From contig NZ_JTAN02000012.1 of the NCBI RefSeq assembly GCF_000949135.2, positions 310,001 through 374,000 on the forward strand: 64,000 bases of DNA, in the 5' to 3' direction. This DNA is from Burkholderia sp. USMB20. Its GTDB lineage: Bacteria; Pseudomonadota; Gammaproteobacteria; Burkholderiales; Burkholderiaceae. Below the pieces are notes generated by a model, which saw nothing but the letters and a program-made list of their open reading frames with translations, did no database searches and had not been told where the DNA came from. The translations under genes and the position numbers were made by a program. Shown in pieces: positions 1 through 64,000 of the stretch; within the stretch, counting starts at the first letter, position 1, and each line of letters opens with the position of its first letter.

Positions 1-1
1 T

Positions 2-412
2 CACGTGCTCGATCCGAAGGGCGCGGTGGGCGTCGCGGAAAAATCGCTGATCGCGACAGCGACGTGGGCAATGCTGATCGTCGTCATTCCGGTGATCCTG
101 CTCACGCTGTGGTTCGCATGGCGCTACCGCGCATCGAACCGCAACGCCGCCTACGCGCCGAACTGGTCGCACTCGACCGCGATCGAGGTCGTGATCTGGA
201 CGGTGCCGACGCTGATCATCCTGTTCCTCGGCGTGCTCACGTGGCGGACGACGCACGAGCTCGACCCGTACAAGCCGATCGAATCGTCGGTCAAGCCGAT
301 CAATGTCGAGGTCGTCGCGCTCGACTGGAAGTGGCTGTTCATCTATCCGGAACTCGGCATCGCGTCGGTGAACCAGCTCGCGATTCCGGTCGGCACGCGA
401 TGCCGGGGCTGA
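2..412 (+). pseudogene. cyoA: cyoA, 5' part (interrupted), quinol oxidase subunit II
   Basis: This is an internal piece of subunit II of the cytochrome bo3 ubiquinol oxidase, entering from beyond the left edge. The visible part holds two membrane helices (about residues 20-40 and 60-80 of the piece) and the start of the periplasmic cupredoxin-like domain, up to [13 protein letters not shown]. At position 399 the sequence switches abruptly to an ABC permease, and the CyoA frame stops at 410-412. The missing domain resumes at 1958 after a 77-bp repeat. Joining 398 to 2035 restores one continuous frame. The break is either a real insertion or an assembly error, and I favour the latter. Confidence 0.85.
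322..398 (+). repeat. 77-bp direct repeat, left copy (cyoA sequence)
   Basis: The 77 bases are identical to 1958-2034, and the copies lie 1636 bp apart. Both are cyoA coding sequence. The flanking bases differ on each side (t321 versus g1957, g399 versus c2035), so the identity is exactly 77 bp. The repeat brackets a foreign ABC-transporter segment. Confidence 0.97.
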
Positions 413-1581
413 TCTGGAACATGATGATGTCGATGTCGGGCGGCTGGTTCTTCGTCGTCGCGTCGGAGGCGATCACCGTCGGCAACCAGACCATCACGCT
501 GCCGGGCATCGGCGCGTATCTCGCGCAGGCGATCTCGGACAAGAACCTTGGCGCGATCGGCTGGGTGATCCTGACGATGACGGTCGTGATCCTCGCGTAC
601 GACCAGTTCCTGTTCCGCCCGCTGATCGCATGGGCCGACAAGTTCCGGATGGAGAACACCGCATCGGGCGATGCGCCGCAATCCTGGCTGCTCGACCTCG
701 TGCGCCGCACGCGCCTGATTCACCAGCTGCTCGTGCCGGCCGGCTGGTTCTTCGCGAAGGCGGCGCGGATTCCGCTGCGCCTGCCGCTGTCGGGCGCAAT
801 GCGCTTCTCGCTGCCGAAGGTCGAGAAGAAGGCATCGCGCACGGTCGACATCGCATGGGCGGCGCTCTTGCTGCTCGGCACGGCCTATATCGTGTGGCGC
901 GTCGTCAGCTTCGTGTCGACCGGCGTGACGATGGGGGAGGTCGGGCACGTTGTCGCGCTCGGGCTCATCACGCTGCTGCGCGTGGTCGTGCTGATCTCGA
1001 TCGCGTCGGTGATCTGGGTGCCGATCGGCGTGTGGGTCGGGCTGCGCCCGAAGCTGGCCGAGAAGCTGCAGCCGCTCGCGCAGTTCCTTGCCGCGTTCCC
1101 GGCGAACCTGCTGTTCCCGGTGTTCGTGATCGTGATCGCGCGCTTCCACCTGAACCCCGACATCTGGCTGTCGCCGCTGATCGTGCTCGGCACGCAGTGG
1201 TATATCCTGTTCAACGTGATCGCGGGCGCCACGTCCTATCCGAACGACTATCGCGAAGCCGCGACGAACTTCCGGATCCGCGGCTGGCAGTGGTGGCGCC
1301 AGGCGATCCTGCCCGGCATCTTCCCGTACTACGTGACCGGCGCGATCACCGCATCCGGCGGCGCGTGGAACGCGAGCATCGTGTCGGAAGCGGTGCAGTG
1401 GGGCTCGACCAAGATCGAGGCGCACGGCCTCGGCGCGTATATCGCGCAGACCACCGCCGCCGGCGACTTTCCGAAGATCATCCTGGGCATCGCCGTGATG
1501 TCCCTGTTCGTCACCCTGTTCAACCGCCTGCTGTGGCGCCCGCTGTATGCCTTCGCCGAAGCGAAGCTGCGGCTCGACTGA
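400..1581 (+). pseudogene. C-terminal part of a duplicated anion ABC transporter permease, inserted in cyoA
   Basis: About 393 residues of an inner-membrane ABC permease of the nitrate/taurine/sulfonate type in which two permease modules are fused. What is present is the end of the first module (GIGAYLAQAIS), a linker, and a full second module. The second module has several membrane helices and an EAA-like loop (REAATNFRIRGWQWWRQAIL) that would contact the ATPase. The repeated GIGAYLAQ/GLGAYIAQ motif supports the internal duplication. The N-terminal part is missing because the left junction falls at 398/399. A 22-bp gap separates it from the ATPase fragment. The apparent start codon at 400 is internal sequence, so the fragment is unlikely to be functional here. 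Confidence 0.85.
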
Positions 1582-1603
1582 GACCGATTGAGAGCGAAAC
1601 GCG

Positions 1604-1957
1604 ATGCACAATCCGAATGCTGTAAACGCCCCCGTCCAGACGTCCCAGCCGCCGCGCCTCGGTGAGGAAATCCTGCGCGTCGATCACGTCTGCCGCGGCT
1701 TCAACAAGACGCAGGGCGAGTTGCTGGTGCTCGACGACGCGAACCTGTCGCTGCGCGAGGGCGAGATCGTCGGGCTGCTCGGCCGTTCGGGCTCGGGCAA
1801 GTCGACGCTGCTGCGGATCATCGCCGGGCTGATCGAGCCGACCGGCGGTGACGTGACCTATCTCGGCAAGCCGCTGCGCGGCCCGGCCGAAGGCGTCGCG
1901 ATGGTGTTCCAGACCTTCGCGCTGTTTCCGTGGCTGACCGTGCTGCAGAACGTGGAG
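1604..1957 (+). pseudogene. N-terminal fragment of an anion ABC transporter ATPase, inserted in cyoA
   Basis: This fragment is the first ~118 residues of an ABC ATPase of the nitrate/taurine family. Walker A (GRSGSGKST) and the Q-loop region ([19 protein letters not shown]) are visible. It is cut before the signature motif and Walker B, where the sequence returns to cyoA at 1958. The start at 1604 lies 22 bp after the permease stop, the usual operon layout. After the junction this frame happens to stay open out of frame across cyoB and runs into the cyoC frame, giving a spurious 1156-codon ORF. Without its catalytic half the fragment cannot hydrolyse ATP. Confidence 0.85.
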
Positions 1958-2034
1958 CGACTGGAAGTGGCTGTTCATCTATCCGGAACTCGGCATCGCG
2001 TCGGTGAACCAGCTCGCGATTCCGGTCGGCACGC
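1958..2034 (+). repeat. 77-bp direct repeat, right copy (cyoA sequence)
   Basis: This is an exact copy of 322-398 and marks where cyoA coding sequence resumes after the ABC-transporter segment. Removing one repeat copy plus the intervening DNA (1636 bp, not a multiple of three) regenerates an intact cyoA frame. Confidence 0.97.
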
Positions 2035-2447
2035 CGGTGAATTTCCGCATCACGTCCGACTCGGTGATGAACTCGTTCTTCATCCCGCAGCTTGGCAGCC
2101 AGGTCTATGCGATGGCCGGCATGCAGACGCGCCTGCACCTGATCGCCGACGAGGCGGGCGACTACGCAGGCGTGTCCGCCAACTACAGCGGCCGCGGCTT
2201 CTCCGACATGAAGTTCCGCACGCTCGCCGAGCCGCGCGAACAGTTCGACGCGTGGGTGCGGAAGGTGAAGGCGTCGTCCGACCGGCTCGACATGACCGCG
2301 TACGGCACGGTCGCGCAGCCGGGCGAGAAGGCGCCCGTGCGCTATTTCTCGTCGGTCGACCCGAAGCTGTTCCACAACATCATCGCGAAATACAACAACG
2401 GCCACGTCCTCGACCCGAAGGACGCCGCCTGCACGACGAAGGGGTAA
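1958..2447 (+). pseudogene. cyoA: cyoA, 3' part (interrupted), quinol oxidase subunit II
   Basis: This part carries the periplasmic cupredoxin-like domain and C-terminus of CyoA. The first 77 bp repeat 322-398, then [20 protein letters not shown] and the rest of the fold follow. The cysteine and histidine ligands of a CuA centre are absent, as expected for a quinol oxidase rather than a cytochrome c oxidase. The frame ends with TAA at 2445-2447, three bases before cyoB, so the operon spacing is intact. As assembled, this piece has no start codon of its own beyond a GTG at 2004, which is an internal valine. If the insertion is an artefact, the gene is complete apart from the off-window 5' end. 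Confidence 0.88.
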
Positions 2448-2450
2448 CGC

Positions 2451-4463
2451 ATGTTCGGAAAACTGACTCTTTCGGCGATCCCGTTCGATCAGCCCATCAT
2501 CATGGGGGCGAGCGCCTTCATGGGGCTCGTCGTGCTGGGCATCGTCGCCGCGCTGACGGTCGCGGGCCGGTGGAAATGGCTGTGGAGCGAATGGCTGACG
2601 TCCGTCGATCACAAGAAGATCGGCGTGATGTACCTGGTCGTCGCGGTGCTGATGCTGCTGCGCGGCTTCGCGGACGCCGTGATGATGCGCGTGCAGCTCG
2701 CGCTCGCGTACAACGGCCCCGGCTACCTGCCGCCGCATCACTACGACCAGGTCTTCACCGCGCACGGCGTGATCATGATCTTCTTCATGGCGATGGCGCT
2801 GCTGGTCGCGTTCTTCAACCTGATCGTGCCGCTGCAGATCGGCGCGCGCGACGTCGCGTTCCCGTTCCTGAACTCGCTCTCCTTCTGGATGACGGCGGTC
2901 GCCGCGATCCTGATGAACGTTTCGCTCGTGATCGGCGAATTCGCGCAGACGGGCTGGCTCGCGTATCCGCCGCTGTCGGAGCTGCAGTTCAGCCCGGGCG
3001 TCGGGGTCGACTACTACCTGTGGGCGCTGCAGATCTCGGGCGTCGGGACGCTGATCACGTCGATCAACTTCTTCGTGACGATCATCAAGATGCGCGCGCC
3101 GGGCATGACGCTGATGAAGATGCCGGTGTTCACGTGGACCGCGCTCTGCTCGAACGTGCTGATCATGGCGACGTTCCCGATCCTGACCGTCGCGCTCGCG
3201 CTGCTCGGCCTCGATCGCTATCTCGACATGCATTTCTTCACCAACGAAGCCGGCGGCAACGCGATGCTGTACCTGAACCTGATCTGGGCGTGGGGGCATC
3301 CGGAGGTATACATCCTCGTGCTGCCCGCGTTCGGCATCTATTCGGAAGTCATCGCGACGTTCGCGAAGAAGCCGCTGTTCGGCTACCGGACGATGGTCTA
3401 TGCATCGTGCGTGATCATGGTGCTCGCGTTCCTCGTGTGGCTGCATCACTTCTTCACGATGGGCTCGGGGGCCGACGTCAACGCGTTTTTCGGGATCATG
3501 ACGATGGTCATCGCGATCCCGACCGGCGTGAAGATCTTCAACTGGCTGTTCACGATGTATCGCGGCCGCATCGAATTCACGGCGCCGGTGCTGTGGACGA
3601 TCGGTTTCATGGTCACGTTCACGCTCGGTGGGATGACCGGCGTGATGATGGCGATTCCGGGCGCGGATTTCGTGCTGCACAACAGCCTGTTCCTGATCGC
3701 GCATTTCCACAACGCGATCATCGGCGGCGTCGTGTTCGGCTACTTCGCGGGCGTTCACTACTGGTTCCCGAAGGTGTTCGGCTTCCGGCTCGACGAGAAG
3801 TTCGGCAAGCGCGCGTTCTGGTGCTGGTTCCTCGGCTTCTACGCGTCGTTCGTGCCGCTGTACGTGCTCGGCTTCATGGGCATGACGCGCCGCCTGAACC
3901 ACTACGACAACCCGGCATGGCATCCGTGGCTGGTCGCCGCCGCGTGCGGCGTCGCGCTGATCGCGATCGGCGTGCTGTGCCAGGTCGCATCGGTGTGGGT
4001 CGGCTGGCGCAATCGCAACCAGCCGCAGTATCGCGACGCGACGGGCGACCCGTGGAACGGCCGCACGCTCGAATGGGCGACGTCGTCGCCGCCCGCCGTC
4101 TACAACTTCGCGGTGCTCCCGAACGTGCACGAACTCGACGAGCTCGCGTATCGCAAGGCGAAGGGCCTCGGACTCGGCCTCGGCAAGAACGTCAGGTACG
4201 AGGACATCCACATGCCGTCGAACACGAGCGCGGGTTTCTTCGTCGGGATCTTCAGCCTGCTGCTCGGTTTCGCGCTCGTCTGGCACATCTGGTGGCTCGC
4301 GATCGCCGCGCTCGTCGGCATCGTCGCGACGGTGGTGCTGTACAGCGCACAGGACAACGACGGCTATTACATTCCGGCGGATACCGTCCGCAAGATCGAG
4401 GAACAACGCGCGGGCGTGCGGATCGGCACGCTGGCGCCGGAAGTCGAACTGGAGGCGAACTGA
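2451..4463 (+). CDS. cyoB: Cytochrome bo3 ubiquinol oxidase subunit I
   Basis: CyoB is the catalytic subunit of the proton-pumping quinol oxidase and reduces O2 at a haem-copper centre in the inner membrane. At 670 residues it has the family's normal length, with about 15 membrane helices. The metal ligands are visible: H105 (FTAHG) and H420 for low-spin haem, H283 and cross-linked Y287 in WGHPEVYI, H332/H333 for CuB, and H418 for the high-spin haem ([10 protein letters not shown]). The gene starts three bases after cyoA and its TGA overlaps the cyoC ATG by one base. No cyoE (haem O synthase) follows in this operon. Confidence 0.97.
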
Positions 4464-5074
4464 TGTCGTATCAATCTCTCGCGGGCGCCGCCCGTCATCC
4501 GGGCGCGCACCACCATCCGCCGTCGCATTCGGTGTTCGGCTTCTGGCTGTACCTGATGACCGACTGCGTGATCTTCGCGTCGCTGTTCGCGACGTTCGCG
4601 GTGCTCGGCAACCAGTTCGCCGGCGGTCCGACCGCGAAGGACCTGTTCGACATTCCGGGTGTCGCGCTCGAGACGGCGGCGCTGCTGCTGTCGAGCATCA
4701 CGTACGGGTTCGCGATGCTCGGCGCGCAGCGCCGCCGGCGCGGCACGGTGTTCGTGTGGCTCGCGGTGACGTTCGTGCTGGGCGCCGCGTTCCTCACGAT
4801 GGAACTGCGGGAGTTCTCGCACCTGATCGCCCAGGGCGCGGGCCCGCAGCGCAGCGCATTCCTGTCGGCGTTCTTCGCGCTCGTCGGCACGCACGGGCTG
4901 CACGTGGCGGTCGGCCTCTTGTGGATGGTCGTGCTCGTCGTGCAGATCGCCCGCGGCCCCGGCATGACGGAGCGCGACTTCCGGCGCCTCACCTGCCTGA
5001 GCCTCTTCTGGCATTTCCTCGACATCGTCTGGATCTGCGTGTTCTCCTTCGTCTATCTCGCGAGCGTGCTCTAA
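4463..5074 (+). CDS. cyoC: Cytochrome bo3 ubiquinol oxidase subunit III
   Basis: CyoC is a 203-residue membrane subunit of the bo3 quinol oxidase with five predicted helices. It stabilises the complex around subunit I and holds no metal centre. Family hallmarks are FGFWLYLMTDCVIFASLFAT near the N-terminus and the GTHGLHV segment. The ATG overlaps the cyoB stop (TGATG), which implies translational coupling, and the next gene begins immediately after its TAA. The N-terminus carries a histidine-rich stretch (residues about 11-18), common in this family. Confidence 0.96.
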   Translation: MSYQSLAGAARHPGAHHHPPSHSVFGFWLYLMTDCVIFASLFATFAVLGNQFAGGPTAKDLFDIPGVALETAALLLSSITYGFAMLGAQRRRRGTVFVWLAVTFVLGAAFLTMELREFSHLIAQGAGPQRSAFLSAFFALVGTHGLHVAVGLLWMVVLVVQIARGPGMTERDFRRLTCLSLFWHFLDIVWICVFSFVYLASVL

Positions 5075-5407
5075 ATGGCCCATTCGGAACTCATCCACCA
5101 CGATGAAGCGCACGGCACGGCCGGCGGCTACCTCGTCGGTTTCGTGCTGTCGGTGCTGCTGACGGCCGCGTCGTTCGGCCTCGTGATGGGCGGCATGCTG
5201 GCGCCGAAGGCGGCGATCATCGCGCTCGCGGGGCTCGCATTCGTGCAGATCGTCGTGCATCTCGTCTGCTTCCTGCACATGAACGCGTCGTCCAGCCAGC
5301 GCTGGAACGTGATGGCGTTCAGCTATACGGTGCTGACCGCGCTGATCCTGATCGTCGGGACGCTGTGGGTGATGCACAACGTCAGCATGAACATGATGTC
5401 GCGATAA
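5075..5407 (+). CDS. cyoD: Cytochrome bo3 ubiquinol oxidase subunit IV
   Basis: CyoD is a 110-residue membrane protein with three helices, matching the size and layout of CyoD, the small subunit that assists assembly of the CuB site. The motif VQIVVHLVCFLHMN in the second helix is typical. Its ATG directly follows the cyoC stop with no gap. The operon ends here: a hairpin followed by a T-rich tract lies 35 bp downstream, and the next gene is an unrelated desaturase. Confidence 0.94.
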   Translation: MAHSELIHHDEAHGTAGGYLVGFVLSVLLTAASFGLVMGGMLAPKAAIIALAGLAFVQIVVHLVCFLHMNASSSQRWNVMAFSYTVLTALILIVGTLWVMHNVSMNMMSR

Positions 5408-5441
5408 CCGGCCCGGGGCGCGGTCCGTCCCGTCCCGCTGC

Positions 5442-5470
5442 GCCGTGCGTGCCGCACGGCTCCTTTTCTT
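5442..5470 (+). terminator. Rho-independent terminator after cyoABCD
   Basis: A perfect 7-bp stem (GCCGTGC/GCACGGC, 5442-5448 and 5454-5460) with a 5-nt loop is followed by TCCTTTTCTT. Its position directly after cyoD fits the end of the operon. Confidence 0.7.
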
Positions 5471-5487
5471 TCGGGCGTGCGAATCGC

Positions 5488-6678
5488 ATGCCTTTCTGCA
5501 TCATGGTCAACAACGATTCCCAGACACCGGTTCGCGCCGACGAGCCGATCCCGCACCGCAAGGTCATCCGCGCATGGCTCGTGCCGTTCGCCACGCGCGA
5601 GATCGTGCGCCCGATCCTGCTGCTCGTGCTCGACTACCTGTTGCTGTTCGCGGCGTTCGCCGGCGCGCTGCTGATTCCGTCGACGGTCGGCAAGATCGCC
5701 TGCGGGATGGCCGCCGGGTTCATCACCGGGCGACTGTTCATCATCGGGCACGACGCGTGCCATCAGAGCCTGACGCCCGACCGCCGGCTGAACCGCTGGC
5801 TCGGCCGCATCGCCTTCCTGCCGTCGCTGACGCCTTACAGCCTGTGGGAAGTCGGGCACAACGTCGTGCATCACGGCTATACGAACCTGAAGGGCTTCGA
5901 TTTCGTGTGGGCGCCGCATACGCCGGCGGAATTCGCCGCACTGTCGCCGGCGCGGCGGTGGCTGGATCGCGTCTACCGGAGCGGATGGGCGCCGGGCCTC
6001 TACTATCTCGTCGAAATCTGGTGGCTGCGGATGTATTTCCCGACCCGGGGCTATATCGGTGCGTCGCGGCCGGTGTTCCGGCGCGACTGCCTGCTGGTGA
6101 CGGGCTTCGCGGCCGTGTGGATCGCCGCCGTCGTCGGGGTGGCGATCGAGACGCAGCAATCCGTCGCGCTGCTGCTCGCGACCGGCGTGCTCGTGCCGTT
6201 CCTGTTCTGGTGCTCGATGATCGGCTTCGTCGTGTATGTCCACCATACCGACCCGCGCATCGCATGGCACGCGAACCGCGCCGAATGGTCGAATGCCGCA
6301 CCGTTCGTGTCGACCACGCTGCACCTGACGTTTCCGTTCGGTATCGGCGGCCTGCTGCACCACATCATGGAGCACACGGCGCATCACGTCGACATGAGCG
6401 TGCCGCTGTACCGGCTCAAGCCGGCGCAGGCGAAGCTCGAGGACATGCTGCCCGGGCGGATCGTCGTGCAGCGCTTCGGCTGGCGCTGGTACTTCGACAC
6501 GGCCCGCCGCTGCAAGCTCTATGACACCGACCGCAAGCTCTGGACCGACTATCGCGGAAACGTGACGAGCGAGGCGGCACCCGAGGTGCGCGCGCCGGCC
6601 GCGGCGGGCGCGCGGCAGGGGGCGGTTCCCGAAGCCGCGGGCAACGCGCCCGCCGCGACCGCTCAGGCGGTGCCGTAA
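5488..6678 (+). CDS. Membrane fatty acid desaturase
   Basis: This is an integral-membrane di-iron desaturase of the acyl-lipid type. The three histidine boxes are present: HDACH, HNVVHH and HTAHH, with hydrophobic segments between them. ATG 5488 (MPFCIMVNND) is used; ATG 5503 (MVNNDSQTP) is equally plausible because neither has a clear ribosome binding site. The last ~40 residues are an Ala/Pro/Gly-rich tail outside the catalytic domain. The gene converges with fdhD and the two overlap by 16 bp. It probably inserts a double bond into membrane acyl chains, but position and substrate cannot be read from sequence. A terminator separates it from the cyo operon. Confidence 0.88.
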   Translation: MPFCIMVNNDSQTPVRADEPIPHRKVIRAWLVPFATREIVRPILLLVLDYLLLFAAFAGALLIPSTVGKIACGMAAGFITGRLFIIGHDACHQSLTPDRRLNRWLGRIAFLPSLTPYSLWEVGHNVVHHGYTNLKGFDFVWAPHTPAEFAALSPARRWLDRVYRSGWAPGLYYLVEIWWLRMYFPTRGYIGASRPVFRRDCLLVTGFAAVWIAAVVGVAIETQQSVALLLATGVLVPFLFWCSMIGFVVYVHHTDPRIAWHANRAEWSNAAPFVSTTLHLTFPFGIGGLLHHIMEHTAHHVDMSVPLYRLKPAQAKLEDMLPGRIVVQRFGWRWYFDTARRCKLYDTDRKLWTDYRGNVTSEAAPEVRAPAAAGARQGAVPEAAGNAPAATAQAVP

Positions 6679-7493
6679 TCGACGTGGCCGGTTTCGCGGC
6701 AGAAGCTGACGAGCCGCAGGCCGGCCGCCTTCGCGATCTCGATCGCGAGCGACGACGGCGCGGAGATCGTCGCGACCATCGGAATGCCGACCCGCGCCGA
6801 CTTGCGCACGAGCTCGTAGCTCGCGCGGCTCGACAGGAACACGAAACCGTCGGTCGCGTCGGCGCGCGCCAGCACGAGCGCGCCGATCAGCTTGTCGAGC
6901 GCGTTGTGGCGGCCGACGTCCTCGAACGCCATCCGGATCGCGCCTGTTGCGTCGCACCACGCGGCCGCATGCAGGCCGCCGGTGAGCTGCGTGAGCGCCT
7001 GGTGCGCCGGCAGCCCGTGGGCCGCGCGCGCGAGCGCGTCGGGCGCGAGGCGCGCGAGAAAACCGGTGTCGGGTACGCGTTCGGGCGCGAGGTCGAGCAG
7101 GTCGATGCTTTCGATGCCGCACACGCCGCAGCCGGTACGCCCCGCGAGCGCGCGGCGCCGGTCCTTCAGCGCGGCGAACGCCTGCTGGACGACTTCCAGA
7201 TGCACCTCCGCGTGCGGCAGCGGCGCGTCGGCGTGCAGGATCACGTCGATGTCCTTGATGTCGCTGCCGCGCTCGACGATCCCTTCCGAGATCGCGAAGC
7301 CGACCGCGAACGCCTCGAGGTCGCGCGGCGTGCACATCATCACCGCGTGCGAGATGCCGTTGAAGACTAGCGCGACCGGCCATTCCTGGCCGACGTAGTC
7401 GTGCGCGGTCTCGACGGCGCCGCCGCGCGTGCGGCGCACGGACAGCTCGATCGCGCCGCGCGGCTCTTCTGTTTCGGTCGGATTCACGAGCAC
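6663..7493 (-). CDS. fdhD: Formate dehydrogenase accessory sulfurtransferase FdhD
   Basis: FdhD passes sulfur from the desulfurase IscS to the bis-MGD molybdenum cofactor of formate dehydrogenases, which is required for their activity. The 276-residue protein has the family length and the essential redox motif CGVC (within RTGCGVCGIES). It also shows the conserved segment FEDVGRHNALDKLIGA and SSRASYELV. It is a cytoplasmic protein transcribed away from the next plus-strand gene. No formate dehydrogenase structural gene lies in the window, so the partner enzyme must be encoded elsewhere. Confidence 0.95.
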   Translation of the reverse strand: MLVNPTETEEPRGAIELSVRRTRGGAVETAHDYVGQEWPVALVFNGISHAVMMCTPRDLEAFAVGFAISEGIVERGSDIKDIDVILHADAPLPHAEVHLEVVQQAFAALKDRRRALAGRTGCGVCGIESIDLLDLAPERVPDTGFLARLAPDALARAAHGLPAHQALTQLTGGLHAAAWCDATGAIRMAFEDVGRHNALDKLIGALVLARADATDGFVFLSSRASYELVRKSARVGIPMVATISAPSSLAIEIAKAAGLRLVSFCRETGHVDYGTA

Positions 7494-7607
7494 TCCCGTT
7501 GATTCGAGGCAGGGGCGGCGGCGATCGGGTCCGCCGCTCGCGCGCAGAGGTTCTAAAATACCTCAGGCAGGCCGGCCGCGCCGGCATCCGCCACTCAGGT
7601 AACGACC

Positions 7608-8090
7608 ATGGGACTCAGCGACGCTCCGCTGCTATTCAATTTCGAACACGATTCGTCGGAAAACCTCACGTACATCCCGATGATCGTGCGTTTCAATCTC
7701 GACCGTTTCGGTCTGCGGATTTCGCTGGAGCAGTGGCAACTGCTGCCGCTCGAGGACCGCAAGCTGCTCGCGCGCTTTCCGGCCGACGACGACACCGCGA
7801 TCGAGCCCAATTTCGATCACGCGCTGTTCGAAATGCTGCGCACGCATGCCGACCTCGAACCGTCGTGGTTTCAGCCGGACGAGCAGCCGAGCTGGCGCGC
7901 GACCGACTCGGTGCCGGACGCGCTCGTGCAGCAGAGCGCGCTGGCCGGGCTGCCGGCGCCCGCGCTCGCGCAGTGGCAGCGGCTCGCGCCGTTCCAGCGC
8001 TACGTGCTGGTGAAGCTGTCGCGCAAGCCGAAGCTCAATCACGACTTCGTGCCCGCGATGCGGGAGTTCGGGCTGACGGCCACGCACTGA
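7608..8090 (+). CDS. Nitrate reductase associated protein (Nitr_red_assoc family)
   Basis: This is a 160-residue soluble protein resembling the conserved nitrate reductase associated family, whose members often sit beside molybdoenzyme genes and have no proven biochemical role. Visible features are an N-terminal FNFEHD, the motif MIVRFNLDRFGLRISLEQW and a C-terminal QRYVLVKLSRKPKLNHDF. No signal peptide or membrane segment is seen. It is divergent from fdhD with a 114-bp gap, and a TAAAAT sequence at 7554-7559 could be its -10 element. The link to fdhD suggests a role in molybdoenzyme maturation, but this is inference only. Confidence 0.75.
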   Translation: MGLSDAPLLFNFEHDSSENLTYIPMIVRFNLDRFGLRISLEQWQLLPLEDRKLLARFPADDDTAIEPNFDHALFEMLRTHADLEPSWFQPDEQPSWRATDSVPDALVQQSALAGLPAPALAQWQRLAPFQRYVLVKLSRKPKLNHDFVPAMREFGLTATH

Positions 8091-8096
8091 CGGGCC

Positions 8097-8126
8097 GCAT
8101 GCGGCGCCGCCGCGCGGCGCGCATGC
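8097..8126. terminator. GC-rich inverted repeat between convergent genes
   Basis: GCATGCGGCGCC pairs with GGCGCGCATGC (one bulged base) across a short GC loop, between the stops of two convergent genes. It lacks a T tract, so its role as a bidirectional terminator is only suggested by position. Confidence 0.35.
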
Positions 8127-8130
8127 GTCG

Positions 8131-8541
8131 TTACAGCGGCGGCAGCTGGCGCGGCTTGCGGTCGGGGCCGGTCGCGACGTAGGTGAGCGTCGCTTCGGTG
8201 ACCTTCACGATTTCGCCCATCAGGCGCATGCGCTGCGCGTACACCTCGACGTCGACCGTGATCGACGTGTTGCCGGTGCGCATGATGGTCGCGTAGAAGC
8301 TCAGCAGGTCGCCGACGAACACCGGCTGCTTGAATACGAACGAATTGACCGCGACCGTCGCGACGCGGCCGTTCGCGCGCTGGCTCGCGGGGATCGAGCC
8401 GGCGATGTCGACCTGCGACATGATCCAGCCGCCGAACACGTCGCCGTGGACGTTCGCGTCGTGCGGTTGCGGGACGACGCGCAGCGCGGGCTGCTTTTGC
8501 GGGAGTTCGAGGGTCGAATCGGTCATGGCGGGGGCTTTCAT
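8131..8541 (-). CDS. Acyl-CoA thioesterase, YciA-like hotdog protein
   Basis: This is a single-hotdog acyl-CoA hydrolase that would cleave acyl-CoA thioesters in the cytoplasm. The diagnostic motif PHDANVHGDVFGGWIMSQVD at residues ~20-39 contains the catalytic Asp of YciA-type enzymes. Length is 136 residues from ATG 8541 (MKAPAM) or 131 from ATG 8526 (MTDSTLEL). Neither has a strong ribosome binding site, and earlier in-frame starts lack homology-like sequence. It is divergent from the ABC exporter downstream with a 160-bp gap. Substrate range in this family is broad (short to long chain), so a specific substrate is not assigned. Confidence 0.88.
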   Translation of the reverse strand: MKAPAMTDSTLELPQKQPALRVVPQPHDANVHGDVFGGWIMSQVDIAGSIPASQRANGRVATVAVNSFVFKQPVFVGDLLSFYATIMRTGNTSITVDVEVYAQRMRLMGEIVKVTEATLTYVATGPDRKPRQLPPL

Positions 8542-8701
8542 CCTGTAATAAATGCGCCGCCGCGCGCAGGCCGGCCGGCGAGGGCGCCGGCAGCGGCGCG
8601 TAGCGGCTTCTGCGACAATACAACGTTCGCAAATTGTACGAGAAAGCGGGCGAGTCGGCCGCCGTGGCACGCGTCCGGCACCGCCGCCGATCCTGATCCC
8701 C

Positions 8702-10573
8702 ATGCGCCGATATTCCGCTTCCGGCGAGCCCGCGCCGGCTCCGACCGGGCCCCGCAACGACTGGCAGACCATCCGGTCGCTGCTGCCGTACCTCGCTACC
8801 TACAAATGGCGCGTCGCGCTCGCGCTCGGCTGCCTGATCGGCGCGAAGGTCGCGAACCTCGGCGTGCCGGTCGTGATGAAGCGCATCGTCGATCACCTGT
8901 CCGCCGTGCAGCAGCTCACCGCGCTCGGCCGCGCGGAGCAGTCGGCCGGCATCGTGCTCGCGGGCGGCGTCGGTTTGCTGGTCATCGCCTATGCGCTCGT
9001 GCGGCTGTCGACGTCGCTGTTCACCGAGCTGCGCGAGATCCTGTTCTCGAAGGTCACCGAGAGCGCGGTGCGCCAGCTCGCGCTGCAGGTGTTCCGGCAT
9101 CTGCACGGGCTGTCGCTGCGCTTCCATCTCGAACGCCAGACGGGCGGCATGTCACGCGACATCGAGCGCGGCACGCGCGGCATCCAGCAACTGATTTCCT
9201 ATTCGCTGTACAGCATCCTGCCGACGCTCGTCGAGGTCGGGCTCGTGCTCGGCTTCTTCGTGGTCAAGTACGAGGCGTACTACGCGTACGTGACGTTCGC
9301 GGCGCTGGTCACGTACATCGTGTTCACCGTGAAGGTCACCAACTGGCGCACGCACTTTCGCCGCACGATGAACGAGCTCGATTCGCGCGCGAACTCGCGG
9401 GCGATCGATTCGCTGATCAACTACGAGACGGTGAAGTACTTCGGCAACGAGGAGTGGGAGGCGCAGCGCTACGACGAGAACCTGAAGCGTTATCGCAAGG
9501 CGGCGATCCGTTCGCAGAACTCGCTGTCGGTGCTGAACTTCGGCCAGCAGGCGATCATCGGCACCGGGCTCGTGTTCATCCTGTGGCGCGCGACGCAGGG
9601 CGTGCTGGCCGGCAAGCTGACGCTCGGCGATCTCGTGCTGATCAACACGTTCATGCTGCAGCTCTACATTCCGCTGAATTTTCTCGGCGTCGTGTATCGC
9701 GAACTGAAGCAGAGCCTCACCGACATGGACCGGATGTTCGGGTTGCTGTCGGCGGCGAAGGAAGTCGCGGATGCGCCCGACGCGCGGCCGCTTGCGGTGG
9801 CCGGCGCGCAGGTGCGCTTCGAGCACGTGAACTTCTCGTACGAAGCGTCGCGGCAGATCCTGCACGACGTGACGTTTACGATCGACGCGGGCACGACGAC
9901 CGCGGTGGTCGGCCACAGCGGGTCCGGCAAGTCGACGCTGTCGCGCCTGCTGTTCCGCTTCTACGATCTCGACCGGCAGGCGGGCGGCGCGATCCGGATC
10001 GACGGCCAGGACATTCGCGATGTCACGCAGGACTCGCTGCGCGCGTCGATCGGGATCGTGCCGCAGGACACCGTGCTGTTCAACGACTCGATCTACTACA
10101 ACATCGCGTACGGCCGGCCGACCGCGAGCCGCGACGAAGTGATCGCGGCCGCGCGCGCCGCGCACATCCACGACTTCATCGAGACCTTGCCGAAGGGCTA
10201 TGACACGCCGGTTGGCGAGCGCGGGCTGAAACTGTCGGGCGGCGAGAAGCAGCGCGTCGCGATCGCGCGCACGCTGCTGAAGGATCCGCCGGTGCTGCTG
10301 TTCGACGAGGCGACGTCGGCGCTCGATTCGCGCTCGGAGCGCGCGATCCAGCACGAGCTCGACCAGATCGCGCGGCATCGCACGACGCTCGTGATCGCGC
10401 ACCGGCTGTCGACGGTCGTGCACGCGCAGCAGATTCTCGTGATGGATCACGGGCGGATCGTCGAGCGCGGCACGCACGACGAACTCGTGCGCGCGGACGG
10501 GCTGTATGCGCAGATGTGGGCGCTGCAGCAGCAGCGCGCGGCGGCGGGCGGGGAAGCAGCCGAGGCCGCGTGA
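8702..10573 (+). CDS. Atm1/HMT1-type ABC exporter (fused membrane and ATPase domains)
   Basis: This is a 623-residue half-transporter that dimerises in the inner membrane. Residues ~25-320 form the six-helix membrane domain, and ~360-605 the ATPase. Walker A GHSGSGKST, signature LSGGEKQRVAIARTLL, Walker B VLLFDEATSALDSRSE and the H-loop IAHRLST are all present. The conserved YETVKYFGNE and NFGQQAII segments in the membrane part are typical of the Atm1 group. That group exports glutathione- or persulfide-type compounds, and some members exclude heavy metals. ATG 8702 is chosen because upstream in-frame sequence is low-complexity. It is a single gene convergent with murU. Confidence 0.9.
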   Translation: MRRYSASGEPAPAPTGPRNDWQTIRSLLPYLATYKWRVALALGCLIGAKVANLGVPVVMKRIVDHLSAVQQLTALGRAEQSAGIVLAGGVGLLVIAYALVRLSTSLFTELREILFSKVTESAVRQLALQVFRHLHGLSLRFHLERQTGGMSRDIERGTRGIQQLISYSLYSILPTLVEVGLVLGFFVVKYEAYYAYVTFAALVTYIVFTVKVTNWRTHFRRTMNELDSRANSRAIDSLINYETVKYFGNEEWEAQRYDENLKRYRKAAIRSQNSLSVLNFGQQAIIGTGLVFILWRATQGVLAGKLTLGDLVLINTFMLQLYIPLNFLGVVYRELKQSLTDMDRMFGLLSAAKEVADAPDARPLAVAGAQVRFEHVNFSYEASRQILHDVTFTIDAGTTTAVVGHSGSGKSTLSRLLFRFYDLDRQAGGAIRIDGQDIRDVTQDSLRASIGIVPQDTVLFNDSIYYNIAYGRPTASRDEVIAAARAAHIHDFIETLPKGYDTPVGERGLKLSGGEKQRVAIARTLLKDPPVLLFDEATSALDSRSERAIQHELDQIARHRTTLVIAHRLSTVVHAQQILVMDHGRIVERGTHDELVRADGLYAQMWALQQQRAAAGGEAAEAA

Positions 10574-10621
10574 GCGTGGCTGCCGCGCCGGGTGGCCCGG
10601 GCGCGGTCAGCCGCGAAACGA

Positions 10622-11344
10622 TCAGCCCGCGGCGGCGCGCAGCCGCGCGTCGAGTTCGCCGAGCTGGGCGGGCGTACCGACGTTCTCCCAGATTCCTTCA
10701 TACAATTCGCCACTCGCGCGGCCGGCCTCGATGGTCGCCTTGAAGTAGGGCGTGAGCGGCCGGTGCGTGCCGGGCACGATGTCGCGGAACATCCGCGTGT
10801 CGTACACGCCGATGCTGCCGAACGTGACGCGCGGGGCGCCGGCGAGCGCCAGCCGGCCGTCGTCGCGGAGCACGAAATCGCCGTCCGGATGGAACGGCGG
10901 GTTCGGCACCATCACGAGATGCATCGCGGGCGCGTCGAGCGCGGCCATCTGCGCGGCGCGCGGCGCGAGCGTCCGGTAGTCGAACGCACAGTACACGTCG
11001 CCCGCGACTGCCGCGAACACCGTCGGCCGGCCGTCGCGTTCGAGCAGCGGCAGCGCCTGCGCGATCCCGCCGGCGGTTTCCAGCGCGTCGCCTTCGGCCG
11101 AGTACGCGAGCCGCACGCCCCAGCGCGAACCGTCGCCGAGCGTTGCCTCGAGCTGTTCGCCGAGCCACGCGTGGTTGATCACGATCGTCTCGATGCCCGC
11201 ACGCGCGAGCGCCTCGATCTGCCAGACGATCAGCGGCTTGCCGCCGGCTTCGAGCAGCGGTTTCGGGCGGGTATCGGTCAGCGGGCGCATCCGGTCGCCG
11301 CGGCCGGCGGCGAAGATCATCGCCGTGGTCAGGGTAGTGCTCAT
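10622..11344 (-). CDS. murU: N-acetylmuramate-alpha-1-phosphate uridylyltransferase
   Basis: MurU makes UDP-MurNAc from MurNAc-1-phosphate in the peptidoglycan recycling route that bypasses de novo MurA/MurB synthesis, as shown in Pseudomonas putida. The 240-residue protein is a compact nucleotidyltransferase: AMIFAAGRGDRMRPLTDTRP is the nucleotide-binding loop, followed by KPLL, and AGDVYC holds the metal-binding Asp. It lies 31 bp downstream of amgK on the same strand, and the kinase-uridylyltransferase pair is what identifies the pathway. Alternative: another small sugar nucleotidyltransferase, which is unlikely in this context. Confidence 0.9.
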   Translation of the reverse strand: MSTTLTTAMIFAAGRGDRMRPLTDTRPKPLLEAGGKPLIVWQIEALARAGIETIVINHAWLGEQLEATLGDGSRWGVRLAYSAEGDALETAGGIAQALPLLERDGRPTVFAAVAGDVYCAFDYRTLAPRAAQMAALDAPAMHLVMVPNPPFHPDGDFVLRDDGRLALAGAPRVTFGSIGVYDTRMFRDIVPGTHRPLTPYFKATIEAGRASGELYEGIWENVGTPAQLGELDARLRAAAG

Positions 11345-11375
11345 GTTCGGCTGAGGGGAAGGACGGTGAGGGCGG

Positions 11376-12425
11376 TCAGAACGTATAGCCGACGTCGGCC
11401 GCGCCCTTGCCCTCGAGTTCGTCGAGCAGCTTCGCGAACGGCACGAGCGGGCGGTAGCGCAGCGCGACCTTGCGCGCGTAATTCAGGAAGCGCGGCAGGT
11501 CGTTCAGGTAGTGCGGCTTGCCGTCGCGGTAGTTGATGCGCGCGAACAGCCCCAGGATCTTGATGTGGCGCTGCAGCCCCATCCATTCGAGCTGGCGGTA
11601 GAACTCGCCGAAGTCCGGATCGACCGGCAGGCCGGCCTTCTTCGCCTTTTCCCAGTAGTACGCGAAGCAGTCGAGCTCGAACTCCTCGTCCCAGCTGATG
11701 AACGCGTCGCGCAGCAGCGACACGACGTCGTACGTCAGCGGCCCGTACACGGCGTCCTGGAAGTCGAGCACGCCCGGGTTCGGCTCGCACACCATCAGGT
11801 TGCGCGGCATGAAATCGCGCAGCATGAAGCCCTGCGGCTGCGCATGGGCGCTCGCGACCAGCAGCGCGAAGGTACGGTCGAGCGTGCCGCGCATCGCGTC
11901 GGTGACCGGCTTGCCGAGATGGCGGCCGACGAACCACTCGGGCAGCAGCTCCATCTCGCGGCGCAGGAACGCCTCGTCGAACGGGGGCAGCACGTCCGGC
12001 TTCGAGCTGAGCTGGAAGCGGATCAGCGCGTCGAGCGCATCGCGCATCAGCGGCCGCGCGGCGACCGGGTCGGCCGGATCGAGCACCGAGATGTACGACG
12101 TGCGGCCGAGGTCGGTCACGAGCATGAAGCCGGCGTCGAAATCGTGGGCCAGCACGTCCGGCACGTGGTCGCCGGCCGCGGCGAGCAGCTGCGCGACCTG
12201 GACGAATTCGCGGCACTTCTCGGGCGGCGGCGCGTCGACCGCGACCAGCGTGCCGCCGGGGCTCGTGGCCGACGCGACCCGGAAATAGCGGCGGAAACTG
12301 GCGTCCGACGACGCGGGCGCGACGGTCGTCAGGTCGAGGGCGAAGCGCTCGGCGAGCGGGCGCAGCCACGCGGTCAGGGCTTCGAGGCGGGCGTCGGGCT
12401 GGGATGCGGCGGATGGGGGCGTCAT
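11376..12425 (-). CDS. amgK: Anomeric MurNAc/GlcNAc kinase
   Basis: AmgK is an aminoglycoside-phosphotransferase-fold kinase that phosphorylates MurNAc at the anomeric position, feeding MurU. It is 349 residues, the family length. The catalytic loop is seen as LRDFMPRNLMV (HxD replaced by RDF, as in AmgK homologues), followed by the metal-binding VLDFQDAVYGP. It forms a two-gene unit with murU and is divergent from lptD with a 223-bp gap. The pathway salvages cell-wall sugars and in Pseudomonas contributes to intrinsic fosfomycin resistance. That phenotype is family knowledge and is not tested here. Confidence 0.9.
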   Translation of the reverse strand: MTPPSAASQPDARLEALTAWLRPLAERFALDLTTVAPASSDASFRRYFRVASATSPGGTLVAVDAPPPEKCREFVQVAQLLAAAGDHVPDVLAHDFDAGFMLVTDLGRTSYISVLDPADPVAARPLMRDALDALIRFQLSSKPDVLPPFDEAFLRREMELLPEWFVGRHLGKPVTDAMRGTLDRTFALLVASAHAQPQGFMLRDFMPRNLMVCEPNPGVLDFQDAVYGPLTYDVVSLLRDAFISWDEEFELDCFAYYWEKAKKAGLPVDPDFGEFYRQLEWMGLQRHIKILGLFARINYRDGKPHYLNDLPRFLNYARKVALRYRPLVPFAKLLDELEGKGAADVGYTF

Positions 12426-12450
12426 GAAACTCGGCGGAGGGGGGAACGTC

Positions 12451-12480
12451 TTGCCATATAATACCCCACGACTTTTTTGA
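12451..12480. promoter_or_regulatory. Possible promoter region between amgK and lptD
   Basis: The 223-bp divergent gap contains an AT-rich patch with TATAAT on the plus strand (12457-12462) and TATTAT on the minus strand overlapping it. No convincing -35 hexamer lies at 17 bp in either direction, so this is a weak call. Confidence 0.3.
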
Positions 12481-12648
12481 CGCGCCCCGCGTCAGCTTCC
12501 GCCGTGCAGGCCCGCCGCCTGTCGCGCCGTCCGCCCGATCGCCTCCCCGGTTTGCGCTCAGCCGCAGTCGCGGTGCGACGGTGCGGCCCGCCGCGCGCGA
12601 ATGTGCCGTGCAGCTGCGGTTGACAAGGGGCGATTCGCCAAACGATAG

Positions 12649-15009
12649 ATGCCGCCCAAACCGCTATTCCCGAATGTCTTCCCCGGTGACGGGGCGCCGC
12701 GCAAACGGCGGCTCGCGCTCGCGCTCCTGGCCGTGCCCGGCCTCGTGCCGGCCGTGTCGTACGCGCAGCTGTCGGGCGCGGCCGCGCAGCCGCAGCCGCT
12801 CGACTCGCCGTGGGACCTGCGTCTCGCCCCGCAGCTCGAGGATCATCCGCTGAAGGACGGCGCGAAGCCGGCCACCTTCGTGATTGCCGACCATACGAGC
12901 GGCACGGCCGATCAGGACCTCGCCGCGAAGGGCTCGGCCGAGCTGCGCCGCGGCGACGCGGTCGTGAAGGCCGACGCGCTCCACTACGATCAGGATACCG
13001 ACATGGCCGACGCGTACGGCCAGGTCAAGGTGGTCAACGGCGGCACGTCGTTCGCGGGCCCCGAGGCGCATCTGAAGGTCGAGGCGAACCAGGGCTTCAT
13101 GACGGCGCCGAAGTACCACTTCAACGTGACGGGCGGGTCCGGCAGCGCGGAGCGCGTCGACCTGCTCGACAGCGAGCGCTCGGTGTTCGTCAACGGCACC
13201 TACACCGCGTGCCAGTGCGCGACGAACCCCGCGTGGTACATCAAGGGCAGCCGCTTCGACTTCGATACCGGCGCCGACGAAGGCACCGCGCGCAACGGCG
13301 TGCTGTTCTTCCAGGGCGTGCCGATCTTCGCGAGCCCGTGGATGACGTTCCCGCTGTCGGGCGAGCGGCGCAGCGGCCTCTTGCCGCCGACGTTCTCGAT
13401 GAACTCGAACAACGGGTTCGAGCTGTCGCTGCCGTACTACTTCAACATCGCGCCGAACCGCGACCTGACGATCACGCCGCGCATCATCTCGCGGCGCGGC
13501 GTGCAGACCGAAGCGACGTTCCGCTACCTGTCGCCGTCGTATTCGGGCACGTTTACGGCCAATTACCTGCCGGATGACCGGCTCGCTCACCGCGACCGCT
13601 ACGCGATCTACTGGCAGCACCAGCAGAACTTCGGCGGCGGTTTCGGCGGCTACGTCTACTACAACAAGGTCTCGGACAACACGTTTCCCGAAGACCTTGG
13701 GTCGATGAACCAGTTCATCAACGGGACGCAGACGCTGTACCAGCAGGAAGCCGGCCTCACGTACAACAACGGCCCGTGGTCGGTGCTCGCGCGCTACCAG
13801 CACTGGCAGACGCTGCCGCCGTCGATCGCGCCGTACAGCCGCGAGCCGCAGTTGAACGTGAAGTACACGAAGTACAACGTCGGCGGCTTCGACTTCGGCG
13901 CGGAAGCCGACTATTCGCGGTTCCGCATCACGACCGCCGACATGACCGAAGGCGACCGGATCGTCTTCAACCCGTATATCGCGTACGGTGTGTACGGCCC
14001 CGGCTACTTCGCCGTGCCGAAGGTCCAGTACCACTTCGCGTCTTACGACCTGAACCACCTGTCGTCGAGTACGCCGAACAGCCCGAAGCACTTCACCGAG
14101 TCGATCCCGACCGTGAGCTTCGACTCGGGCCTGATCTTCGACCGCTCGGTGCGCCTGTTCGGCCAGGACTTCATCCAGACCCTCGAGCCGCGCCTGTACT
14201 ACGTGTACACGCCGTATCGCGACCAGTCGAACGCGCCGCTGTTCGACACCGCGGAATCGGACTTCGGCCTCGCGGAGATCTACCAGCCGAACACGTTCGT
14301 CGGCAACGACCGGATAGCCGATGCGAACCGGATCACGGCCGGCCTGACGTCGCGTTTCATCGATCCGCGCACCGGCGACGAGCGCGCGCGCTTCGTGGTC
14401 GCGCAGCAGTACTATTTCGCCGACCAGCGCGTGACGCTGAACTCCGGCCAGAGCGCCGTGCTGGCGCGCCACTCCGACCTGATCGTCGGCGCCGCGCTGA
14501 AACTCGGCTCAGGCTTCATGTCGGAGACGGCGTTCCAGTACAACCAGAACAACAACCAGCTCGTGAAGTCGAGCATCGGTTTCGGTTTCAGCCCGGGCGA
14601 GCGCCGCGTGATCAACGTCGGCTACCGCTATACGCGTGCGAACACGACGCTCGACAACCAGCCGATCAACCAGTTCCTGGTGTCCGCGCAGTGGCCGCTC
14701 ACGCGCCGCCTGTATGCGATCGGCCGCTTCAACTACGACCTGGCCGCCGACCGGGTCGTCGACGGTCTGCTCGGCTTACAATACGACGCGGATTGCTGGG
14801 CGCTCGGAGTCGGGGTCCAGCGGTACGCGAACGGCGTGAACACGTCGGGGCAGCAGAATTCGTCGACGCGCTTCATGATGCAGCTGACGTTGAAGGGGCT
14901 GTCGAGCGTCGACAACGGTCTCGTGGCCGCATTCCGCGCCGGGGTGCCGGGCTACACGCCGCTGCCGTCCGCGCCGCCGCCGATGTCCCGCTTCAGCAAC
15001 TACGAGTAA
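12649..15009 (+). CDS. lptD: LPS-assembly outer membrane protein LptD
   Basis: LptD is the outer membrane beta-barrel that, with LptE, inserts lipopolysaccharide into the outer leaflet. It is 786 residues, normal for the family. A signal peptide is followed by the OstA/jellyroll domain (about residues 85-230), with [21 protein letters not shown] Cys pair near CQCATNP precedes the large barrel, rich in alternating aromatic strands. The C-terminus is FSNYE rather than a terminal Phe. It begins the lptD-surA-pdxA-rsmA order common in beta- and gammaproteobacteria, and SurA is the chaperone that helps fold it. Confidence 0.95.
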
Positions 15010-15054
15010 CGCCGGCTTGTCTGCACCGGTCAGCACGATTTCAATGGAGTATCA

Positions 15055-16419
15055 GTGGCAATGAAGAAAACCCTTCGTTTCGCGGCAGTCGTGTCCAGCC
15101 TCGCCGCCGCCGCCGCGCTGCTCGCCGCTGCGCCGGCCGCGGCGCAGGCGCTCGGTTCGCAAGGCGCGCAGCTCGCCGACGAAGTCGTCGCGGTCGTCAA
15201 CAACGACGTGATCACGGGCCGCGAACTCGACCAGCGCGTCGGCCTGATCTCGCGCCGGCTGCAGCAGCAGAACGCGCCCGTGCCGCCGGCCGACCAGCTG
15301 CGCGCGCAGGTGCTGAACCAGATGGTGCTCGAACGCATCCAGGTGCAGAAGGCCAAGGACGACGGGATCCGCATCGACGATGCCACCGTGCAGTCCACGC
15401 TGCAGCGCCTCGCGCAGGCGAACGGGATGACGCTCGAGCAGTACCGCGCGCGCATCGTCGCGCAAGGCGTGCCCTGGAGCGTGTTCACGAGCGACGCCCG
15501 CACCGAGTTGATGCTGTCGAAGCTGCGCGAGCGCGAGGTCGACGGCAAGATCACCGTGTCGGACGCCGAGGTCGCGAACTACATCGCGAGCCAGCGCGGG
15601 CCGAGCGCATCGCAGCAGCAGGACCTGCGCTTCCAGCACATCTTCATCAAGGCGCCGACCAACGCGCCGCAAGCCGACATCGAAGCCGCGCAGAAGAAGG
15701 CCGACGCGCTGCTGCAGCAGGCCACGTCGGGCGCCGATTTCGAGAAGCTCGCGAAGAACAATTCGGAAGCGAACGACGCGAAGAAGGGCGGCGACCTCGG
15801 CTTCAAGGCGCCGTCCGCGCTGCCGGCCGACGTCGTCGAAGCCGCGTCGAAGCTCCGCCCCGGCCAGGTCAACCCGACGCTGATCCGCGTGCCGGACGGC
15901 TTCGAGATCGTGCGTCTCGTCGACCGCCGCCAGAGCCAGGGCGCGACCGCCGCGGCACCGAAGATCGTCCAGACGCACGTGCGCCACATCCTGTTGCGCG
16001 TCGGCGAAGGCAAGTCGGAAGGCCAGGCACGCCAGCAACTGCAGGACATCCGCAAGCAGGTCGAGGCCGGCGGCGATTTCGAGAAGTTCGCGCGCACCTA
16101 CTCGCAGGACGGTTCGGCGTCGCAGGGCGGCGATCTCGGCTGGATCAGCCCGGGCGAGACCGTGCCGGAATTCGAGCGCGCGATGAACAACCTGCAGGCC
16201 GGCCAGATCAGCCAGCCGATTCGTACCGAGTACGGCTACCACCTGATCCAAGTGGTCGAGCGCCGCGAGGCGGAAGGCTCGGTGCAGCAGCAGATGGATA
16301 TCGCGCGCCAGGCGATCGGCCAGCGCAAGGCCGAGCAGGCGTACGCCGACTGGCTGCGTGAACTGCGCGATTCGTCGTACGTGCAGTACAAGATCGGCGG
16401 CGTCGGCCCGGCGAACTGA
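15055..16419 (+). CDS. surA: Periplasmic peptidyl-prolyl isomerase/chaperone SurA
   Basis: SurA escorts outer membrane proteins, LptD included, across the periplasm. From GTG 15055 it is 454 residues; ATG 15061 (MKKTLRF) is two codons in. The GGAG at 15046-15049 is 5 bases from the GTG and 11 from the ATG, which favours the GTG slightly. A signal peptide ending near APAAAQA is followed by the SurA N-terminal domain ([16 protein letters not shown]). Two parvulin domains follow: [11 protein letters not shown] with GGDLGF, and [11 protein letters not shown] with [11 protein letters not shown]. It lies between lptD and pdxA in one transcription unit. Confidence 0.95.
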
Positions 16420-16430
16420 GCGAGCTTCGC

Positions 16431-17420
16431 ATGACGGCATCCGCGCTGCAGATCGCGATCACGACCGGCGAACCCGCGGGTGTCGGCCCGGAGCTGACCG
16501 TGCAGGCGTTGCAGGATGCCGCGCGGCGCTGGCCCGGTGCGCATTTCACCGTGCTCGGCGACGCCGCGCTGCTCGACGCACGCGCGGCGGCCGTCGGTGC
16601 CGACCGGGCGGTGCTCGCGGGCGGCGAGCCGGTGTCGGTCGAGCATCATCCGCTCGCCGTGCCCGCGCAGGCGGGCAAGCTCGACGCGGCCAACGGCCGC
16701 TACGTGCTCGGGCTGCTCGATGCCGCGATCGACGGCGCGGTGGCGGGCCGGTTCGACGCGATCGTCACCGCACCGCTGCAGAAGAGCACGATCAACGATG
16801 CCGGCGTGCCGTTTACCGGCCATACCGAATACCTTGCGGAACGCACGCACACGCCGCGCGTCGTGATGATGCTGGCAGGCACGGGCGAGCGGCCGCTGCG
16901 CGTCGCGCTCGCGACCACGCACCTGCCGCTGAAGGACGTGTCGGCCGCGCTGACGATCGACGGGCTCGTCGAGACGCTGGCGATCGTCGATCGCGACCTG
17001 CGGCGCGACTTCGGTCTCGCGGCGCCGCGCATCCTCGTGACGGGGCTGAACCCGCACGCGGGCGAGAACGGCTATCTCGGGCGCGAGGAGATCGACGTGA
17101 TCTCGCCGGCGCTCGCACGCGCGCAAGCGCAGGGCATCGACGCGCGCGGCCCGTATCCGGCCGACACGCTGTTCCAGCCGCGCCATCTCGAGGGCGCCGA
17201 TTGCGTGCTCGCGATGTTCCACGATCAGGGCTTGCCCGTGCTGAAGTATGCGGCCTTCGGCGAGGGCATCAACGTTACGCTCGGGCTGCCGATCATCCGC
17301 ACGTCGGTCGATCACGGCACCGCGCTGGATCTGGCCGGCACGGGCCGCGCGGATCCGGGCAGCATGGTCGCCGCGCTCGACACGGCCGTCACGATGGCGC
17401 GCCATCGCCGCGCGGCCTGA
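16431..17420 (+). CDS. pdxA: 4-hydroxythreonine-4-phosphate dehydrogenase
   Basis: PdxA oxidises 4-phosphohydroxy-L-threonine in the DXP-dependent vitamin B6 pathway and uses NAD(P) and a divalent metal. The 329-residue protein starts with [13 protein letters not shown], the conserved N-terminus. The three metal-binding histidines can be placed in [25 protein letters not shown] and [13 protein letters not shown]. It starts 11 bp after surA and shares its transcript. Full length and unbroken. Confidence 0.96.
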
Positions 17421-17469
17421 CACGCACGAGCCTGACCTCATTCGTCGTATTTTTCGTTTTTCTCAGTCG

Positions 17470-18300
17470 ATGTCGAACAGCAGACAGCACCAAGGCCACT
17501 TCGCGCGCAAGCGCTTCGGGCAGAACTTCCTCGTCGATCACGGCGTGATCGACTCGATCGTCGCGACGATCGGCCCCGCGCGCGGCCAGCGGATGGTCGA
17601 GATCGGCCCCGGCCTCGGCGCGCTGACCGAGCCGCTGATCGCGCGTCTTGCGACGCCCGAGTCGCCGCTGCATGCGGTCGAGCTCGACCGCGACCTGATC
17701 GGGCGCCTGCAGCAGCGCTTCGGCGCGCTGCTGGAGCTGCACGCGGGCGACGCGCTCGCGTTCGACTTCCGCTCGCTCGCGGCACCCGGCGACAAGCCGT
17801 CGCTGCGGATCGTCGGCAACCTGCCGTACAACATTTCCAGCCCGCTGCTGTTTCACCTGATGACGTTCGCCGACGCGGTCATCGACCAGCATTTCATGCT
17901 GCAGAACGAAGTGGTCGAACGGATGGTCGCGGAGCCCGGCACGAAGGCGTTCTCGCGACTGTCGGTGATGCTGCAGTACCGCTACGTGATGGAGAAGATG
18001 CTCGACGTGCCGCCGGAATCGTTCCAGCCGCCGCCGAAGGTCGATTCGGCGATCGTCCGGATGATTCCGTACGAGCCGCACGAACTGCCGGACGTCGATC
18101 CCGTGCTGCTCGGCGAAGTCGTCACCGCCGCGTTCTCGCAGCGCCGCAAGATGCTGCGCAATACGCTCGGCGACTACCGCGAGACGATCGATTTCGACGG
18201 GCTCGGCTTCGATCTCGCGCGACGCGCGGAGGATGTCAGCGTGGCCGAATATGTCGGCGTCGCGCAGGCGCTTGCAGCGGTGCGCAAGGCCGCGGAGTAA
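17470..18300 (+). CDS. rsmA: 16S rRNA dimethyladenosine transferase
   Basis: RsmA (KsgA) dimethylates two adjacent adenines near the 3' end of 16S rRNA during 30S maturation. It is 276 residues from ATG 17470. Motifs are RFGQNFLVD at the N-terminus, the SAM-binding [14 protein letters not shown] and the catalytic NLPYNISSP. The open frame extends further upstream into pdxA, but only this start gives the conserved N-terminus ([20 protein letters not shown]). It is last in the lptD-surA-pdxA-rsmA unit and is followed by a clear terminator. Confidence 0.96.
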
Positions 18301-18348
18301 CGGCACGCGGGCGTCGCACCTGGCGCCTGCCCGAGCGCGATCGACGAG

Positions 18349-18375
18349 GCTGCCCTGAGCGGGCAGCTTTTTTTT
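18349..18375 (+). terminator. Rho-independent terminator after rsmA
   Basis: A perfect 7-bp stem GCTGCCC/GGGCAGC (18349-18355 and 18361-18367) with loop TGAGC is followed by eight T residues. It closes the lptD-surA-pdxA-rsmA unit and faces the convergent EamA gene. Confidence 0.92.
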
Positions 18376-18415
18376 CGCGTCGCTTTCGTCGCTGCCGGAC
18401 CGCGTCCGCGTCGCG

Positions 18416-19351
18416 CTACGCGCGCCGGCGCGGCGGCGCGTTGACGAGCGCGATTCCCGTCAGCACCAGCGCGGCCGCCGACATGAAGCGCCAGCCGACC
18501 GATTCGCCGAGCAGCAGCACGCCGAACGCGACGCCGAACAGCGGCGACAGGAACGTGAACACCGACAGCCGCGACGCGCTGTAGCGCGTCAGCAGCCAGA
18601 ACCACGACAGGTAGCTGACGAACGCGACGATCACCGACTGGTACGCGAGGCTCGCGAGCGCGATCGGCGTGACGTGCGCGAACGACATCTGGCCGAGCAG
18701 CGCGGCGAGCGCGACCAGCACGACGGCCGAGACCGCGAGCTGGTAGAACAGCGTCTTGCTCGCGCTGGCGCGCGCGAGCGACGTCGAGCGCACGACGACC
18801 GTCGTCGCGGCCCACATCGCGCCGCCGAGGATCCCGAGCGCGTCGCCGGCGAGCCCGGCCAGCACCGATGCGCCGGGCGCGCGCGGCGTCAGGAAGCCGT
18901 CCGCGAATGCGAGCGCGATGCCGGCGAACGCGAGGCCGACACCGGCCCACTGGGCGCGCTGCAGCCGTTCGCCCGGCGCGAACAGGTGCAGGCCGAGCGC
19001 CGTGAAGCACGGTGCCGTGTACAGGAAGATCGCCATGTGCGACGCGCTCGTCAGCGTGAGCCCGAAGAACACGCAGATGAACTCGCCGGCGAACAGCGCA
19101 CCGGCCGCGATGCCCGCGCCGAGCGTGCCGTCGGCGCGGAACAGCGGCGTGCCGCGTGAGCGTGCCCAGCCCCACAGCAGGAGCGCGGCGATTACCGAGC
19201 GCAGCCCGGCCTGGAACATCGGCGGGATCGCCGCGTTGGTGCTCTTGATCGCGACCTGCTGGAAGCCCCAGATCGCGCACAGCAGCAGCATCACGCCGAC
19301 GGCGCGCGTGTCGAGCGCGCGTCGCACCGGCGTGCCGGCGAGCGCGGTCAT
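18416..19351 (-). CDS. EamA/DMT-family inner membrane permease
   Basis: This 311-residue protein has about ten hydrophobic helices arranged as two EamA repeats. It shows LLLCAIWGFQQVAIK in the first helix and SYLSWFWLLTRYSASRLSVF in the second repeat. Proteins of this drug/metabolite superfamily export or import small metabolites such as amino acids or nucleobases, and substrate cannot be inferred from sequence. ATG 19351 is chosen because it gives a hydrophobic first helix soon after a short charged N-terminus; the frame stays open upstream but is arginine-rich shadow. It is a single gene converging on the rsmA terminator. Confidence 0.85.
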   Translation of the reverse strand: MTALAGTPVRRALDTRAVGVMLLLCAIWGFQQVAIKSTNAAIPPMFQAGLRSVIAALLLWGWARSRGTPLFRADGTLGAGIAAGALFAGEFICVFFGLTLTSASHMAIFLYTAPCFTALGLHLFAPGERLQRAQWAGVGLAFAGIALAFADGFLTPRAPGASVLAGLAGDALGILGGAMWAATTVVVRSTSLARASASKTLFYQLAVSAVVLVALAALLGQMSFAHVTPIALASLAYQSVIVAFVSYLSWFWLLTRYSASRLSVFTFLSPLFGVAFGVLLLGESVGWRFMSAAALVLTGIALVNAPPRRRA

Positions 19352-19735
19352 CGGCGCACCTCGCCGATGCGGCGGGAAGCGGGCTGGGGCATGGGCAGAG
19401 ACTTGGGCAAAGACATGGTCAGCGGCGGACGGACGGCGCGTCCGGCGCGCTCGAATCGGCGATTTCTCACGGCAGGCTGTGTGGCTGGAATGAGGCGGTG
19501 GTCGCGTTCTAGCTTCGGGCGGCATGCCCGTTTTTGGTGCGAAGTGGGAGGATGTTACCCGATCGATGGACTTGCCGGGGGCCGTCGGGCGCGGTGATTT
19601 CCACCGCCGCACGGGCTTCGCGCTCGCCGTGCAGATGCTTGGTATCGGCCGGCGGCGGACGGGGCGCCGGCGGCGGGATTGACCCGACTCCGGTAGAATT
19701 TCCGCTTCTGGAAAGTCCCCACAGGAGTACAACAC
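19352..19735. other. Divergent intergenic region, EamA gene / gloA
   Basis: This 384-bp stretch has no supported gene. It must hold both divergent promoters. TAGAAT at 19694-19699 is a possible -10 for gloA, without a good -35. An AGGAG ribosome site precedes the gloA ATG. Nothing else was recognised. Confidence 0.5.
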
Positions 19736-20125
19736 ATGCGTTTGCTGCATACGATGCTGCGAGTCGGCGATCTCGACCGCTCGATCAAGTTCTACACCGA
19801 ATTGCTCGGCATGAAGCTGCTGCGTCGCGAGGATTATCCGGAAGGCAAGTTCACGCTCGCGTTCGTCGGCTACGAAGCGGAAAGCGCGGGCACCGTGCTC
19901 GAGCTGACCCACAACTGGGATACGCCGTCCTACGATCTCGGCAACGGCTTCGGCCATCTGGCGGTGGAAGTCGACGACGCGTACGCGGCCTGCGACAAGA
20001 TCAAGGCGCAAGGCGGCAAGGTGACCCGCGAAGCCGGCCCGATGAAGCACGGCACGACCGTGATCGCGTTCGTCGAGGATCCGGACGGCTACAAGATCGA
20101 GTTCATTCAGAAGAAGGCGCACTGA
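19736..20125 (+). CDS. gloA: Lactoylglutathione lyase (glyoxalase I)
   Basis: GloA converts the methylglyoxal-glutathione hemithioacetal to S-lactoylglutathione, detoxifying methylglyoxal in the cytoplasm. At 129 residues it matches the short bacterial nickel/cobalt-type enzyme. The metal ligands can be seen as H5 ([12 protein letters not shown]), Glu in VLELTHNWD, His in [10 protein letters not shown] and the catalytic Glu in YKIEFIQ. The start has a good ACAGGAG site at proper spacing. It is monocistronic and ends at a strong bidirectional hairpin. Confidence 0.97.
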
Positions 20126-20166
20126 GCGCCGGGCGCGCGGCGCACGATGTGCGTCGCGGGCAGGAA

Positions 20167-20209
20167 AAACGGGCGATGTGGTGGAATCCGCATCGCCCGT
20201 TTGTATTTT
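20167..20209. terminator. Bidirectional terminator between gloA and ygjP-like gene
   Basis: A perfect 12-bp stem AAACGGGCGATG/CATCGCCCGTTT (20167-20178 and 20191-20202) with a 12-nt loop has A-rich and T-rich flanks on both sides. It serves gloA (plus) and the convergent gene (minus). Confidence 0.9.
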
Positions 20210-20225
20210 GGTGCGGCCGATCGCG

Positions 20226-21125
20226 TCAAAGCGCCGGCAGCAGTTCGGGCGGGTGATGCTTGAGCGTGTGCCGCGCTTCGCGGAATTCCGGGAAGATCGA
20301 TTCGACGGTCTGCCAGAAGGCCGGACTGTGGTTCATCTCGCGCAGGTGCGACAGCTCGTGCGCGACGACGTAGTCGACGATCGACATCGGGAAGTGGATC
20401 AGCCGCCAGTTCAGCCGGATCTTGCCGTCGCTCGAGCAGCTGCCCCAGCGCGTCGCCGCCGACGACAGCGCATACATCGAATACGTGACGCCGAGCCGTT
20501 CCGCGTAGACCGCCAGGCGTTCGCCGAAGATCCGCTTCGCTTCGCCCTGCAGCCAGCCCTGCACGCGATCCTTGATCTGCTGCATGTCGGCTTGCACGGG
20601 CAGCGGCAGCGACAGCCGTTGCGCATCGGCGTCGAATGCGACGGCGCCCGCGCCGAGCGCGACCGTGATCGTCTTGCCGAGATACGGGAGTTGCGCGCCG
20701 TCGCGCCAGTCGATCTGCGGCAGCGCGCGCTGCTCGGTGCGGGTCTTCCACTCCGCGAGCTTCGCGAAGATCCAGCGCTGCTTCTCGGCGATCGCCGCTT
20801 CGATGTCGGCGAGCGTGACCCAGCGCGGCGCGGTGATCGACAGCCCGCTGCCGTCGATCGTGAAGCCGATCGTGCGGCGCGCGGAGCGCTTCAACCGATA
20901 TTCGAGCACGCGGCTGTCGAGTGCGAACGTGCGGACGCGGGAGCGATCGGGTGCGGGACCCGGATCGAGCGGCACCGCGGGAGCCGCAGCCGCTTCAGGC
21001 GGCGACGGCAGCGCGGCGGGCGCCGACGGTGGCGGCGATGCTGCCGGCCCGTCGAAGAGCGGCAGGTCCATCTGGCGATGATCGAGTGCCACGATGGCAG
21101 GCCGTGGCCGCGGACGCTTTTTCAT
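20226..21125 (-). CDS. YgjP-like (DUF45) zinc metallohydrolase
   Basis: This 299-residue protein ends with the metallopeptidase-like zinc site HELSHLREMNHSPAFW, where two His of HELSH and a downstream His bind metal. It also has the family motif SAATRWGSCSSDGKIRLNWRL. An N-terminal ~70 residues are Pro/Ala-rich and probably disordered. ATG 21125 (MKKRPRPRP) is chosen; a longer in-frame version would overlap plsC. The family is widespread but poorly characterised, and no confirmed substrate is known to me. It is last in the glyQ-glyS-gmhB-plsC run, 46 bp after plsC. Confidence 0.88.
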   Translation of the reverse strand: MKKRPRPRPAIVALDHRQMDLPLFDGPAASPPPSAPAALPSPPEAAAAPAVPLDPGPAPDRSRVRTFALDSRVLEYRLKRSARRTIGFTIDGSGLSITAPRWVTLADIEAAIAEKQRWIFAKLAEWKTRTEQRALPQIDWRDGAQLPYLGKTITVALGAGAVAFDADAQRLSLPLPVQADMQQIKDRVQGWLQGEAKRIFGERLAVYAERLGVTYSMYALSSAATRWGSCSSDGKIRLNWRLIHFPMSIVDYVVAHELSHLREMNHSPAFWQTVESIFPEFREARHTLKHHPPELLPAL

Positions 21126-21171
21126 CAGTTCGCTTCGTTTCGTCGTACGCAACGGCTGCAATCCGGGTGAT

Positions 21172-21936
21172 TCAGACGCGTGCGGCATCGCGCGTGCCGG
21201 CATTGCCCGGCTGGCGATACGCATCGGGATCGATGCGGCGCATTTCCGCTTCGATCCATGCTTCGACCTGCGAGTTCAATACGTCGGGCGTCTTGCCTTC
21301 GACCGGAATCGGCTTGCCGATCGACACGGTGACGACGCCCGGGAACTTCGTGAACGAATTGCGCGGCCACACCCGACCTGCATTGTGCGCGATCGGCACG
21401 ACCGGCGCGCCGGTTTCGATCGCGAAGCGCGCGCCGCCCGTCTTGTACTTGCCCTGCTTGCCGACCGGCGTGCGCGTGCCTTCCGGGAACATGATCATCC
21501 ACGCGCCTTCCGACAGGCGCTTCTTGCCCTGGCGGATCACCGACACGAAGGCATTCTTGCCTTCCTTGCGGTTGATGTTGACCATGTGCAGCAGCCCGAG
21601 CGCCCAGCCGAAGAACGGCACGTACAGCAGCTCGCGCTTGAACACGTAGCAGAGCGGCTTCGGCATCAGCGCCGGAAACGCGAGCGTCTCCCACGCGGAC
21701 TGGTGCTTCGACAGCAGCACGGCCGGGCCGTCGGGCAGGTTCTCGTAGCCTTCGATCCGGTAGCGGATGCCGTTCAGCCAGCGCACGACCCACAGCGTCG
21801 ACTTGCACCAGCCGGCCGCCATCCAGTAGCGCGCGTCGGGACGCATGAACGGAAAGGCGATGAAGCACGCGGTGGCGTACGGCACCGTGTACAGGATGAA
21901 ATAGATCAGCAGCAGCAGGGAGCGGACGAAGCGCAT
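21172..21936 (-). CDS. plsC: 1-acyl-sn-glycerol-3-phosphate acyltransferase (PlsC-like)
   Basis: This enzyme transfers an acyl chain to lysophosphatidic acid to form phosphatidic acid at the inner membrane. It is 254 residues, with an N-terminal hydrophobic helix (residues ~5-30). The acyltransferase box is SKHQSAWETL, an HX4E variant of the usual HX4D, and the glycerol-phosphate-binding motif is FPEGTRTP. It sits 43 bp downstream of gmhB in the same orientation. Related lysophospholipid or ornithine-lipid acyltransferases share these motifs, so the exact acceptor is inferred. Confidence 0.9.
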   Translation of the reverse strand: MRFVRSLLLLIYFILYTVPYATACFIAFPFMRPDARYWMAAGWCKSTLWVVRWLNGIRYRIEGYENLPDGPAVLLSKHQSAWETLAFPALMPKPLCYVFKRELLYVPFFGWALGLLHMVNINRKEGKNAFVSVIRQGKKRLSEGAWMIMFPEGTRTPVGKQGKYKTGGARFAIETGAPVVPIAHNAGRVWPRNSFTKFPGVVTVSIGKPIPVEGKTPDVLNSQVEAWIEAEMRRIDPDAYRQPGNAGTRDAARV

Positions 21937-21979
21937 CGGCGTGGGTTTGACAGTAGGGAGGATGCGCGCGGCGGCCGCA

Positions 21980-22543
21980 TCACTCGTGTTCGTGTGAAAG
22001 GAAGTCGAGTGCGAACGCGCGCAGGTCGTCATGGACCTGCGTGCCGTCCGGCAGGTTGCCCGCGGCGAGCGTCTTCTTGCCCTTGCCGGTCAGCACGAGG
22101 TGCGGCCGGAAGCCGACCGCGACGCCGGCCTGCAGGTCGCGCAGCGAGTCGCCGACGGCCGGCGTGTGACCGGGATCGATCTCGAAGCGCTCGGCGATCA
22201 TCTGCATCATGCCGGGTTTCGGCTTGCGGCACTCGCAGTGGTCTTCCGACGTATGCGGGCAGAAGAACACCGCGTCGATGCGCGCGCCGACCGCGGCCGC
22301 CGCGCGATGCATCTTCAGGTGCATCGCGTTGAGCGTGGCCATGTCGAACAGCCCGCGACCGATGCCGGACTGGTTGGTCGCGACGACCACGCGATAGCCG
22401 GCGTGGTTGAGTCGTGCGATCGCCTCGAGGCTGCCGGGCAGCGCGATCCACTCGTCGGGCGTCTTGATGAACGCGTCCGAATCGACGTTGATCACGCCGT
22501 CCCGGTCGAGGACGACGAGCTTGCGGTTGGGGCTGGTCGGCAT
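21980..22543 (-). CDS. gmhB: D-glycero-beta-D-manno-heptose-1,7-bisphosphate 7-phosphatase
   Basis: GmhB removes the 7-phosphate in ADP-heptose synthesis for the LPS inner core. It is 187 residues, the full family length. The HAD nucleophile motif is LDRDGVINVDS, motif II is ATNQSGIGRG, and the GmhB-specific zinc loop is FCPHTSEDHCECRKPKPGM with the Cys/His ligands. It lies 10 bp after glyS on the minus strand, and the glyS-gmhB-plsC order is a familiar Burkholderia arrangement. Confidence 0.94.
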   Translation of the reverse strand: MPTSPNRKLVVLDRDGVINVDSDAFIKTPDEWIALPGSLEAIARLNHAGYRVVVATNQSGIGRGLFDMATLNAMHLKMHRAAAAVGARIDAVFFCPHTSEDHCECRKPKPGMMQMIAERFEIDPGHTPAVGDSLRDLQAGVAVGFRPHLVLTGKGKKTLAAGNLPDGTQVHDDLRAFALDFLSHEHE

Positions 22544-22553
22544 CGTTCGGCCT

Positions 22554-24653
22554 TTACGCGGCGAGCTTCGAGATGTCGGCGACGCAGTTCATCTGCTGAT
22601 GCAGCGCCGACAGCAGCGCGAGACGGTTCGCGCGCAGCGCGGGATCCTCGGCGTTGACCATCACGTCGTTGAAGAACGTGTCGACCGGCGCGCGCAGCGC
22701 GGCGAGCGCCGACAGCGCGCCCGTGTACGCACGCGCCTCGAGCTGCGACTGTACGTGCGGCGTCACGGCCGCGAGCTGCTCGTGCAGCGCCTTCTCGGCG
22801 GCCTCGACGAGCAGCGTCGGCTGCACCGTGCCGTTCGCGCCGCCTTCCGACTTCTTCAGGATGTTCGAGATCCGCTTGTTCGCCGCCGCGAGCGCTTCGG
22901 CTTCCGCGAGGCGCGTGAATTCGCGCACCGCGTCGAGGCGCGCGACGAGATCGTCGACGCGCGTCGGGTTCAGGCTCAGCACCGCGTCGACTTCGCCGGC
23001 CGAGTAGCCGCGCTCGCGCAACAGGCCGCGCAGGCGGTCGATGAAGAACGCGAAGATCGCGTCGGTCGATTCGGCGACGCCCGGCACGCCTTCGAAGCGC
23101 GCATGGGCCGTGCGCAGCAGCGACACGAGATCGAGCGGCAGCTGTTTCTCGAGCAGCAGGCGCAGCACGCCGAGCGCGTGACGGCGCAGCGCGAACGGAT
23201 CCTTCTCGCCGGTCGGCGCGAGGCCGATGCCCCAGATGCCGACGATCGTCTCGAGCTTGTCGGCCAGCGCGACGGCGGTGGACACCGGCGTGGTCGGCAG
23301 CGCGTCGCCGGAGAAGCGCGGCTGGTAATGCTCGGCGCAGGCGAGCGCGACGTCGTCGGGCTCACCGTCGTGGCGCGCGTAGTACGTGCCCATCGTGCCC
23401 TGCAGTTCCGGGAACTCGCCGACCATGTCGGTCAGCAGGTCGGCCTTCGCGAGGCGCGCGGCGCGCTTCGCGTGCGCGGCGTCGGCACCGATCGCGGGCG
23501 CGATCTCGCCGGCGAGCGCCTCGAGGCGCTCGACGCGTGCGAGCGCCGAGCCGAGCTTGTTGTGATAGACGACGTTCGCGAGCAGCGGCACGCGCTCGGC
23601 CAGCGGCTTCTTCTTGTCCTGCTCGAAGAAGAACTTCGCGTCGGCGAGGCGCGGGCGCACGACGCGCTCGTTGCCTTCGATGATCTCGCCCGGCGTCTTC
23701 GTCTCGATGTTCGACACGATCAGGAAGCGCGAGCGCAGCTTGCCGGCGACGTCGGTCAGCGCGAAATATTTCTGGTTCGTCTGCATCGTGAGGATCAGGC
23801 ATTCCTGCGGAACCTGCAGGAATTCGTCCTCGAAGCGGCACGGATAGACGACCGGCCATTCGACAAGCGACGTCACTTCGTCGAGCAGCGACTCGGGCAT
23901 CACGACCGTGTCGCCGTTCGCGTGTTCGTTCAGCTGCGTGCGGATCGTTTCGCGGCGATCGGCGAAGTGCGCGATCACGCGGCCCTTGTCGCGCAGCGTG
24001 TCGGCATACGCGCGCGCATGCTGGATCGCGACGAGGCCGTCGGACAGGAAGCGGTGGCCGAGCGTGGTGTCGCCGGCATCGACGCCGAACGCGGTGACGG
24101 GCACGATGCGGTCGTCGTGCAGCACGGTCAGGCGGTGCACCGGACGCACGAACTTCACGTCGGAGCCGTCCGGGCGCTGGTAGGTCATGACCTTCGGGAT
24201 CGGCAGCTTCTCGAGCGTTTCGTCGAGCGCGGCCTGCAGCCCGTCGGCGAGTGTCGCGCCGGCCGCCGAGTAGTTGACGAAGAACGCTTCGGCCTTGCCG
24301 TCCTGCGCGCGCTCGAGATCGGCGATCGACAGGTTCGGATGGCCGAGCGCCGCGAGCTTCTTCGCGAGCGGGGCGGTCGGCCGGCCTTCGGCGTCGAGCG
24401 CGACGGACACCGGCAGGACCTTTTCGCGGACCTGCTTTTCAGGCGCGACGGCGCGCACGTTCTGCACGACGACCGCGAGGCGGCGCGGCGTGGCGTAGCG
24501 TTCGAATACGAGTTCGCCTTCGATGAGATCGCGCGCCGCGAGGCGTTGCGCGAGGCCTTCGGCGAATGCGTCGCCGAGGCGTGCGAGGGCCTTCGGCGGC
24601 AGCTCTTCGGTCAGCAGTTCGACGAGCAGGGGGGCGGGATGATTGTGCGTCAT
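22554..24653 (-). CDS. glyS: Glycyl-tRNA synthetase beta subunit
   Basis: GlyS is the large subunit of the bacterial alpha2beta2 glycyl-tRNA synthetase and carries tRNA-recognition domains, including a C-terminal anticodon-binding region. It is 699 residues, as expected. The N-terminal [15 protein letters not shown] and [20 protein letters not shown] are conserved hallmarks. It lies 22 bp after glyQ, with which it must be co-expressed. The long open frames on the opposite strand here are high-GC shadows. Confidence 0.97.
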
Positions 24654-24675
24654 GTGTGGATTGAATCTCGTCTCG

Positions 24676-25680
24676 TCAGTCCTGATCGATCTTGCGTTCG
24701 ACCTTGAGCGGCGGCGCCCATGCCGGCTGGGCGGCGTCCTGGGCGTCGGTGGTGAGGCCCGGCACGCCCGGCGGGTTGCCGAGCATCGGGAAGCCGAGCT
24801 TCTCGCGCGAGTCGTAGTAAGCCTGCGCGACGAGACGCGACAGCGCGCGGATGCGACCGATGTACGCCGCGCGTTCCGTGACCGAGATCGCGCCGCGCGC
24901 GTCGAGCAGGTTGAACGTGTGGCCGGCCTTCAGCACGAGCTCGTACGCGGGCAGCGCGAGCTGCGCGTCGATCATCTTCTTCGCTTCCGCTTCGTAGCTG
25001 TTGAAGAACGTGAACAGCAGGTCGACGTTCGCGTGCTCGAAGTTGTAGGTCGACTGCTCGACCTCGTTCTGGTGGTAGACGTCGCCGTACGACAGGCGGC
25101 GCAGCTCGGGGCCGTTCGGGCCTTGCTCTTCCCATTCGGTCCACACGAGGTCGTACACGTTCTCGACCTTCTGCAGGTACATCGCGAGGCGCTCGAGGCC
25201 GTACGTGATCTCGCCGAGCACCGGCTTGCAGTCGAGGCCGCCGACCTGCTGGAAATACGTGAACTGCGTGACTTCCATGCCGTTTAGCCACACTTCCCAG
25301 CCGAGGCCCCACGCGCCGAGCGTCGGGTTCTCCCAGTCGTCTTCCACGAAGCGCACGTCGTTCTGCTTCAGGTCGAAGCCGAGCGCTTCCAGCGAACCGA
25401 GATACAGGTCGAGGATGTTTTCCGGCGCCGGCTTGAGCACGACCTGGTACTGGTAGTAATGCTGCAGGCGGTTCGGGTTCTCGCCGTAGCGGCCGTCCTT
25501 CGGGCGGCGCGACGGCTGCACGTAGGCGGCGCGCCACGGCTCGGGGCCGACCGCGCGCAGGAACGTGTGGACGTGCGACGTGCCCGCGCCGACTTCCATG
25601 TCGATGGGCTGGAGCAGGGCGCAACCCTGCTTGTCCCAGTAGGACTGCAGCGTCAGGATGATTTGCTGAAACGTAAGCAT
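24676..25680 (-). CDS. glyQ: Glycyl-tRNA synthetase alpha subunit
   Basis: GlyQ is the catalytic class II core that activates glycine. It is 334 residues against ~300 typical; the extra length is a C-terminal tail. The N-terminal [35 protein letters not shown], and [20 protein letters not shown] are highly conserved. It is the first gene of the minus-strand run glyQ-glyS-gmhB-plsC, and its promoter lies in the 344-bp gap up to 26024. Confidence 0.97.
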
Positions 25681-26024
25681 GAAGAGCCTTCGTGGCGCTG
25701 GCGCTCCGTTGCGGGCGGCGCTCCGGGCGGGGCCCGGAGGGTCGGCTCGCGCGGCGGCGCGGCTTGTTAGTGTGCTGAAACGTGCAATTTTACCGGATCG
25801 GCGGCCGGATGCGGCCGGAACGCGGACGAAGGGGGCGTCGGCGGTGTTTCGGGCGAGCCGTGCGCGGCCTGTGCGCGGGTCGTCGATGCGCGCGGTGCGC
25901 TCGCGCGCGGTGTCGCGATGCGCTGCTCGCTCCGCCTGCCGCGCCGCTTTGCGCGGGCGTTAAGATGCGCGTATTGCGGCGCGCGCGACGCCTGCCGCGC
26001 GACCGATTGCCCACTCCGGACCGC
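25681..26024. other. Divergent intergenic region, glyQ / TPR gene
   Basis: This 344-bp GC-rich stretch has no supported gene. A minus-strand TAAAAT at 25787-25792 is a possible -10 for glyQ but lacks a convincing -35. Arginine-rich open frames here are compositional shadows. Confidence 0.45.
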
Positions 26025-27648
26025 ATGGACGATTCGAACGACCTCCTCATTCCGCTGATGCCGCCGCTGCTTGCGCTGCTCGGGCAGGCCGCCGACGCGC
26101 ACGCGCGCGGCGAGCGCGACGCGCATGCGCTCTGGCTCGCCGCCGCCGGCCATCTGCACGCCGTCGACATGGCCGCGCTCGCGCAGCTTACGGCGGCGCT
26201 CGTCGCACGGCAGCGTGGCGGCGACGCGCTCGCGCTGGCCGAATGCGCGCTGCGCGTGCATCCGGGCGCCGGCGCGAGTTTCAATCATGGCTATGCGCTG
26301 CAGATGCTCGGCCGTCACGCCGACGCCGTCGCGTCGTACCGCGCCGCCTATGCGCTCGATCCGGGCTGGCCGTCGCTGCGCAACAACCTGGCGATCGCGC
26401 TGCGGCTGTCGGGCGGCGACCGCAACGAAGAAATCGCGCTGCTCGACGCGGCTGTGGCGGCCGACCCGCACGACGTGCAGGTGTGGACCAACCTGGTCGT
26501 CGCGCGGCTCGCGACGCAGGACCTCGACGGCGCGCTCGCGTGCGCGGCGCGGCTCGCGGAGATCGCGCCCGACAATGCGCTCGCGCAGAACAACATCGCG
26601 ATGGCGATGAAGGAGGCGCAACGCTGGGACGACGCCGAGCGCCATGCGGCGCGCGCGTGCGAGCTCGCGCCCGACGATGCGTCGTTCCGTTTCAACCTCG
26701 CGATCATCCAGCTCGTGCGCGCGACTACGCGGCCGGCTGGCGCGGCATGAGGCGCGCTGGGACGCCGCCGGCAGCTGCGCGGCGCCGGCGTGCTGCCGGC
26801 CCGCGCTGCAGGGCGAGCGCTCGCGGGCAAGACGCTGCTCGTCTGGGCGAGCAGGGCTCGGCGACGTGCTGCAGTTCGCGCGCTTCGCGCGCCGCTCGCC
26901 GAGCGCGTGCACCGCGAGGGCGGCGCTCGCGTGGAACACGTTTCCGCAGGTGGGTACGCTGATGCGGCGCAGCCTCGGCGCGCACGCGGATGCGTTCAGC
27001 GCGGGCGGCGGCGTCGACGCACTGCCGGCATTCGACTACGAAGTGCCGCTGATCGGCCTGCCGTTGATGCTCGGGATGGAGACGTCGACGCTCGGCGCGG
27101 CGGTGCCGTACCTGCATGCCGATCCGCGTGCGCGCGACGCATGGCGAGCGCGGCTCGCGGGCGACGGCCGGCTGAAGGTCGGGCTCGTATGGACGGGCAG
27201 CGCGGGGCACCAGCGCAATCCGTTGCGGCGCGTCGGGCTCGAGCGTTATGCCGATGCGTTGCGCGGTGTCGACGGCGTCGCGTTTTACTCGCTGCAGCCG
27301 GGCGCGGACGCGGATGTCGCCGCGGCGCGCGCGGCCGGTTTCGCGATCGAGGACTTCACCGGCGAACTCGAGAGTTTCGACGATACGGCCGCGTTCATCG
27401 GCGCGCTGGATCTGGTGATCACGGTATGCACGTCGGTCGCGCACCTGTCGGGCGCGCTCGGCGCACGCACCTGGGTGCTGCTCGACGTGAATCCGCACTG
27501 GCCATGGCTGCTCGAGCGCACCGACAGCCCGTGGTATCCGACCGCGACGCTGTACCGGCAGCCGACGTTCGGCGCATGGGCGCCGGTGCTGGAAGCGCTC
27601 GCGCGGGATCTGCGCGGCCTGGCCGCGGCCGCGCCGCGGCCGGCCTGA
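26025..27648 (+). pseudogene. TPR protein with C-terminal glycosyltransferase-like domain, frame-damaged
   Basis: ATG 26025 (MDDSNDLLIPLM) opens a frame with four to five tetratricopeptide repeats (visible in GASFNHGYALQMLGRHADAV and NNIAMAMKEAQRWDDAERHA). It fails after IIQLVR at ~26720 and stops at 26750. A second frame, from ~26930 to 27648, encodes ~235 residues resembling the C-terminal domain of heptosyltransferase-type (family 9) enzymes, with VGLVWTGSAGHQRNPLRRV and VCTSVAHLSGALGARTWVLL. Between them, pieces of homologous-looking protein appear in all three frames (DYAAGWRG, LAGKTLLVW, GDVLQFARF, LAERVHREGG). This pattern needs several single-base changes in ~220 bp. Sequencing error in GC runs is more likely than decay, since both halves are otherwise clean. 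Confidence 0.75.
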
Positions 27649-27808
27649 ACGGCTGGCCGGCGCGCCGTCGCGCGTCGTTGCTTCCTGCATGCGGCTTGCC
27701 GGGGTGTCGTGCGGACTCGGCGCTCGTGCGCCGAACGTCGGCGGGCGGGCGGTCCGCATGCCGCATCGACGGCGGCGGCTGCGCCGCGCGCGCCGGCCGC
27801 CCGATGCG

Positions 27809-29499
27809 TCAGGCGTTGCGGTCGCCGCCGGCCTTCGCGCCGTTGCCGCGGCGCAGGCCCGGCCGAACGTGAAGCCGAACGCGAGCAGCACCAGCGACAC
27901 CGCGAGCACGATGTTGTTGCCGCTCGTCACGTACGGCGTGAAGCCGCTCGTGCCTTCGATCCGCACGTCGAGCGAGCCGATCGTAAACGGCTTGAGCTGG
28001 CCGAGCACGCGGCCGCGCGCATCGATCGCGGCGGTCATCCCGGTATTGGTCGAGCGCAGCATCGGCCGGCCCGTTTCGAGCGCGCGCATCCGCGCGATCT
28101 GCAGGTGCTGGTCGAGCGCGATCGTGTCGCCGAACCACGCGAGGTTCGTCACGTTGACGAGCACGCCGGGCGGTTGCGGATTGTCGCGGATCGTCGCGGC
28201 GATTTCCTCGCCGAACAAGTCCTCGTAGCAGATGTCGGCCATCACCGGCTGGTTGTGCACGAGGAACGGCTTCTGCACCGGCGCGCCGCGCGCGAAGTCG
28301 CCGAGCGGCATCTTCATCAGGTTGACGAACCATCGGAAGCCCCACGGGATGAACTCGCCGAAGGGCACGAGATGGTGCTTGTCGTAGTGATAGATGTCGC
28401 GCGAGTGCGGCGTCACGCCGTACAGGCTGTTCGTGTAGTCGACGTAGTGGCCGTCCGGCGTGACCGATGCGCCGACCGCGCCGAACAGCACGGCCGAGCC
28501 GGTCGTGTCGCTGAACTTGCGGATCGCGACGGCGAACGGTTCGGGCAGCTCCTGGATCATCACCGCGATCGCGGTCTCCGGCGTGACGATCAGGTCGGCC
28601 GGCTTCTCGACGATCATCTGCGTGTACATCTTGATCGCCGCGTCGATGCCTTCCTGCTCGAACTTGATGTCCTGCTTCACGTTGCCCTGCAGCAGCCGCA
28701 CCGTGAGCGGCGCGTTCGCGGGCACGGTCCACGCGGCCTGCGACAGCGCGATGCCGGCCGCGACGAGCGCGACGGCGATGCCGGCCGGCGCGGCGATGCG
28801 CACGCGCGCGTTGCCGGCGGCGCCGCGTTCGGATGCGGGCGCCCGGCGCGCGGCGACGAGCGCCTGCACGACCAGCGCGGCGAACAGCGCGAGCACCCAG
28901 GCGATCCCGTACACGCCGACGACCGGCGCGAAGCCCGCGAACGGTCCGTCGACCTGCGGATAGCCGCTCGCGAGCCACGGGAAGCCGGTGAATACGGTGC
29001 CGCGCAGCCATTCGCCGAGCGCCCAGGCGCTCGCGAACGCGAACGCGCCGTGCCAGGTCGGCGAGAACGGCCGCGGATCGGGTTCGCGGCGATGCCATGC
29101 ATGGCCCGCGCAAAACGACCAGAGCCCCGCCGAGAATGCCGGGTACAGCGACAGGTAGAGCGAGAACAGCACCAGCGCGCCGCCCGCGAGCGGCGCGGCC
29201 ATCTCGCCGTACACGTGCATGCTGATGTAGAGCCACCAGATGCCGCTGATGAAGTTGCCGAAGCCGAACGCGCCGCCGGTGAGCGCGGCGCCGCGCCAGC
29301 TCGACGTGCGCGTCAGCTGCGCGAAAAACCAGACGAATACGACGAGTTGCAGCCAGCCGCCGTGCGGGGTCGGTGCGAAGCTGAGCGTATTGGCCGCGCC
29401 GGCGAGCAGCGCGGCCGGATAGTGCCAGCGCGGCAGCGTGCGGCCGGGCGCCGGCGCGAGAAGACCGCCAGCCGGGCGGGACGGGATCGGATCGTCCAT
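27809..29499 (-). CDS. lnt: Apolipoprotein N-acyltransferase (3' frame break suspected)
   Basis: Lnt adds the third acyl chain to the N-terminal cysteine of lipoproteins at the inner membrane. From ATG 29499 the N-terminal ~220 residues form membrane helices, followed by a nitrilase domain. The triad is visible as Glu in VTPETAIAV, Lys in YDKHHLVPFGEFIPWG and Cys in ADICYEDLFGEE. After LAFGFTFG near 27860 the frame runs on with no stop to 26725, across the antisense of the next gene. One added base at ~27858-27862 would instead give a short basic tail ending at the TGA at 27809-27811. I take that as the true end. It lies 52 bp after corC. Confidence 0.9.
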
Positions 29500-29551
29500 G
29501 TGAAGCGAAAGAGGGCGAGCGGTTGAAGGAGACGCGGCCGGCGCGAGACGG

Positions 29552-30439
29552 TCAGTCCTCGTGCGAGGTTTCGGCGCGGCGGCTCGCGAGGGGGTTGCGG
29601 CGCACCAGCAGCACGTGGACCTGGCGCGCATCGCCGCGCTGGATCTCGAACACGAGGTTGCCGAGCTGCAGCTTCTCGCCGCGGTGCGGCACGCGGCCGA
29701 AATGGTGGGTGATCAGCCCGCCGATCGTGTCGACCTCGTCGTCGGGGAAGTCGGTGCCGAACGCCTCGTTGAACTGTTCGATCTCGGTGAGCGCGCGCAC
29801 GCGGAAGCGGCCGTCCGGCCCCGATATGATGTTGCCGGCTTCCTCGTCGAAGTCGTATTCGTCCTCGATGTCGCCGACGATCTGTTCGAGCACGTCCTCG
29901 ATCGTGATCAGGCCCGCGACGCCGCCGTATTCGTCGACGACGATCGCGAGGTGGTTGCGGTTCACGCGGAAGTCGTGCAGCAGCACGTTCAGGCGCTTCG
30001 ATTCGGGAATGAACACGGCGGGGCGCAGCATCCCGCGCACGTCGAATTCCTCTTCGGCGTAGAAGCGCAGCAGGTCCTTCGCGAGCAGCACGCCGATCAC
30101 GTTGTCGCGGTTCTCCTCGTACACGGGGTAGCGCGAGTGCGCCTTCTCGAGGACGAACGGGATGAAGTCTTCAGGCTTGTCGGCGATGTTGATCGCGTCC
30201 ATCTGCGCGCGCGGCACCATGATGTCGCGGGCGCACAGGTCGGACACCTGGAACACGCCTTCGATCATCGACAGCGAATCGGCGTCGATCAGGTTGCGTT
30301 CGTGGGCGTCCTGGAGGATTTCCAGCAGCTCGGACCGGGATTCCGGCTCGGGCGAGATGAAGTCGGTCAGGCGCTCGAGCAGCGAGCGCTTTTCTTGCGG
30401 TTTGTCGGTGAGCTTACGACTGGGATACGAATCGTTCAT
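29552..30439 (-). CDS. corC: CorC/HlyC-family CBS-domain protein
   Basis: This 295-residue protein has two CBS domains (about residues 65-185) and a C-terminal CorC_HlyC transporter-associated domain. Motifs are VFQVSDLCARDIMVPRAQMD, FRVNRNHLAIVVDEYGGVAG and DEVDTIGGLITHHFGRVP. CorC is linked to magnesium and cobalt efflux, and like other CorC proteins this one has no membrane DUF21 domain. It sits directly upstream of lnt, the corC-lnt order conserved in many proteobacteria next to ybeY-ybeZ-miaB. Here that block follows about 0.3 kb away, beyond two small genes. Confidence 0.92.
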   Translation of the reverse strand: MNDSYPSRKLTDKPQEKRSLLERLTDFISPEPESRSELLEILQDAHERNLIDADSLSMIEGVFQVSDLCARDIMVPRAQMDAINIADKPEDFIPFVLEKAHSRYPVYEENRDNVIGVLLAKDLLRFYAEEEFDVRGMLRPAVFIPESKRLNVLLHDFRVNRNHLAIVVDEYGGVAGLITIEDVLEQIVGDIEDEYDFDEEAGNIISGPDGRFRVRALTEIEQFNEAFGTDFPDDEVDTIGGLITHHFGRVPHRGEKLQLGNLVFEIQRGDARQVHVLLVRRNPLASRRAETSHED

Positions 30440-30726
30440 GGTGGTGCGCCCGGGTCATGCCGGGGCGCGCGGTCACGGAGTAGGCAAGGATACACCAAGG
30501 GCATGGCGCGGCCGTGTCACACCGGCCGTCCGGCCAGGGGCAGGCGGCGCACGCGAGCCCCGCTCGGGAACGGCCGCGCCGGGCGCGACGCCGTCCTGTG
30601 TATCCATCCTATCTCAGAAAGGGGCGGCGGGGCACGGCGGCAAAAAAAGCGGAGGCGACCGGCCGGCCGGTCGGCGTCGGCGGCATTTCGTCGCGGGCCG
30701 GGCGGGCCGGGCGGGTGCCCGGACCA

Positions 30727-30876
30727 TCAGAAGCGCATGCCGGCGGAACAGCCGCCGGCGGCCGCGCCGTTGGTCGCGGCGCCGCCGCAGCCGAACATGC
30801 CGCAGCCGGACAGCGCGACGCTCGTGGCGACGAGCAGCGCGGCCAGCATGACGCGCGATCTGCGTGACGGGTTCAT
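30727..30876 (-). CDS. Small cysteine- and glycine-rich lipoprotein
   Basis: ATG 30876 encodes 49 residues with a short basic start (MNPSRRSRVM), a hydrophobic segment and a lipobox LSGC, leaving a mature peptide of ~25 residues (CGMFGCGGAATNGAAAGGCS). A lipobox this close to the end implies a tiny outer- or inner-membrane-anchored lipoprotein. The mature part has two further cysteines. I do not recognise a family with known function. It lies downstream of chaC on the same strand, 67 bp apart. The 287-bp gap to corC holds nothing recognisable. Confidence 0.7.
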   Translation of the reverse strand: MNPSRRSRVMLAALLVATSVALSGCGMFGCGGAATNGAAAGGCSAGMRF

Positions 30877-30943
30877 CGGCGCGGATTCTCCTTCGAATGC
30901 ACGGGGGCGGCTGCCGGTGTCGCGCAAGCCGGCCGGTCGGGCA

Positions 30944-31576
30944 TCACCGGCATCGCGCGAGCAGCCCTTCCAGCGCGCGGTCGGGGATGCCGCTCGCGCG
31001 CAGCGCGTCCACGGTGCGGCTCACGTAGTCGAGCGTCGTGCCGTAGCGGCCGGCCGCGCAGCTGAACACTTCCTTCACGACGGGGTCGGTCAGCTTGCCG
31101 GTGTAGGTGGGCACGTCGCGGCGCATCACGAATGCCAGCGCGTTCACGCGTTCGCCGGTCTCGAGCGTGCACGGCAGCCACGCGGGCCGGTACGACCCCA
31201 TCGGCATCTCGCGTTTCCACAACGTCTCGAGATGCGGCTGCGCAGTCGGGCCCGCGAGCCGGAACGCGATGCCCGAGCACGAGCCGCCGCGATCGAGCGC
31301 GAGCACGAGGCCCGGACGTTCGGGCGTGCCGCGGTTCACGCGCGACCACAGGTAGAGCCCGCGATGGTAGCCGTGCACCTTGCCGCGCACGGCGGCGACG
31401 GTCGGCAGCCCGGGGTTCCAGATCAGCGAGCCATAGCCGAACAGCCAGAGATCCTGCCGCCCGTCCCAGTCGCGCATCGTGTGCGCGAGCGACGCCGCGA
31501 GTTCGTCTTCCGTCAGCAGCCGTCCCTCGCCGATCGACGGCGGGTAGGCGGGCGGCAGCATCGCGGCGTGGTGCAT
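30944..31576 (-). CDS. chaC: ChaC-type gamma-glutamylcyclotransferase
   Basis: ChaC enzymes cleave glutathione to 5-oxoproline and Cys-Gly in the cytoplasm. The 210-residue protein has the substrate loop WLFGYGSLIWNPG and the following KVHGYHRGLYLWS. The catalytic glutamate is expected in the segment KREMPMGSY. ATG 31576 (MHHAAMLPP) is used; ATG 31561 (MLPPAY) is possible. It starts 14 bp after ybeY on the same strand. Function is assigned by family, and activity on glutathione in bacteria is less tested than in eukaryotes. Confidence 0.87.
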   Translation of the reverse strand: MHHAAMLPPAYPPSIGEGRLLTEDELAASLAHTMRDWDGRQDLWLFGYGSLIWNPGLPTVAAVRGKVHGYHRGLYLWSRVNRGTPERPGLVLALDRGGSCSGIAFRLAGPTAQPHLETLWKREMPMGSYRPAWLPCTLETGERVNALAFVMRRDVPTYTGKLTDPVVKEVFSCAAGRYGTTLDYVSRTVDALRASGIPDRALEGLLARCR

Positions 31577-31590
31577 GGTGCGGACGGCTT

Positions 31591-32376
31591 TTACTGGTAC
31601 GGGTTCGGGAAGCCCAGCTTCGCGAGGATGTCGACTTCGAGCGCTTCCATTTCGGCGGCGTCCTCGTCGCTCGTCTCGTGATCGTAGCCCTGCGCGTGCA
31701 GCGCGCCGTGCACCAGCAGGTGCGCGTAGTGGGCGATGAGCGGCTTGTCCTGTTCGTGCGCTTCCTTCTCGACGACCGGGCAGCACAGCACGAGGTCGCC
31801 GATCACGGTGCCGTCGGGCGCCGGATCGTACGCGAAGGTCAGCACGTTGGTCGGGTAGTCCTTGTGGCGGTAGCCGGCGTTCAGCGTGCGGCCTTCTTCC
31901 TCGCCGACGAAGCGCACGGTGAGCTGCGCGTTCGCGAACAGCGCCGGCTCGAGCCATTCGGCGATCAGCTTGCGCTTCGGCAGCGTCTTGCGGATGTCGG
32001 CGGTGACCTCGTCACCGTACTGCACGGACAGGTCGAGCTCCAGCTCGCGCAGCTCGTCCGCCATTTCCGCGATTTCCTCGTCGCGCGGCGCGGGTTCGGC
32101 ACCCACGTGCAGCGTCACGCTGTCGTAGTGCTCGGGCTGCAGCGCGAGCTTCGCGCGCATCGCCGGATCGTTGTGCTGCGCGACGATCGCGACGGCCGCC
32201 TCGCCCGAGCTGCCCGACAGGTCGAACATCAGGCTGCGGCCGTCCGGGAAGTCGATTCGAAGCCCTTGCGCGTTGACGGTCCGGGCCTTGCCCTTCGCAT
32301 CGAACAGCGAAAGACGGGGGGAATCGGGCGCGGCGGACTGGTCGCGCCCGGACTTGCGAGAACGGGAAGATTTCAT
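31591..32376 (-). CDS. ybeY: Endoribonuclease YbeY with N-terminal extension
   Basis: YbeY is a zinc-dependent single-strand endoribonuclease needed for 16S rRNA 3' maturation and late 70S quality control. The zinc site [12 protein letters not shown] is intact and preceded by [16 protein letters not shown]. From ATG 32376 the protein is 261 residues, about 100 longer than a typical YbeY (~155). The extra N-terminal part (residues ~20-100) looks folded, with [20 protein letters not shown], but I do not recognise it. Starting at an internal codon would give a normal-length protein, so the true start is uncertain. It lies 158 bp downstream of ybeZ and 14 bp before chaC. Confidence 0.9.
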
Positions 32377-32534
32377 GACGGGTGCGGCGATTGGAACGCG
32401 TTGAGGATACACCAAACGGCCGATCGCTCCCGAATTCGAACCGGCCGCGCGCAGGCGAAAAAATGCCCGGCGCGCCGTCGGGCGGGCCGGGCTGGAGCCG
32501 TCGGCCGGTGCGGCGCGCGAGCGCCGCCGGCTTC

Positions 32535-33581
32535 CTACGCGTCCTTGTGCTGCGCGTGGAAGTCGTCGTACGCCTCGACGATGCGCGCGACGAGCGGATG
32601 GCGCACGACGTCGGCGCTCGTGAAGCGCGTGAGCGCGATGCCGCGCACGCCGCCGAGCACCTGCTGCGCCTCGACGAGGCCGCTCTTGTGCCCGCGCGGC
32701 AGGTCGACCTGGCTCGTGTCGCCGGTGACGACGGCCTTCGAGCCGAAACCGATCCGCGTGAGGAACATCTTCATCTGCTCGGGCGTCGTGTTCTGCGCCT
32801 CGTCGAGGATGATGAACGCGTGGTTCAGCGTGCGGCCGCGCATGTACGCGAGCGGCGCGATCTCGATCATCTGGCGCTCGAACATCTTCGCGGTCTTGTC
32901 GAAGCCGAGCAGGTCGTACAGCGCGTCGTACAGCGGCCGCAGGTACGGGTCGACCTTCTGCGCGAGATCGCCCGGCAGGAAGCCGAGCCGCTCGCCGGCC
33001 TCGACGGCCGGGCGCGTCAGCACGATCCGCTTGACCTGGTCGCGCTCGAGCGCGTCGACCGCGCACGCGACCGCGAGGTAGGTCTTGCCGGTGCCGGCCG
33101 GCCCGATGCCGAACGTCACGTCGTGCTGCAGGATCTGCTTCAGGTATTCGCGCTGCGCGGGCGTGCGGCCGCGCAGGTCGGCGCGCCGCGTGTAGAGCTT
33201 CGGCGCGGGTTCTTCGTCCGGCATTTCATCGTCGAGCTGCACGACGGGCTCGTCGAACGGATGGTCGGGATCGCCGCGAAAGCGCACGTCGAGCGTGTCC
33301 TGGCGGCCGTTGCCGGACGTGTGGCGCACTTCGACCAGCGCGAGCTGGATATCGTCGACCGACAGCGGATCGCGCGCGCGGTTGTAGAAGTTCTCGAGCG
33401 CCGCGAGCGCGAGCTTCGCGCCGCGGCCGCGGATCGTGATCCGGTGGCCGCGCCGCGCGAGCGTGACGTCGAGCGCCTGTTCGATCTGCCGCAGGTTCTC
33501 GTCGAGCGGGCCGCAGAGGTTGGCGAGGCGCGCGTTGTCGTCGCGCGGCGCGGTGAATTCCAGTGCTTGGACGGTCTTCAA
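32535..33581 (-). CDS. ybeZ: PhoH-family ATPase YbeZ
   Basis: This 348-residue PhoH-like nucleotide-binding protein is usually encoded next to ybeY and is thought to act with it in RNA metabolism. The N-terminal ~100 residues form a KH-like module, with an acidic linker at ~110-125. The ATPase follows, with Walker [17 protein letters not shown] and Walker [21 protein letters not shown]. It is 33 bp downstream of miaB on the same strand. A short form (PhoH2) is excluded by the absence of a PIN domain. Confidence 0.94.
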
Positions 33582-33614
33582 AGTAGCGTCGGGCTCCTGT
33601 GGAACGTCAGTCGG

Positions 33615-34988
33615 TCAGTGGGTGGCCGCGCTCGCGTCGTCGCTCACGAGCAGCAGCTCGCCGCGCAGCGAGTGCGGGTACGCATGGTTGATCTTCACGT
33701 CGATCATCTGGCCGATCAGGCGCGGGTGCGACGCGAGCGGCGCCGGGAAATTCACGACCCGGTTGTTCTCGGTGCGGCCCGACAGTTCGTTCGGGTCCTT
33801 GCGCGACGGGCCCTCGACGAGGATCCGCTCGACCTTCCCGACCATCGACTGGCTGATGCGCGCGACGTTTTCCTCGATGGTCGCCTGCAGATGTTGCAGG
33901 CGTTTGAGCTTGACCTCGCGCGGCGTGTCGTCGTGCAGGTTCGCGGCCGGCGTGCCGGGGCGCGGGCTGTAGATGAACGAGAAGCTGGTGTCGTAGCTCA
34001 TCTCGTGCACGAGCGCCATCATCTTGTCGAAATCCTCTTCGGTCTCGCCGGGGAAGCCGACGATCATGTCGGTCGACAGCGACAGGTCCGGGCGGATCGC
34101 GCGCAGCTTGCGGATCACCGACTTGTATTCGAGCACCGTGTAGCCGCGCTTCATCGCCATCAGGATGCGGTCGGAGCCGTGCTGGACCGGCAGGTGCAGG
34201 TGGCTCACGAGCTTCGGCACCTTCGCGTAGGTGTCGATCAGGCGCTGCGTGAATTCCTTCGGATGCGACGTCGTGTAGCGGATCCGCTCGATGCCGGGGA
34301 TGTCGGCGACGTATTCGATCAGCGTCGCGAAATCGGCGATTTCGGACGAGCCGGCCGCCAGCGCGCCGCGGTAGGCGTTCACGTTCTGGCCGAGCAGCGT
34401 GACTTCGCGCACGCCCTGGTCGGCGAGGCCGGCCACTTCGGTCAGCACGTCGTCGAGCGGGCGCGACACTTCATCGCCGCGCGTGTACGGCACGACGCAG
34501 TAGCTGCAGTACTTCGAGCAGCCTTCCATGATCGACACGAACGCGCTCGGCCCCTCGACGCGCGCGGGCGGCAGGTGGTCGAACTTCTCGATTTCCGGGA
34601 ACGAGATGTCGACCTGCGCGCGGCCGCTCTCGCGGCGCGCGTCGATCATCTGAGGCAGGCGGTGCAAGGTTTGCGGGCCGAACACGAGGTCGACGTACGG
34701 CGCGCGCGACACGATCGACGCGCCTTCCTGGCTGGCGACGCAGCCGCCGACGCCGATCAGCAGGCCCGGCTTCGCTTCCTTCAGCTCGCGCACGCGGCCG
34801 AGATCGGAGAACACCTTTTCCTGCGCCTTCTCACGCACCGAGCACGTGTTGAACAGGATGATGTCCGCGTCTTCCGGGGTATCGGTCTTTTCGAGGCCTT
34901 CGGCCGCATTGAGCACGTCCACCATCTTGTCCGAGTCGTACTCGTTCATCTGGCAGCCGAAGGTCTTTACGTAAACTTTCTTGGTCAT
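33615..34988 (-). CDS. miaB: tRNA-2-methylthio-N6-isopentenyladenosine synthase MiaB
   Basis: MiaB is a radical-SAM methylthiotransferase that modifies adenosine 37 of tRNAs reading UNN codons. It is 457 residues, full length. The N-terminal domain has the auxiliary-cluster cysteines ([32 protein letters not shown]). The radical SAM motif is [11 protein letters not shown], and a C-terminal TRAM domain follows. It heads the minus-strand group miaB-ybeZ-ybeY-chaC. Confidence 0.97.
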
Positions 34989-35166
34989 GGGGATTCGCCG
35001 TTCGCAGTGGTTGACCTGGGGGCGTCGTCAAGGGTGAATCGGGACGGCTGCTGGCGATGCAGCGGCGCGTGCCGGTGCCGCGTGGCGGACCGGGGCGCGC
35101 AGCGCGCGTCGGGCGAGCCTCTCGCGCAACGCGTGAACGCGTGAAAAGCCGTCGGGAAAGCCTTCC

Positions 35167-35172
35167 ATTATA
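35167..35172 (-). promoter_or_regulatory. Possible -10 element upstream of miaB
   Basis: A perfect minus-strand TATAAT lies in an otherwise GC-rich 274-bp gap, about 180 bp upstream of the miaB start. No matching -35 hexamer is seen at the usual distance, so the call is tentative. Confidence 0.3.
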
Positions 35173-35262
35173 GCTTTACGCGCCGTGCCGGGCGGGCGGC
35201 GGGTTGCGGCCGCGCGACGCCTTTCGTTGCATTCCGACCCTGATATGGCGGCGCGGCAGCCG

Positions 35263-36195
35263 TCAGCGGCACGCGTTCAGCAGGTCGTCGAGCGCCGCTT
35301 CCTCGCGCGCGAAGCGCTCGGCGAGGAAGTCGAGCAGCACGCGCACGCGCGGCGCCATGTAGCGCTTGCTGTGATAGATCGCGTGCAGCGGCGCGTCCTG
35401 GTGCCGCCAGTCGGGCAGCAGCACGCGCAGCCGGCCGGCGCGCACGTCGTCGGCGATGTCCCACAGCGACTTCAGCGCGATGCCGTGGCCGCGCAGCGTC
35501 CATTCGCGGGTCAAGCCGCCGTCGTTGGTCTCGAACGCGGTCGACACCGGCACCGTGTGGGTCTGCACCTCGTCGCCGCGCGTGAAGCGCCACGTGTTCA
35601 TCGGGCCCGACGCGATCGTGATCACGTTGCAGGGAAAGCGGGCCAGATCGTGCGGATCGGCCGGCACGCCGTGGCGCTCGACGAACGAGGGCGCCGCGCA
35701 CAGCACGCGCCGGTTCGCGGCGAGCCGGCGCGCGATCAACGCGCCGTCGGGCGGGGCGGCGAAGCGGATCGCGAGGTCGATCTCGTCCTGCCACAGGTTC
35801 GACGCCGAATCGGACGCCGTCAGCGAGAACGTGACGCCCGGATGCAGCGTGGTGAATTCGTCGAGCCAGTCGAGCAGCTGGTTGCGGCCGAAATCGGACG
35901 TCGACGACAGCCGCACCTTGCCGGCCACCACGTTGCGGCCTTCCTGCAGCAGCGCGTGCGCGTCGTCGAGCGCCTGCAGCGCCTGCCGGCAGCAGTTCAG
36001 GTAGAGCCGGCCTTCGTCGGTGAGCCGCAGCTGCCGCGTGGAGCGCTCGAACAGCCGCGTCGCGACCTTCGCCTCGAGCTTCGCGAGGCGCGCGCTCGCG
36101 GCGGCCGGCGTGAGGTTCAGCTTGCGCCCGGCCGCGGACAGGCTACCCAGTTCGGCCGCCTCGACGAACAGCCGGATGTCGCCCAGTCGATCCAT
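35263..36195 (-). CDS. LysR-family transcriptional regulator
   Basis: This 310-residue protein has the LysR layout: an N-terminal winged HTH (residues ~1-60, with AAELGSLSAAGRKLNLTPAA and SARLAKLEAKVATRLFERS) and a periplasmic-binding-like effector domain. ATG 36195 (MDRLGDIRLF) gives the standard N-terminus; a further start at 36240 would add 15 residues. It is divergent from the MFS transporter gene with a 147-bp gap. By the usual LysR arrangement it probably controls that gene and itself; the inducer is unknown. Confidence 0.92.
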   Translation of the reverse strand: MDRLGDIRLFVEAAELGSLSAAGRKLNLTPAAASARLAKLEAKVATRLFERSTRQLRLTDEGRLYLNCCRQALQALDDAHALLQEGRNVVAGKVRLSSTSDFGRNQLLDWLDEFTTLHPGVTFSLTASDSASNLWQDEIDLAIRFAAPPDGALIARRLAANRRVLCAAPSFVERHGVPADPHDLARFPCNVITIASGPMNTWRFTRGDEVQTHTVPVSTAFETNDGGLTREWTLRGHGIALKSLWDIADDVRAGRLRVLLPDWRHQDAPLHAIYHSKRYMAPRVRVLLDFLAERFAREEAALDDLLNACR

Positions 36196-36342
36196 CGGAT
36201 TTTCCAGAAATTTTTGAAAATGGTTCAAATGCCACGCCAATTATCAAAGATAGGCGTATTCGGGACAATGCGCGCAGATCCCGCCTTTTGTGCGGTGCGG
36301 CACCGACCGGGCGCCGCGCCCGCCGCCCTTTCGGAGAACGTC

Positions 36343-37518
36343 ATGCCCATTCCGCTCCTGGCGCTCGCGATCAGCGCCTTCGCCATCGGCACCACCGAAT
36401 TCATCATCATGGGCCTGTTGCCCGAAGTCGCGCACGACCTCGCCGTGTCGCTGCCGTCGGCCGGGCTGCTGGTCACCGGCTACGCGCTCGGCGTCGCGGC
36501 CGGCGCGCCGCTGCTCGCGGTGCTGACGAGCCGCATGCCGCGCAAGGCCGCGCTGCAGCTGCTGATGGCGATCTTCATCGTCGGCAACGTGCTGTGCGCG
36601 ACCGCGTCCGGCTACGCGATGCTGATGGTCGCGCGCGTCGTCACGTCGTTCGCGCACGGCTCGTTCTTCGGGATCGGCGCCGTGGTCGCCGCGTCGCTCG
36701 TGCCGGCCGACAAGCGCGCGAGCGCGATCGCGCTGATGTTCACGGGCCTCACGCTGTCGAACGTGCTCGGCGTGCCGTTCGGCACGTTCGTCGGCCAGCT
36801 GCTCGGCTGGCGCGCGTCGTTCTGGATCGTCGCCGCGCTCGGCGTGCTGTCGCTCGGCGGCGTCGCGCTGCTGGTGCCGAACCGCCACGACAGCGGGCCC
36901 GTCGGCCTCGGCCACGAAGTGCGCGTGCTGAAGGAGCCGCAGATCTGGCTCGCGCTGCTGATGACCGTGCTCGGTTTCGGCGGCGTGTTCGTCGTGTTCA
37001 CGTATATCGCGCCGATCCTCGAAACCGTCACCGGTTATTCGCCGCGCGCGGTCGCGTTGATCCTCGTGCTGTTCGGCGCGGGGCTGACGGTCGGCAACAC
37101 GCTCGGCGGCAAGCTCGCCGATCGCGCACTGATGCCGTCGCTGATCGCGATCCTGGTCGCGCTGATGGCCATGATGGCCGTGTTCGCGAAGACGAGCCAC
37201 CTGCCGGTCGCGGCCGCGGTGACCGTGTTCGTATGGGGGATCGCCGCGTTCGCGACGGTGCCGCCGCTGCAGGCGCGCGTCGTCGAGAAGGCCGCGAGCG
37301 CGCCGCATCTCGCGTCGACGCTGAACATCGGCGCGTTCAACGTCGGCAATGCGGCCGGCGCGTGGCTCGGCGGCCTCGCGCTGGGGCACGGCTTCGCGCT
37401 CGACGCGCTGCCGTGGGTCGCCGTCGCGGTGACGTTCGCGGCGCTCGTCGTCACGTGGCTCGCGATGCGGCTCGATGCGCGCGCGCCGGCGCGCGGCGCC
37501 GCACCGGCCGCGCATTGA
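36343..37518 (+). CDS. MFS efflux transporter, AraJ/YdhP-like
   Basis: This 391-residue inner membrane protein has 12 predicted helices of the drug:H+ antiporter-1 type. The start AISAFAIGTTEFIIMGLLPE is characteristic of the AraJ/YdhP/SotB subgroup, as is SFAHGSFFGIGAVVAASLVP in the fourth and fifth helices. Such proteins export sugars, drugs or metabolites, and a substrate cannot be assigned. ATG 36343 is placed a few bases after a GGAGAAC-type ribosome site. Transcribed away from the LysR gene, its likely regulator. Confidence 0.88.
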   Translation: MPIPLLALAISAFAIGTTEFIIMGLLPEVAHDLAVSLPSAGLLVTGYALGVAAGAPLLAVLTSRMPRKAALQLLMAIFIVGNVLCATASGYAMLMVARVVTSFAHGSFFGIGAVVAASLVPADKRASAIALMFTGLTLSNVLGVPFGTFVGQLLGWRASFWIVAALGVLSLGGVALLVPNRHDSGPVGLGHEVRVLKEPQIWLALLMTVLGFGGVFVVFTYIAPILETVTGYSPRAVALILVLFGAGLTVGNTLGGKLADRALMPSLIAILVALMAMMAVFAKTSHLPVAAAVTVFVWGIAAFATVPPLQARVVEKAASAPHLASTLNIGAFNVGNAAGAWLGGLALGHGFALDALPWVAVAVTFAALVVTWLAMRLDARAPARGAAPAAH

Positions 37519-37735
37519 CGGTGCATCGGGCGGCGGTGCACCGGCGTTATGGCGACAGGAAAAGGTTCGCGAGAAACGCATTCCTCCGCGATGCTGATAA
37601 CGGTGTGAAGATAACTTCGTTTGCCGGGTCGGGGCCGGGTGATAGCGTCTCGATACGCGCCGTTCGTGGCGCAACCCGATTCCGATTCAGGCTTACCCCA
37701 TTCGCAGGGCCGCGCGGCGGCCCGGAGGCCATGCT

Positions 37736-38419
37736 ATGTCTTCACCCCTTGCGCTGGTGCGCGACGTGTCTTCCTTCGAATCCGGCAATGCCGTCGACGC
37801 GCGGACGTCCGCGTCGCTCGACGTCCTCGAGCAGGTCGTCGGCGTGAACCTCGCGCGCCTGCGCGCCGAGCGGCAGCTGTCGCTCGATGCGCTCGCGCGG
37901 CTGTCCGGCGTGTCGCGCGCGATGCTCGCGCAGATCGAATCCGCGCGCAGCGTGCCGTCGATCAAGGTGCTCTGCAAGATCGCCGCGGCGCTCAAGGTTT
38001 CGGTCGCCGCATTCCTGCGCCGCCACGCGGTGAACGGCTTCGAGCACCTGGCAGCCGAGCGCGCGGCGCGCGTCGTCAGCTCGAACGGCCGCTTCTCGGC
38101 GCGCGCGCTGTATCCGGAAGGCGAGCCGGCCGCGGCCGAGTTCCACGAGCTGCGGATCGCGCCGCTGCACACGGAGCCCGGCACGCGCCGCGCGCCCGGC
38201 ACGACGGTCAACCTGGTCGTCAGCGAGGGCACGCTCGAAGTCAGCGTGCACGATCGCCGCCAGTTGCTCGCGACCGGCGACGCGATCGTGTTCGACGCCG
38301 ACCAGCCGTACAGCCTGCGCAATCCCGGCGACAGCGAGGCGCGCGCGTTCCGCGTGACGGTGAGCCCCGAGGTGCCGCCGCGCTGGCTCGTGCCCGACGC
38401 CGCGCACGCGGCCGGCTGA
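37736..38419 (+). CDS. XRE-family regulator with C-terminal cupin domain
   Basis: This 227-residue protein combines an N-terminal helix-turn-helix (residues ~35-90, with LRAERQLSLDALARLSGVSR and MLAQIESARSVPSIKVLCKI) and a cupin fold (residues ~140-215, with FHELRIAPLHTEP and DAIVFDADQPYSLRNPGD). Proteins of this design repress or activate genes in response to a small ligand bound in the cupin barrel, often for amine or amino acid catabolism. No obvious target operon is adjacent. The gap before it (37519-37735) shows no clear promoter. Confidence 0.88.
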   Translation: MSSPLALVRDVSSFESGNAVDARTSASLDVLEQVVGVNLARLRAERQLSLDALARLSGVSRAMLAQIESARSVPSIKVLCKIAAALKVSVAAFLRRHAVNGFEHLAAERAARVVSSNGRFSARALYPEGEPAAAEFHELRIAPLHTEPGTRRAPGTTVNLVVSEGTLEVSVHDRRQLLATGDAIVFDADQPYSLRNPGDSEARAFRVTVSPEVPPRWLVPDAAHAAG

Positions 38420-38610
38420 GCGCGCGGGCGGGTCGCCGGGCCGGCGCCGGTTCCATCGGGACGGGCGCGCACGCCCGGTGTCGGCCGTTCGGACGATGCC
38501 GTTAGACGGCGTCGTCAGTAAGGTTTTAGGTGTGGTTCGCTGCGCGGTGCGCGCAGCTGATGTATGCTTGGCCGGCCGTTCCACGGGGAGACCCCCGGGC
38601 CGGTAATCAG

Positions 38611-38760
38611 TGCGTCTTCAGGGCGGGGCGAAATTCCCCACCGGCGGTAGGCTGGCGAAAGCCGGCGAGCCCGCGAGCGCCCGTGCATCCGCGCGGGGTC
38701 AGCAGATCTGGTCGAATGCCAGAGCCGACGGTCATAGTCCGGATGAGAGAAGATGTGCAG
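38611..38760 (+). ncRNA. FMN riboswitch (RFN element)
   Basis: The sequence matches the conserved RFN aptamer. It opens with TCTTCAGGGCGGGGCGAAAT, followed by TCCCCACCGGCGGTAG. Variable stems follow, then AGCAGATCTGGTCGAATGCC, AGAGCCGACGGTCATAGTCC and GGATGAGAGAAGA. In this RNA, FMN binding represses expression of the downstream riboflavin gene by terminating transcription or blocking the ribosome site. A 116-nt leader separates the aptamer from the ribB start. The upstream part of the gap (38420-38610) probably holds the promoter, which I could not define. Confidence 0.95.
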
Positions 38761-38876
38761 ATAGTCATGTCCGTCAGGGCCGCTTTGCCAACCGTGCGAA
38801 GCGGGTTGTCGTTCTGTCTGTTTGCAATGCCCTGAAACGTTTTTCGCCCAAATCGTAATCGCGAGGAGCGTTTCAC

Positions 38877-39587
38877 ATGTCCTTCAAGTCCGTTTCGTCG
38901 GCACCCGCCGGCGCCTTTGCCGATCTCCCGTTGCTGGATTCCGAACCGGTGCCGCCGCGCATCGCCGCCGCGCTCGACGCGTTGCGCGCGGGCCGCGCTG
39001 TCGTGTTGCAGGACGATCACGACCGTGAAAACGAGGCCGACCTGATCGTCGCCGCCGAACGCATCACGCCCGAGACGATGGCGCTCCTGATCCGCGAGTG
39101 CAGCGGCATCGTGTGCCTGTGCCTGACCGACGACAAGGTCCGCGCGCTCGAGCTGCCGCCGATGGTGCAGACCAACGAGAGCCGCAACGGCACCGCGTTC
39201 ACCGTGTCGATCGAGGCGCGCGAAGGCGTGCATACCGGCGTGTCCGCGGCCGACCGCGTGACGACGATCCGCGCGGCGATCGCCGACGATGCGAAGCCGT
39301 ACGACATCGTGCGCCCCGGCCACGTGTTTCCGCTGCGCGCGCAACCGGGCGGCGTGCTGGCGCGCCGCGGCCACACCGAAGGCACGGTCGACCTGTCGAT
39401 CCTCGCGGGGCTGAAGCCGGCGGGCGTGCTGTGCGAGCTGATGAATCCCGACGGCACGATGACGCGCGGCGACGACGTCGAGCGTTTCGCGCAGCAGCAC
39501 GGGCTGCCGATGCTGACGATCGCGGAGCTCGTCGAATTCCGCGAAGCGCTGGCGGCCGCGCGCGAGCGTTGCTGCGAGCCGGCCTGA
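38877..39587 (+). CDS. ribB: 3,4-dihydroxy-2-butanone-4-phosphate synthase
   Basis: RibB converts ribulose-5-phosphate to the four-carbon precursor of riboflavin. It is 236 residues, a stand-alone RibB without the GTP cyclohydrolase II domain. The active-site loop is [16 protein letters not shown], and other conserved parts are [32 protein letters not shown] and HTEGTVDL. An AGGAG site (38864-38868) is 8 bases from the ATG. The FMN riboswitch directly upstream shows that expression is controlled by flavin level. Confidence 0.96.
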
Positions 39588-39598
39588 GGGCCGGCGTG

Positions 39599-39620
39599 GC
39601 GGGCGCACCGTGGCGCCCGC
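39599..39620. terminator. Hairpin between ribB and the HAD gene
   Basis: A perfect 8-bp stem GCGGGCGC/GCGCCCGC with a 6-nt loop lies 12 bp after ribB, between convergent genes. There is no T tract, so termination is only likely from its position. Confidence 0.45.
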
Positions 39621-39677
39621 GGTACGGCGTGCGCAGCGAGCCGCACGCCGGTGATGTCGCTTCGGCGCGGCGGTCGG

Positions 39678-40364
39678 TCAGGACTGCACGTCGCCGAATT
39701 CGCCGCGCAGGCCGGCCGCGACGAGCGCCGGCAGTTCATCCATCCTGCGCATGATCCGCGTGATGCCCATCGCGCGCAGCGCGTCCGCGTAGTTGTCGGG
39801 GATGTGGCTCGCGCCGACGAACGCGATCGTCTTCATGCCCGCCGCGCGCGCGGCGTTCAGGCCCGACACGCTGTCCTCGACGACGATGCAGCGCGCCGGC
39901 GCGACGCCGAGCGTGCGCGCCGCATGCAGGTACACGTCGGGGTAGGGCTTCGGCCGCGCGACCTGCTCGGAGCTGAACACGCGCTCGCCGAAGATTTCGG
40001 TGAGCGACGCGCGCTTCAGCGAGCTGCGCACGCGCACGAGCCGGCTGTTCGACACCACCGCGGCCGGCAGGCCGACCCTCAGCAACGCGTCGCGCACGCC
40101 GGTGATCGGCGCGAGCGATTGCGCGAGACCGGTTTCGATGTTGCGCTCGACGGTCTCGATGAAGTTGTCCGGCATCCGGATGCCGAAATGCGCTTCGAGC
40201 CCCGCGAGAAAGCGCGACGTCTGCTGGCCGAACGCAGACTTCGCGGCGGCTTCGAAATCGAGGTGCGGGAAGGTGGCGGAGAGCGTTTCGAGCAGCACGC
40301 GGTCGGCAATGACTTCGCTGTCGACGAGCACGCCGTCGCAGTCGCAGATAAGGTGATCGAGCAT
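39678..40364 (-). CDS. HAD-superfamily phosphatase, PGMB-like
   Basis: This 228-residue haloacid dehalogenase-type hydrolase has an alpha-helical cap between motifs I and II. Motif I is ICDCDGVLVDSE with the nucleophile Asp, motif II AAVVSNSRLV, motif III Lys in RPKPYPDVYLHA, and motif IV VVEDSVSGLNAARAAGM. Members act on sugar phosphates or related compounds, and the substrate is not determined. It lies 198 bp downstream of the inositol dehydrogenase-like gene on the same strand and could be its distal partner, but the GC-rich gap makes co-transcription uncertain. Confidence 0.87.
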   Translation of the reverse strand: MLDHLICDCDGVLVDSEVIADRVLLETLSATFPHLDFEAAAKSAFGQQTSRFLAGLEAHFGIRMPDNFIETVERNIETGLAQSLAPITGVRDALLRVGLPAAVVSNSRLVRVRSSLKRASLTEIFGERVFSSEQVARPKPYPDVYLHAARTLGVAPARCIVVEDSVSGLNAARAAGMKTIAFVGASHIPDNYADALRAMGITRIMRRMDELPALVAAGLRGEFGDVQS

Positions 40365-40449
40365 GATGGTGAAGAAGCGGGGTGTCGGCGACGCCGATCA
40401 TGCCGCCATGATACGTGCTTTCACGGCTGCGCCGTGCGCCGTTCGGCGC

Positions 40450-40478
40450 GCTGCCGCTGCCGCTGCCGCTGCCGCTGC
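40450..40478. repeat. GCTGCC hexanucleotide tandem repeat
   Basis: About 4.8 copies of GCTGCC run in tandem in the 198-bp gap between two minus-strand genes. It is non-coding and could vary in copy number between strains. Confidence 0.8.
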
Positions 40479-40562
40479 GGCCGGGCCGGTCCGGCGTAGC
40501 GGATCCGGCCCGGAATCCGCCGCACGGCGGCGGCGTGCTGCCGCCGGCCGCCGTCGCGTGCG

Positions 40563-41549
40563 TCACACCTCGACCACGCGCCCCGTCTGCCACGACGTCA
40601 TCGCGGCTTCCGCCAGCTCGAGCGCGGCGAGCCCGTCGTCGATCGTCGTCCTGACCGGCGTGCCGTCGCGCAGCGCGTCGACGAAGTGCGCGATCTCGGC
40701 CGCGTACGCGTGCCGGTAGCGCTCGAGGAAGAACGGCTCCGGCACGTCGGTGGCGATGCCGTTCGCCGACCATGCGCTCACTTCGGTCGGACGCACGTTG
40801 CCGGCCTGCAGCATCCCGTTGCTGCCGAGCAGCTCGAAGCGCTGGTCGTAGCCGTAAGCCGCGCGGCGCGACGTGTTGATCTGGCACAGCAGGCCGCGCC
40901 GCGTGCGGATCGTCACGGCGGTCGAATCGATGTCGCCGGCGTCGCGCACGGCCGGGTCGGTCAGGCAACTGCCGGTTGCGTGCAGCGTCTGCGCTTCGTC
41001 GCCGAGGATCCAGCGGAACACGTCGAAGTCGTGGATCAGCATGTCCTTGAAGATGCCGCCCGAGCTGCGGAGGTACTCGACGGGCGGCGCGCCGGGGTCG
41101 CGGCTCGTGACGACCAGTATTTCCGGGGTGCCGATCTCGCCGCGTTCGACGCGCGCCTTCAGCGCGGCGAAGGTCGGATCGAAGCGGCGCTGGAAGCCGA
41201 TCATGCAGGTGACGCCGCGGCGGCGCACGACCTCCGCGCATTCGCGCGAGCGTGCGACGCTCAGGTCGACCGGCTTCTCGCAGAACACGGCCTTGCCCGC
41301 GTTCGCCGCCGCGACGATCAGGTCCGCGTGCGTATTGGTGCTCGATGCGATCACGACGGCCTGCACGGACGGGTCGCCGAGCGCGCGTTCGAGGTCGGCG
41401 ACCTGCGCGCCGTGCGCCTGCGCGAGTGCTTCGGCCGATGGCGCATGGTGGTCGATCACGTACTTGAGTGTCGCGCCCGGGTGGCGCGCCAGATTCGCCG
41501 CGTGGATCTTCCCGATTCTTCCCGCACCGAACAACGCGAATTCGATCAT
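40563..41549 (-). CDS. Gfo/Idh/MocA-family dehydrogenase, inositol 2-dehydrogenase-like
   Basis: This 328-residue NAD(P)-dependent oxidoreductase starts with the Rossmann motif FALFGAGRIGKIHAANLARH and has the family catalytic lysine in VFCEKPVDLS. Other parts matching inositol dehydrogenases (IolG) are MIGFQRRFDPTFA, GGIFKDMLIHDFDVFRWILG and AYAAEIAHFVDALRDG. It would oxidise a ring hydroxyl of an inositol-type sugar. Its place beside two TIM-barrel isomerases and an oxygenase set supports a role in inositol-derivative breakdown. ATG 41549 follows a GGAG-type site. It lies 77 bp after the porin gene in the same direction. Confidence 0.88.
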   Translation of the reverse strand: MIEFALFGAGRIGKIHAANLARHPGATLKYVIDHHAPSAEALAQAHGAQVADLERALGDPSVQAVVIASSTNTHADLIVAAANAGKAVFCEKPVDLSVARSRECAEVVRRRGVTCMIGFQRRFDPTFAALKARVERGEIGTPEILVVTSRDPGAPPVEYLRSSGGIFKDMLIHDFDVFRWILGDEAQTLHATGSCLTDPAVRDAGDIDSTAVTIRTRRGLLCQINTSRRAAYGYDQRFELLGSNGMLQAGNVRPTEVSAWSANGIATDVPEPFFLERYRHAYAAEIAHFVDALRDGTPVRTTIDDGLAALELAEAAMTSWQTGRVVEV

Positions 41550-41626
41550 GGTGTGCTCCTTTCTCCTGGTGATTCCGTTGTGTGGGACGCTGCGTGGCTC
41601 ACGTCGGCCGCGCACCGTCGCGCTCG

Positions 41627-42748
41627 TCAGAACGAGTGATTGATGCCGATGTTCACGCCGGTCTGCGAACGGCCCGGCAGCGGATTCGCGAGGTTGTCGT
41701 TGTCCGTGCCGGGGTTGTTGCTCGCGACCGAGAAATTCGAGCCGCTCGCGTTGCGCACGTGCGCGGCGGTCGCGTAGAGCAGCGTGCGCTTCGACAGGCT
41801 GTACGCGCCGCCGAGCGCGAACATCGACGCGTGGCCCGACGGGTCGTGCGTCGCGTCGCCGGCGCCCGGGCCGACGTGCACGTAGTACGCGGCGCCGCCG
41901 AGCGATAGCGCGGGCGTCACGCGATACTGCGCGCCGATCCAGTAGTGATCGGCATTGCGCGCGAGGCCGGCGGGCGTGTCGGGCGCGTTCAGGTGCGTGT
42001 ACGCGGCCTGCAACGTCAGCGCGCGCCAATAGAGGTTCGCACCGGCGAAGACCTCGCGCGAGCTCGCGAACACGTTGCTCATCCGGCCGTTCGCGTCGCG
42101 CAGCTCGTCGTACATCGCGCGCAGCATCACGAAGTCGTTGCGGTACGTGAGCTGAATGCCGTCGCTGCGGCCGTACTCGTGCGCCGCGCCGAGATTGAAG
42201 CCGCCTGCCTGGTTGCCGAGCGCGTACTGCGCGTGCACGCTGAAGCCGTTCCAGGATGGCGACCGGTATTCGACGTTGTTGCTGGTGATCGGCACGTTGC
42301 GGCTGCGCACCAGCGCGGTCGCGGAATAGGCTTGCTGCAGCAGCGGATCCATGTCCCATTGATCGTTCGCGATGAACAGGTTGCGGCCGAACGTCAGCGT
42401 GCCGAGCCGGTCGTGGCGCACGCCGACGAGCGCCTTGCGGCTGAACAGGCTGCCGTTGCCGTCGCCCGCGGTGCCCGACATCAGGTTGATGCCCGATTCG
42501 AGATTGAAGATCACGCGATAGCCGCCGCCGATGTCTTCCTGGCCGAGCAGCCCGAACCGGCTCGCGCCCCAGTCGCTGCTTTGCGCGCGCAGCCGCGACG
42601 CGGTGGTGCCGTTGCCGGCCTGCACCTGGCTCACGTAGTCGAGGCCGGCGTCGGCGACGCCGTATAGCGTGACCGATGTTTGCGCGAAAGCACTCGAATA
42701 ACAGAGGAATCCTGAGCAGATGAGTGCCGTTGGCGAAACTCGTTTCAT
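41627..42748 (-). CDS. Gram-negative trimeric porin (OmpC-type)
   Basis: This 373-residue porin carries a signal peptide ending in SAFAQ. The mature protein opens with SVTLYGVADAGLDYVSQ, the standard first strand of betaproteobacterial porins, and ends in NIGINHSF with the terminal Phe needed for outer membrane insertion. Other family marks are SRFGLLGQEDIGGGYRVIFN and WDMDPLLQQAYS. It would form a 16-strand diffusion channel. Its location inside the inositol-type catabolic group suggests it admits that substrate, but such porins are usually broad, so this is inference. Confidence 0.92.
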   Translation of the reverse strand: MKRVSPTALICSGFLCYSSAFAQTSVTLYGVADAGLDYVSQVQAGNGTTASRLRAQSSDWGASRFGLLGQEDIGGGYRVIFNLESGINLMSGTAGDGNGSLFSRKALVGVRHDRLGTLTFGRNLFIANDQWDMDPLLQQAYSATALVRSRNVPITSNNVEYRSPSWNGFSVHAQYALGNQAGGFNLGAAHEYGRSDGIQLTYRNDFVMLRAMYDELRDANGRMSNVFASSREVFAGANLYWRALTLQAAYTHLNAPDTPAGLARNADHYWIGAQYRVTPALSLGGAAYYVHVGPGAGDATHDPSGHASMFALGGAYSLSKRTLLYATAAHVRNASGSNFSVASNNPGTDNDNLANPLPGRSQTGVNIGINHSF

Positions 42749-42927
42749 GTCGTCTCCAGACCTGTCGTCGTTTTGTTGTGGATTGCCTGCTTGCCTGCGT
42801 CGTGTCGCGCGTGTCTCGCGCGTACGTCACGTCGTGTACCGCATCGCATTCCGTATCATGCGCGGCAGGATGCGCGACGCGACGTGCCGCGCGGCGATTG
42901 CCGCGGCGGCGTGCGCCGCTGCGACGC

Positions 42928-43758
42928 TCAGCGAGCCGCCAGTTCGCCGCGGATGTAGTCGATGCTGGCGCGCAGCCGGTCTTCGATGTCACCCGCTTCC
43001 GCGATTTCGTTCGCGAACGGCTCGAACGAGAATGCCCCGCGATAGCCGCGCGCGAGCAGCTCGCGCAGCTGCCGGACGTTGCCGAGCCGGTCGGCGCCGC
43101 CGACCAGCACGCGATGGCCGTCGCGCATCCGGTCGACCGGCAGGTCGCCTTCTTCGACGCCCGAGATGTGCACGAGGCCTGTCAGGTTCGGGAAGAAGAT
43201 GTCCTCGCCCGACAGATGATGGTGGAACGTGTCGTGCACGAGCCGGAATACCTGCTCGCCGGCTGCGGCATAGATGGCCTTCACCGCGTCCGACTTGCGG
43301 CGCAGCGCGCATTCCTCGAAGCCGAGCGGCTCGATGAAGCCGAGCAGGCCGCGCGCGTCGAGGATCGGCTCGAGCGCCTTGAGCGCCTTCACAAGATCGG
43401 CGTGCCGCGCGGCGGGCTCGCGCGTGTCGCCGCGGCTGTTGGTCGGGCACAGCACCAGCGCGCGTGCGCCGCATTGCGCGGCGTAGTCGGCGAGCACGGT
43501 CGCTTCGTCCGCGCGCTCGGCGTTCCATTGGTCGAAGCGCTGCAGCGCGTTGATCGTCAGGATCGTCACGCCGCCGGCTTCGGCCGTCGCGCGCACGGCC
43601 GAAGCCGGCGTGCCGTCGGTGATCTCGACGCCGTCGAGATCGTTGCGGATCTCGATCGAGTCGATGCCGAGCCGCCGGCACAGCGCGACATAGCGGTCGA
43701 GCGGCAGGCGCGGCGCGCTCATCCGGTTCAGCGAAAAGTGAAAGGCGGGTTGCGTCAT
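42928..43758 (-). CDS. Xylose isomerase-fold protein, IolI (2-keto-myo-inositol isomerase)-like
   Basis: This 276-residue TIM-barrel protein matches the size and layout of IolI, which interconverts keto-inositols. Motifs are FSLNRMSAPRLPLDRYVALC at the start and metal-binding positions in GFIEPLGFEE, LVHDTFHHHLSG and HISGVEEGD, with SFEPFANEI near the end. A divalent metal is expected. It lies 36 bp downstream of the second TIM-barrel gene in the same orientation, so the two are probably co-transcribed. Hydroxypyruvate isomerase-like activity is an alternative for this fold. Confidence 0.82.
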   Translation of the reverse strand: MTQPAFHFSLNRMSAPRLPLDRYVALCRRLGIDSIEIRNDLDGVEITDGTPASAVRATAEAGGVTILTINALQRFDQWNAERADEATVLADYAAQCGARALVLCPTNSRGDTREPAARHADLVKALKALEPILDARGLLGFIEPLGFEECALRRKSDAVKAIYAAAGEQVFRLVHDTFHHHLSGEDIFFPNLTGLVHISGVEEGDLPVDRMRDGHRVLVGGADRLGNVRQLRELLARGYRGAFSFEPFANEIAEAGDIEDRLRASIDYIRGELAAR

Positions 43759-43794
43759 CGTTCGGTCCTCAGGTGTCGAATGGGGCGGGGCGAA

Positions 43795-44829
43795 TCAGGT
43801 GAAGCTGCGTGCGCCGGTGCCGGCCGGCACATCCGCCGGTTCCGCGGCGAGCGCGTGCCACGTGGCGCGCAGCCATTGCGCGCACGCGACGTTGTTGTCG
43901 AAGATCGAATAGCGGGCGCCGCCGCCGTAGTCCGGAAACGGGATGAACTCGCAGCTGATCTGCTCGAGCGGTGTCGGCCGCGTATGCACCTGCCACTCCA
44001 GCAGGCGCCGCAGCGCCGTCTTCCACGTGTCGAGCGGTGCCGCGCGCCATTCGCCGTGATACGCGCCCGGCGCCGGTTCGACGAACGGGTACTGGATCCC
44101 GCGGCCGGGCCGTCCGTCCGCGCGGCGCATCCAGCGGTTCTCCGGATTGTTCGGAATCACGCTGCGCGCATGCGCGTGGCGGACCCAGCCGCGTGCGATC
44201 CAGTCGGCGTAGACGGCCGACGGCGAGGCCGGGTCGAGCAGCTGCCGCACGCGCTCGACCGGCTCGCGCAGGCCCGACGCATCGAGTTCGGGGCGATTGC
44301 CGAGCTTGAACAGCAGGTGCGAATGGTCGAGCGTGATCCGGAACGGCACGCCTGTTTGCTCGACGCATTGCGCGACGCGCGCGATCCGCGGGAAATCCTC
44401 GCTCCACATGTCGACGTGCACTTCGAGGCTCGGCAGGCAGCCAACCGGCTCGCCGCGTTCGTATGCGCGCAGGTAGAAGTCGGCGACTTCGCGGTCCGAC
44501 AGCGGATGGCCGTCCGCATGGTGCGCGTACAGCTGGCAGTTGAGTACCGTGCTGCCGAACCGCGCGCCGGCATCGACGATCTCGGCGACGTGCGCTTCGT
44601 CGCGGCCGGCGCACCAGATGCCGCCGATCACGCGGATCGGCAGCGCATGCCGGTCGACGAGCGCGAAGTACGGCGACAGGTCCTCGCCGTGCACCGGGTT
44701 CTTCTCGACGTAGTCGAACACGCCGGCGTCCGCGATCATCCGGAACCGCTCGGCAGGCGTGGGCAGCGGCAGGCCGTCGTGTTCGAGCACGCCGTCGAGG
44801 TTCACGCCGATGAGTATCGCTTCAGCCAT
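43795..44829 (-). CDS. Xylose isomerase-fold protein, possible MocC/IolE-like enzyme
   Basis: This 344-residue TIM-barrel protein has the xylose isomerase-like fold. It starts AEAILIGVNLDGVLEHDG, and carries LEVHVDMWSEDF and ITLDHSHLLFKLG, which place metal-binding Glu, Asp and His at barrel strand ends. The last third (SCEFIPFPDYGGGARYS) is unlike the neighbouring IolI-type protein, so this is a distinct subfamily. By position it could be the inosose dehydratase- or MocC-like step in an inositol-derivative route; I cannot confirm it. ATG 44829 has a GGAGACGATGGC context. A candidate operator lies 67 bp upstream. Confidence 0.7.
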   Translation of the reverse strand: MAEAILIGVNLDGVLEHDGLPLPTPAERFRMIADAGVFDYVEKNPVHGEDLSPYFALVDRHALPIRVIGGIWCAGRDEAHVAEIVDAGARFGSTVLNCQLYAHHADGHPLSDREVADFYLRAYERGEPVGCLPSLEVHVDMWSEDFPRIARVAQCVEQTGVPFRITLDHSHLLFKLGNRPELDASGLREPVERVRQLLDPASPSAVYADWIARGWVRHAHARSVIPNNPENRWMRRADGRPGRGIQYPFVEPAPGAYHGEWRAAPLDTWKTALRRLLEWQVHTRPTPLEQISCEFIPFPDYGGGARYSIFDNNVACAQWLRATWHALAAEPADVPAGTGARSFT

Positions 44830-44895
44830 CGTCTCCGTCCGTTCCGGTTCTGGATGGCTGCCAAATGTACGGACGTGCCGAGCGGGCTGCATGAC

Positions 44896-44909
44896 AAACG
44901 TTGACGAAA
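44896..44909 (+). promoter_or_regulatory. Candidate LacI-family operator, copy 1
   Basis: AAACGTTGACGAAA lies 67 bp upstream of the TIM-barrel gene start (minus-strand operon). The same 14 bases occur in inverted orientation at 46108-46121 upstream of the oxygenase operon. It has an AACGTT core typical of LacI-family sites, and the LacI-type regulator is encoded between the two copies. Confidence 0.6.
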
Positions 44910-44970
44910 AATCGCCCATGCGGCGGTCGATTTTTTTTGCGGCGCGCGTCCGCGCGATGCGCGGCGGGCG

Positions 44971-46035
44971 TCAGGCCGGCAGGTACGCGCTGGTGCGCAC
45001 GTTGGCCGAGCAGAACACGCGGAATTCGACCGGGTCGCCCGGCGGCGGCTGTTCGACGATCCCGCACGCGTGCAGCACGTGCTGCAGCGCGGAAATCGCC
45101 TGGCCGTCCGGATCCTGGTCGATCGCAATGTCCATCGAACCGGCCTCGATGTAGGTGCGATGCAGGTCGATCATCTCGTGGCCGATCCAGACGACGCGCC
45201 CGGCCGCGCCCGCCTTGCGCAGCGCGGCCTCGATGCCGGCCGAGCCCGCGCCGCTGTTGTAGATCCCGACGATGTCGCCGTGCGCGTGCAGCGCGTTCGT
45301 CACCGCGCGGTAGCAGCGGTCGTCCTGGTCGAGCGTTTCGATCGGCGCGTCGTCGCAGCGGAGGTCGGGAAAGGCTTCCCGCAACTGGTCGATGCAGCCG
45401 GCCATCCGGTCGGCGTGCGCGCGGTAGCCCATCCGTCCGGCGAGCAGCAGCACGCGGCCGGGGCGTGCCGCGAGGCGGCCGATGTAGTAGCCGGCCGTGC
45501 GTCCGGCGCGGTAGTTGTCGATGCCCGCGTAGTGCACGCGGCCGACGCCGCCGATGTCGGTGACCATCGTGACGACGGTCTCGCCGCGCGCGATCGCGCC
45601 GGCCAGTGCGTCGCGCACGCGCGGCGTGTCGCGCGCGGTGACGATCAGTGCCGCGCGCCGGTACGCGGGCCGTTCGATCAGCGCGGCCGCGCGCTCGTCG
45701 TCCGCGGCGGGCAGGATGGTCCGGTGCACGACCACGCGCCGGTCGAGCATCTGCAGCGAGCGTTGCACCGCCTGCTGCAGCCGCCGGAAGAACGGTGCAT
45801 CGGTGTCGGGCAGCAGCACGTCGACGTGAAGCAGCCCGTGCCGCGTGTCGGGCAACTGGCGCGGCACGCCAAGCTGGCGCGCGGCCGCCACCACGCGCTC
45901 GCGTGCCTGCGCGGACACGCTGCCGCGCTCGTTCAGCACGCGGTCGACGGTGGTCGTGCTGACCCCGGCGAGCGCCGCGATCTCGTCGAAGCGCGCGGTG
46001 CGCTTGCGCCAGCGCGGACCGGTCGGGTCGGCCAT
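44971..46035 (-). CDS. LacI-family transcriptional regulator with sugar-binding domain
   Basis: This 354-residue protein has an N-terminal LacI helix-turn-helix (FDEIAALAGVSTTTVDRVLN, residues ~15-35) and a periplasmic-binding-type effector domain. Motifs in that domain are HVDVLLPDTDAPFFRRLQQA, AGIDNYRAGRTAGYYIGRLA and AGRMGYRAHADRMAG. The effector part resembles sugar- or inositol-binding ABC receptors. It sits between two transcription units of the putative inositol-derivative cluster, and both carry the same 14-bp element upstream. This makes it their likely repressor. ATG 46035 follows an ACGGAGACGACC-type site. Confidence 0.88.
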   Translation of the reverse strand: MADPTGPRWRKRTARFDEIAALAGVSTTTVDRVLNERGSVSAQARERVVAAARQLGVPRQLPDTRHGLLHVDVLLPDTDAPFFRRLQQAVQRSLQMLDRRVVVHRTILPAADDERAAALIERPAYRRAALIVTARDTPRVRDALAGAIARGETVVTMVTDIGGVGRVHYAGIDNYRAGRTAGYYIGRLAARPGRVLLLAGRMGYRAHADRMAGCIDQLREAFPDLRCDDAPIETLDQDDRCYRAVTNALHAHGDIVGIYNSGAGSAGIEAALRKAGAAGRVVWIGHEMIDLHRTYIEAGSMDIAIDQDPDGQAISALQHVLHACGIVEQPPPGDPVEFRVFCSANVRTSAYLPA

Positions 46036-46107
46036 GGTCGTCTCCGTGTTCGTCTGTCGTCGCCAGCGGGGTGTGGCGCTGTCCGGAACGCTAAAGCGAT
46101 GGCGAAA

Positions 46108-46121
46108 TTTCGTCAACGTTT
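46108..46121 (-). promoter_or_regulatory. Candidate LacI-family operator, copy 2
   Basis: TTTCGTCAACGTTT, the reverse complement of 44896-44909, lies in the 175-bp divergent gap between the LacI-type gene and the oxygenase gene. It overlaps a CGAAATTTCG palindrome (46103-46112). Binding here could control both directions. Confidence 0.6.
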
Positions 46122-46210
46122 CGATTGAGCGGGTCATGGCCGTCGCCTAATTTTGAATGCATGCGAAGCGCGTGCCGCGCTTCCCGCAAACGAACAATCA
46201 GGAGACACGC

Positions 46211-47296
46211 GTGGCCCACACGAACGATCAGGCGCACGACCGCGACGCGGCGGCACGCCGTCAGGATTACCGAATGATCGGCGGTGCCGGCGAGCGTGCG
46301 CGTGCCGCGGGCCTCGTCAATGCCGCGTGGTACCGGTGCCCGGTGCCGCGGCCGCTGATGAAGCAGCTGATGCAGCGCGACGATGCGCGCGCGATCCGCG
46401 ACACGCTGATCTGGTACGCGGCGATCGTCGCGAGTGGCGTGCTCGCGTGGCTCGCCTGGCGTGCGCATTCCGCGTGGGCGATCCTCGCGTTCTTCGTGTA
46501 CGGCACGCTCTACTGCAGCCCGGCCGACTCGCGCTGGCACGAGTGCGGACACGGCACCGCGTTCCGCACGCGCTGGATGAACGACGTGCTGTACCAGGTC
46601 GCGTCGTTCCAGGTGTTCCGCCGCGCGACGGTCTGGCGCTGGAGCCACGCGCGCCATCACACCGACACGCTGATCGTCGGCCGCGATCCGGAAATCGCCG
46701 CGCCGAAGCCGACCGACTGGCTCGGGCTCATGTTGAACGTGGTGGCGCTGAAGCACGTCGCGAGCGAGCTGCGCAAGATGATCGTGCTCGCGTTCGCCGG
46801 CCGGCTCGACGCCGAGGAGCGCACCTACGTGCCCGAATCGGAGTGGCCGAAGGCCGTGCGCGAGGTGCGGATTCATCTGACCGTTTATGCGTGCGTGATC
46901 GGTGCGGCGTTGTACTGGCACACGATCCTGCCGGTGCTCTACATCGGCTTGCCGAGCCTGTACGGTGCGTGGCTGTACCTGTACTTCGGCCTCACGCAGC
47001 ACGCGGGCATGCCGGAGAACGTGCTCGATCACCGGCGCAACTGCCGGACCGTGAGGATGAATCCGGTATTCCGCTTCCTGTACTGGAACATGAACTATCA
47101 CGTCGAACACCACATGTTCCCGATGGTGCCGTTCCACGCGCTGCCGAAACTGCATGAAGCCGTGAAGGCTGACATGCCGCCGCCTTACCGCAGCACGCTG
47201 GCCGCGTATGCGGAGATCGTGCCGGCGCTCGTCCGGCAGACGCGCGACCCGTCGCATTACGTCGTGCGGCCGGTGCCCGACGCGGCGCGCGCATGA
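46211..47296 (+). CDS. Membrane di-iron hydroxylase/desaturase, MocD-like
   Basis: This is an inner-membrane non-haem di-iron enzyme of the desaturase/AlkB-XylM superfamily. From GTG 46211 it is 361 residues, with histidine boxes at ~110-114 (HECGH), ~146-150 (HARHH) and ~297-301 (HVEHH), plus a further His at ~264 in TQHAGMPENV. GTG is chosen because GGAG lies 6 bases upstream, and the same AGGAGACACGC leader precedes the next gene. A ferredoxin and reductase follow, so it is a three-component system receiving electrons from NAD(P)H. In rhizobia, MocD with MocE and MocF is needed to demethylate the rhizopine 3-O-methyl-scyllo-inosamine. The same role on an O-methyl inositol compound is proposed here. 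Confidence 0.78.
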   Translation: MAHTNDQAHDRDAAARRQDYRMIGGAGERARAAGLVNAAWYRCPVPRPLMKQLMQRDDARAIRDTLIWYAAIVASGVLAWLAWRAHSAWAILAFFVYGTLYCSPADSRWHECGHGTAFRTRWMNDVLYQVASFQVFRRATVWRWSHARHHTDTLIVGRDPEIAAPKPTDWLGLMLNVVALKHVASELRKMIVLAFAGRLDAEERTYVPESEWPKAVREVRIHLTVYACVIGAALYWHTILPVLYIGLPSLYGAWLYLYFGLTQHAGMPENVLDHRRNCRTVRMNPVFRFLYWNMNYHVEHHMFPMVPFHALPKLHEAVKADMPPPYRSTLAAYAEIVPALVRQTRDPSHYVVRPVPDAARA

Positions 47297-47333
47297 CCGC
47301 GCATCGAACATTCCAACGAAGGAGACACGCAAC

Positions 47334-47642
47334 ATGACGCAATGGATCGACACCGGCGCCCTCGACGACATCGACGACGAAGACGTCGCGCGCTTCGACC
47401 ACGACGGCCGCACATACGCGATCTACCGGATCGACGGGAACGTGTATGCGAGCGACGGGCTGTGCACGCACGAGCACGTGCATCTCGCGGACGGGCTCGT
47501 GATCGATCACGTGATCGAATGTCCGAAGCACAACGGGCGCTTCGACGTGCGCGACGGCCGGGCACTGTCGGCGCCTGCCTGCGAGAAGCTGCGCACCTAC
47601 CGCGCGAAAATCGAGAACGGCCGCATCCTGATCGAGGTGTGA
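47334..47642 (+). CDS. Rieske-type [2Fe-2S] ferredoxin, MocE-like
   Basis: This 102-residue soluble ferredoxin has the Rieske cluster ligands CTHEHVHLADG and CPKHNGRFDV, so two Cys and two His bind the iron-sulfur cluster. It matches the length of stand-alone ferredoxins such as those of aromatic dioxygenases and MocE. It lies 37 bp after the membrane oxygenase and 4 bp before the reductase, indicating one transcript and an electron-carrier role between them. The leader AAGGAGACACGC is nearly identical to that of the preceding gene. Confidence 0.93.
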   Translation: MTQWIDTGALDDIDDEDVARFDHDGRTYAIYRIDGNVYASDGLCTHEHVHLADGLVIDHVIECPKHNGRFDVRDGRALSAPACEKLRTYRAKIENGRILIEV

Positions 47643-47646
47643 CGCG

Positions 47647-48897
47647 ATGGCGAACGACCGGGTGATGGCGATCGTCGGCGCGGGCCATGCGGGCGGCCGC
47701 GCGGCGCAGGTGTTGCGCGAGGGCGGCTGGCGCGGGCGCATTGTGCTGATCGGCGCGGAGGCGCACTTGCCGTACGAGCGGCCGCCGCTGTCGAAGGGCG
47801 TGCTGACCGGCGAGCGCAGCGCCGCGCAATGCGGGCTGCGCGATCCGGATGCGTGGCGCGCGGACGGCATCGAGCCGATCGTTGCGATGGTCGAGCGGAT
47901 CGATCCGGTGGCGCGCGAGGTGCATGTGTCGGATGGCCGCGGCTTCGCTTGCGAAGCGCTGCTGCTCGCGACCGGCGGCCGTGCGCGCCGCCTCGCGATT
48001 CCGGGTGCGGAGCTCGCCGGCGTATTCGCGTTGCGCACGCTCGACGACGCGGCGGCGCTCGGTGCGCGGCTCGTGCCCGACGCGCGCGTCGTGCTGATCG
48101 GCGGCGGCTTCATCGGTCTCGAGGTCGCGGCGTCGGCGCGGTTGCGCGGCTGTCGCGTGACCGTGCTCGACGCGGCACCGCGCCTGCTCGGGCGTGCGGT
48201 GCCGGAGCCGATCGCGGCACGCGTGCATGCGCTGCATGCGGCGCGGGGCGTCGCGATCAGCCTGAACCGACGGCCCGTCGCGATCGAGCGCACGCAAGGC
48301 GGCGCACTGGCCGTCGTGCTCGACGACGGCGACACGCTGCTCGCCGATACGGTGGTGGCCGGCATCGGGATCGAGCCGGCCGACGAACTGGCGCGCGACG
48401 CGGGGCTCGTCACCGAGCGCGGGATCGTCGTGAACGCGCGGCTCGAGACCTCGGCACGCGGCATCTACGCAGCCGGCGATGTCGCGGTGTTTCCGAGCGG
48501 GGCGTCAGGGCGGCTCGTGCGTCAGGAAACCTGGCACGGCGCGGAAACGCAGGCGCGCGTCGCCGCACGCAACATGCTCGGCGCGGACGAACCGTATCGC
48601 GAGATGCCGTGGTTCTGGTCCGATCAATACGACGCGCAACTGCAGGTGGCCGGCGAACCGGCGCTCGGTGTGCGGACGGTCGCGCGCGTGCTCGGCGACG
48701 ATGCGGAAATCCATTTCCACTTCGATGCCGGCGAGCGGCTCGTCGCGGCGAGCGGCTTCGGTCGTGCGTCGGGGTTCGTTAAGGAGATGCGCGTTGCGCG
48801 CATGCTGGTCGAGCGCGGGATCGGCGTGACGCCGGAAGCGGTCGCGGATGCGGGGGTGAAGCTGAAGTCGCTGGTGTCGGCCGCGGGTGAACGCTAG
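47647..48897 (+). CDS. FAD-dependent ferredoxin reductase, MocF-like
   Basis: This 416-residue NAD(P)H:ferredoxin reductase has an N-terminal FAD fold (MAIVGAGHAGGRAAQVLREG), the LPYERPPLSKGVLTGE motif typical of dioxygenase-type reductases, and a NAD-binding VVLIGGGFIGLEVAASARL. It also has the second FAD motif ARGIYAAGDVAVFPS. It completes the oxygenase-ferredoxin-reductase unit, starting 4 bp after the ferredoxin stop. A strong hairpin follows 26 bp downstream. Frame is clean and length normal. Confidence 0.92.
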   Translation: MANDRVMAIVGAGHAGGRAAQVLREGGWRGRIVLIGAEAHLPYERPPLSKGVLTGERSAAQCGLRDPDAWRADGIEPIVAMVERIDPVAREVHVSDGRGFACEALLLATGGRARRLAIPGAELAGVFALRTLDDAAALGARLVPDARVVLIGGGFIGLEVAASARLRGCRVTVLDAAPRLLGRAVPEPIAARVHALHAARGVAISLNRRPVAIERTQGGALAVVLDDGDTLLADTVVAGIGIEPADELARDAGLVTERGIVVNARLETSARGIYAAGDVAVFPSGASGRLVRQETWHGAETQARVAARNMLGADEPYREMPWFWSDQYDAQLQVAGEPALGVRTVARVLGDDAEIHFHFDAGERLVAASGFGRASGFVKEMRVARMLVERGIGVTPEAVADAGVKLKSLVSAAGER

Positions 48898-48923
48898 CGG
48901 CGCCGGGCGAAGGAGAAGGGGAG

Positions 48924-48948
48924 GCGCGCGGCAGTCGCTGCCGCGCGC
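48924..48948. terminator. Strong hairpin after the oxygenase operon
   Basis: A perfect 11-bp stem GCGCGCGGCAG/CTGCCGCGCGC closes on a 3-nt TCG loop, 26 bp after the reductase stop. The following sequence is only moderately T-rich, so it may act in both directions between the convergent reductase and glpF genes. Confidence 0.65.
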
Positions 48949-48980
48949 TCGGTTCGGGTTCTGGTTCGGACTCAGAATCA

Positions 48981-49034
48981 GACTCGGACTCGGACTCGGA
49001 CTCGGACTCGGACTCGGACTCGGACTCGGACTCG
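48981..49034. repeat. GACTCG hexanucleotide tandem repeat, 9 units
   Basis: Nine uninterrupted copies of GACTCG fill 54 bp between the reductase and glpF stops, with degenerate copies just upstream (TCGGACTCAGAATCA). As a pure short tandem repeat it is expected to slip in copy number. Confidence 0.95.
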
Positions 49035-49048
49035 GGTTCGAACCCGAG
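49031..49048. repeat. 18-bp perfect palindrome next to the GACTCG repeat
   Basis: CTCGGGTTCGAACCCGAG is a perfect inverted repeat overlapping the end of the tandem repeat and lying 22 bp before the glpF stop. It contains a tRNA-like T-loop string but no tRNA surrounds it. Confidence 0.85.
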
Positions 49049-49069
49049 CCCGAATGAACAAACCTGCGC

Positions 49070-49786
49070 TCAGGCCATCGCGTGCAGGCGCAGATACAGG
49101 CCGGCCGCCGCGGCGCCGCCGAGCAGCGGGCCGATCACCGGCACCCACGCATAGCGCCAGTCGCTGTCGCGCTTGCCGGGGATCGGCAGCAGCGCATGCA
49201 TCAGGCGCGGCGACAGGTCGCGCGCCGGGCTCATCGCATAACCGGTCGGCCCGCCGAGCGAGATGCCGATGCCGAGCACGAGCAGGCCGACCGGCAGCGC
49301 GTCGAGCGCGCCGAGGCCGACCTGCGGCGACGCGAGATAGAGCACGCCGAGGATCAGCACGAACGTGCAGATCGCTTCGGTCAGCACATTGTGCGTGGTG
49401 CTGCGGATCGCGGGCGCCGTGCAGAACACCGCGAGCTTCAGGTCCGCATCGACTTCCTTCGCAAAGTGCTGGCGATACGCGAGCCACACGAGCAAGGCGC
49501 CCGCCATCCCGCCGAGCATCTGCGCGAGGATGTAGCCGCCGACCTTCGACCACGCGAACTTGCCCGCGAGCGCGAGGCTGATCGTGACGATCGGGTTCAG
49601 GTGCGCGCCGCTGAACGATGCGGTCACGTAGACGGCGACGAACACGGCCATCGCCCAGCCCATCACGATCACGATCAGGTCCGCGCCCTTGCCCTTGGTC
49701 TTCGCCAGCAGCACGTTGGCGACCGCGCCGTTGCCGAGCAGCACGAGAATGGCGGTGCCGATGAATTCTGCAATATAAGGTGACAT
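49070..49786 (-). CDS. glpF: Glycerol facilitator (aquaglyceroporin)
   Basis: GlpF allows glycerol to cross the inner membrane by facilitated diffusion. It is 238 residues with six helices and two half-helix loops. The two pore motifs deviate from the usual NPA-NPA: the first reads SGAHLNPIVTIS (NPI) and the second GGPTGYAMSPARDLSPR (SPA). The selectivity Arg after the second motif is kept. It is the last gene of the minus-strand glpD-glpK-glpF order, 96 bp after glpK. Glycerol specificity is inferred from this context. Confidence 0.92.
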   Translation of the reverse strand: MSPYIAEFIGTAILVLLGNGAVANVLLAKTKGKGADLIVIVMGWAMAVFVAVYVTASFSGAHLNPIVTISLALAGKFAWSKVGGYILAQMLGGMAGALLVWLAYRQHFAKEVDADLKLAVFCTAPAIRSTTHNVLTEAICTFVLILGVLYLASPQVGLGALDALPVGLLVLGIGISLGGPTGYAMSPARDLSPRLMHALLPIPGKRDSDWRYAWVPVIGPLLGGAAAAGLYLRLHAMA

Positions 49787-49882
49787 GTTTGTCTCTCGTA
49801 GGTCGCGGCGGACTCGCGCGTTGCGCGGTCCGCCGGTGTTGTTGTATTTCGTTCGGAGTTCTTGTGATTGCTGCCGCGGTGC

Positions 49883-51400
49883 TTACTGCGCGTCGTCGGC
49901 CCACGCCTTCGCGGCGCGCACCGCACGCTGCCAGCCGGCCATGCAGCGCTCGACCTGCTCCTTCGGCATCGACGGCGAGAAGCGGCGATCGAGCTGCCAC
50001 TGGCTGCGCACTTCGTCGAGGTTCTTCCAGTAGCCGATCGCGAGGCCCGCGAGATAGGCTGCACCGAGCGCGGTCGTCTCGGTGATCTGCGGACGCACCG
50101 CGTCGACGCCGAGCAGGTCGGCCTGGAACTGCATCAGCAGGTCGTTCGCGCTCGCGCCGCCGTCGACGCGCAGCTCGCCGATGCTGATGCCCGAGTCGGC
50201 TTCCATCGCGGCCAGCACGTCGAGCGACTGGTACGCGATCGCGTCGAGCGCCGCGCGCGCGAGGTGCGCGGAGGTTGTGCCGCGCGTGACGCCGAACACC
50301 GAACCGCGCGCCCGTGCGTTCCAGTGCGGCGCGCCGAGGCCCGCGAACGCCGGCACGAGATAGACGCCGTCGGTATGCGGCACGCTCGCGGCGAGCGCTT
50401 CGATCTCGGCGGCCGTCTTGATGATGCCGACACCGTCGCGCAGCCACTGCACGACCGCGCCCGCGATGAAGATGCTGCCTTCGAGCGCGTACTGCACATC
50501 GTCGCCGATCTGCCACGCGATCGTCGTGACGAGGTTGTTCTTCGACTCGATCGGCTTGTCGCCGGTGTTCATCATCAGGAAGCAGCCGGTGCCGTAGGTG
50601 TTCTTCACCATGCCCGACGTCGTGCACATCTGGCCGAACAGCGCCGCGTGCTGGTCGCCGGCGATCCCCGCGAGCGGGATCTTCGACGCGAACACCGTGG
50701 TTTTCGTATGGCCGTAGATTTCCGACGACGCCTTCACTTCCGGCAGCATGCTGCGCGGGATGTCGAGCAATTCGAGCAGCTCGCTGTCCCACTCGCGCGT
50801 GTGGATGTTGAACAGCATCGTGCGCGACGCGTTCGTCACGTCGGTCACGTGCAGCTCGTGCTTCGTGAAATTCCACACGAGCCAGCTGTCGACGGTGCCG
50901 AAGGCGAGCTTGCCCTGGCGCGCCTTGTCGCGCGCGCCCGGTACGTTGTCGAGGATCCAGCGGATCTTGGTCGCGGAGAAGTACGAGTCGATCGGCAGAC
51001 CGGTCTTCGCGCGCACCTTCGCCTCGAGGCCCTGTGCTTTCAGCGAATCGCAGAAGTCGGCGGTGCGGCGGTCCTGCCACACGATCGCGTTGTAGACGGG
51101 CTGGCCCGTCTCGCGATCCCAGACGATCGTCGTCTCGCGCTGGTTGGTGATGCCGATCGCGGCGATCGACGTGCCGTTCAGGCCGGTGCGCGTGACGGCT
51201 TCGGCGGCGACACCCGCCTGCGTCGACCAGATTTCCTGCGGGTCGTGCTCGACCCAGCCGGGTTGCGGGTAGATCTGTTCGAATTCCTTCTGGGCGATCG
51301 ATACGATGTTGCCCTGGCGATCGAACAGCATTGCGCGGGAGCTCGTCGTGCCCTGGTCAAGCGCGAGGATGTACTGATCCTGCATGTCTCTCATCTCCAT
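49883..51400 (-). CDS. glpK: Glycerol kinase
   Basis: GlpK phosphorylates glycerol to glycerol-3-phosphate with ATP in the cytoplasm. It is 505 residues, standard for the FGGY kinase family. Conserved parts are [50 protein letters not shown] and the C-terminal FGGY-type segment [19 protein letters not shown]. It lies 90 bp after glpD and upstream of glpF on the same strand. Confidence 0.97.
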
Positions 51401-51490
51401 CCGTGGATTGGCGTAGTTGTGATGCGCGCCGCATGTTACGCGGCGCGTCGGTGAATCAACGTCGGTCAGGCAACTGCAACTGCAAACGGA

Positions 51491-53014
51491 TCACGCGTGC
51501 GGCGCGTGCGCGGCGGCGAACCACGCATCGACCGCGGCCGTCACCGCGTCGAGCGTGCCGGGCGCCACGTGCAGGCCGAGCTTCGAGCGGCGCCACAGTA
51601 CGTCCTGCGCGCAGGTCGCCCATTCGACGTCGCGCAGGTAGCGCAGTTCGGCGTCGTGGATGCCCGGTGCGATCTCGGCGCCGAGGTCGGCGAGCGACGT
51701 CGCGCCGTCGACCACGCGTTCCGCGCGCGTGCCGTACGCGCGCGCATAGCGGCGCGCAAGCGCGGCGGGCAGCCACGGATGGCGTTTCGCGAATGCGTCG
51801 GCGAACACGTCGAACTTCGCGTTCGCGATGTCGCCGCCCGGCAGCGGCGCGCCGGCCGTCCAGGTCTTCGCGTCGCGGCCGAGCGCGCGACACAGCAGGT
51901 CGGCGGCTTCCTCCGCGAGCTTGCGGAACGTCGTGATCTTGCCGCCGAACACCGACAGCAGCGGCGCGCCGGCGCCGTCGTCCATCTCGAGGCGATAGTC
52001 GCGCGTGACGGCCGACGCATTCGCCGCGTTTTCGTCCTCGAGCAGCGGGCGCACGCCCGAATAGGTCCAGTGCACGTCGGCCGGCGAGATCTTGCGCTTG
52101 AAGTAGCGGTTGATCGAATCGCACAGATACTGCGTCTCGTCGCGATCGATCGCGACCTTCGCGGGATCGTTCGTGTATTCGACGTCGGTCGTGCCGATCA
52201 GCGTGAAGTCGTGCTCGTACGGAATCGCGAAGATGATCCGCTTGTCCGGGTTCTGGAAGATGTAGGCGTGGTCGTGATCGAACAGGCGCCGCGTGATGAT
52301 GTGGCTGCCCTTCACGAGCCGCACGCTGTGCTGCGCGCCGCGACCGAGCGCGCCGTGCAGCACTTCGCCGACCCACGGGCCGGCCGCGTTCGCGACCGCG
52401 CGCGCACGCACCACGCGGATCGAGCCGTCCGCGTGCCGCAGCCGCGCTTCCCATTCGTCGCCGCGGCGTTCCGCCGACACGAGTTTCGTGCGCGTGAGGA
52501 TCTCGGCGCCGCGCTCCTTCGCATCGAGCGCGTTCAGCACGACGAGGCGCGCGTCGTCGACCCAGCCGTCCGAATACACGAAGCCGCGCTTGATCGAGTC
52601 GATCAGCGGCGCGCCGGCCGCGTGGCGGCGCATGTCGATGCCGCGCGAGCCGGGCAGCAGTTCGCGCTTCGCGAGGTGATCGTAGAGGAACAGGCCGATG
52701 CGGATCAGCCAGGCCGGCCGCAGGTTCGGCATGTGCGGCATCACGAAGCGCAGCGGCCACATGATGTGCGGCGCCGCGCGCAGCAGCGTTTCACGCTCCT
52801 GCAGCGCTTTGCGGACGAGTCCGAATTCGTTGTATTCGAGGTAGCGCAGGCCGCCGTGAATCAGCTTCGTGCTGGACGACGACGTGTGCGACGCGAGGTC
52901 GTCCTGCTCGCAGAGCAGGACCGACAGGCCGCGGCCGGCCGCATCGCGCGCGATGCCGGCGCCGTTGATGCCGCCGCCGACGACGAGCAGATCGTAGCGA
53001 TTCGGTTGGGTCAC
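51491..53014 (-). CDS. glpD: Aerobic glycerol-3-phosphate dehydrogenase
   Basis: GlpD is a membrane-associated FAD enzyme that oxidises glycerol-3-phosphate to dihydroxyacetone phosphate and passes electrons to ubiquinone, potentially reaching the bo3 oxidase in this window. It is 507 residues. The dinucleotide-binding motif LLVVGGGINGAGIARDAAGR is at the N-terminus, with HTSSSSTKLIHGGLRYLEY and the C-terminal GlpD domain after residue ~390. It is first in the glpD-glpK-glpF order. The AT-rich 5' region with TTCGAA repeats is its likely control region. Confidence 0.97.
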   Translation of the reverse strand: MTQPNRYDLLVVGGGINGAGIARDAAGRGLSVLLCEQDDLASHTSSSSTKLIHGGLRYLEYNEFGLVRKALQERETLLRAAPHIMWPLRFVMPHMPNLRPAWLIRIGLFLYDHLAKRELLPGSRGIDMRRHAAGAPLIDSIKRGFVYSDGWVDDARLVVLNALDAKERGAEILTRTKLVSAERRGDEWEARLRHADGSIRVVRARAVANAAGPWVGEVLHGALGRGAQHSVRLVKGSHIITRRLFDHDHAYIFQNPDKRIIFAIPYEHDFTLIGTTDVEYTNDPAKVAIDRDETQYLCDSINRYFKRKISPADVHWTYSGVRPLLEDENAANASAVTRDYRLEMDDGAGAPLLSVFGGKITTFRKLAEEAADLLCRALGRDAKTWTAGAPLPGGDIANAKFDVFADAFAKRHPWLPAALARRYARAYGTRAERVVDGATSLADLGAEIAPGIHDAELRYLRDVEWATCAQDVLWRRSKLGLHVAPGTLDAVTAAVDAWFAAAHAPHA

Positions 53015-53049
53015 CTGCTGTCCTTATCGTCTGATGGAAATGGGCGAAC

Positions 53050-53108
53050 ATGAAATGTTCGAATTCGAAATTTAACGAACGAAATCGAAAAAGTAAAGTT
53101 CGAAAAAG
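53050..53108. promoter_or_regulatory. AT-rich control region upstream of glpD with TTCGAA repeats
   Basis: Within a GC-rich genome this patch carries the perfect palindrome TTCGAATTCGAA (53058-53069) and further half-sites AACGAACGAAA, TCGAAAAAG and TTCGAAAAAG in 50 bp. DeoR-family GlpR proteins bind TTCG-rich repeats near glp genes, so this is a candidate GlpR operator cluster. Confidence 0.6.
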
Positions 53109-53176
53109 CGGGGCCAGTAGCGCGTGACGCGATCCCGGACGATACTGGCGCAATCGACCGTTTCGCGAGGTGACTC

Positions 53177-53545
53177 ATGCGTATTGGGATGTGGGCCGGC
53201 GCGTGCGCCGTCGTCCTGGCAGGGTGCAGCGCCGGCACGCCGCCGCTTGCCGGCAACTGGCGGGCGCCGTCGTTCGTCGACCTGCAAACGTCGTGCGGCG
53301 GCACCGCGCGCGACTGGGGCGCGGACGCGCAGCCGGTCTATTCGACGCTGTACGACGCGTATGTGGCGAAACGGTATCGCGGGCTGACGCAGGCGAACTA
53401 TTGCGCGTTCGTAAACGAACTTTCGGCGCACTATGCGGCGCCCGACGCGGCGGGGCGCGCCGGATGGGTCGCGTATTTCAACGGCGCACGCGCGCAGGCC
53501 GTCAGCTGGCGGGCCGCGGTCGATCCGACGCTGCGCGGCGGCTGA
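53177..53545 (+). CDS. Small lipoprotein of unknown function
   Basis: This 122-residue protein has a lipoprotein signal peptide with lipobox VVLAGC (Cys 16), leaving a mature protein of ~107 residues. The mature part has LAGNWRAPSFVDL, two further cysteines (Cys in TSCGGT and NYCAF) that could form a disulfide, and a YSTLYDAYVAKRYRGLTQ segment. I do not recognise the family. It is transcribed divergently from glpD (162-bp gap), so the TTCGAA control region may serve both genes. Confidence 0.72.
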   Translation: MRIGMWAGACAVVLAGCSAGTPPLAGNWRAPSFVDLQTSCGGTARDWGADAQPVYSTLYDAYVAKRYRGLTQANYCAFVNELSAHYAAPDAAGRAGWVAYFNGARAQAVSWRAAVDPTLRGG

Positions 53546-53636
53546 CGCCGGAGCGCTGCGGGCGGCGGGAAAAGCGTGGGAAAAGCGGCGCGGCCGGAAA
53601 TCCGGCCGGCGCGCTCAAGTCAGGAACAGCGGGACT

Positions 53637-53834
53637 TCAGGAATAGCGGCATTTGATGGATCGCAACGCGGCGTCGCCGGTTTCGGTCACGCAGTATTTG
53701 CGTCCCGATCCCAGCCCTTCCAGCCGCACGAGCTGCTGTTCGAGCAGCGCGTCGAGTTCATCGCGATCCATGTCCCCGTGATCGGGGGCATCCTTCACAA
53801 GCAGTAGCGTGGCGAATTCATGCGGACTCAGCAT
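53637..53834 (-). CDS. Small conserved-looking protein, unknown function
   Basis: ATG 53834 (MLSPHEFATLLLV) encodes 65 residues; ATG 53846 adds four. It has an acidic middle (DHGDMDRDELDALLEQQ) and ends KYCVTETGDAALRSIKCRYS. The layout (helix, helix, basic end with VTETGDAAL) resembles a winged-helix fragment such as those that follow phase or growth regulators, but no DNA-binding role can be shown. I recall similar ~65-residue proteins in Burkholderia, without assigned function. It is convergent with the lipoprotein gene. Confidence 0.65.
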   Translation of the reverse strand: MLSPHEFATLLLVKDAPDHGDMDRDELDALLEQQLVRLEGLGSGRKYCVTETGDAALRSIKCRYS

Positions 53835-54133
53835 CGTTCTCTCCATGGCAATCGGTTTGCCCGCGCAGCCGGCGCAAATGCCGCTGCGCGATACCCGGCG
53901 GGGTATGGCTTGGGGGGAAAGCTGTATTCGCCGGCCTTCGGATTCGCACACGCCTTGGCACGGGCGGATCGCGCGAACGGGCCGGGGAACTGGAGTCTAG
54001 TCGAGCGCGCGGGCAACGACAAATCGTGCCCCGTTAATTTTCAGTTTGACAGGCACGCAAACCGCTAGCGGTTCAGCAGGCGCGCCAACTTCTTGATTTC
54101 ACTTGAAGTTTCAGGTGCGGTGCAGCATCGCGC

Positions 54134-54159
54134 GGGTCATTCCGCGGGGTCATTCCGCG
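54134..54159. repeat. 13-bp tandem duplication at the glpR stop
   Basis: GGGTCATTCCGCG occurs twice in tandem (54134-54146 and 54147-54159), spanning the glpR stop codon. The second copy also contains a stop in the same register on the minus strand, so the protein end is unaffected. It looks like a recent slippage event. Confidence 0.85.
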
Positions 54160-54929
54160 ACGTACACCTGGGTGCCCGCGTTCGCCACCGCGTCGGCCAT
54201 CTCCGGCGGCAACGGCTTGTCGGTGAAGAGTGCATGAACCTGGCTCAGGTGGCCCTGGCGCACCAGCGCCGGACGGCCGACCTTCGAATGATCGGCGACG
54301 AGGTAGACCGTGCGCGCATGCTGCATGATCGCCTCGGCCACGCGCACCTCGCGCGTGTCGAAGTCGCGCAGCGTGCCGTCGGCTTCGATCGCCGACGTGC
54401 CGATGATCGCGTAGTCGACCTTGAACTGGCGGATGAAGTCGATCGCGAGTTCGCCGACGATGCCCTTGTCCCACGGCCGCACGATGCCGCCCGTGATCAG
54501 CACCTCGCAGTCGGGATAGCCGCTCATCATCGACGCGACGTTCAGGTTGTTCGTGATCACGTGCAGCCCGTGATGACGATTCAGTGCGCGCGCAACTTCC
54601 TCGGTCGTGGTGCCGAGATTGATGAACAGCGACGCCTGGTCGGGGATGTGCGACGCGGCGAGCGCCGCGATGCGCCGCTTCTCGTCGTGGAACATCCGCT
54701 GGCGCGCGGTGTACGACACGTTCTCCGAGCTGGTCGGCAAACTTGCGCCGCCGTGGTAGCGGCGCAGCAGGTTCAGGTCGGCGAGCCAGTTCACGTCGCG
54801 GCGGATCGTCTGCGGCGTGACCGCGAAGTGCGCGGCGAGATCGTCGACGGTCACGAAGCCGTCGCGCTGCACCCATTCGAGCAGTTCCTGCTGGCGCGCG
54901 TTGAGGGTGAGGCGGGGATCTCGGGTCAT
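54150..54929 (-). CDS. glpR: DeoR-family glycerol-3-phosphate regulon repressor
   Basis: This 259-residue regulator has an N-terminal DeoR winged HTH (LNARQQELLEWVQRDGFVTV then DLAAHFAVTPQTIRRDVNWL) and a C-terminal sugar-phosphate-binding domain with FINLGTTTEEVARAL and GGIVRPWDKGIVGE. By family and proximity to glpDKF it is the repressor released by glycerol-3-phosphate. ATG 54929 (MTRDPRLTLNARQ) gives the family N-terminus; the frame extends further upstream without support. It is separated from glpD by two small genes. Confidence 0.93.
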   Translation of the reverse strand: MTRDPRLTLNARQQELLEWVQRDGFVTVDDLAAHFAVTPQTIRRDVNWLADLNLLRRYHGGASLPTSSENVSYTARQRMFHDEKRRIAALAASHIPDQASLFINLGTTTEEVARALNRHHGLHVITNNLNVASMMSGYPDCEVLITGGIVRPWDKGIVGELAIDFIRQFKVDYAIIGTSAIEADGTLRDFDTREVRVAEAIMQHARTVYLVADHSKVGRPALVRQGHLSQVHALFTDKPLPPEMADAVANAGTQVYVAE

Positions 54930-55152
54930 GGCTCGGCGGTCGGATCGTGAGGCGGAGCGGGTATTGTAAGGGCGGGAAGGGCGTTCGACCGGCCTGCGGC
55001 GTGTCACCGCCCGGAATTCATGCGGAAAGTACATGGATTCATGTGACAAATGAATTTGTGCGATCGCGCGGATCGCGCTGCAATGGCGGACTGTCCGCGC
55101 ATGCCGGTCGTGCGTCCGGCGCGTTCATTCAGCTTTCGACGAGGTGGAACCG

Positions 55153-56793
55153 ATGACTGGCTTCAACTGGCACAACCCGTATCCGACGACCCGCATCCCG
55201 GTATTCGCGCGCAACGTCGTGTCGACGTCGCACCCACTCGCCGCGCAGGCCGGGCTGCGGATGCTGTGGAAGGGCGGCAATGCCGTCGATGCGGCGCTGG
55301 CCGCCGCGGCCGCGATCACGGTGGTCGAGCCCGTGTCGTGCGGGCTCGGCGGCGATGCGTTCGCGCTCGTGTGGGACGGCGGGCGGCTGTCCGGGCTGAA
55401 TGCGTCGGGCGTCGCGCCGGCCGCATGGAGTCCCGACTATTTCCGCAAGCGCCACGGCGAGGACGCGCACGGCATCGCGAACAAGCCGACGCGCGGCTGG
55501 GACACCGTCACGGTGCCGGGCGTGATCGCGGGCTGGGAAGCGCTGCATGCGAAGTTCGGCTCGCTGCCGTTCGCGGACCTGCTCGAGCCGGCGATCGAGA
55601 TCGCCGAGCGCGGCTATGCGGTATCGCCGATCGTCGCGCACAAATGGGCGGCCGCGGTGCCCGAGCTGCAGGGACTGCCGGGTTTCGCCGACACCTTCAT
55701 GCCGCGCGGGCGCGCGCCGCACGTCGGCGAGCGCATGTGCCTGCCGGGCCACGCGCAGACGCTGCGCACGCTCGCGAACGACGGCCCGCGGGCGTTCTAC
55801 GAAGGCGCGCTCGCCGCGCAGCTCGCGGCGTTCGCGCGCGAAGGCGGCGGCGCGCTGACCGAAGCCGACCTGCGCGCGTACCGGCCGGAATGGGTCGAGC
55901 CGATCGGCAAGCGCTTCGGCCGTCATACCATTCACGAGATCCCGCCGAACGGGCAGGGCATCGCCGCGCTGATCGCGCTCGGGATCGCCGAGCGGGCGGG
56001 CCTGGGCGAATGGCCGGTCGATTCGGTCGACTCGCAGCACCTGCAGATCGAGGCGATGAAGCTCGCGTTCGCGGACGTCTATCGCTACGTCGCCGATCCG
56101 CGCGCGATGGACGTGACGCCCGCGCAGATGCTCGACGATGCGTATCTCGCGGAACGCGCGAAGCTGATCGATCGCGCGCGCGCGACGCACTTCGCTGCCG
56201 GCCGCCCGCATTCGGGCGGCACGATCTACCTGTCCGCGGCGGACGAACGCGGGATGATGGTGAGCTTCATTCAGTCGAACTACATGGGTTTCGGTTCGGG
56301 GCTCGTCGTGCCCGGTACCGGCATTGCCCTGCAGAACCGCGGGCACGGCTTCTCGATGGACCCGGCGTCGCCGAACGTCGTCGCGGGCGGCAAGCGGCCG
56401 TTCCATACGATCATCCCCGCGTTCGTCACCGAGGAAGTCGACGGCCGCAGCGAGGCCGTGATGAGCTTCGGCGTGATGGGCGGCGACATGCAGCCGCAGG
56501 GCCACCTGCAGACCGTCGTGCGCATGCTCGGCTACGGGCAGCAGCCGCAGGCCGCCTGCGACGCGCCGCGCTGGAAGGTCAATCGCGACTTCACGCTCGA
56601 CGTCGAGTCGACGATGAAGCGCGAGACGGTCGACGGGCTCGCCGCGCGCGGCCATACGATCAAGTCGATCGACGATCCTTACATGGATTTCGGTTCGGGG
56701 CAGTTCGTGTGGCGTCTCGATCGCGACGATCCCGACCGCGGCTACGTGGCCGCGAGCGACAGCCGTCGCGACGGTCTTGCGGCCGGTTTCTGA
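55153..56793 (+). CDS. Gamma-glutamyltransferase-like Ntn hydrolase
   Basis: This 546-residue protein is of the gamma-glutamyltranspeptidase family, matching the YwrD-like subgroup. The autoprocessing Thr nucleophile is in HSGGTIYLSAADERG at about residue 355, which would split the protein into large and small subunits. Conserved parts are STSHPLAAQAGLRMLWKGGN, EPVSCGLGGDAFALVWDG and FHTIIPAFVT. No signal peptide is seen, so it is probably cytoplasmic. ATG 55153 has GAGG 8 bases upstream. It may transfer or hydrolyse gamma-glutamyl groups, or process a related amide; the substrate is not known. Confidence 0.88.
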   Translation: MTGFNWHNPYPTTRIPVFARNVVSTSHPLAAQAGLRMLWKGGNAVDAALAAAAAITVVEPVSCGLGGDAFALVWDGGRLSGLNASGVAPAAWSPDYFRKRHGEDAHGIANKPTRGWDTVTVPGVIAGWEALHAKFGSLPFADLLEPAIEIAERGYAVSPIVAHKWAAAVPELQGLPGFADTFMPRGRAPHVGERMCLPGHAQTLRTLANDGPRAFYEGALAAQLAAFAREGGGALTEADLRAYRPEWVEPIGKRFGRHTIHEIPPNGQGIAALIALGIAERAGLGEWPVDSVDSQHLQIEAMKLAFADVYRYVADPRAMDVTPAQMLDDAYLAERAKLIDRARATHFAAGRPHSGGTIYLSAADERGMMVSFIQSNYMGFGSGLVVPGTGIALQNRGHGFSMDPASPNVVAGGKRPFHTIIPAFVTEEVDGRSEAVMSFGVMGGDMQPQGHLQTVVRMLGYGQQPQAACDAPRWKVNRDFTLDVESTMKRETVDGLAARGHTIKSIDDPYMDFGSGQFVWRLDRDDPDRGYVAASDSRRDGLAAGF

Positions 56794-56818
56794 CGGAACG
56801 CTTCCAGCGTGGTGCCCG

Positions 56819-56845
56819 ACGGGCGGCCGGATGGCCGCCCGTTTT
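56819..56845 (+). terminator. Rho-independent terminator after the Ggt-like gene
   Basis: A 10-bp perfect stem ACGGGCGGCC/GGCCGCCCGT with a GGAT loop is followed by TTTTG. It lies 25 bp after the gene's stop. The rest of the 314-bp gap up to 57107 shows nothing else recognisable. Confidence 0.85.
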
Positions 56846-57107
56846 GCCTGGATGCAGCGCATGCCGTCGCGCGCGCGCAACCGGTTCGAACACCTCATCT
56901 AACGATCCGCAACATGCGCGGCGGAACTGCGCGCGGCGGGCATGGTCAGTGCTTTGAAGCACGAACATAAAAGTCCGGCTAAGATGCCAGCATGGTTCGG
57001 CCGGACCAATCCACTAATAAATGCAAGCAAAACGTCGCCTGCGGGTACGCCGGGCCTGTGCGAAGAGAGGGGCCGGCCGGCCGCGCGACGACTGGGAGCG
57101 CACCACC

Positions 57108-57935
57108 ATGCCTACTGAAACGACGCATGTCATGCCGTGGCGTATCGAGGACATCGACCTGAACCGGATCGATCGTCAGCGCGCCGCCGCGAACGAGGAT
57201 CTGCTGCTGTTGCTGTGCGCGTCGTCGTTCATCGAAAGCGGCTCGGATCTCTACACGAGCAACCTGAGCGAGTTCTTCAACGACGATCCGGAAGTGTCCG
57301 CGTGGCTCAACAATGCGTGGGAGCACGAGGAACTGCAGCACGGGCGCGCGCTGAAGGCGTATATCGCGCACGTGTGGCCCGAGTTCGACTGGGACACCGC
57401 GTTCGCGAATTTCTTCGCCGAGTATTCGAAGACCTGCTCGGTCGACGCGTTCGAGAAGACCCGCGCGCTCGAGATGGTCGCGCGCTGCGTCGTCGAGACG
57501 GGCACGGCCACGCTCTATCGCGCGATCAACGAATGCTCGGACGAGCCGGTGCTGAAGGAAATCACCGACAACATCCGCTCGGACGAAGTGCGTCACTACA
57601 AGCACTTCTTCAAGTTCTTCAAGAAGTACAACAAGCTCGAAGGCAACGGCCGTCTCGCGGTGCTCGGCGCGCTGATGCGCCGCGTGATGGAAATCAAGAA
57701 CGAGGATTCCGAGATCGCGCTGCGCCACGTGTTCGCAGTCCGCTACCCGGATCGCGTCGGCGACAGTCAATACAACCGCGAGCGTGCCGCGCGCATCAGC
57801 TCGCTCGTGCGGCGCAACCTGTCGGCCGACATGTGCGTGAAGATGCTGCTCAAGCCGCTCGACCTGCCCGCGAAGATCCAGCCGAGCGTCCACTATCCGC
57901 TGACGAAGATCACGCGGCACGTGTTCATGCGCTGA
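57108..57935 (+). CDS. Ferritin-like di-iron protein
   Basis: This 275-residue soluble, helix-rich protein has a complete ferritin-like di-iron ligand set: E43, E75 with H78 (EHEELQHG), E130, and E160 with H163 (SDEVRHYKHF). The spacing matches a four-helix bundle with two EXXH elements. The C-terminal third is basic and of unknown role. Such proteins include oxidases, desaturase-like enzymes and rubrerythrin relatives, and I cannot say which. ATG 57108 has GGGAGCG upstream. It stands alone between two terminators. Confidence 0.75.
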   Translation: MPTETTHVMPWRIEDIDLNRIDRQRAAANEDLLLLLCASSFIESGSDLYTSNLSEFFNDDPEVSAWLNNAWEHEELQHGRALKAYIAHVWPEFDWDTAFANFFAEYSKTCSVDAFEKTRALEMVARCVVETGTATLYRAINECSDEPVLKEITDNIRSDEVRHYKHFFKFFKKYNKLEGNGRLAVLGALMRRVMEIKNEDSEIALRHVFAVRYPDRVGDSQYNRERAARISSLVRRNLSADMCVKMLLKPLDLPAKIQPSVHYPLTKITRHVFMR

Positions 57936-57968
57936 TCGTCACCGCGCGGTCCGGCGCGCGTATGCTGC

Positions 57969-57988
57969 GCAGATCATCATCTGCTTTT
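57969..57988 (+). terminator. Short terminator after the ferritin-like gene
   Basis: A 6-bp stem GCAGAT/ATCTGC with a CATC loop is followed by TTTT, 34 bp after the stop and 17 bp before the next start. Confidence 0.55.
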
Positions 57989-58004
57989 CACCGGGGCCGC
58001 CATC

Positions 58005-58514
58005 ATGACCGATTCCCATCGCCACGCGCTCGAACAATGGACGTTCGACGCGTGGCCGCCGGCCGTCGTTGCGCTGTTCGACGGCACCGCGCTCGAACGC
58101 CATGCCGACTTCGCCGCATCGCTGATCGTCGCGACCGACGACGGCCAGCTGCGCACGACGCTGCTCAGCGTCGGCGAGATCCACGCGCGCGACGCGCATA
58201 CGCTGCTGCTCGCGCTCTGGCCGCAATCGCGCGCGGCGCGCGCGCTGACACAACGGCGCGCGGCCGCGTTGACGCTCGTCGCGGACGGCGCATTCTTTCA
58301 GGCACAACTGAGGATCGAGCCGCTCGAAGGGGACTTCGGGGGCCTTGCCGGATTCGCTGCGACGATCGCGCACGGCGATGCGCAGCGGGTCGGCTATGCG
58401 CGTCTCGCGACCGGCGTCACGTTTGCGCTGGAAGGGGAGGCGCGCGCCGAGGTGCTCGCGCGCTGGCAGCGCCAGGTCGAGCACCTGCGGCGCGCGGCCG
58501 CGCGGCTTCAGTGA
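58005..58514 (+). CDS. Possible FMN-binding split-barrel protein
   Basis: This 169-residue protein resembles pyridoxamine-phosphate-oxidase-like split barrels, with [40 protein letters not shown] and [18 protein letters not shown] spaced as in flavin-binding barrels. The similarity is judged by pattern alone and no specific reaction is suggested. The C-terminal ~30 residues are Ala/Arg-rich. Its 3' end overlaps the convergent helicase gene by 7 bp. Confidence 0.6.
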
Positions 58515-59950
58515 CCGCGCTGGCCGCTGCGCGACGAACGGTTGCGGTTCGCGTGCGGCGCGTTGCCGTTCGCGGGGCGCGCGCCGTTGCCGCCTGACGG
58601 GCGGCGCCACGCCGCGTTGCCGCTCGCACCGCCGGCCGCGCGCGGCTGGCCGCCTTCGCGGCCTTCGGCTGCGCATTGCCGTCGCGCTTCGCGCCGGCTG
58701 GCCGAGCCGCCGGCACGCGGCTGGCGATTGCCGCCACCGCCACCACCACCGTTACCGCCGCGCGGCTGCTGGCCGCGGCGTTGCTGGATCGGCTCAGGCT
58801 TCGCGGTCGGATCGGGTTCGAAGCCCGCGATCACTTCCTGCGGAATCTCGCGCTTGATCAGCCGCTCGATGTCGCGCAGCAGCTGCTTCTCGTCGACGCA
58901 CACGAGCGACACGGCTTCGCCGGTCGCGCCTGCACGGCCCGTGCGGCCGATCCGGTGCACGTAGTCTTCCGGCACGTTCGGCAGGTCGAAGTTGACGACG
59001 TGCGGCAACTGGTCGATGTCGATCCCGCGCGCGGCGATGTCGGTCGCGACCAGCACCTGCAGCGTGCTGTTCTTGAATTCCGCGAGCGCGCGCGTGCGGG
59101 CCGACTGGCTCTTGTTGCCGTGGATCGCCATCGCGCTGATGCCGTCCTTCGTCAGCTGCTCGGCGAGCCGGTTCGCGCCGTGCTTGGTGCGCGTGAACAC
59201 GAGCACCTGGAACCAGTTGTGTTCGCGGATCAGGTGCGTGAGCAGCTCGCGCTTGCGATCGCGGTCGACCGGGTGGATCTTCTGCGCGACGCTTTCCGCG
59301 GTGGTGTTGCGGCGCGCGACTTCGATCAGCGCCGGCGAATCGAGCAGGTTGTCGGCGAGCGACTTGATCTCGTCGGAGAAGGTCGCCGAGAACAGCAGGT
59401 TCTGGCGCTGCGGCGGCAGCTTCGCGAGCACGCGCTTGATGTCGTGGATGAAGCCCATGTCGAGCATCCGGTCGGCTTCGTCGAGCACGAGGATGTCGAG
59501 ATCCGACAGGTCGATCGTCTTCTGCTGCATGTGATCGAGCAGACGCCCCGGCGTCGCGACGACGATGTCGACGCCGCGCTTGAGCGCATCGATCTGCGGA
59601 TTGATGCTGACGCCGCCGAACATCACGGTCGAGCGCAGCTTCAGGTACTTGCTGTACGCGCGCACGCTTTCCTCGACCTGGGCGGCGAGTTCGCGCGTCG
59701 GCGTGAGGATCAGCGCGCGCACCGCGCGCTTCGCGCCGCGATGCTCGGCGTAGAACGTGTGCAGGCGCTGCAGGATCGGCAACGTGAAGCCGGCGGTCTT
59801 GCCGGTGCCGGTCTGTGCGCCGGCGAGCAGGTCGCCGCCGCCGAGGACGGCGGGGATCGCCTGCTGCTGGATGGGCGTCGGCGACGTGTAGCCGAGCTCG
59901 TTGACCGCCTTGACCAGCGGTTCGGCCAGGCCGAGAGATTCGAAAGACAT
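58508..59950 (-). CDS. rhlE: DEAD-box RNA helicase, RhlE-type
   Basis: This is an ATP-dependent RNA helicase acting in ribosome assembly and RNA turnover. The N-terminal helicase core spans ~380 residues, with Q-motif region [11 protein letters not shown], Walker [34 protein letters not shown] and [10 protein letters not shown]. The Gly/Arg/Asn-rich tail binds RNA. ATG 59950 (MSFESLGL) is used; 59959 is possible. In the tail, a stretch of likely protein ([14 protein letters not shown]) appears in another frame for ~50 bp and then returns, which suggests two compensating base errors near 58670. Confidence 0.93.
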
Positions 59951-60005
59951 AGATACCACTCTTGAGTTTTATGATCGGCGACGCCTCGCGCGGCCAGCGC
60001 GGGGA

Positions 60006-61317
60006 ACGGCGTCGCAAAAAAGCAAAGGGGCGCGGAACGCAGGTCGCTCACCTGTTGCGGCGAGATCGGCGTACCGTTGTTGCCCCACGACATCCGGATA
60101 TACGTGACGACTGCCGCGACTTCCTGGTTCGACAGCGACTGTGCGAACGGCGGCATCCCGTACGGACGCGGATTCTTGAACGTGCTCGGCGGATAGCCGC
60201 CATTCAGCACCATGCGGATCGGGTTGACCGCCGATTCCATCACGATCGAATGGTTGCCCGCGAGCGGCGGATACGCCGGCGGCTTGCCCGCGCCGGTTTC
60301 GGCGTGGCAGGTCGCGCAGTTGTCCGCGTAGATCTTCTTGCCCTGGTCGAACAGCGTGTTGCCGAACTGCTTCGACGGCTCGTACTGCATGTTCTTCGGC
60401 GCTTCAGCCTTCTGCGGGATCGACTTCAGGTACGTCGACATCGCGCGCGTATCTTCGTCGCTCATGTACTGCAGGCTGTTGTGCACGACGTCGGCCATCG
60501 GGCCGAACACCGCACCCTTGTTCGACACGCCGGCCTGCAGCAGGTCCGACAGCTCCTGCACGTGCCAGTCGCCGAGGCCGAGTTCCTTGTCGTTCGTCAG
60601 CGACGGCGCATACCAGTTCTGCAGCGGGATCAGGCCGCCCGCGAAGGCTGCCGAGTTCACCGGGCCGCCCATCATGTTGATCGACGTGTGGCACATCGAG
60701 CAGTGGCCGAGGCCTTCGACGAGGTACGCGCCGCGGTTCCATTCGACCGACTTGGTCGGATCCGGCTTGTACTCGCCTTCCTTGAAGAACAGCGTGCGCC
60801 AGCCGATCAGCAGGTTGCGGTTGTTGAACGGGAACTTCAGTTCGTGCGGACGGCTCGGCACCGAGACCGGCGGGACCGAACGCAGGTACGCGTAGATCGC
60901 GTCCGAGTCGGCGCGCGTGACCTTCGTGTAGCTCGCGAACGGGAAGCCCGGGTAGAGCAGGCTGCCGTCCTTCGAACGGCCGGTGTGCATCGCGCGGTAG
61001 AAGTCGTCCGACGTCCACTTGCCGATGCCGTCCTTGTCGTCCGGCGTGATGTTCGGCGTGTACATCGTGCCGAACGGCGTCGCCATCGGCAGGCCGCCCG
61101 CGAACGACTTGCCGCCGCGCACGGTGTGGCACGCGATACAGTCGCCGACGCGCGCGAGGTATTCGCCCTTCTTGATCAGCGCGGCCTGGTCGGCCGGCGT
61201 GGCCGCGACGGCGGCAGCGCCGTGCAGCGTGTCGTTGCCCGGCCACAGGACCGGCACGAGGGCGGCGGCCGCGACGATCGCGACAGCCGAGAGTGCAAAC
61301 AGGGACTTGCGTTTCAT
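60006..61317 (-). CDS. Triheme cytochrome c, dehydrogenase-linked (3' end uncertain)
   Basis: This exported cytochrome c starts at ATG 61317 with a signal peptide. Three haem sites, CIACH, CSMCH and CATCH, lie at roughly residues 60, 210 and 335, like the cytochrome subunit of gluconate or alcohol dehydrogenases that feeds electrons to quinone. After SDLRSAPL near 60020 the protein no longer looks like the family. The frame stays open to 59710 inside rhlE, giving a 535-residue product. I place the likely end near 60006; one missing base would explain the read-through. It lies 19 bp after the diheme gene. Confidence 0.85.
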
Positions 61318-61336
61318 TGTGTCTGTCTCCCTTGCC

Positions 61337-62101
61337 TTATTGCGGTTCGCTGCCGCAGGCGAGCGGAGTCTTCATCGAACGCGCCGGGGCCGGCACGGGG
61401 TTGGCGGGCGCCGGTTGCGCGGCGAGCCATGCGGTCACGGCCGTCACGTCTTCGTCGGAAAGCTTCGCGGCGATGTCGTGCATGCAATCCGGTGCCTTCG
61501 CGTGGCGGTTGCCCGAGCGCCATGCGCCGAGCTGTGCGCTCAGGTAATCGGCGTGCAGGCCGACGAGGCCCGGGATCGCCGGCTGCATGCCGGTCAGCCC
61601 TGCGCCGTGGCAGGCCACGCAGGCCGGCAGCTTGCGCGACGGATCGCCTTGCGTGACGAGCTGCTTGCCGCGCGCGAGCGTGGCAGCCGGCAGCGTCGGC
61701 TTGGCCGGCGTCGGGTACGGCGGACGCTCGGCCGAGAAGTGCTCGGCGATTTCCTTCAGGTAATCGTCGTTCAGGTAGGTCAGCAGATAGTTCATCGGCG
61801 GGTACTTGCGCCGGCCATCACGGAAGTTGACGAGCTGGTTGTACAGGTACTCCGCCGGCTTGCCGGCAAGACGCGGGAAATAGTCGTTGTCCGTGCCCTG
61901 GCCGTGAACGCCGTGACATGCGGTACAGCCGCGCACACGCTCGGCCATCGTATCGGGTGCCTTGAGCGGCGCCTGCTGGGCGTGCGCTTGCTCCGTGGGC
62001 TTGGTCTGCGCTTGGGCAGCGCTCATAAGGCCCGCGCCACCGATCAGGAGAACGGCAAGCAACGGACGGAAGAGGCGTCTTGAAGACACACGAGACTCCA
62101 T
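61337..62101 (-). CDS. Diheme cytochrome c (c4-like)
   Basis: This 254-residue periplasmic electron carrier has a signal peptide ending near SAAQAQ and two haem sites, CTACHGVHGQG and CVACHGAGLTG, each with a following Met-type region (FPRLAGKPAEYLYNQL and IPGLVGLHADYLSAQL). That two-domain layout matches cytochrome c4. It is upstream of the triheme cytochrome, 19 bp apart, so the pair is probably co-transcribed as an electron-transfer module. No dehydrogenase catalytic subunit is adjacent. Confidence 0.9.
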   Translation of the reverse strand: MESRVSSRRLFRPLLAVLLIGGAGLMSAAQAQTKPTEQAHAQQAPLKAPDTMAERVRGCTACHGVHGQGTDNDYFPRLAGKPAEYLYNQLVNFRDGRRKYPPMNYLLTYLNDDYLKEIAEHFSAERPPYPTPAKPTLPAATLARGKQLVTQGDPSRKLPACVACHGAGLTGMQPAIPGLVGLHADYLSAQLGAWRSGNRHAKAPDCMHDIAAKLSDEDVTAVTAWLAAQPAPANPVPAPARSMKTPLACGSEPQ

Positions 62102-62478
62102 GTTTATTCGTCGGGGACCTGTCCGGGCTACGATCGGCTCGGCGCATGGACGGCAGGACAGCCGGGCTGCTGCGACGCGGCATTCTATCATCGATGGGTA
62201 ATGACGGCTATTTGGCAAAAGGTCATCGGTTCCTGCCTGTTTACGACTTGCGACAATTTGACGCGCTATCTGCACGCATCGTGTGAACCGGCGTGCGCTT
62301 TGGCCATCGAAGACCGTACACTCGCGGGTCGCGCGGCGCCGCCTCCGCCGCAGATCCAGTCATTTCTCCCGTTTCCGGATTCATCGATGACGTTCCTTAC
62401 CGTGCCGTTGCCGTCTTCCCGCTGTCGTTCCACTTGCCGCCGCGCCGCCGGCCGGCCGTTCCCGGGAGGGTGCGCGCG
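62102..62478. other. Divergent intergenic region, cytochrome pair / copD
   Basis: This 377-bp stretch has no supported gene. Its middle (about 62165-62290) is less GC-rich than surroundings and has a minus-strand TAGAAT (62183-62188) that could serve the cytochromes, without a matching -35. A GGGAGGG ribosome site precedes copD. Confidence 0.5.
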
Positions 62479-63411
62479 ATGAGGATCGACAGCTTGTGGA
62501 TCGGCCAGGTCGCGCTCGCGGCATTGATGGACGCGACGTTCGCGATGGCGGTCGGCTCGGCGCTGCTCAAGGCGTGGCTCGGCAAGGACGGCGCGCGGCC
62601 GGTCGTCGCGCCGTCGCATCCCGCATGGCTGCGCGCGCAACATTCGCTGGTCGCGGCGGCGCTCGCGCTCGTGCTCGCCGATCTCGGCTGGCTCGTGTAC
62701 GAAGCCGCGGCGATGAGCGGCGCGGGGCTCGGCGGTGCGTTCGCCGCGATTCCCGTCATGCTCACGCAGACCCACGCGGGCTTCGCGTGGAGCGTCGCGT
62801 TCGCCGGCGCCGTGGCGCTCGCGATCGTCGCGCTCGCGAAGCCGGACGGCCCGGTCGCGCACGCGGTGCTGTGGCTCGCGGTGATCGTGGTCGCGGTCGG
62901 CAAGGCGTCGCTCGGCCATGCGGCCGATACCGGCCCGCTGTCCGCGGCGGTCGGCGTGCAGACGCTGCACCTGCTCGCCACCGCGGTGTGGGGCGGCCTC
63001 GTGCTCGCGGGCGGGCTCGCGGTGCTGCCGGTGCTCGGCTCGTCGGTCGCGCGCGGCGCGCTGATCCGGATCGGCCAGCACCTGTCGCGTACGTCGGTGA
63101 TCGCGGTCGTCTTCGTGCTCGGCACGGGCGTGCTCAATGCACTGCGCGGGCTCGGCGGCTCGGTCGCGCCGCTCGACGGCAGCACGTGGGGGCGCGTGCT
63201 GCTGCTCAAGCTGCTGCTCGTCGCGCTCGCGCTCGTGCTCGGCGGGTTGAACCGCTTCTCCGCGCTGCCGCGCCTGCGCCGTACCGCGTCGACCGAGGAT
63301 GCGCACACGTTCCGCAACATCCTGCATCTCGAGGCGCTGACGATGATCGGCGTGTTCGTCGCGGCCGCCGTGCTGGCGTCCAGCGTGCCGGGGTTCGCGG
63401 CGCTCGGCTGA
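62479..63411 (+). CDS. CopD-family membrane protein
   Basis: This 310-residue inner membrane protein has about eight helices of the CopD type. Members are linked to copper uptake or resistance, usually with a CopC partner. The pattern GHAADTGPLSAAVGVQTLHL with conserved His fits the family, as does VWGGLVLAGGLAVLPVL. No copC is adjacent. ATG 62479 has GGGAGG 9-10 bases upstream. It is divergent from the cytochrome genes, and copper delivery to an oxidase would be a reasonable but unproven link. Confidence 0.8.
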   Translation: MRIDSLWIGQVALAALMDATFAMAVGSALLKAWLGKDGARPVVAPSHPAWLRAQHSLVAAALALVLADLGWLVYEAAAMSGAGLGGAFAAIPVMLTQTHAGFAWSVAFAGAVALAIVALAKPDGPVAHAVLWLAVIVVAVGKASLGHAADTGPLSAAVGVQTLHLLATAVWGGLVLAGGLAVLPVLGSSVARGALIRIGQHLSRTSVIAVVFVLGTGVLNALRGLGGSVAPLDGSTWGRVLLLKLLLVALALVLGGLNRFSALPRLRRTASTEDAHTFRNILHLEALTMIGVFVAAAVLASSVPGFAALG

Positions 63412-63471
63412 CGGTCGGGTCGGCGCGGCGCAGGGCCGGGTGCCCGCGCGCCGCGAGCCGCGGATGCAAGA

Positions 63472-63494
63472 ACGGCCGCCTGTCGGGCGGCCGT
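63472..63494. terminator. Hairpin between convergent copD and dgoD
   Basis: A perfect 9-bp stem ACGGCCGCC/GGCGGCCGT with a 5-nt loop lies between the two stops. It has no T tract, so termination is inferred from position. Confidence 0.5.
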
Positions 63495-63550
63495 CTCGAA
63501 GCCGATGCGCGGCATGCCCGCCGCGCAACGCGTCTCATCTCACCACGGCA

Positions 63551-64000
63551 TCACCACTCGGCGACGCTGCCGTCCGCGTGGCGCCACACCGGGTTGCGCC
63601 AGCGGTGGCCCGTCTTCGCCATCTCGCGCACCTTCTCCTCGTTGACGTCGATGCCGAGCCCCGGGCCCTGCGGGATCGCGACGAAGCCGTCCTCGTAGCG
63701 GAACACCTCGGGGTTGCGCAGGTAGTCGAGCAGGTCGTTGCCCTGGTTGTAGTGGATGCCGAGGCTCTGTTCCTGGATGAACGCGTTGTAGCTGACCGCG
63801 TCGAGCTGCAGGCATGCGGCCAGCGCGATCGGGCCGAGCGGGCAGTGCAGCGCGAGCGCGACGTCGTAGCTTTCCGCGAGCGTCGCGATCTTGCGGCACT
63901 CGGTGATGCCGCCCGCGTGCGACGCATCGGGCTGGATGATGTCGACGTAGCCGCCCGCGAGGATGTGCTTGAAGTCCCAGCGCGAGTAGAGCCGCTCGCC
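63551..64000 (-). CDS. dgoD: D-galactonate dehydratase, C-terminal part (runs off window)
   Basis: This is the last 149 residues of an enolase-superfamily acid-sugar dehydratase, ending [15 protein letters not shown], which closely follows the DgoD C-terminus. Earlier motifs are [20 protein letters not shown], which holds a superfamily catalytic region, and [15 protein letters not shown] with the catalytic His. [20 protein letters not shown] is also typical. The enzyme removes water from galactonate in the De Ley-Doudoroff pathway. It was not visible as a start-to-stop frame because its start is beyond 64000. It is convergent with copD. Confidence 0.9.

Follow-up and report, generated by a model that had tools for sequence, protein, structure and literature searches.

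Artificial overlaps of 127 bp have been reported at the ends of contigs assembled with SPAdes (PMC5923482). Since 127 is the largest k used by SPAdes, which makes overlaps at contig ends (PMC5481147), these two sources suggest that the length of such an overlap is equal to k. Most misassemblies of SPAdes are attributed to repeat resolution (PMC5481147), and its default k values for 150-bp reads are 21, 33, 55, and 77 (PMC12222747). The literature that we met on SPAdes overlaps and misassemblies held no description of a k-length copy doubled inside a contig, which is not a claim that none is in print. A different kind of origin is described for starving E. coli, in which complex rearrangement events were read as repeated template switching (PMC3161906).

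The window analyzed here is a 64-kb stretch (64,000 nucleotides) of the Burkholderia sp. USMB20 genome, and it contains a cyoABCD operon for a bo3 ubiquinol oxidase. As in the known operon, both flanks of its split cyoA match CyoA, and CyoB and CyoD pass their family cut-offs. However, subunit II is interrupted as assembled, and the operon is a second copy. The split resembles the k-length overlaps and misassemblies of the SPAdes type (PMC5923482, PMC5481147, PMC12222747) in that the duplicated sequence has the length of a default k, the breakpoints fall where paralogues often share sequence, and the parent loci are contiguous in relatives. In contrast, the published overlaps are 127 bp long and located at contig ends (PMC5923482), whereas the duplicate of the window lies inside a contig and flanks a foreign fragment. 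We consider that the split is most likely artificial and came from a misjoin in the graph of a short-read assembly.

Structure of the split cyoA gene

As assembled, the cyoA gene is interrupted after base 398, and 1,559 bp lie between two exact 77-bp copies (R) with a start-to-start distance of 1,636 bp (Table 1). On the two flanks, bases 5-412 were aligned to positions 17-147 of the NCBIfam model TIGR01433 (CyoA), and bases 2004-2447 to positions 138-226 of 226. Each piece scored below the whole-protein cut-off of this model, as expected for fragments. The sequence-only reading had described a cyoA split between exact 77-bp repeats, with an insert made of the 3' part of a permease gene and the 5' part of an ATPase gene, both cut mid-gene. 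This description was confirmed by the position of the repeats, by TIGR01433 on both flanks, and by the PF00528 and PF00005 domains of the insert. On the 3' side of the cyo operon, a fatty-acid desaturase gene is followed by an fdhD-family gene.

Table 1. Coordinates of the features around the split cyoA gene in the window
Feature	Position	Strand	Evidence
cyoA 5' part, truncated by window start	1..321	+	TIGR01433 match
Repeat copy 1, 77 bp of cyoA codons	322..398	+	Exact repeat; followed by cyoA, not by the insert, in 33/33 relative loci
Insert, internal fragment of anion-type ABC operon (ABC-1)	399..1957	+	Single full-length match in 25/25 same-genus genomes
ABC permease gene, 3' part, 393 codons, open	400..1581	+	BPD_transp_1 PF00528, E=2.2e-14
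ABC ATPase gene, 5' part, 118 codons, open	1604..1957	+	ABC_tran PF00005, E=1.5e-18
Repeat copy 2, 77 bp	1958..2034	+	Exact repeat
cyoA 3' part	2035..2447	+	TIGR01433 positions 138-226
cyoB, intact	2451..4463	+	TIGR02843, 1132.7 bits, above cut-off
Putative cyoC, open	4463..5074	+	End of mechanical ORF 1604..5074; named from operon order alone
cyoD, intact	5075..5407	+	TIGR02847, 119.3 bits, above cut-off

Besides R, no direct repeat of at least 40 bp was found in the 64-kb window. Perfect direct repeats of at least 50 bp within 6 kb were absent from the 137 loci compared (993,790 bases), which are not a random set, as many of them sit around the cyo and ABC operons. At the left junction, base 398 (C) is compatible with cyoA and donor alike, leaving an ambiguity of 1 bp. 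The right junction has 0 bp of common sequence. The window carries G at 1957, and 22 of 25 ABC-1 copies carry A, so this junction base may belong to neither parent.

Conservation of the parent loci in relatives

The nearest genome, G001, shares 43% of the sampled 31-mers. In this genome the two cyoA parts lie side by side on contig C15, overlapping by 77 bp, and the insert is located separately on contig C23. In each of the 33 cyo loci read from 24 genomes of the genus (the 25 genomes of the insert survey with the exception of G026), the cyoA parts were contiguous, that is, within 6 bp of the trimmed alignment ends, and the insert was absent. When up to 2 mismatches were allowed, the left junction was found in 0 of 65 genus genomes, and the same result was obtained for the right junction. 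Apart from small gaps, the regions 2035-42000 and 44001-64000 were collinear with contig C15 of G001, and the anomaly therefore stands isolated within the stretches compared.

In a plasmid collection, 63 records had a match, and none of them spans 80% of window positions 1-2600 in one place. The best match over the insert was from B. arboris (88.0%) and is probably an ABC-2 paralogue (see below). Over the cyo part, the best match was from B. cenocepacia (91.6%), with both cyoA flanks within 920 bp and without the insert. In the 266-kb record NZ_CP091015.1, catalogued as a plasmid of B. cenocepacia, cyoA and cyoB are found at 261071-261990 with 91.6% identity to the window.

Two cyo operons

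Two types of cyo locus could be told apart among the 33 by what lies downstream. The cyo-2 type is followed by the desaturase and fdhD genes, and the cyo-1 type is defined here as lacking this flank. The cyo-1 type occurred in 24 of 24 genomes and cyo-2 in at least 9 of 24 (L089, L090, L092, L095, L096, L098, L101, L103, and L120), a lower bound because few candidates were scored per genome. In G046 and G061, the desaturase/fdhD flank was present on a contig other than that of the cyo operon.

The window operon, which lies with its flank within positions 1-7500, is of the cyo-2 type and is an accessory copy. Its cyoA bases 1..321 were closest to cyo-2 of G010 (96.3%) and G001 (92.5%); all cyo-1 copies reached at most 90.9%, and four other cyo-2 copies 87.8-89.7%. 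Bases 2035..2447 showed 95.2% to the cyo-2 of G001 and 96.4% to that of G010. An origin of the two flanks from different cyo copies was therefore not supported, both being closest to cyo-2 copies.

The sequence-only reading had proposed that a real insertion would leave the strain without a working bo3 subunit II. This does not follow, because the window operon is accessory and cyo-1 was present in all 24 genomes. By analogy with these relatives, the strain would also have cyo-1, and a real disruption would then hit the accessory copy. In G022, an identical cyoA tract of 532 bp is common to the two cyo copies (L119/L120), which resembles gene conversion.

The insert and its donor operon

The insert comprises an ABC permease gene reduced to its 3' two thirds and an ATPase gene reduced to its 5' quarter, with 393 and 118 codons versus ORFs of 585 and 445 codons at the same place in the nearest genome. 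The nitrate permease model TIGR01183 also gave a match to the permease part, with a score well under the cut-off. In 25 of 25 same-genus genomes, the insert gave one full-length match at the best locus with 85-96% identity, and the best of these was a single 96% block on contig C23 of G001. The expectation that an intact ABC operon exists elsewhere was thus borne out in relatives, where the insert is contiguous. A second paralogue, ABC-2, was found at 85-87% to the insert in at least 18 of the 25 genomes; this count is again a lower bound for the small number of candidates scored per genome. In G022, the second full-length ABC match reached just 70%.

Compared to G001, 30 codons of the permease part differed synonymously and 9 non-synonymously, and the corresponding counts for the ATPase part were 13 and 2, without stop codons. 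For the two cyoA parts, the synonymous/non-synonymous counts were 20/4 and 17/3 against G001, and 7/3 and 10/5 against G010. With no sign of decay and with identical repeats, either the event happened very recently or it is not real.

In G010, G011, G065, G060, and G049, the donor ABC-1 has the orientation of cyo-2 and follows it 327-379 kb downstream. These genomes are five of the six that have both loci on one contig, and in the sixth, G022, the donor has the opposite orientation.

Proposed assembly mechanism

When a de Bruijn-graph assembler runs at k=77, a common 77-base vertex ends one edge and starts the next, and it is trimmed only between direct neighbours. If a foreign operon fragment were put between two truly adjacent edges, the shared vertex would be printed twice, once on each side. 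On this reading, the present genome would have been assembled with k=77, and the misjoin would have been born in repeat resolution. The true chromosome probably has an unbroken cyoA-2, with the 1,559-bp insert some hundreds of kilobases off in the ABC operon to which it belongs.

The length of R, 77 bp, is that of the largest default SPAdes k for 150-bp reads (PMC12222747). The probability assigned to a misjoin comes mainly from this exact length and from the contiguous relatives. A graph misjoin, as put forward by the sequence-only reading, therefore stands as the likeliest cause, and the misjoin itself is something that we infer. If the split is an artefact, cyoA-2 is misrecorded as disrupted and the ABC operon as partly duplicated, and the region is unfit for counts of gene loss or for pangenome counts. 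An exact internal duplicate of k length, flanking a fragment that is contiguous elsewhere, is a cheap warning sign of such errors.

Alternative explanations

A real and very recent rearrangement was considered unlikely, and it can be formulated in two versions. In one, the stretch of about 330 kb that runs from cyoA-2 base 322 to ABC base 1957 would have been duplicated in tandem, and a deletion with its end points at cyoA base 398 and ABC base 399 would then have removed nearly all of one copy, of which 1,636 bp were left. In the other, a replication fork would have exchanged cyoA for the ABC operon as its template and then returned, re-entering 77 bp upstream of its exit. Both versions yield direct copies, preserve the donor orientation, and leave short microhomology or none, and the junctions indeed share 1 bp and 0 bp. 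The template-switch rearrangements of stressed E. coli (PMC3161906) would likewise produce a copied fragment of the genome and a direct duplicate, with microhomology short or absent. However, the junctions of the window are those of an assembly, and the length of its duplicate is that of an assembler k. The same-oriented donor downstream of cyo-2 in 5 of 6 one-contig genomes of relatives is not predicted by a random misjoin, and this arrangement fits a tandem duplication with near-complete deletion, so we keep a small share of probability for a real event. Against it, the repeat would have the length of a standard assembler k only by chance, the junctions occur in 0 of 65 genus genomes, the donor of G022 is inverted, and G at 1957, where 22 of 25 ABC-1 copies have A, means that the right junction may hold a base of neither parent. 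The specific outcome in which the split is a fresh scar, a 1.6-kb remnant of a tandem duplication of about 330 kb with the second cyoA broken, the ABC operon and the main cyo operon intact, and the 77 bp coincidental, is improbable. If true, it would offer a clean example of how a large duplication can shrink to a scar of 1.6 kb.

The junctions with 0-1 bp in common are also compatible with ligation or template-switch chimeras, that is, chimeric molecules formed in library preparation or whole-genome amplification and carried faithfully into the assembly. Such a wet-step artefact is very improbable here, as it needs two chimeric joins in cyoA at a spacing of exactly 77 bp. A lone chimeric read is normally outvoted in assembly. 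The flanking direct duplication could further be read as the target-site duplication of an inserted mobile element or gene cassette, which we regard as next to impossible. The usual target-site duplications are far shorter than 77 bp, and the two insert frames searched code only for parts of ABC genes, with PF00528 and PF00005 as the only domains above cut-off and no transposase or integrase. The best terminal inverted repeat within 40 bp of the insert ends had 10 of 15 matches, and 293 of 500 random pairs were as good or better. A transposable element was therefore rejected, in agreement with the sequence-only reading, which had noted neither a transposase nor inverted repeats.

Breakpoints and the proposed k=77 mechanism

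The positions of the breakpoints were examined in the relatives. Each insert end lay inside an identical run of at least 77 bp between ABC-1 and ABC-2 in 10 of 18 genomes, versus a mean of 0.20 over positions. Between 500 and 1700, sharing of at least 77 bp was 0.00-0.08 per 100-bp bin. Among 742 placements of a 1,559-bp segment, 17 did as well at both ends. The right-hand zone of paralogue sharing is broad (about 1700-2400), and the right insert end is consequently not a sharp feature. The paralogues of G001 showed a shared run of 89 bp over the left end and just 59 bp over the right end, and those of G010 had no shared run of at least 30 bp over either end. The paralogue argument is thus weak in the two genomes that are closest by cyo-2.

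The k-mer argument of the sequence-only reading holds in that 77 belongs to the SPAdes default set, but its simplest graph-edge version is not supported in relatives. If the insert were a k=77 edge bounded by divergence of the ABC paralogues, differences would be predicted at 475/476 and 1880, and 0 of the 43 ABC copies of relatives differed there. Other edge sizes fit common variable sites (e.g., 477 and 1878) and were given no weight, since variable sites are too many.

R belongs to a portion of cyoA that the two cyo types can have in common: it was identical to the window in 5 of 24 cyo-1 copies of relatives, and it lay within a longer tract identical between both cyo copies in 3 of 9 two-copy genomes (G011, G049, and G022). 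In the five identical cyo-1 copies, the match continues beyond R for 2-19 bp on its left and 7-22 bp on its right. The relatives thus do not support R as the maximal match of the strain's two cyoA copies, a reading that would account for its length without k. The ends of R differ from the points where cyoA-1 and cyoA-2 diverge in relatives, so this divergence does not account for branching at this exact vertex. By our own reasoning, a loop at one vertex could arise only from a path with a skip or from two wrong links that match each other.

Within single genomes, ABC-1 and ABC-2 also had long identical tracts in common, which reached 473 bp in G065 (L074/L134) and 317 bp in G013 (L063/L131). 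With ABC-2 at about 85-87% to the insert, these tracts suggest gene conversion between the paralogues.
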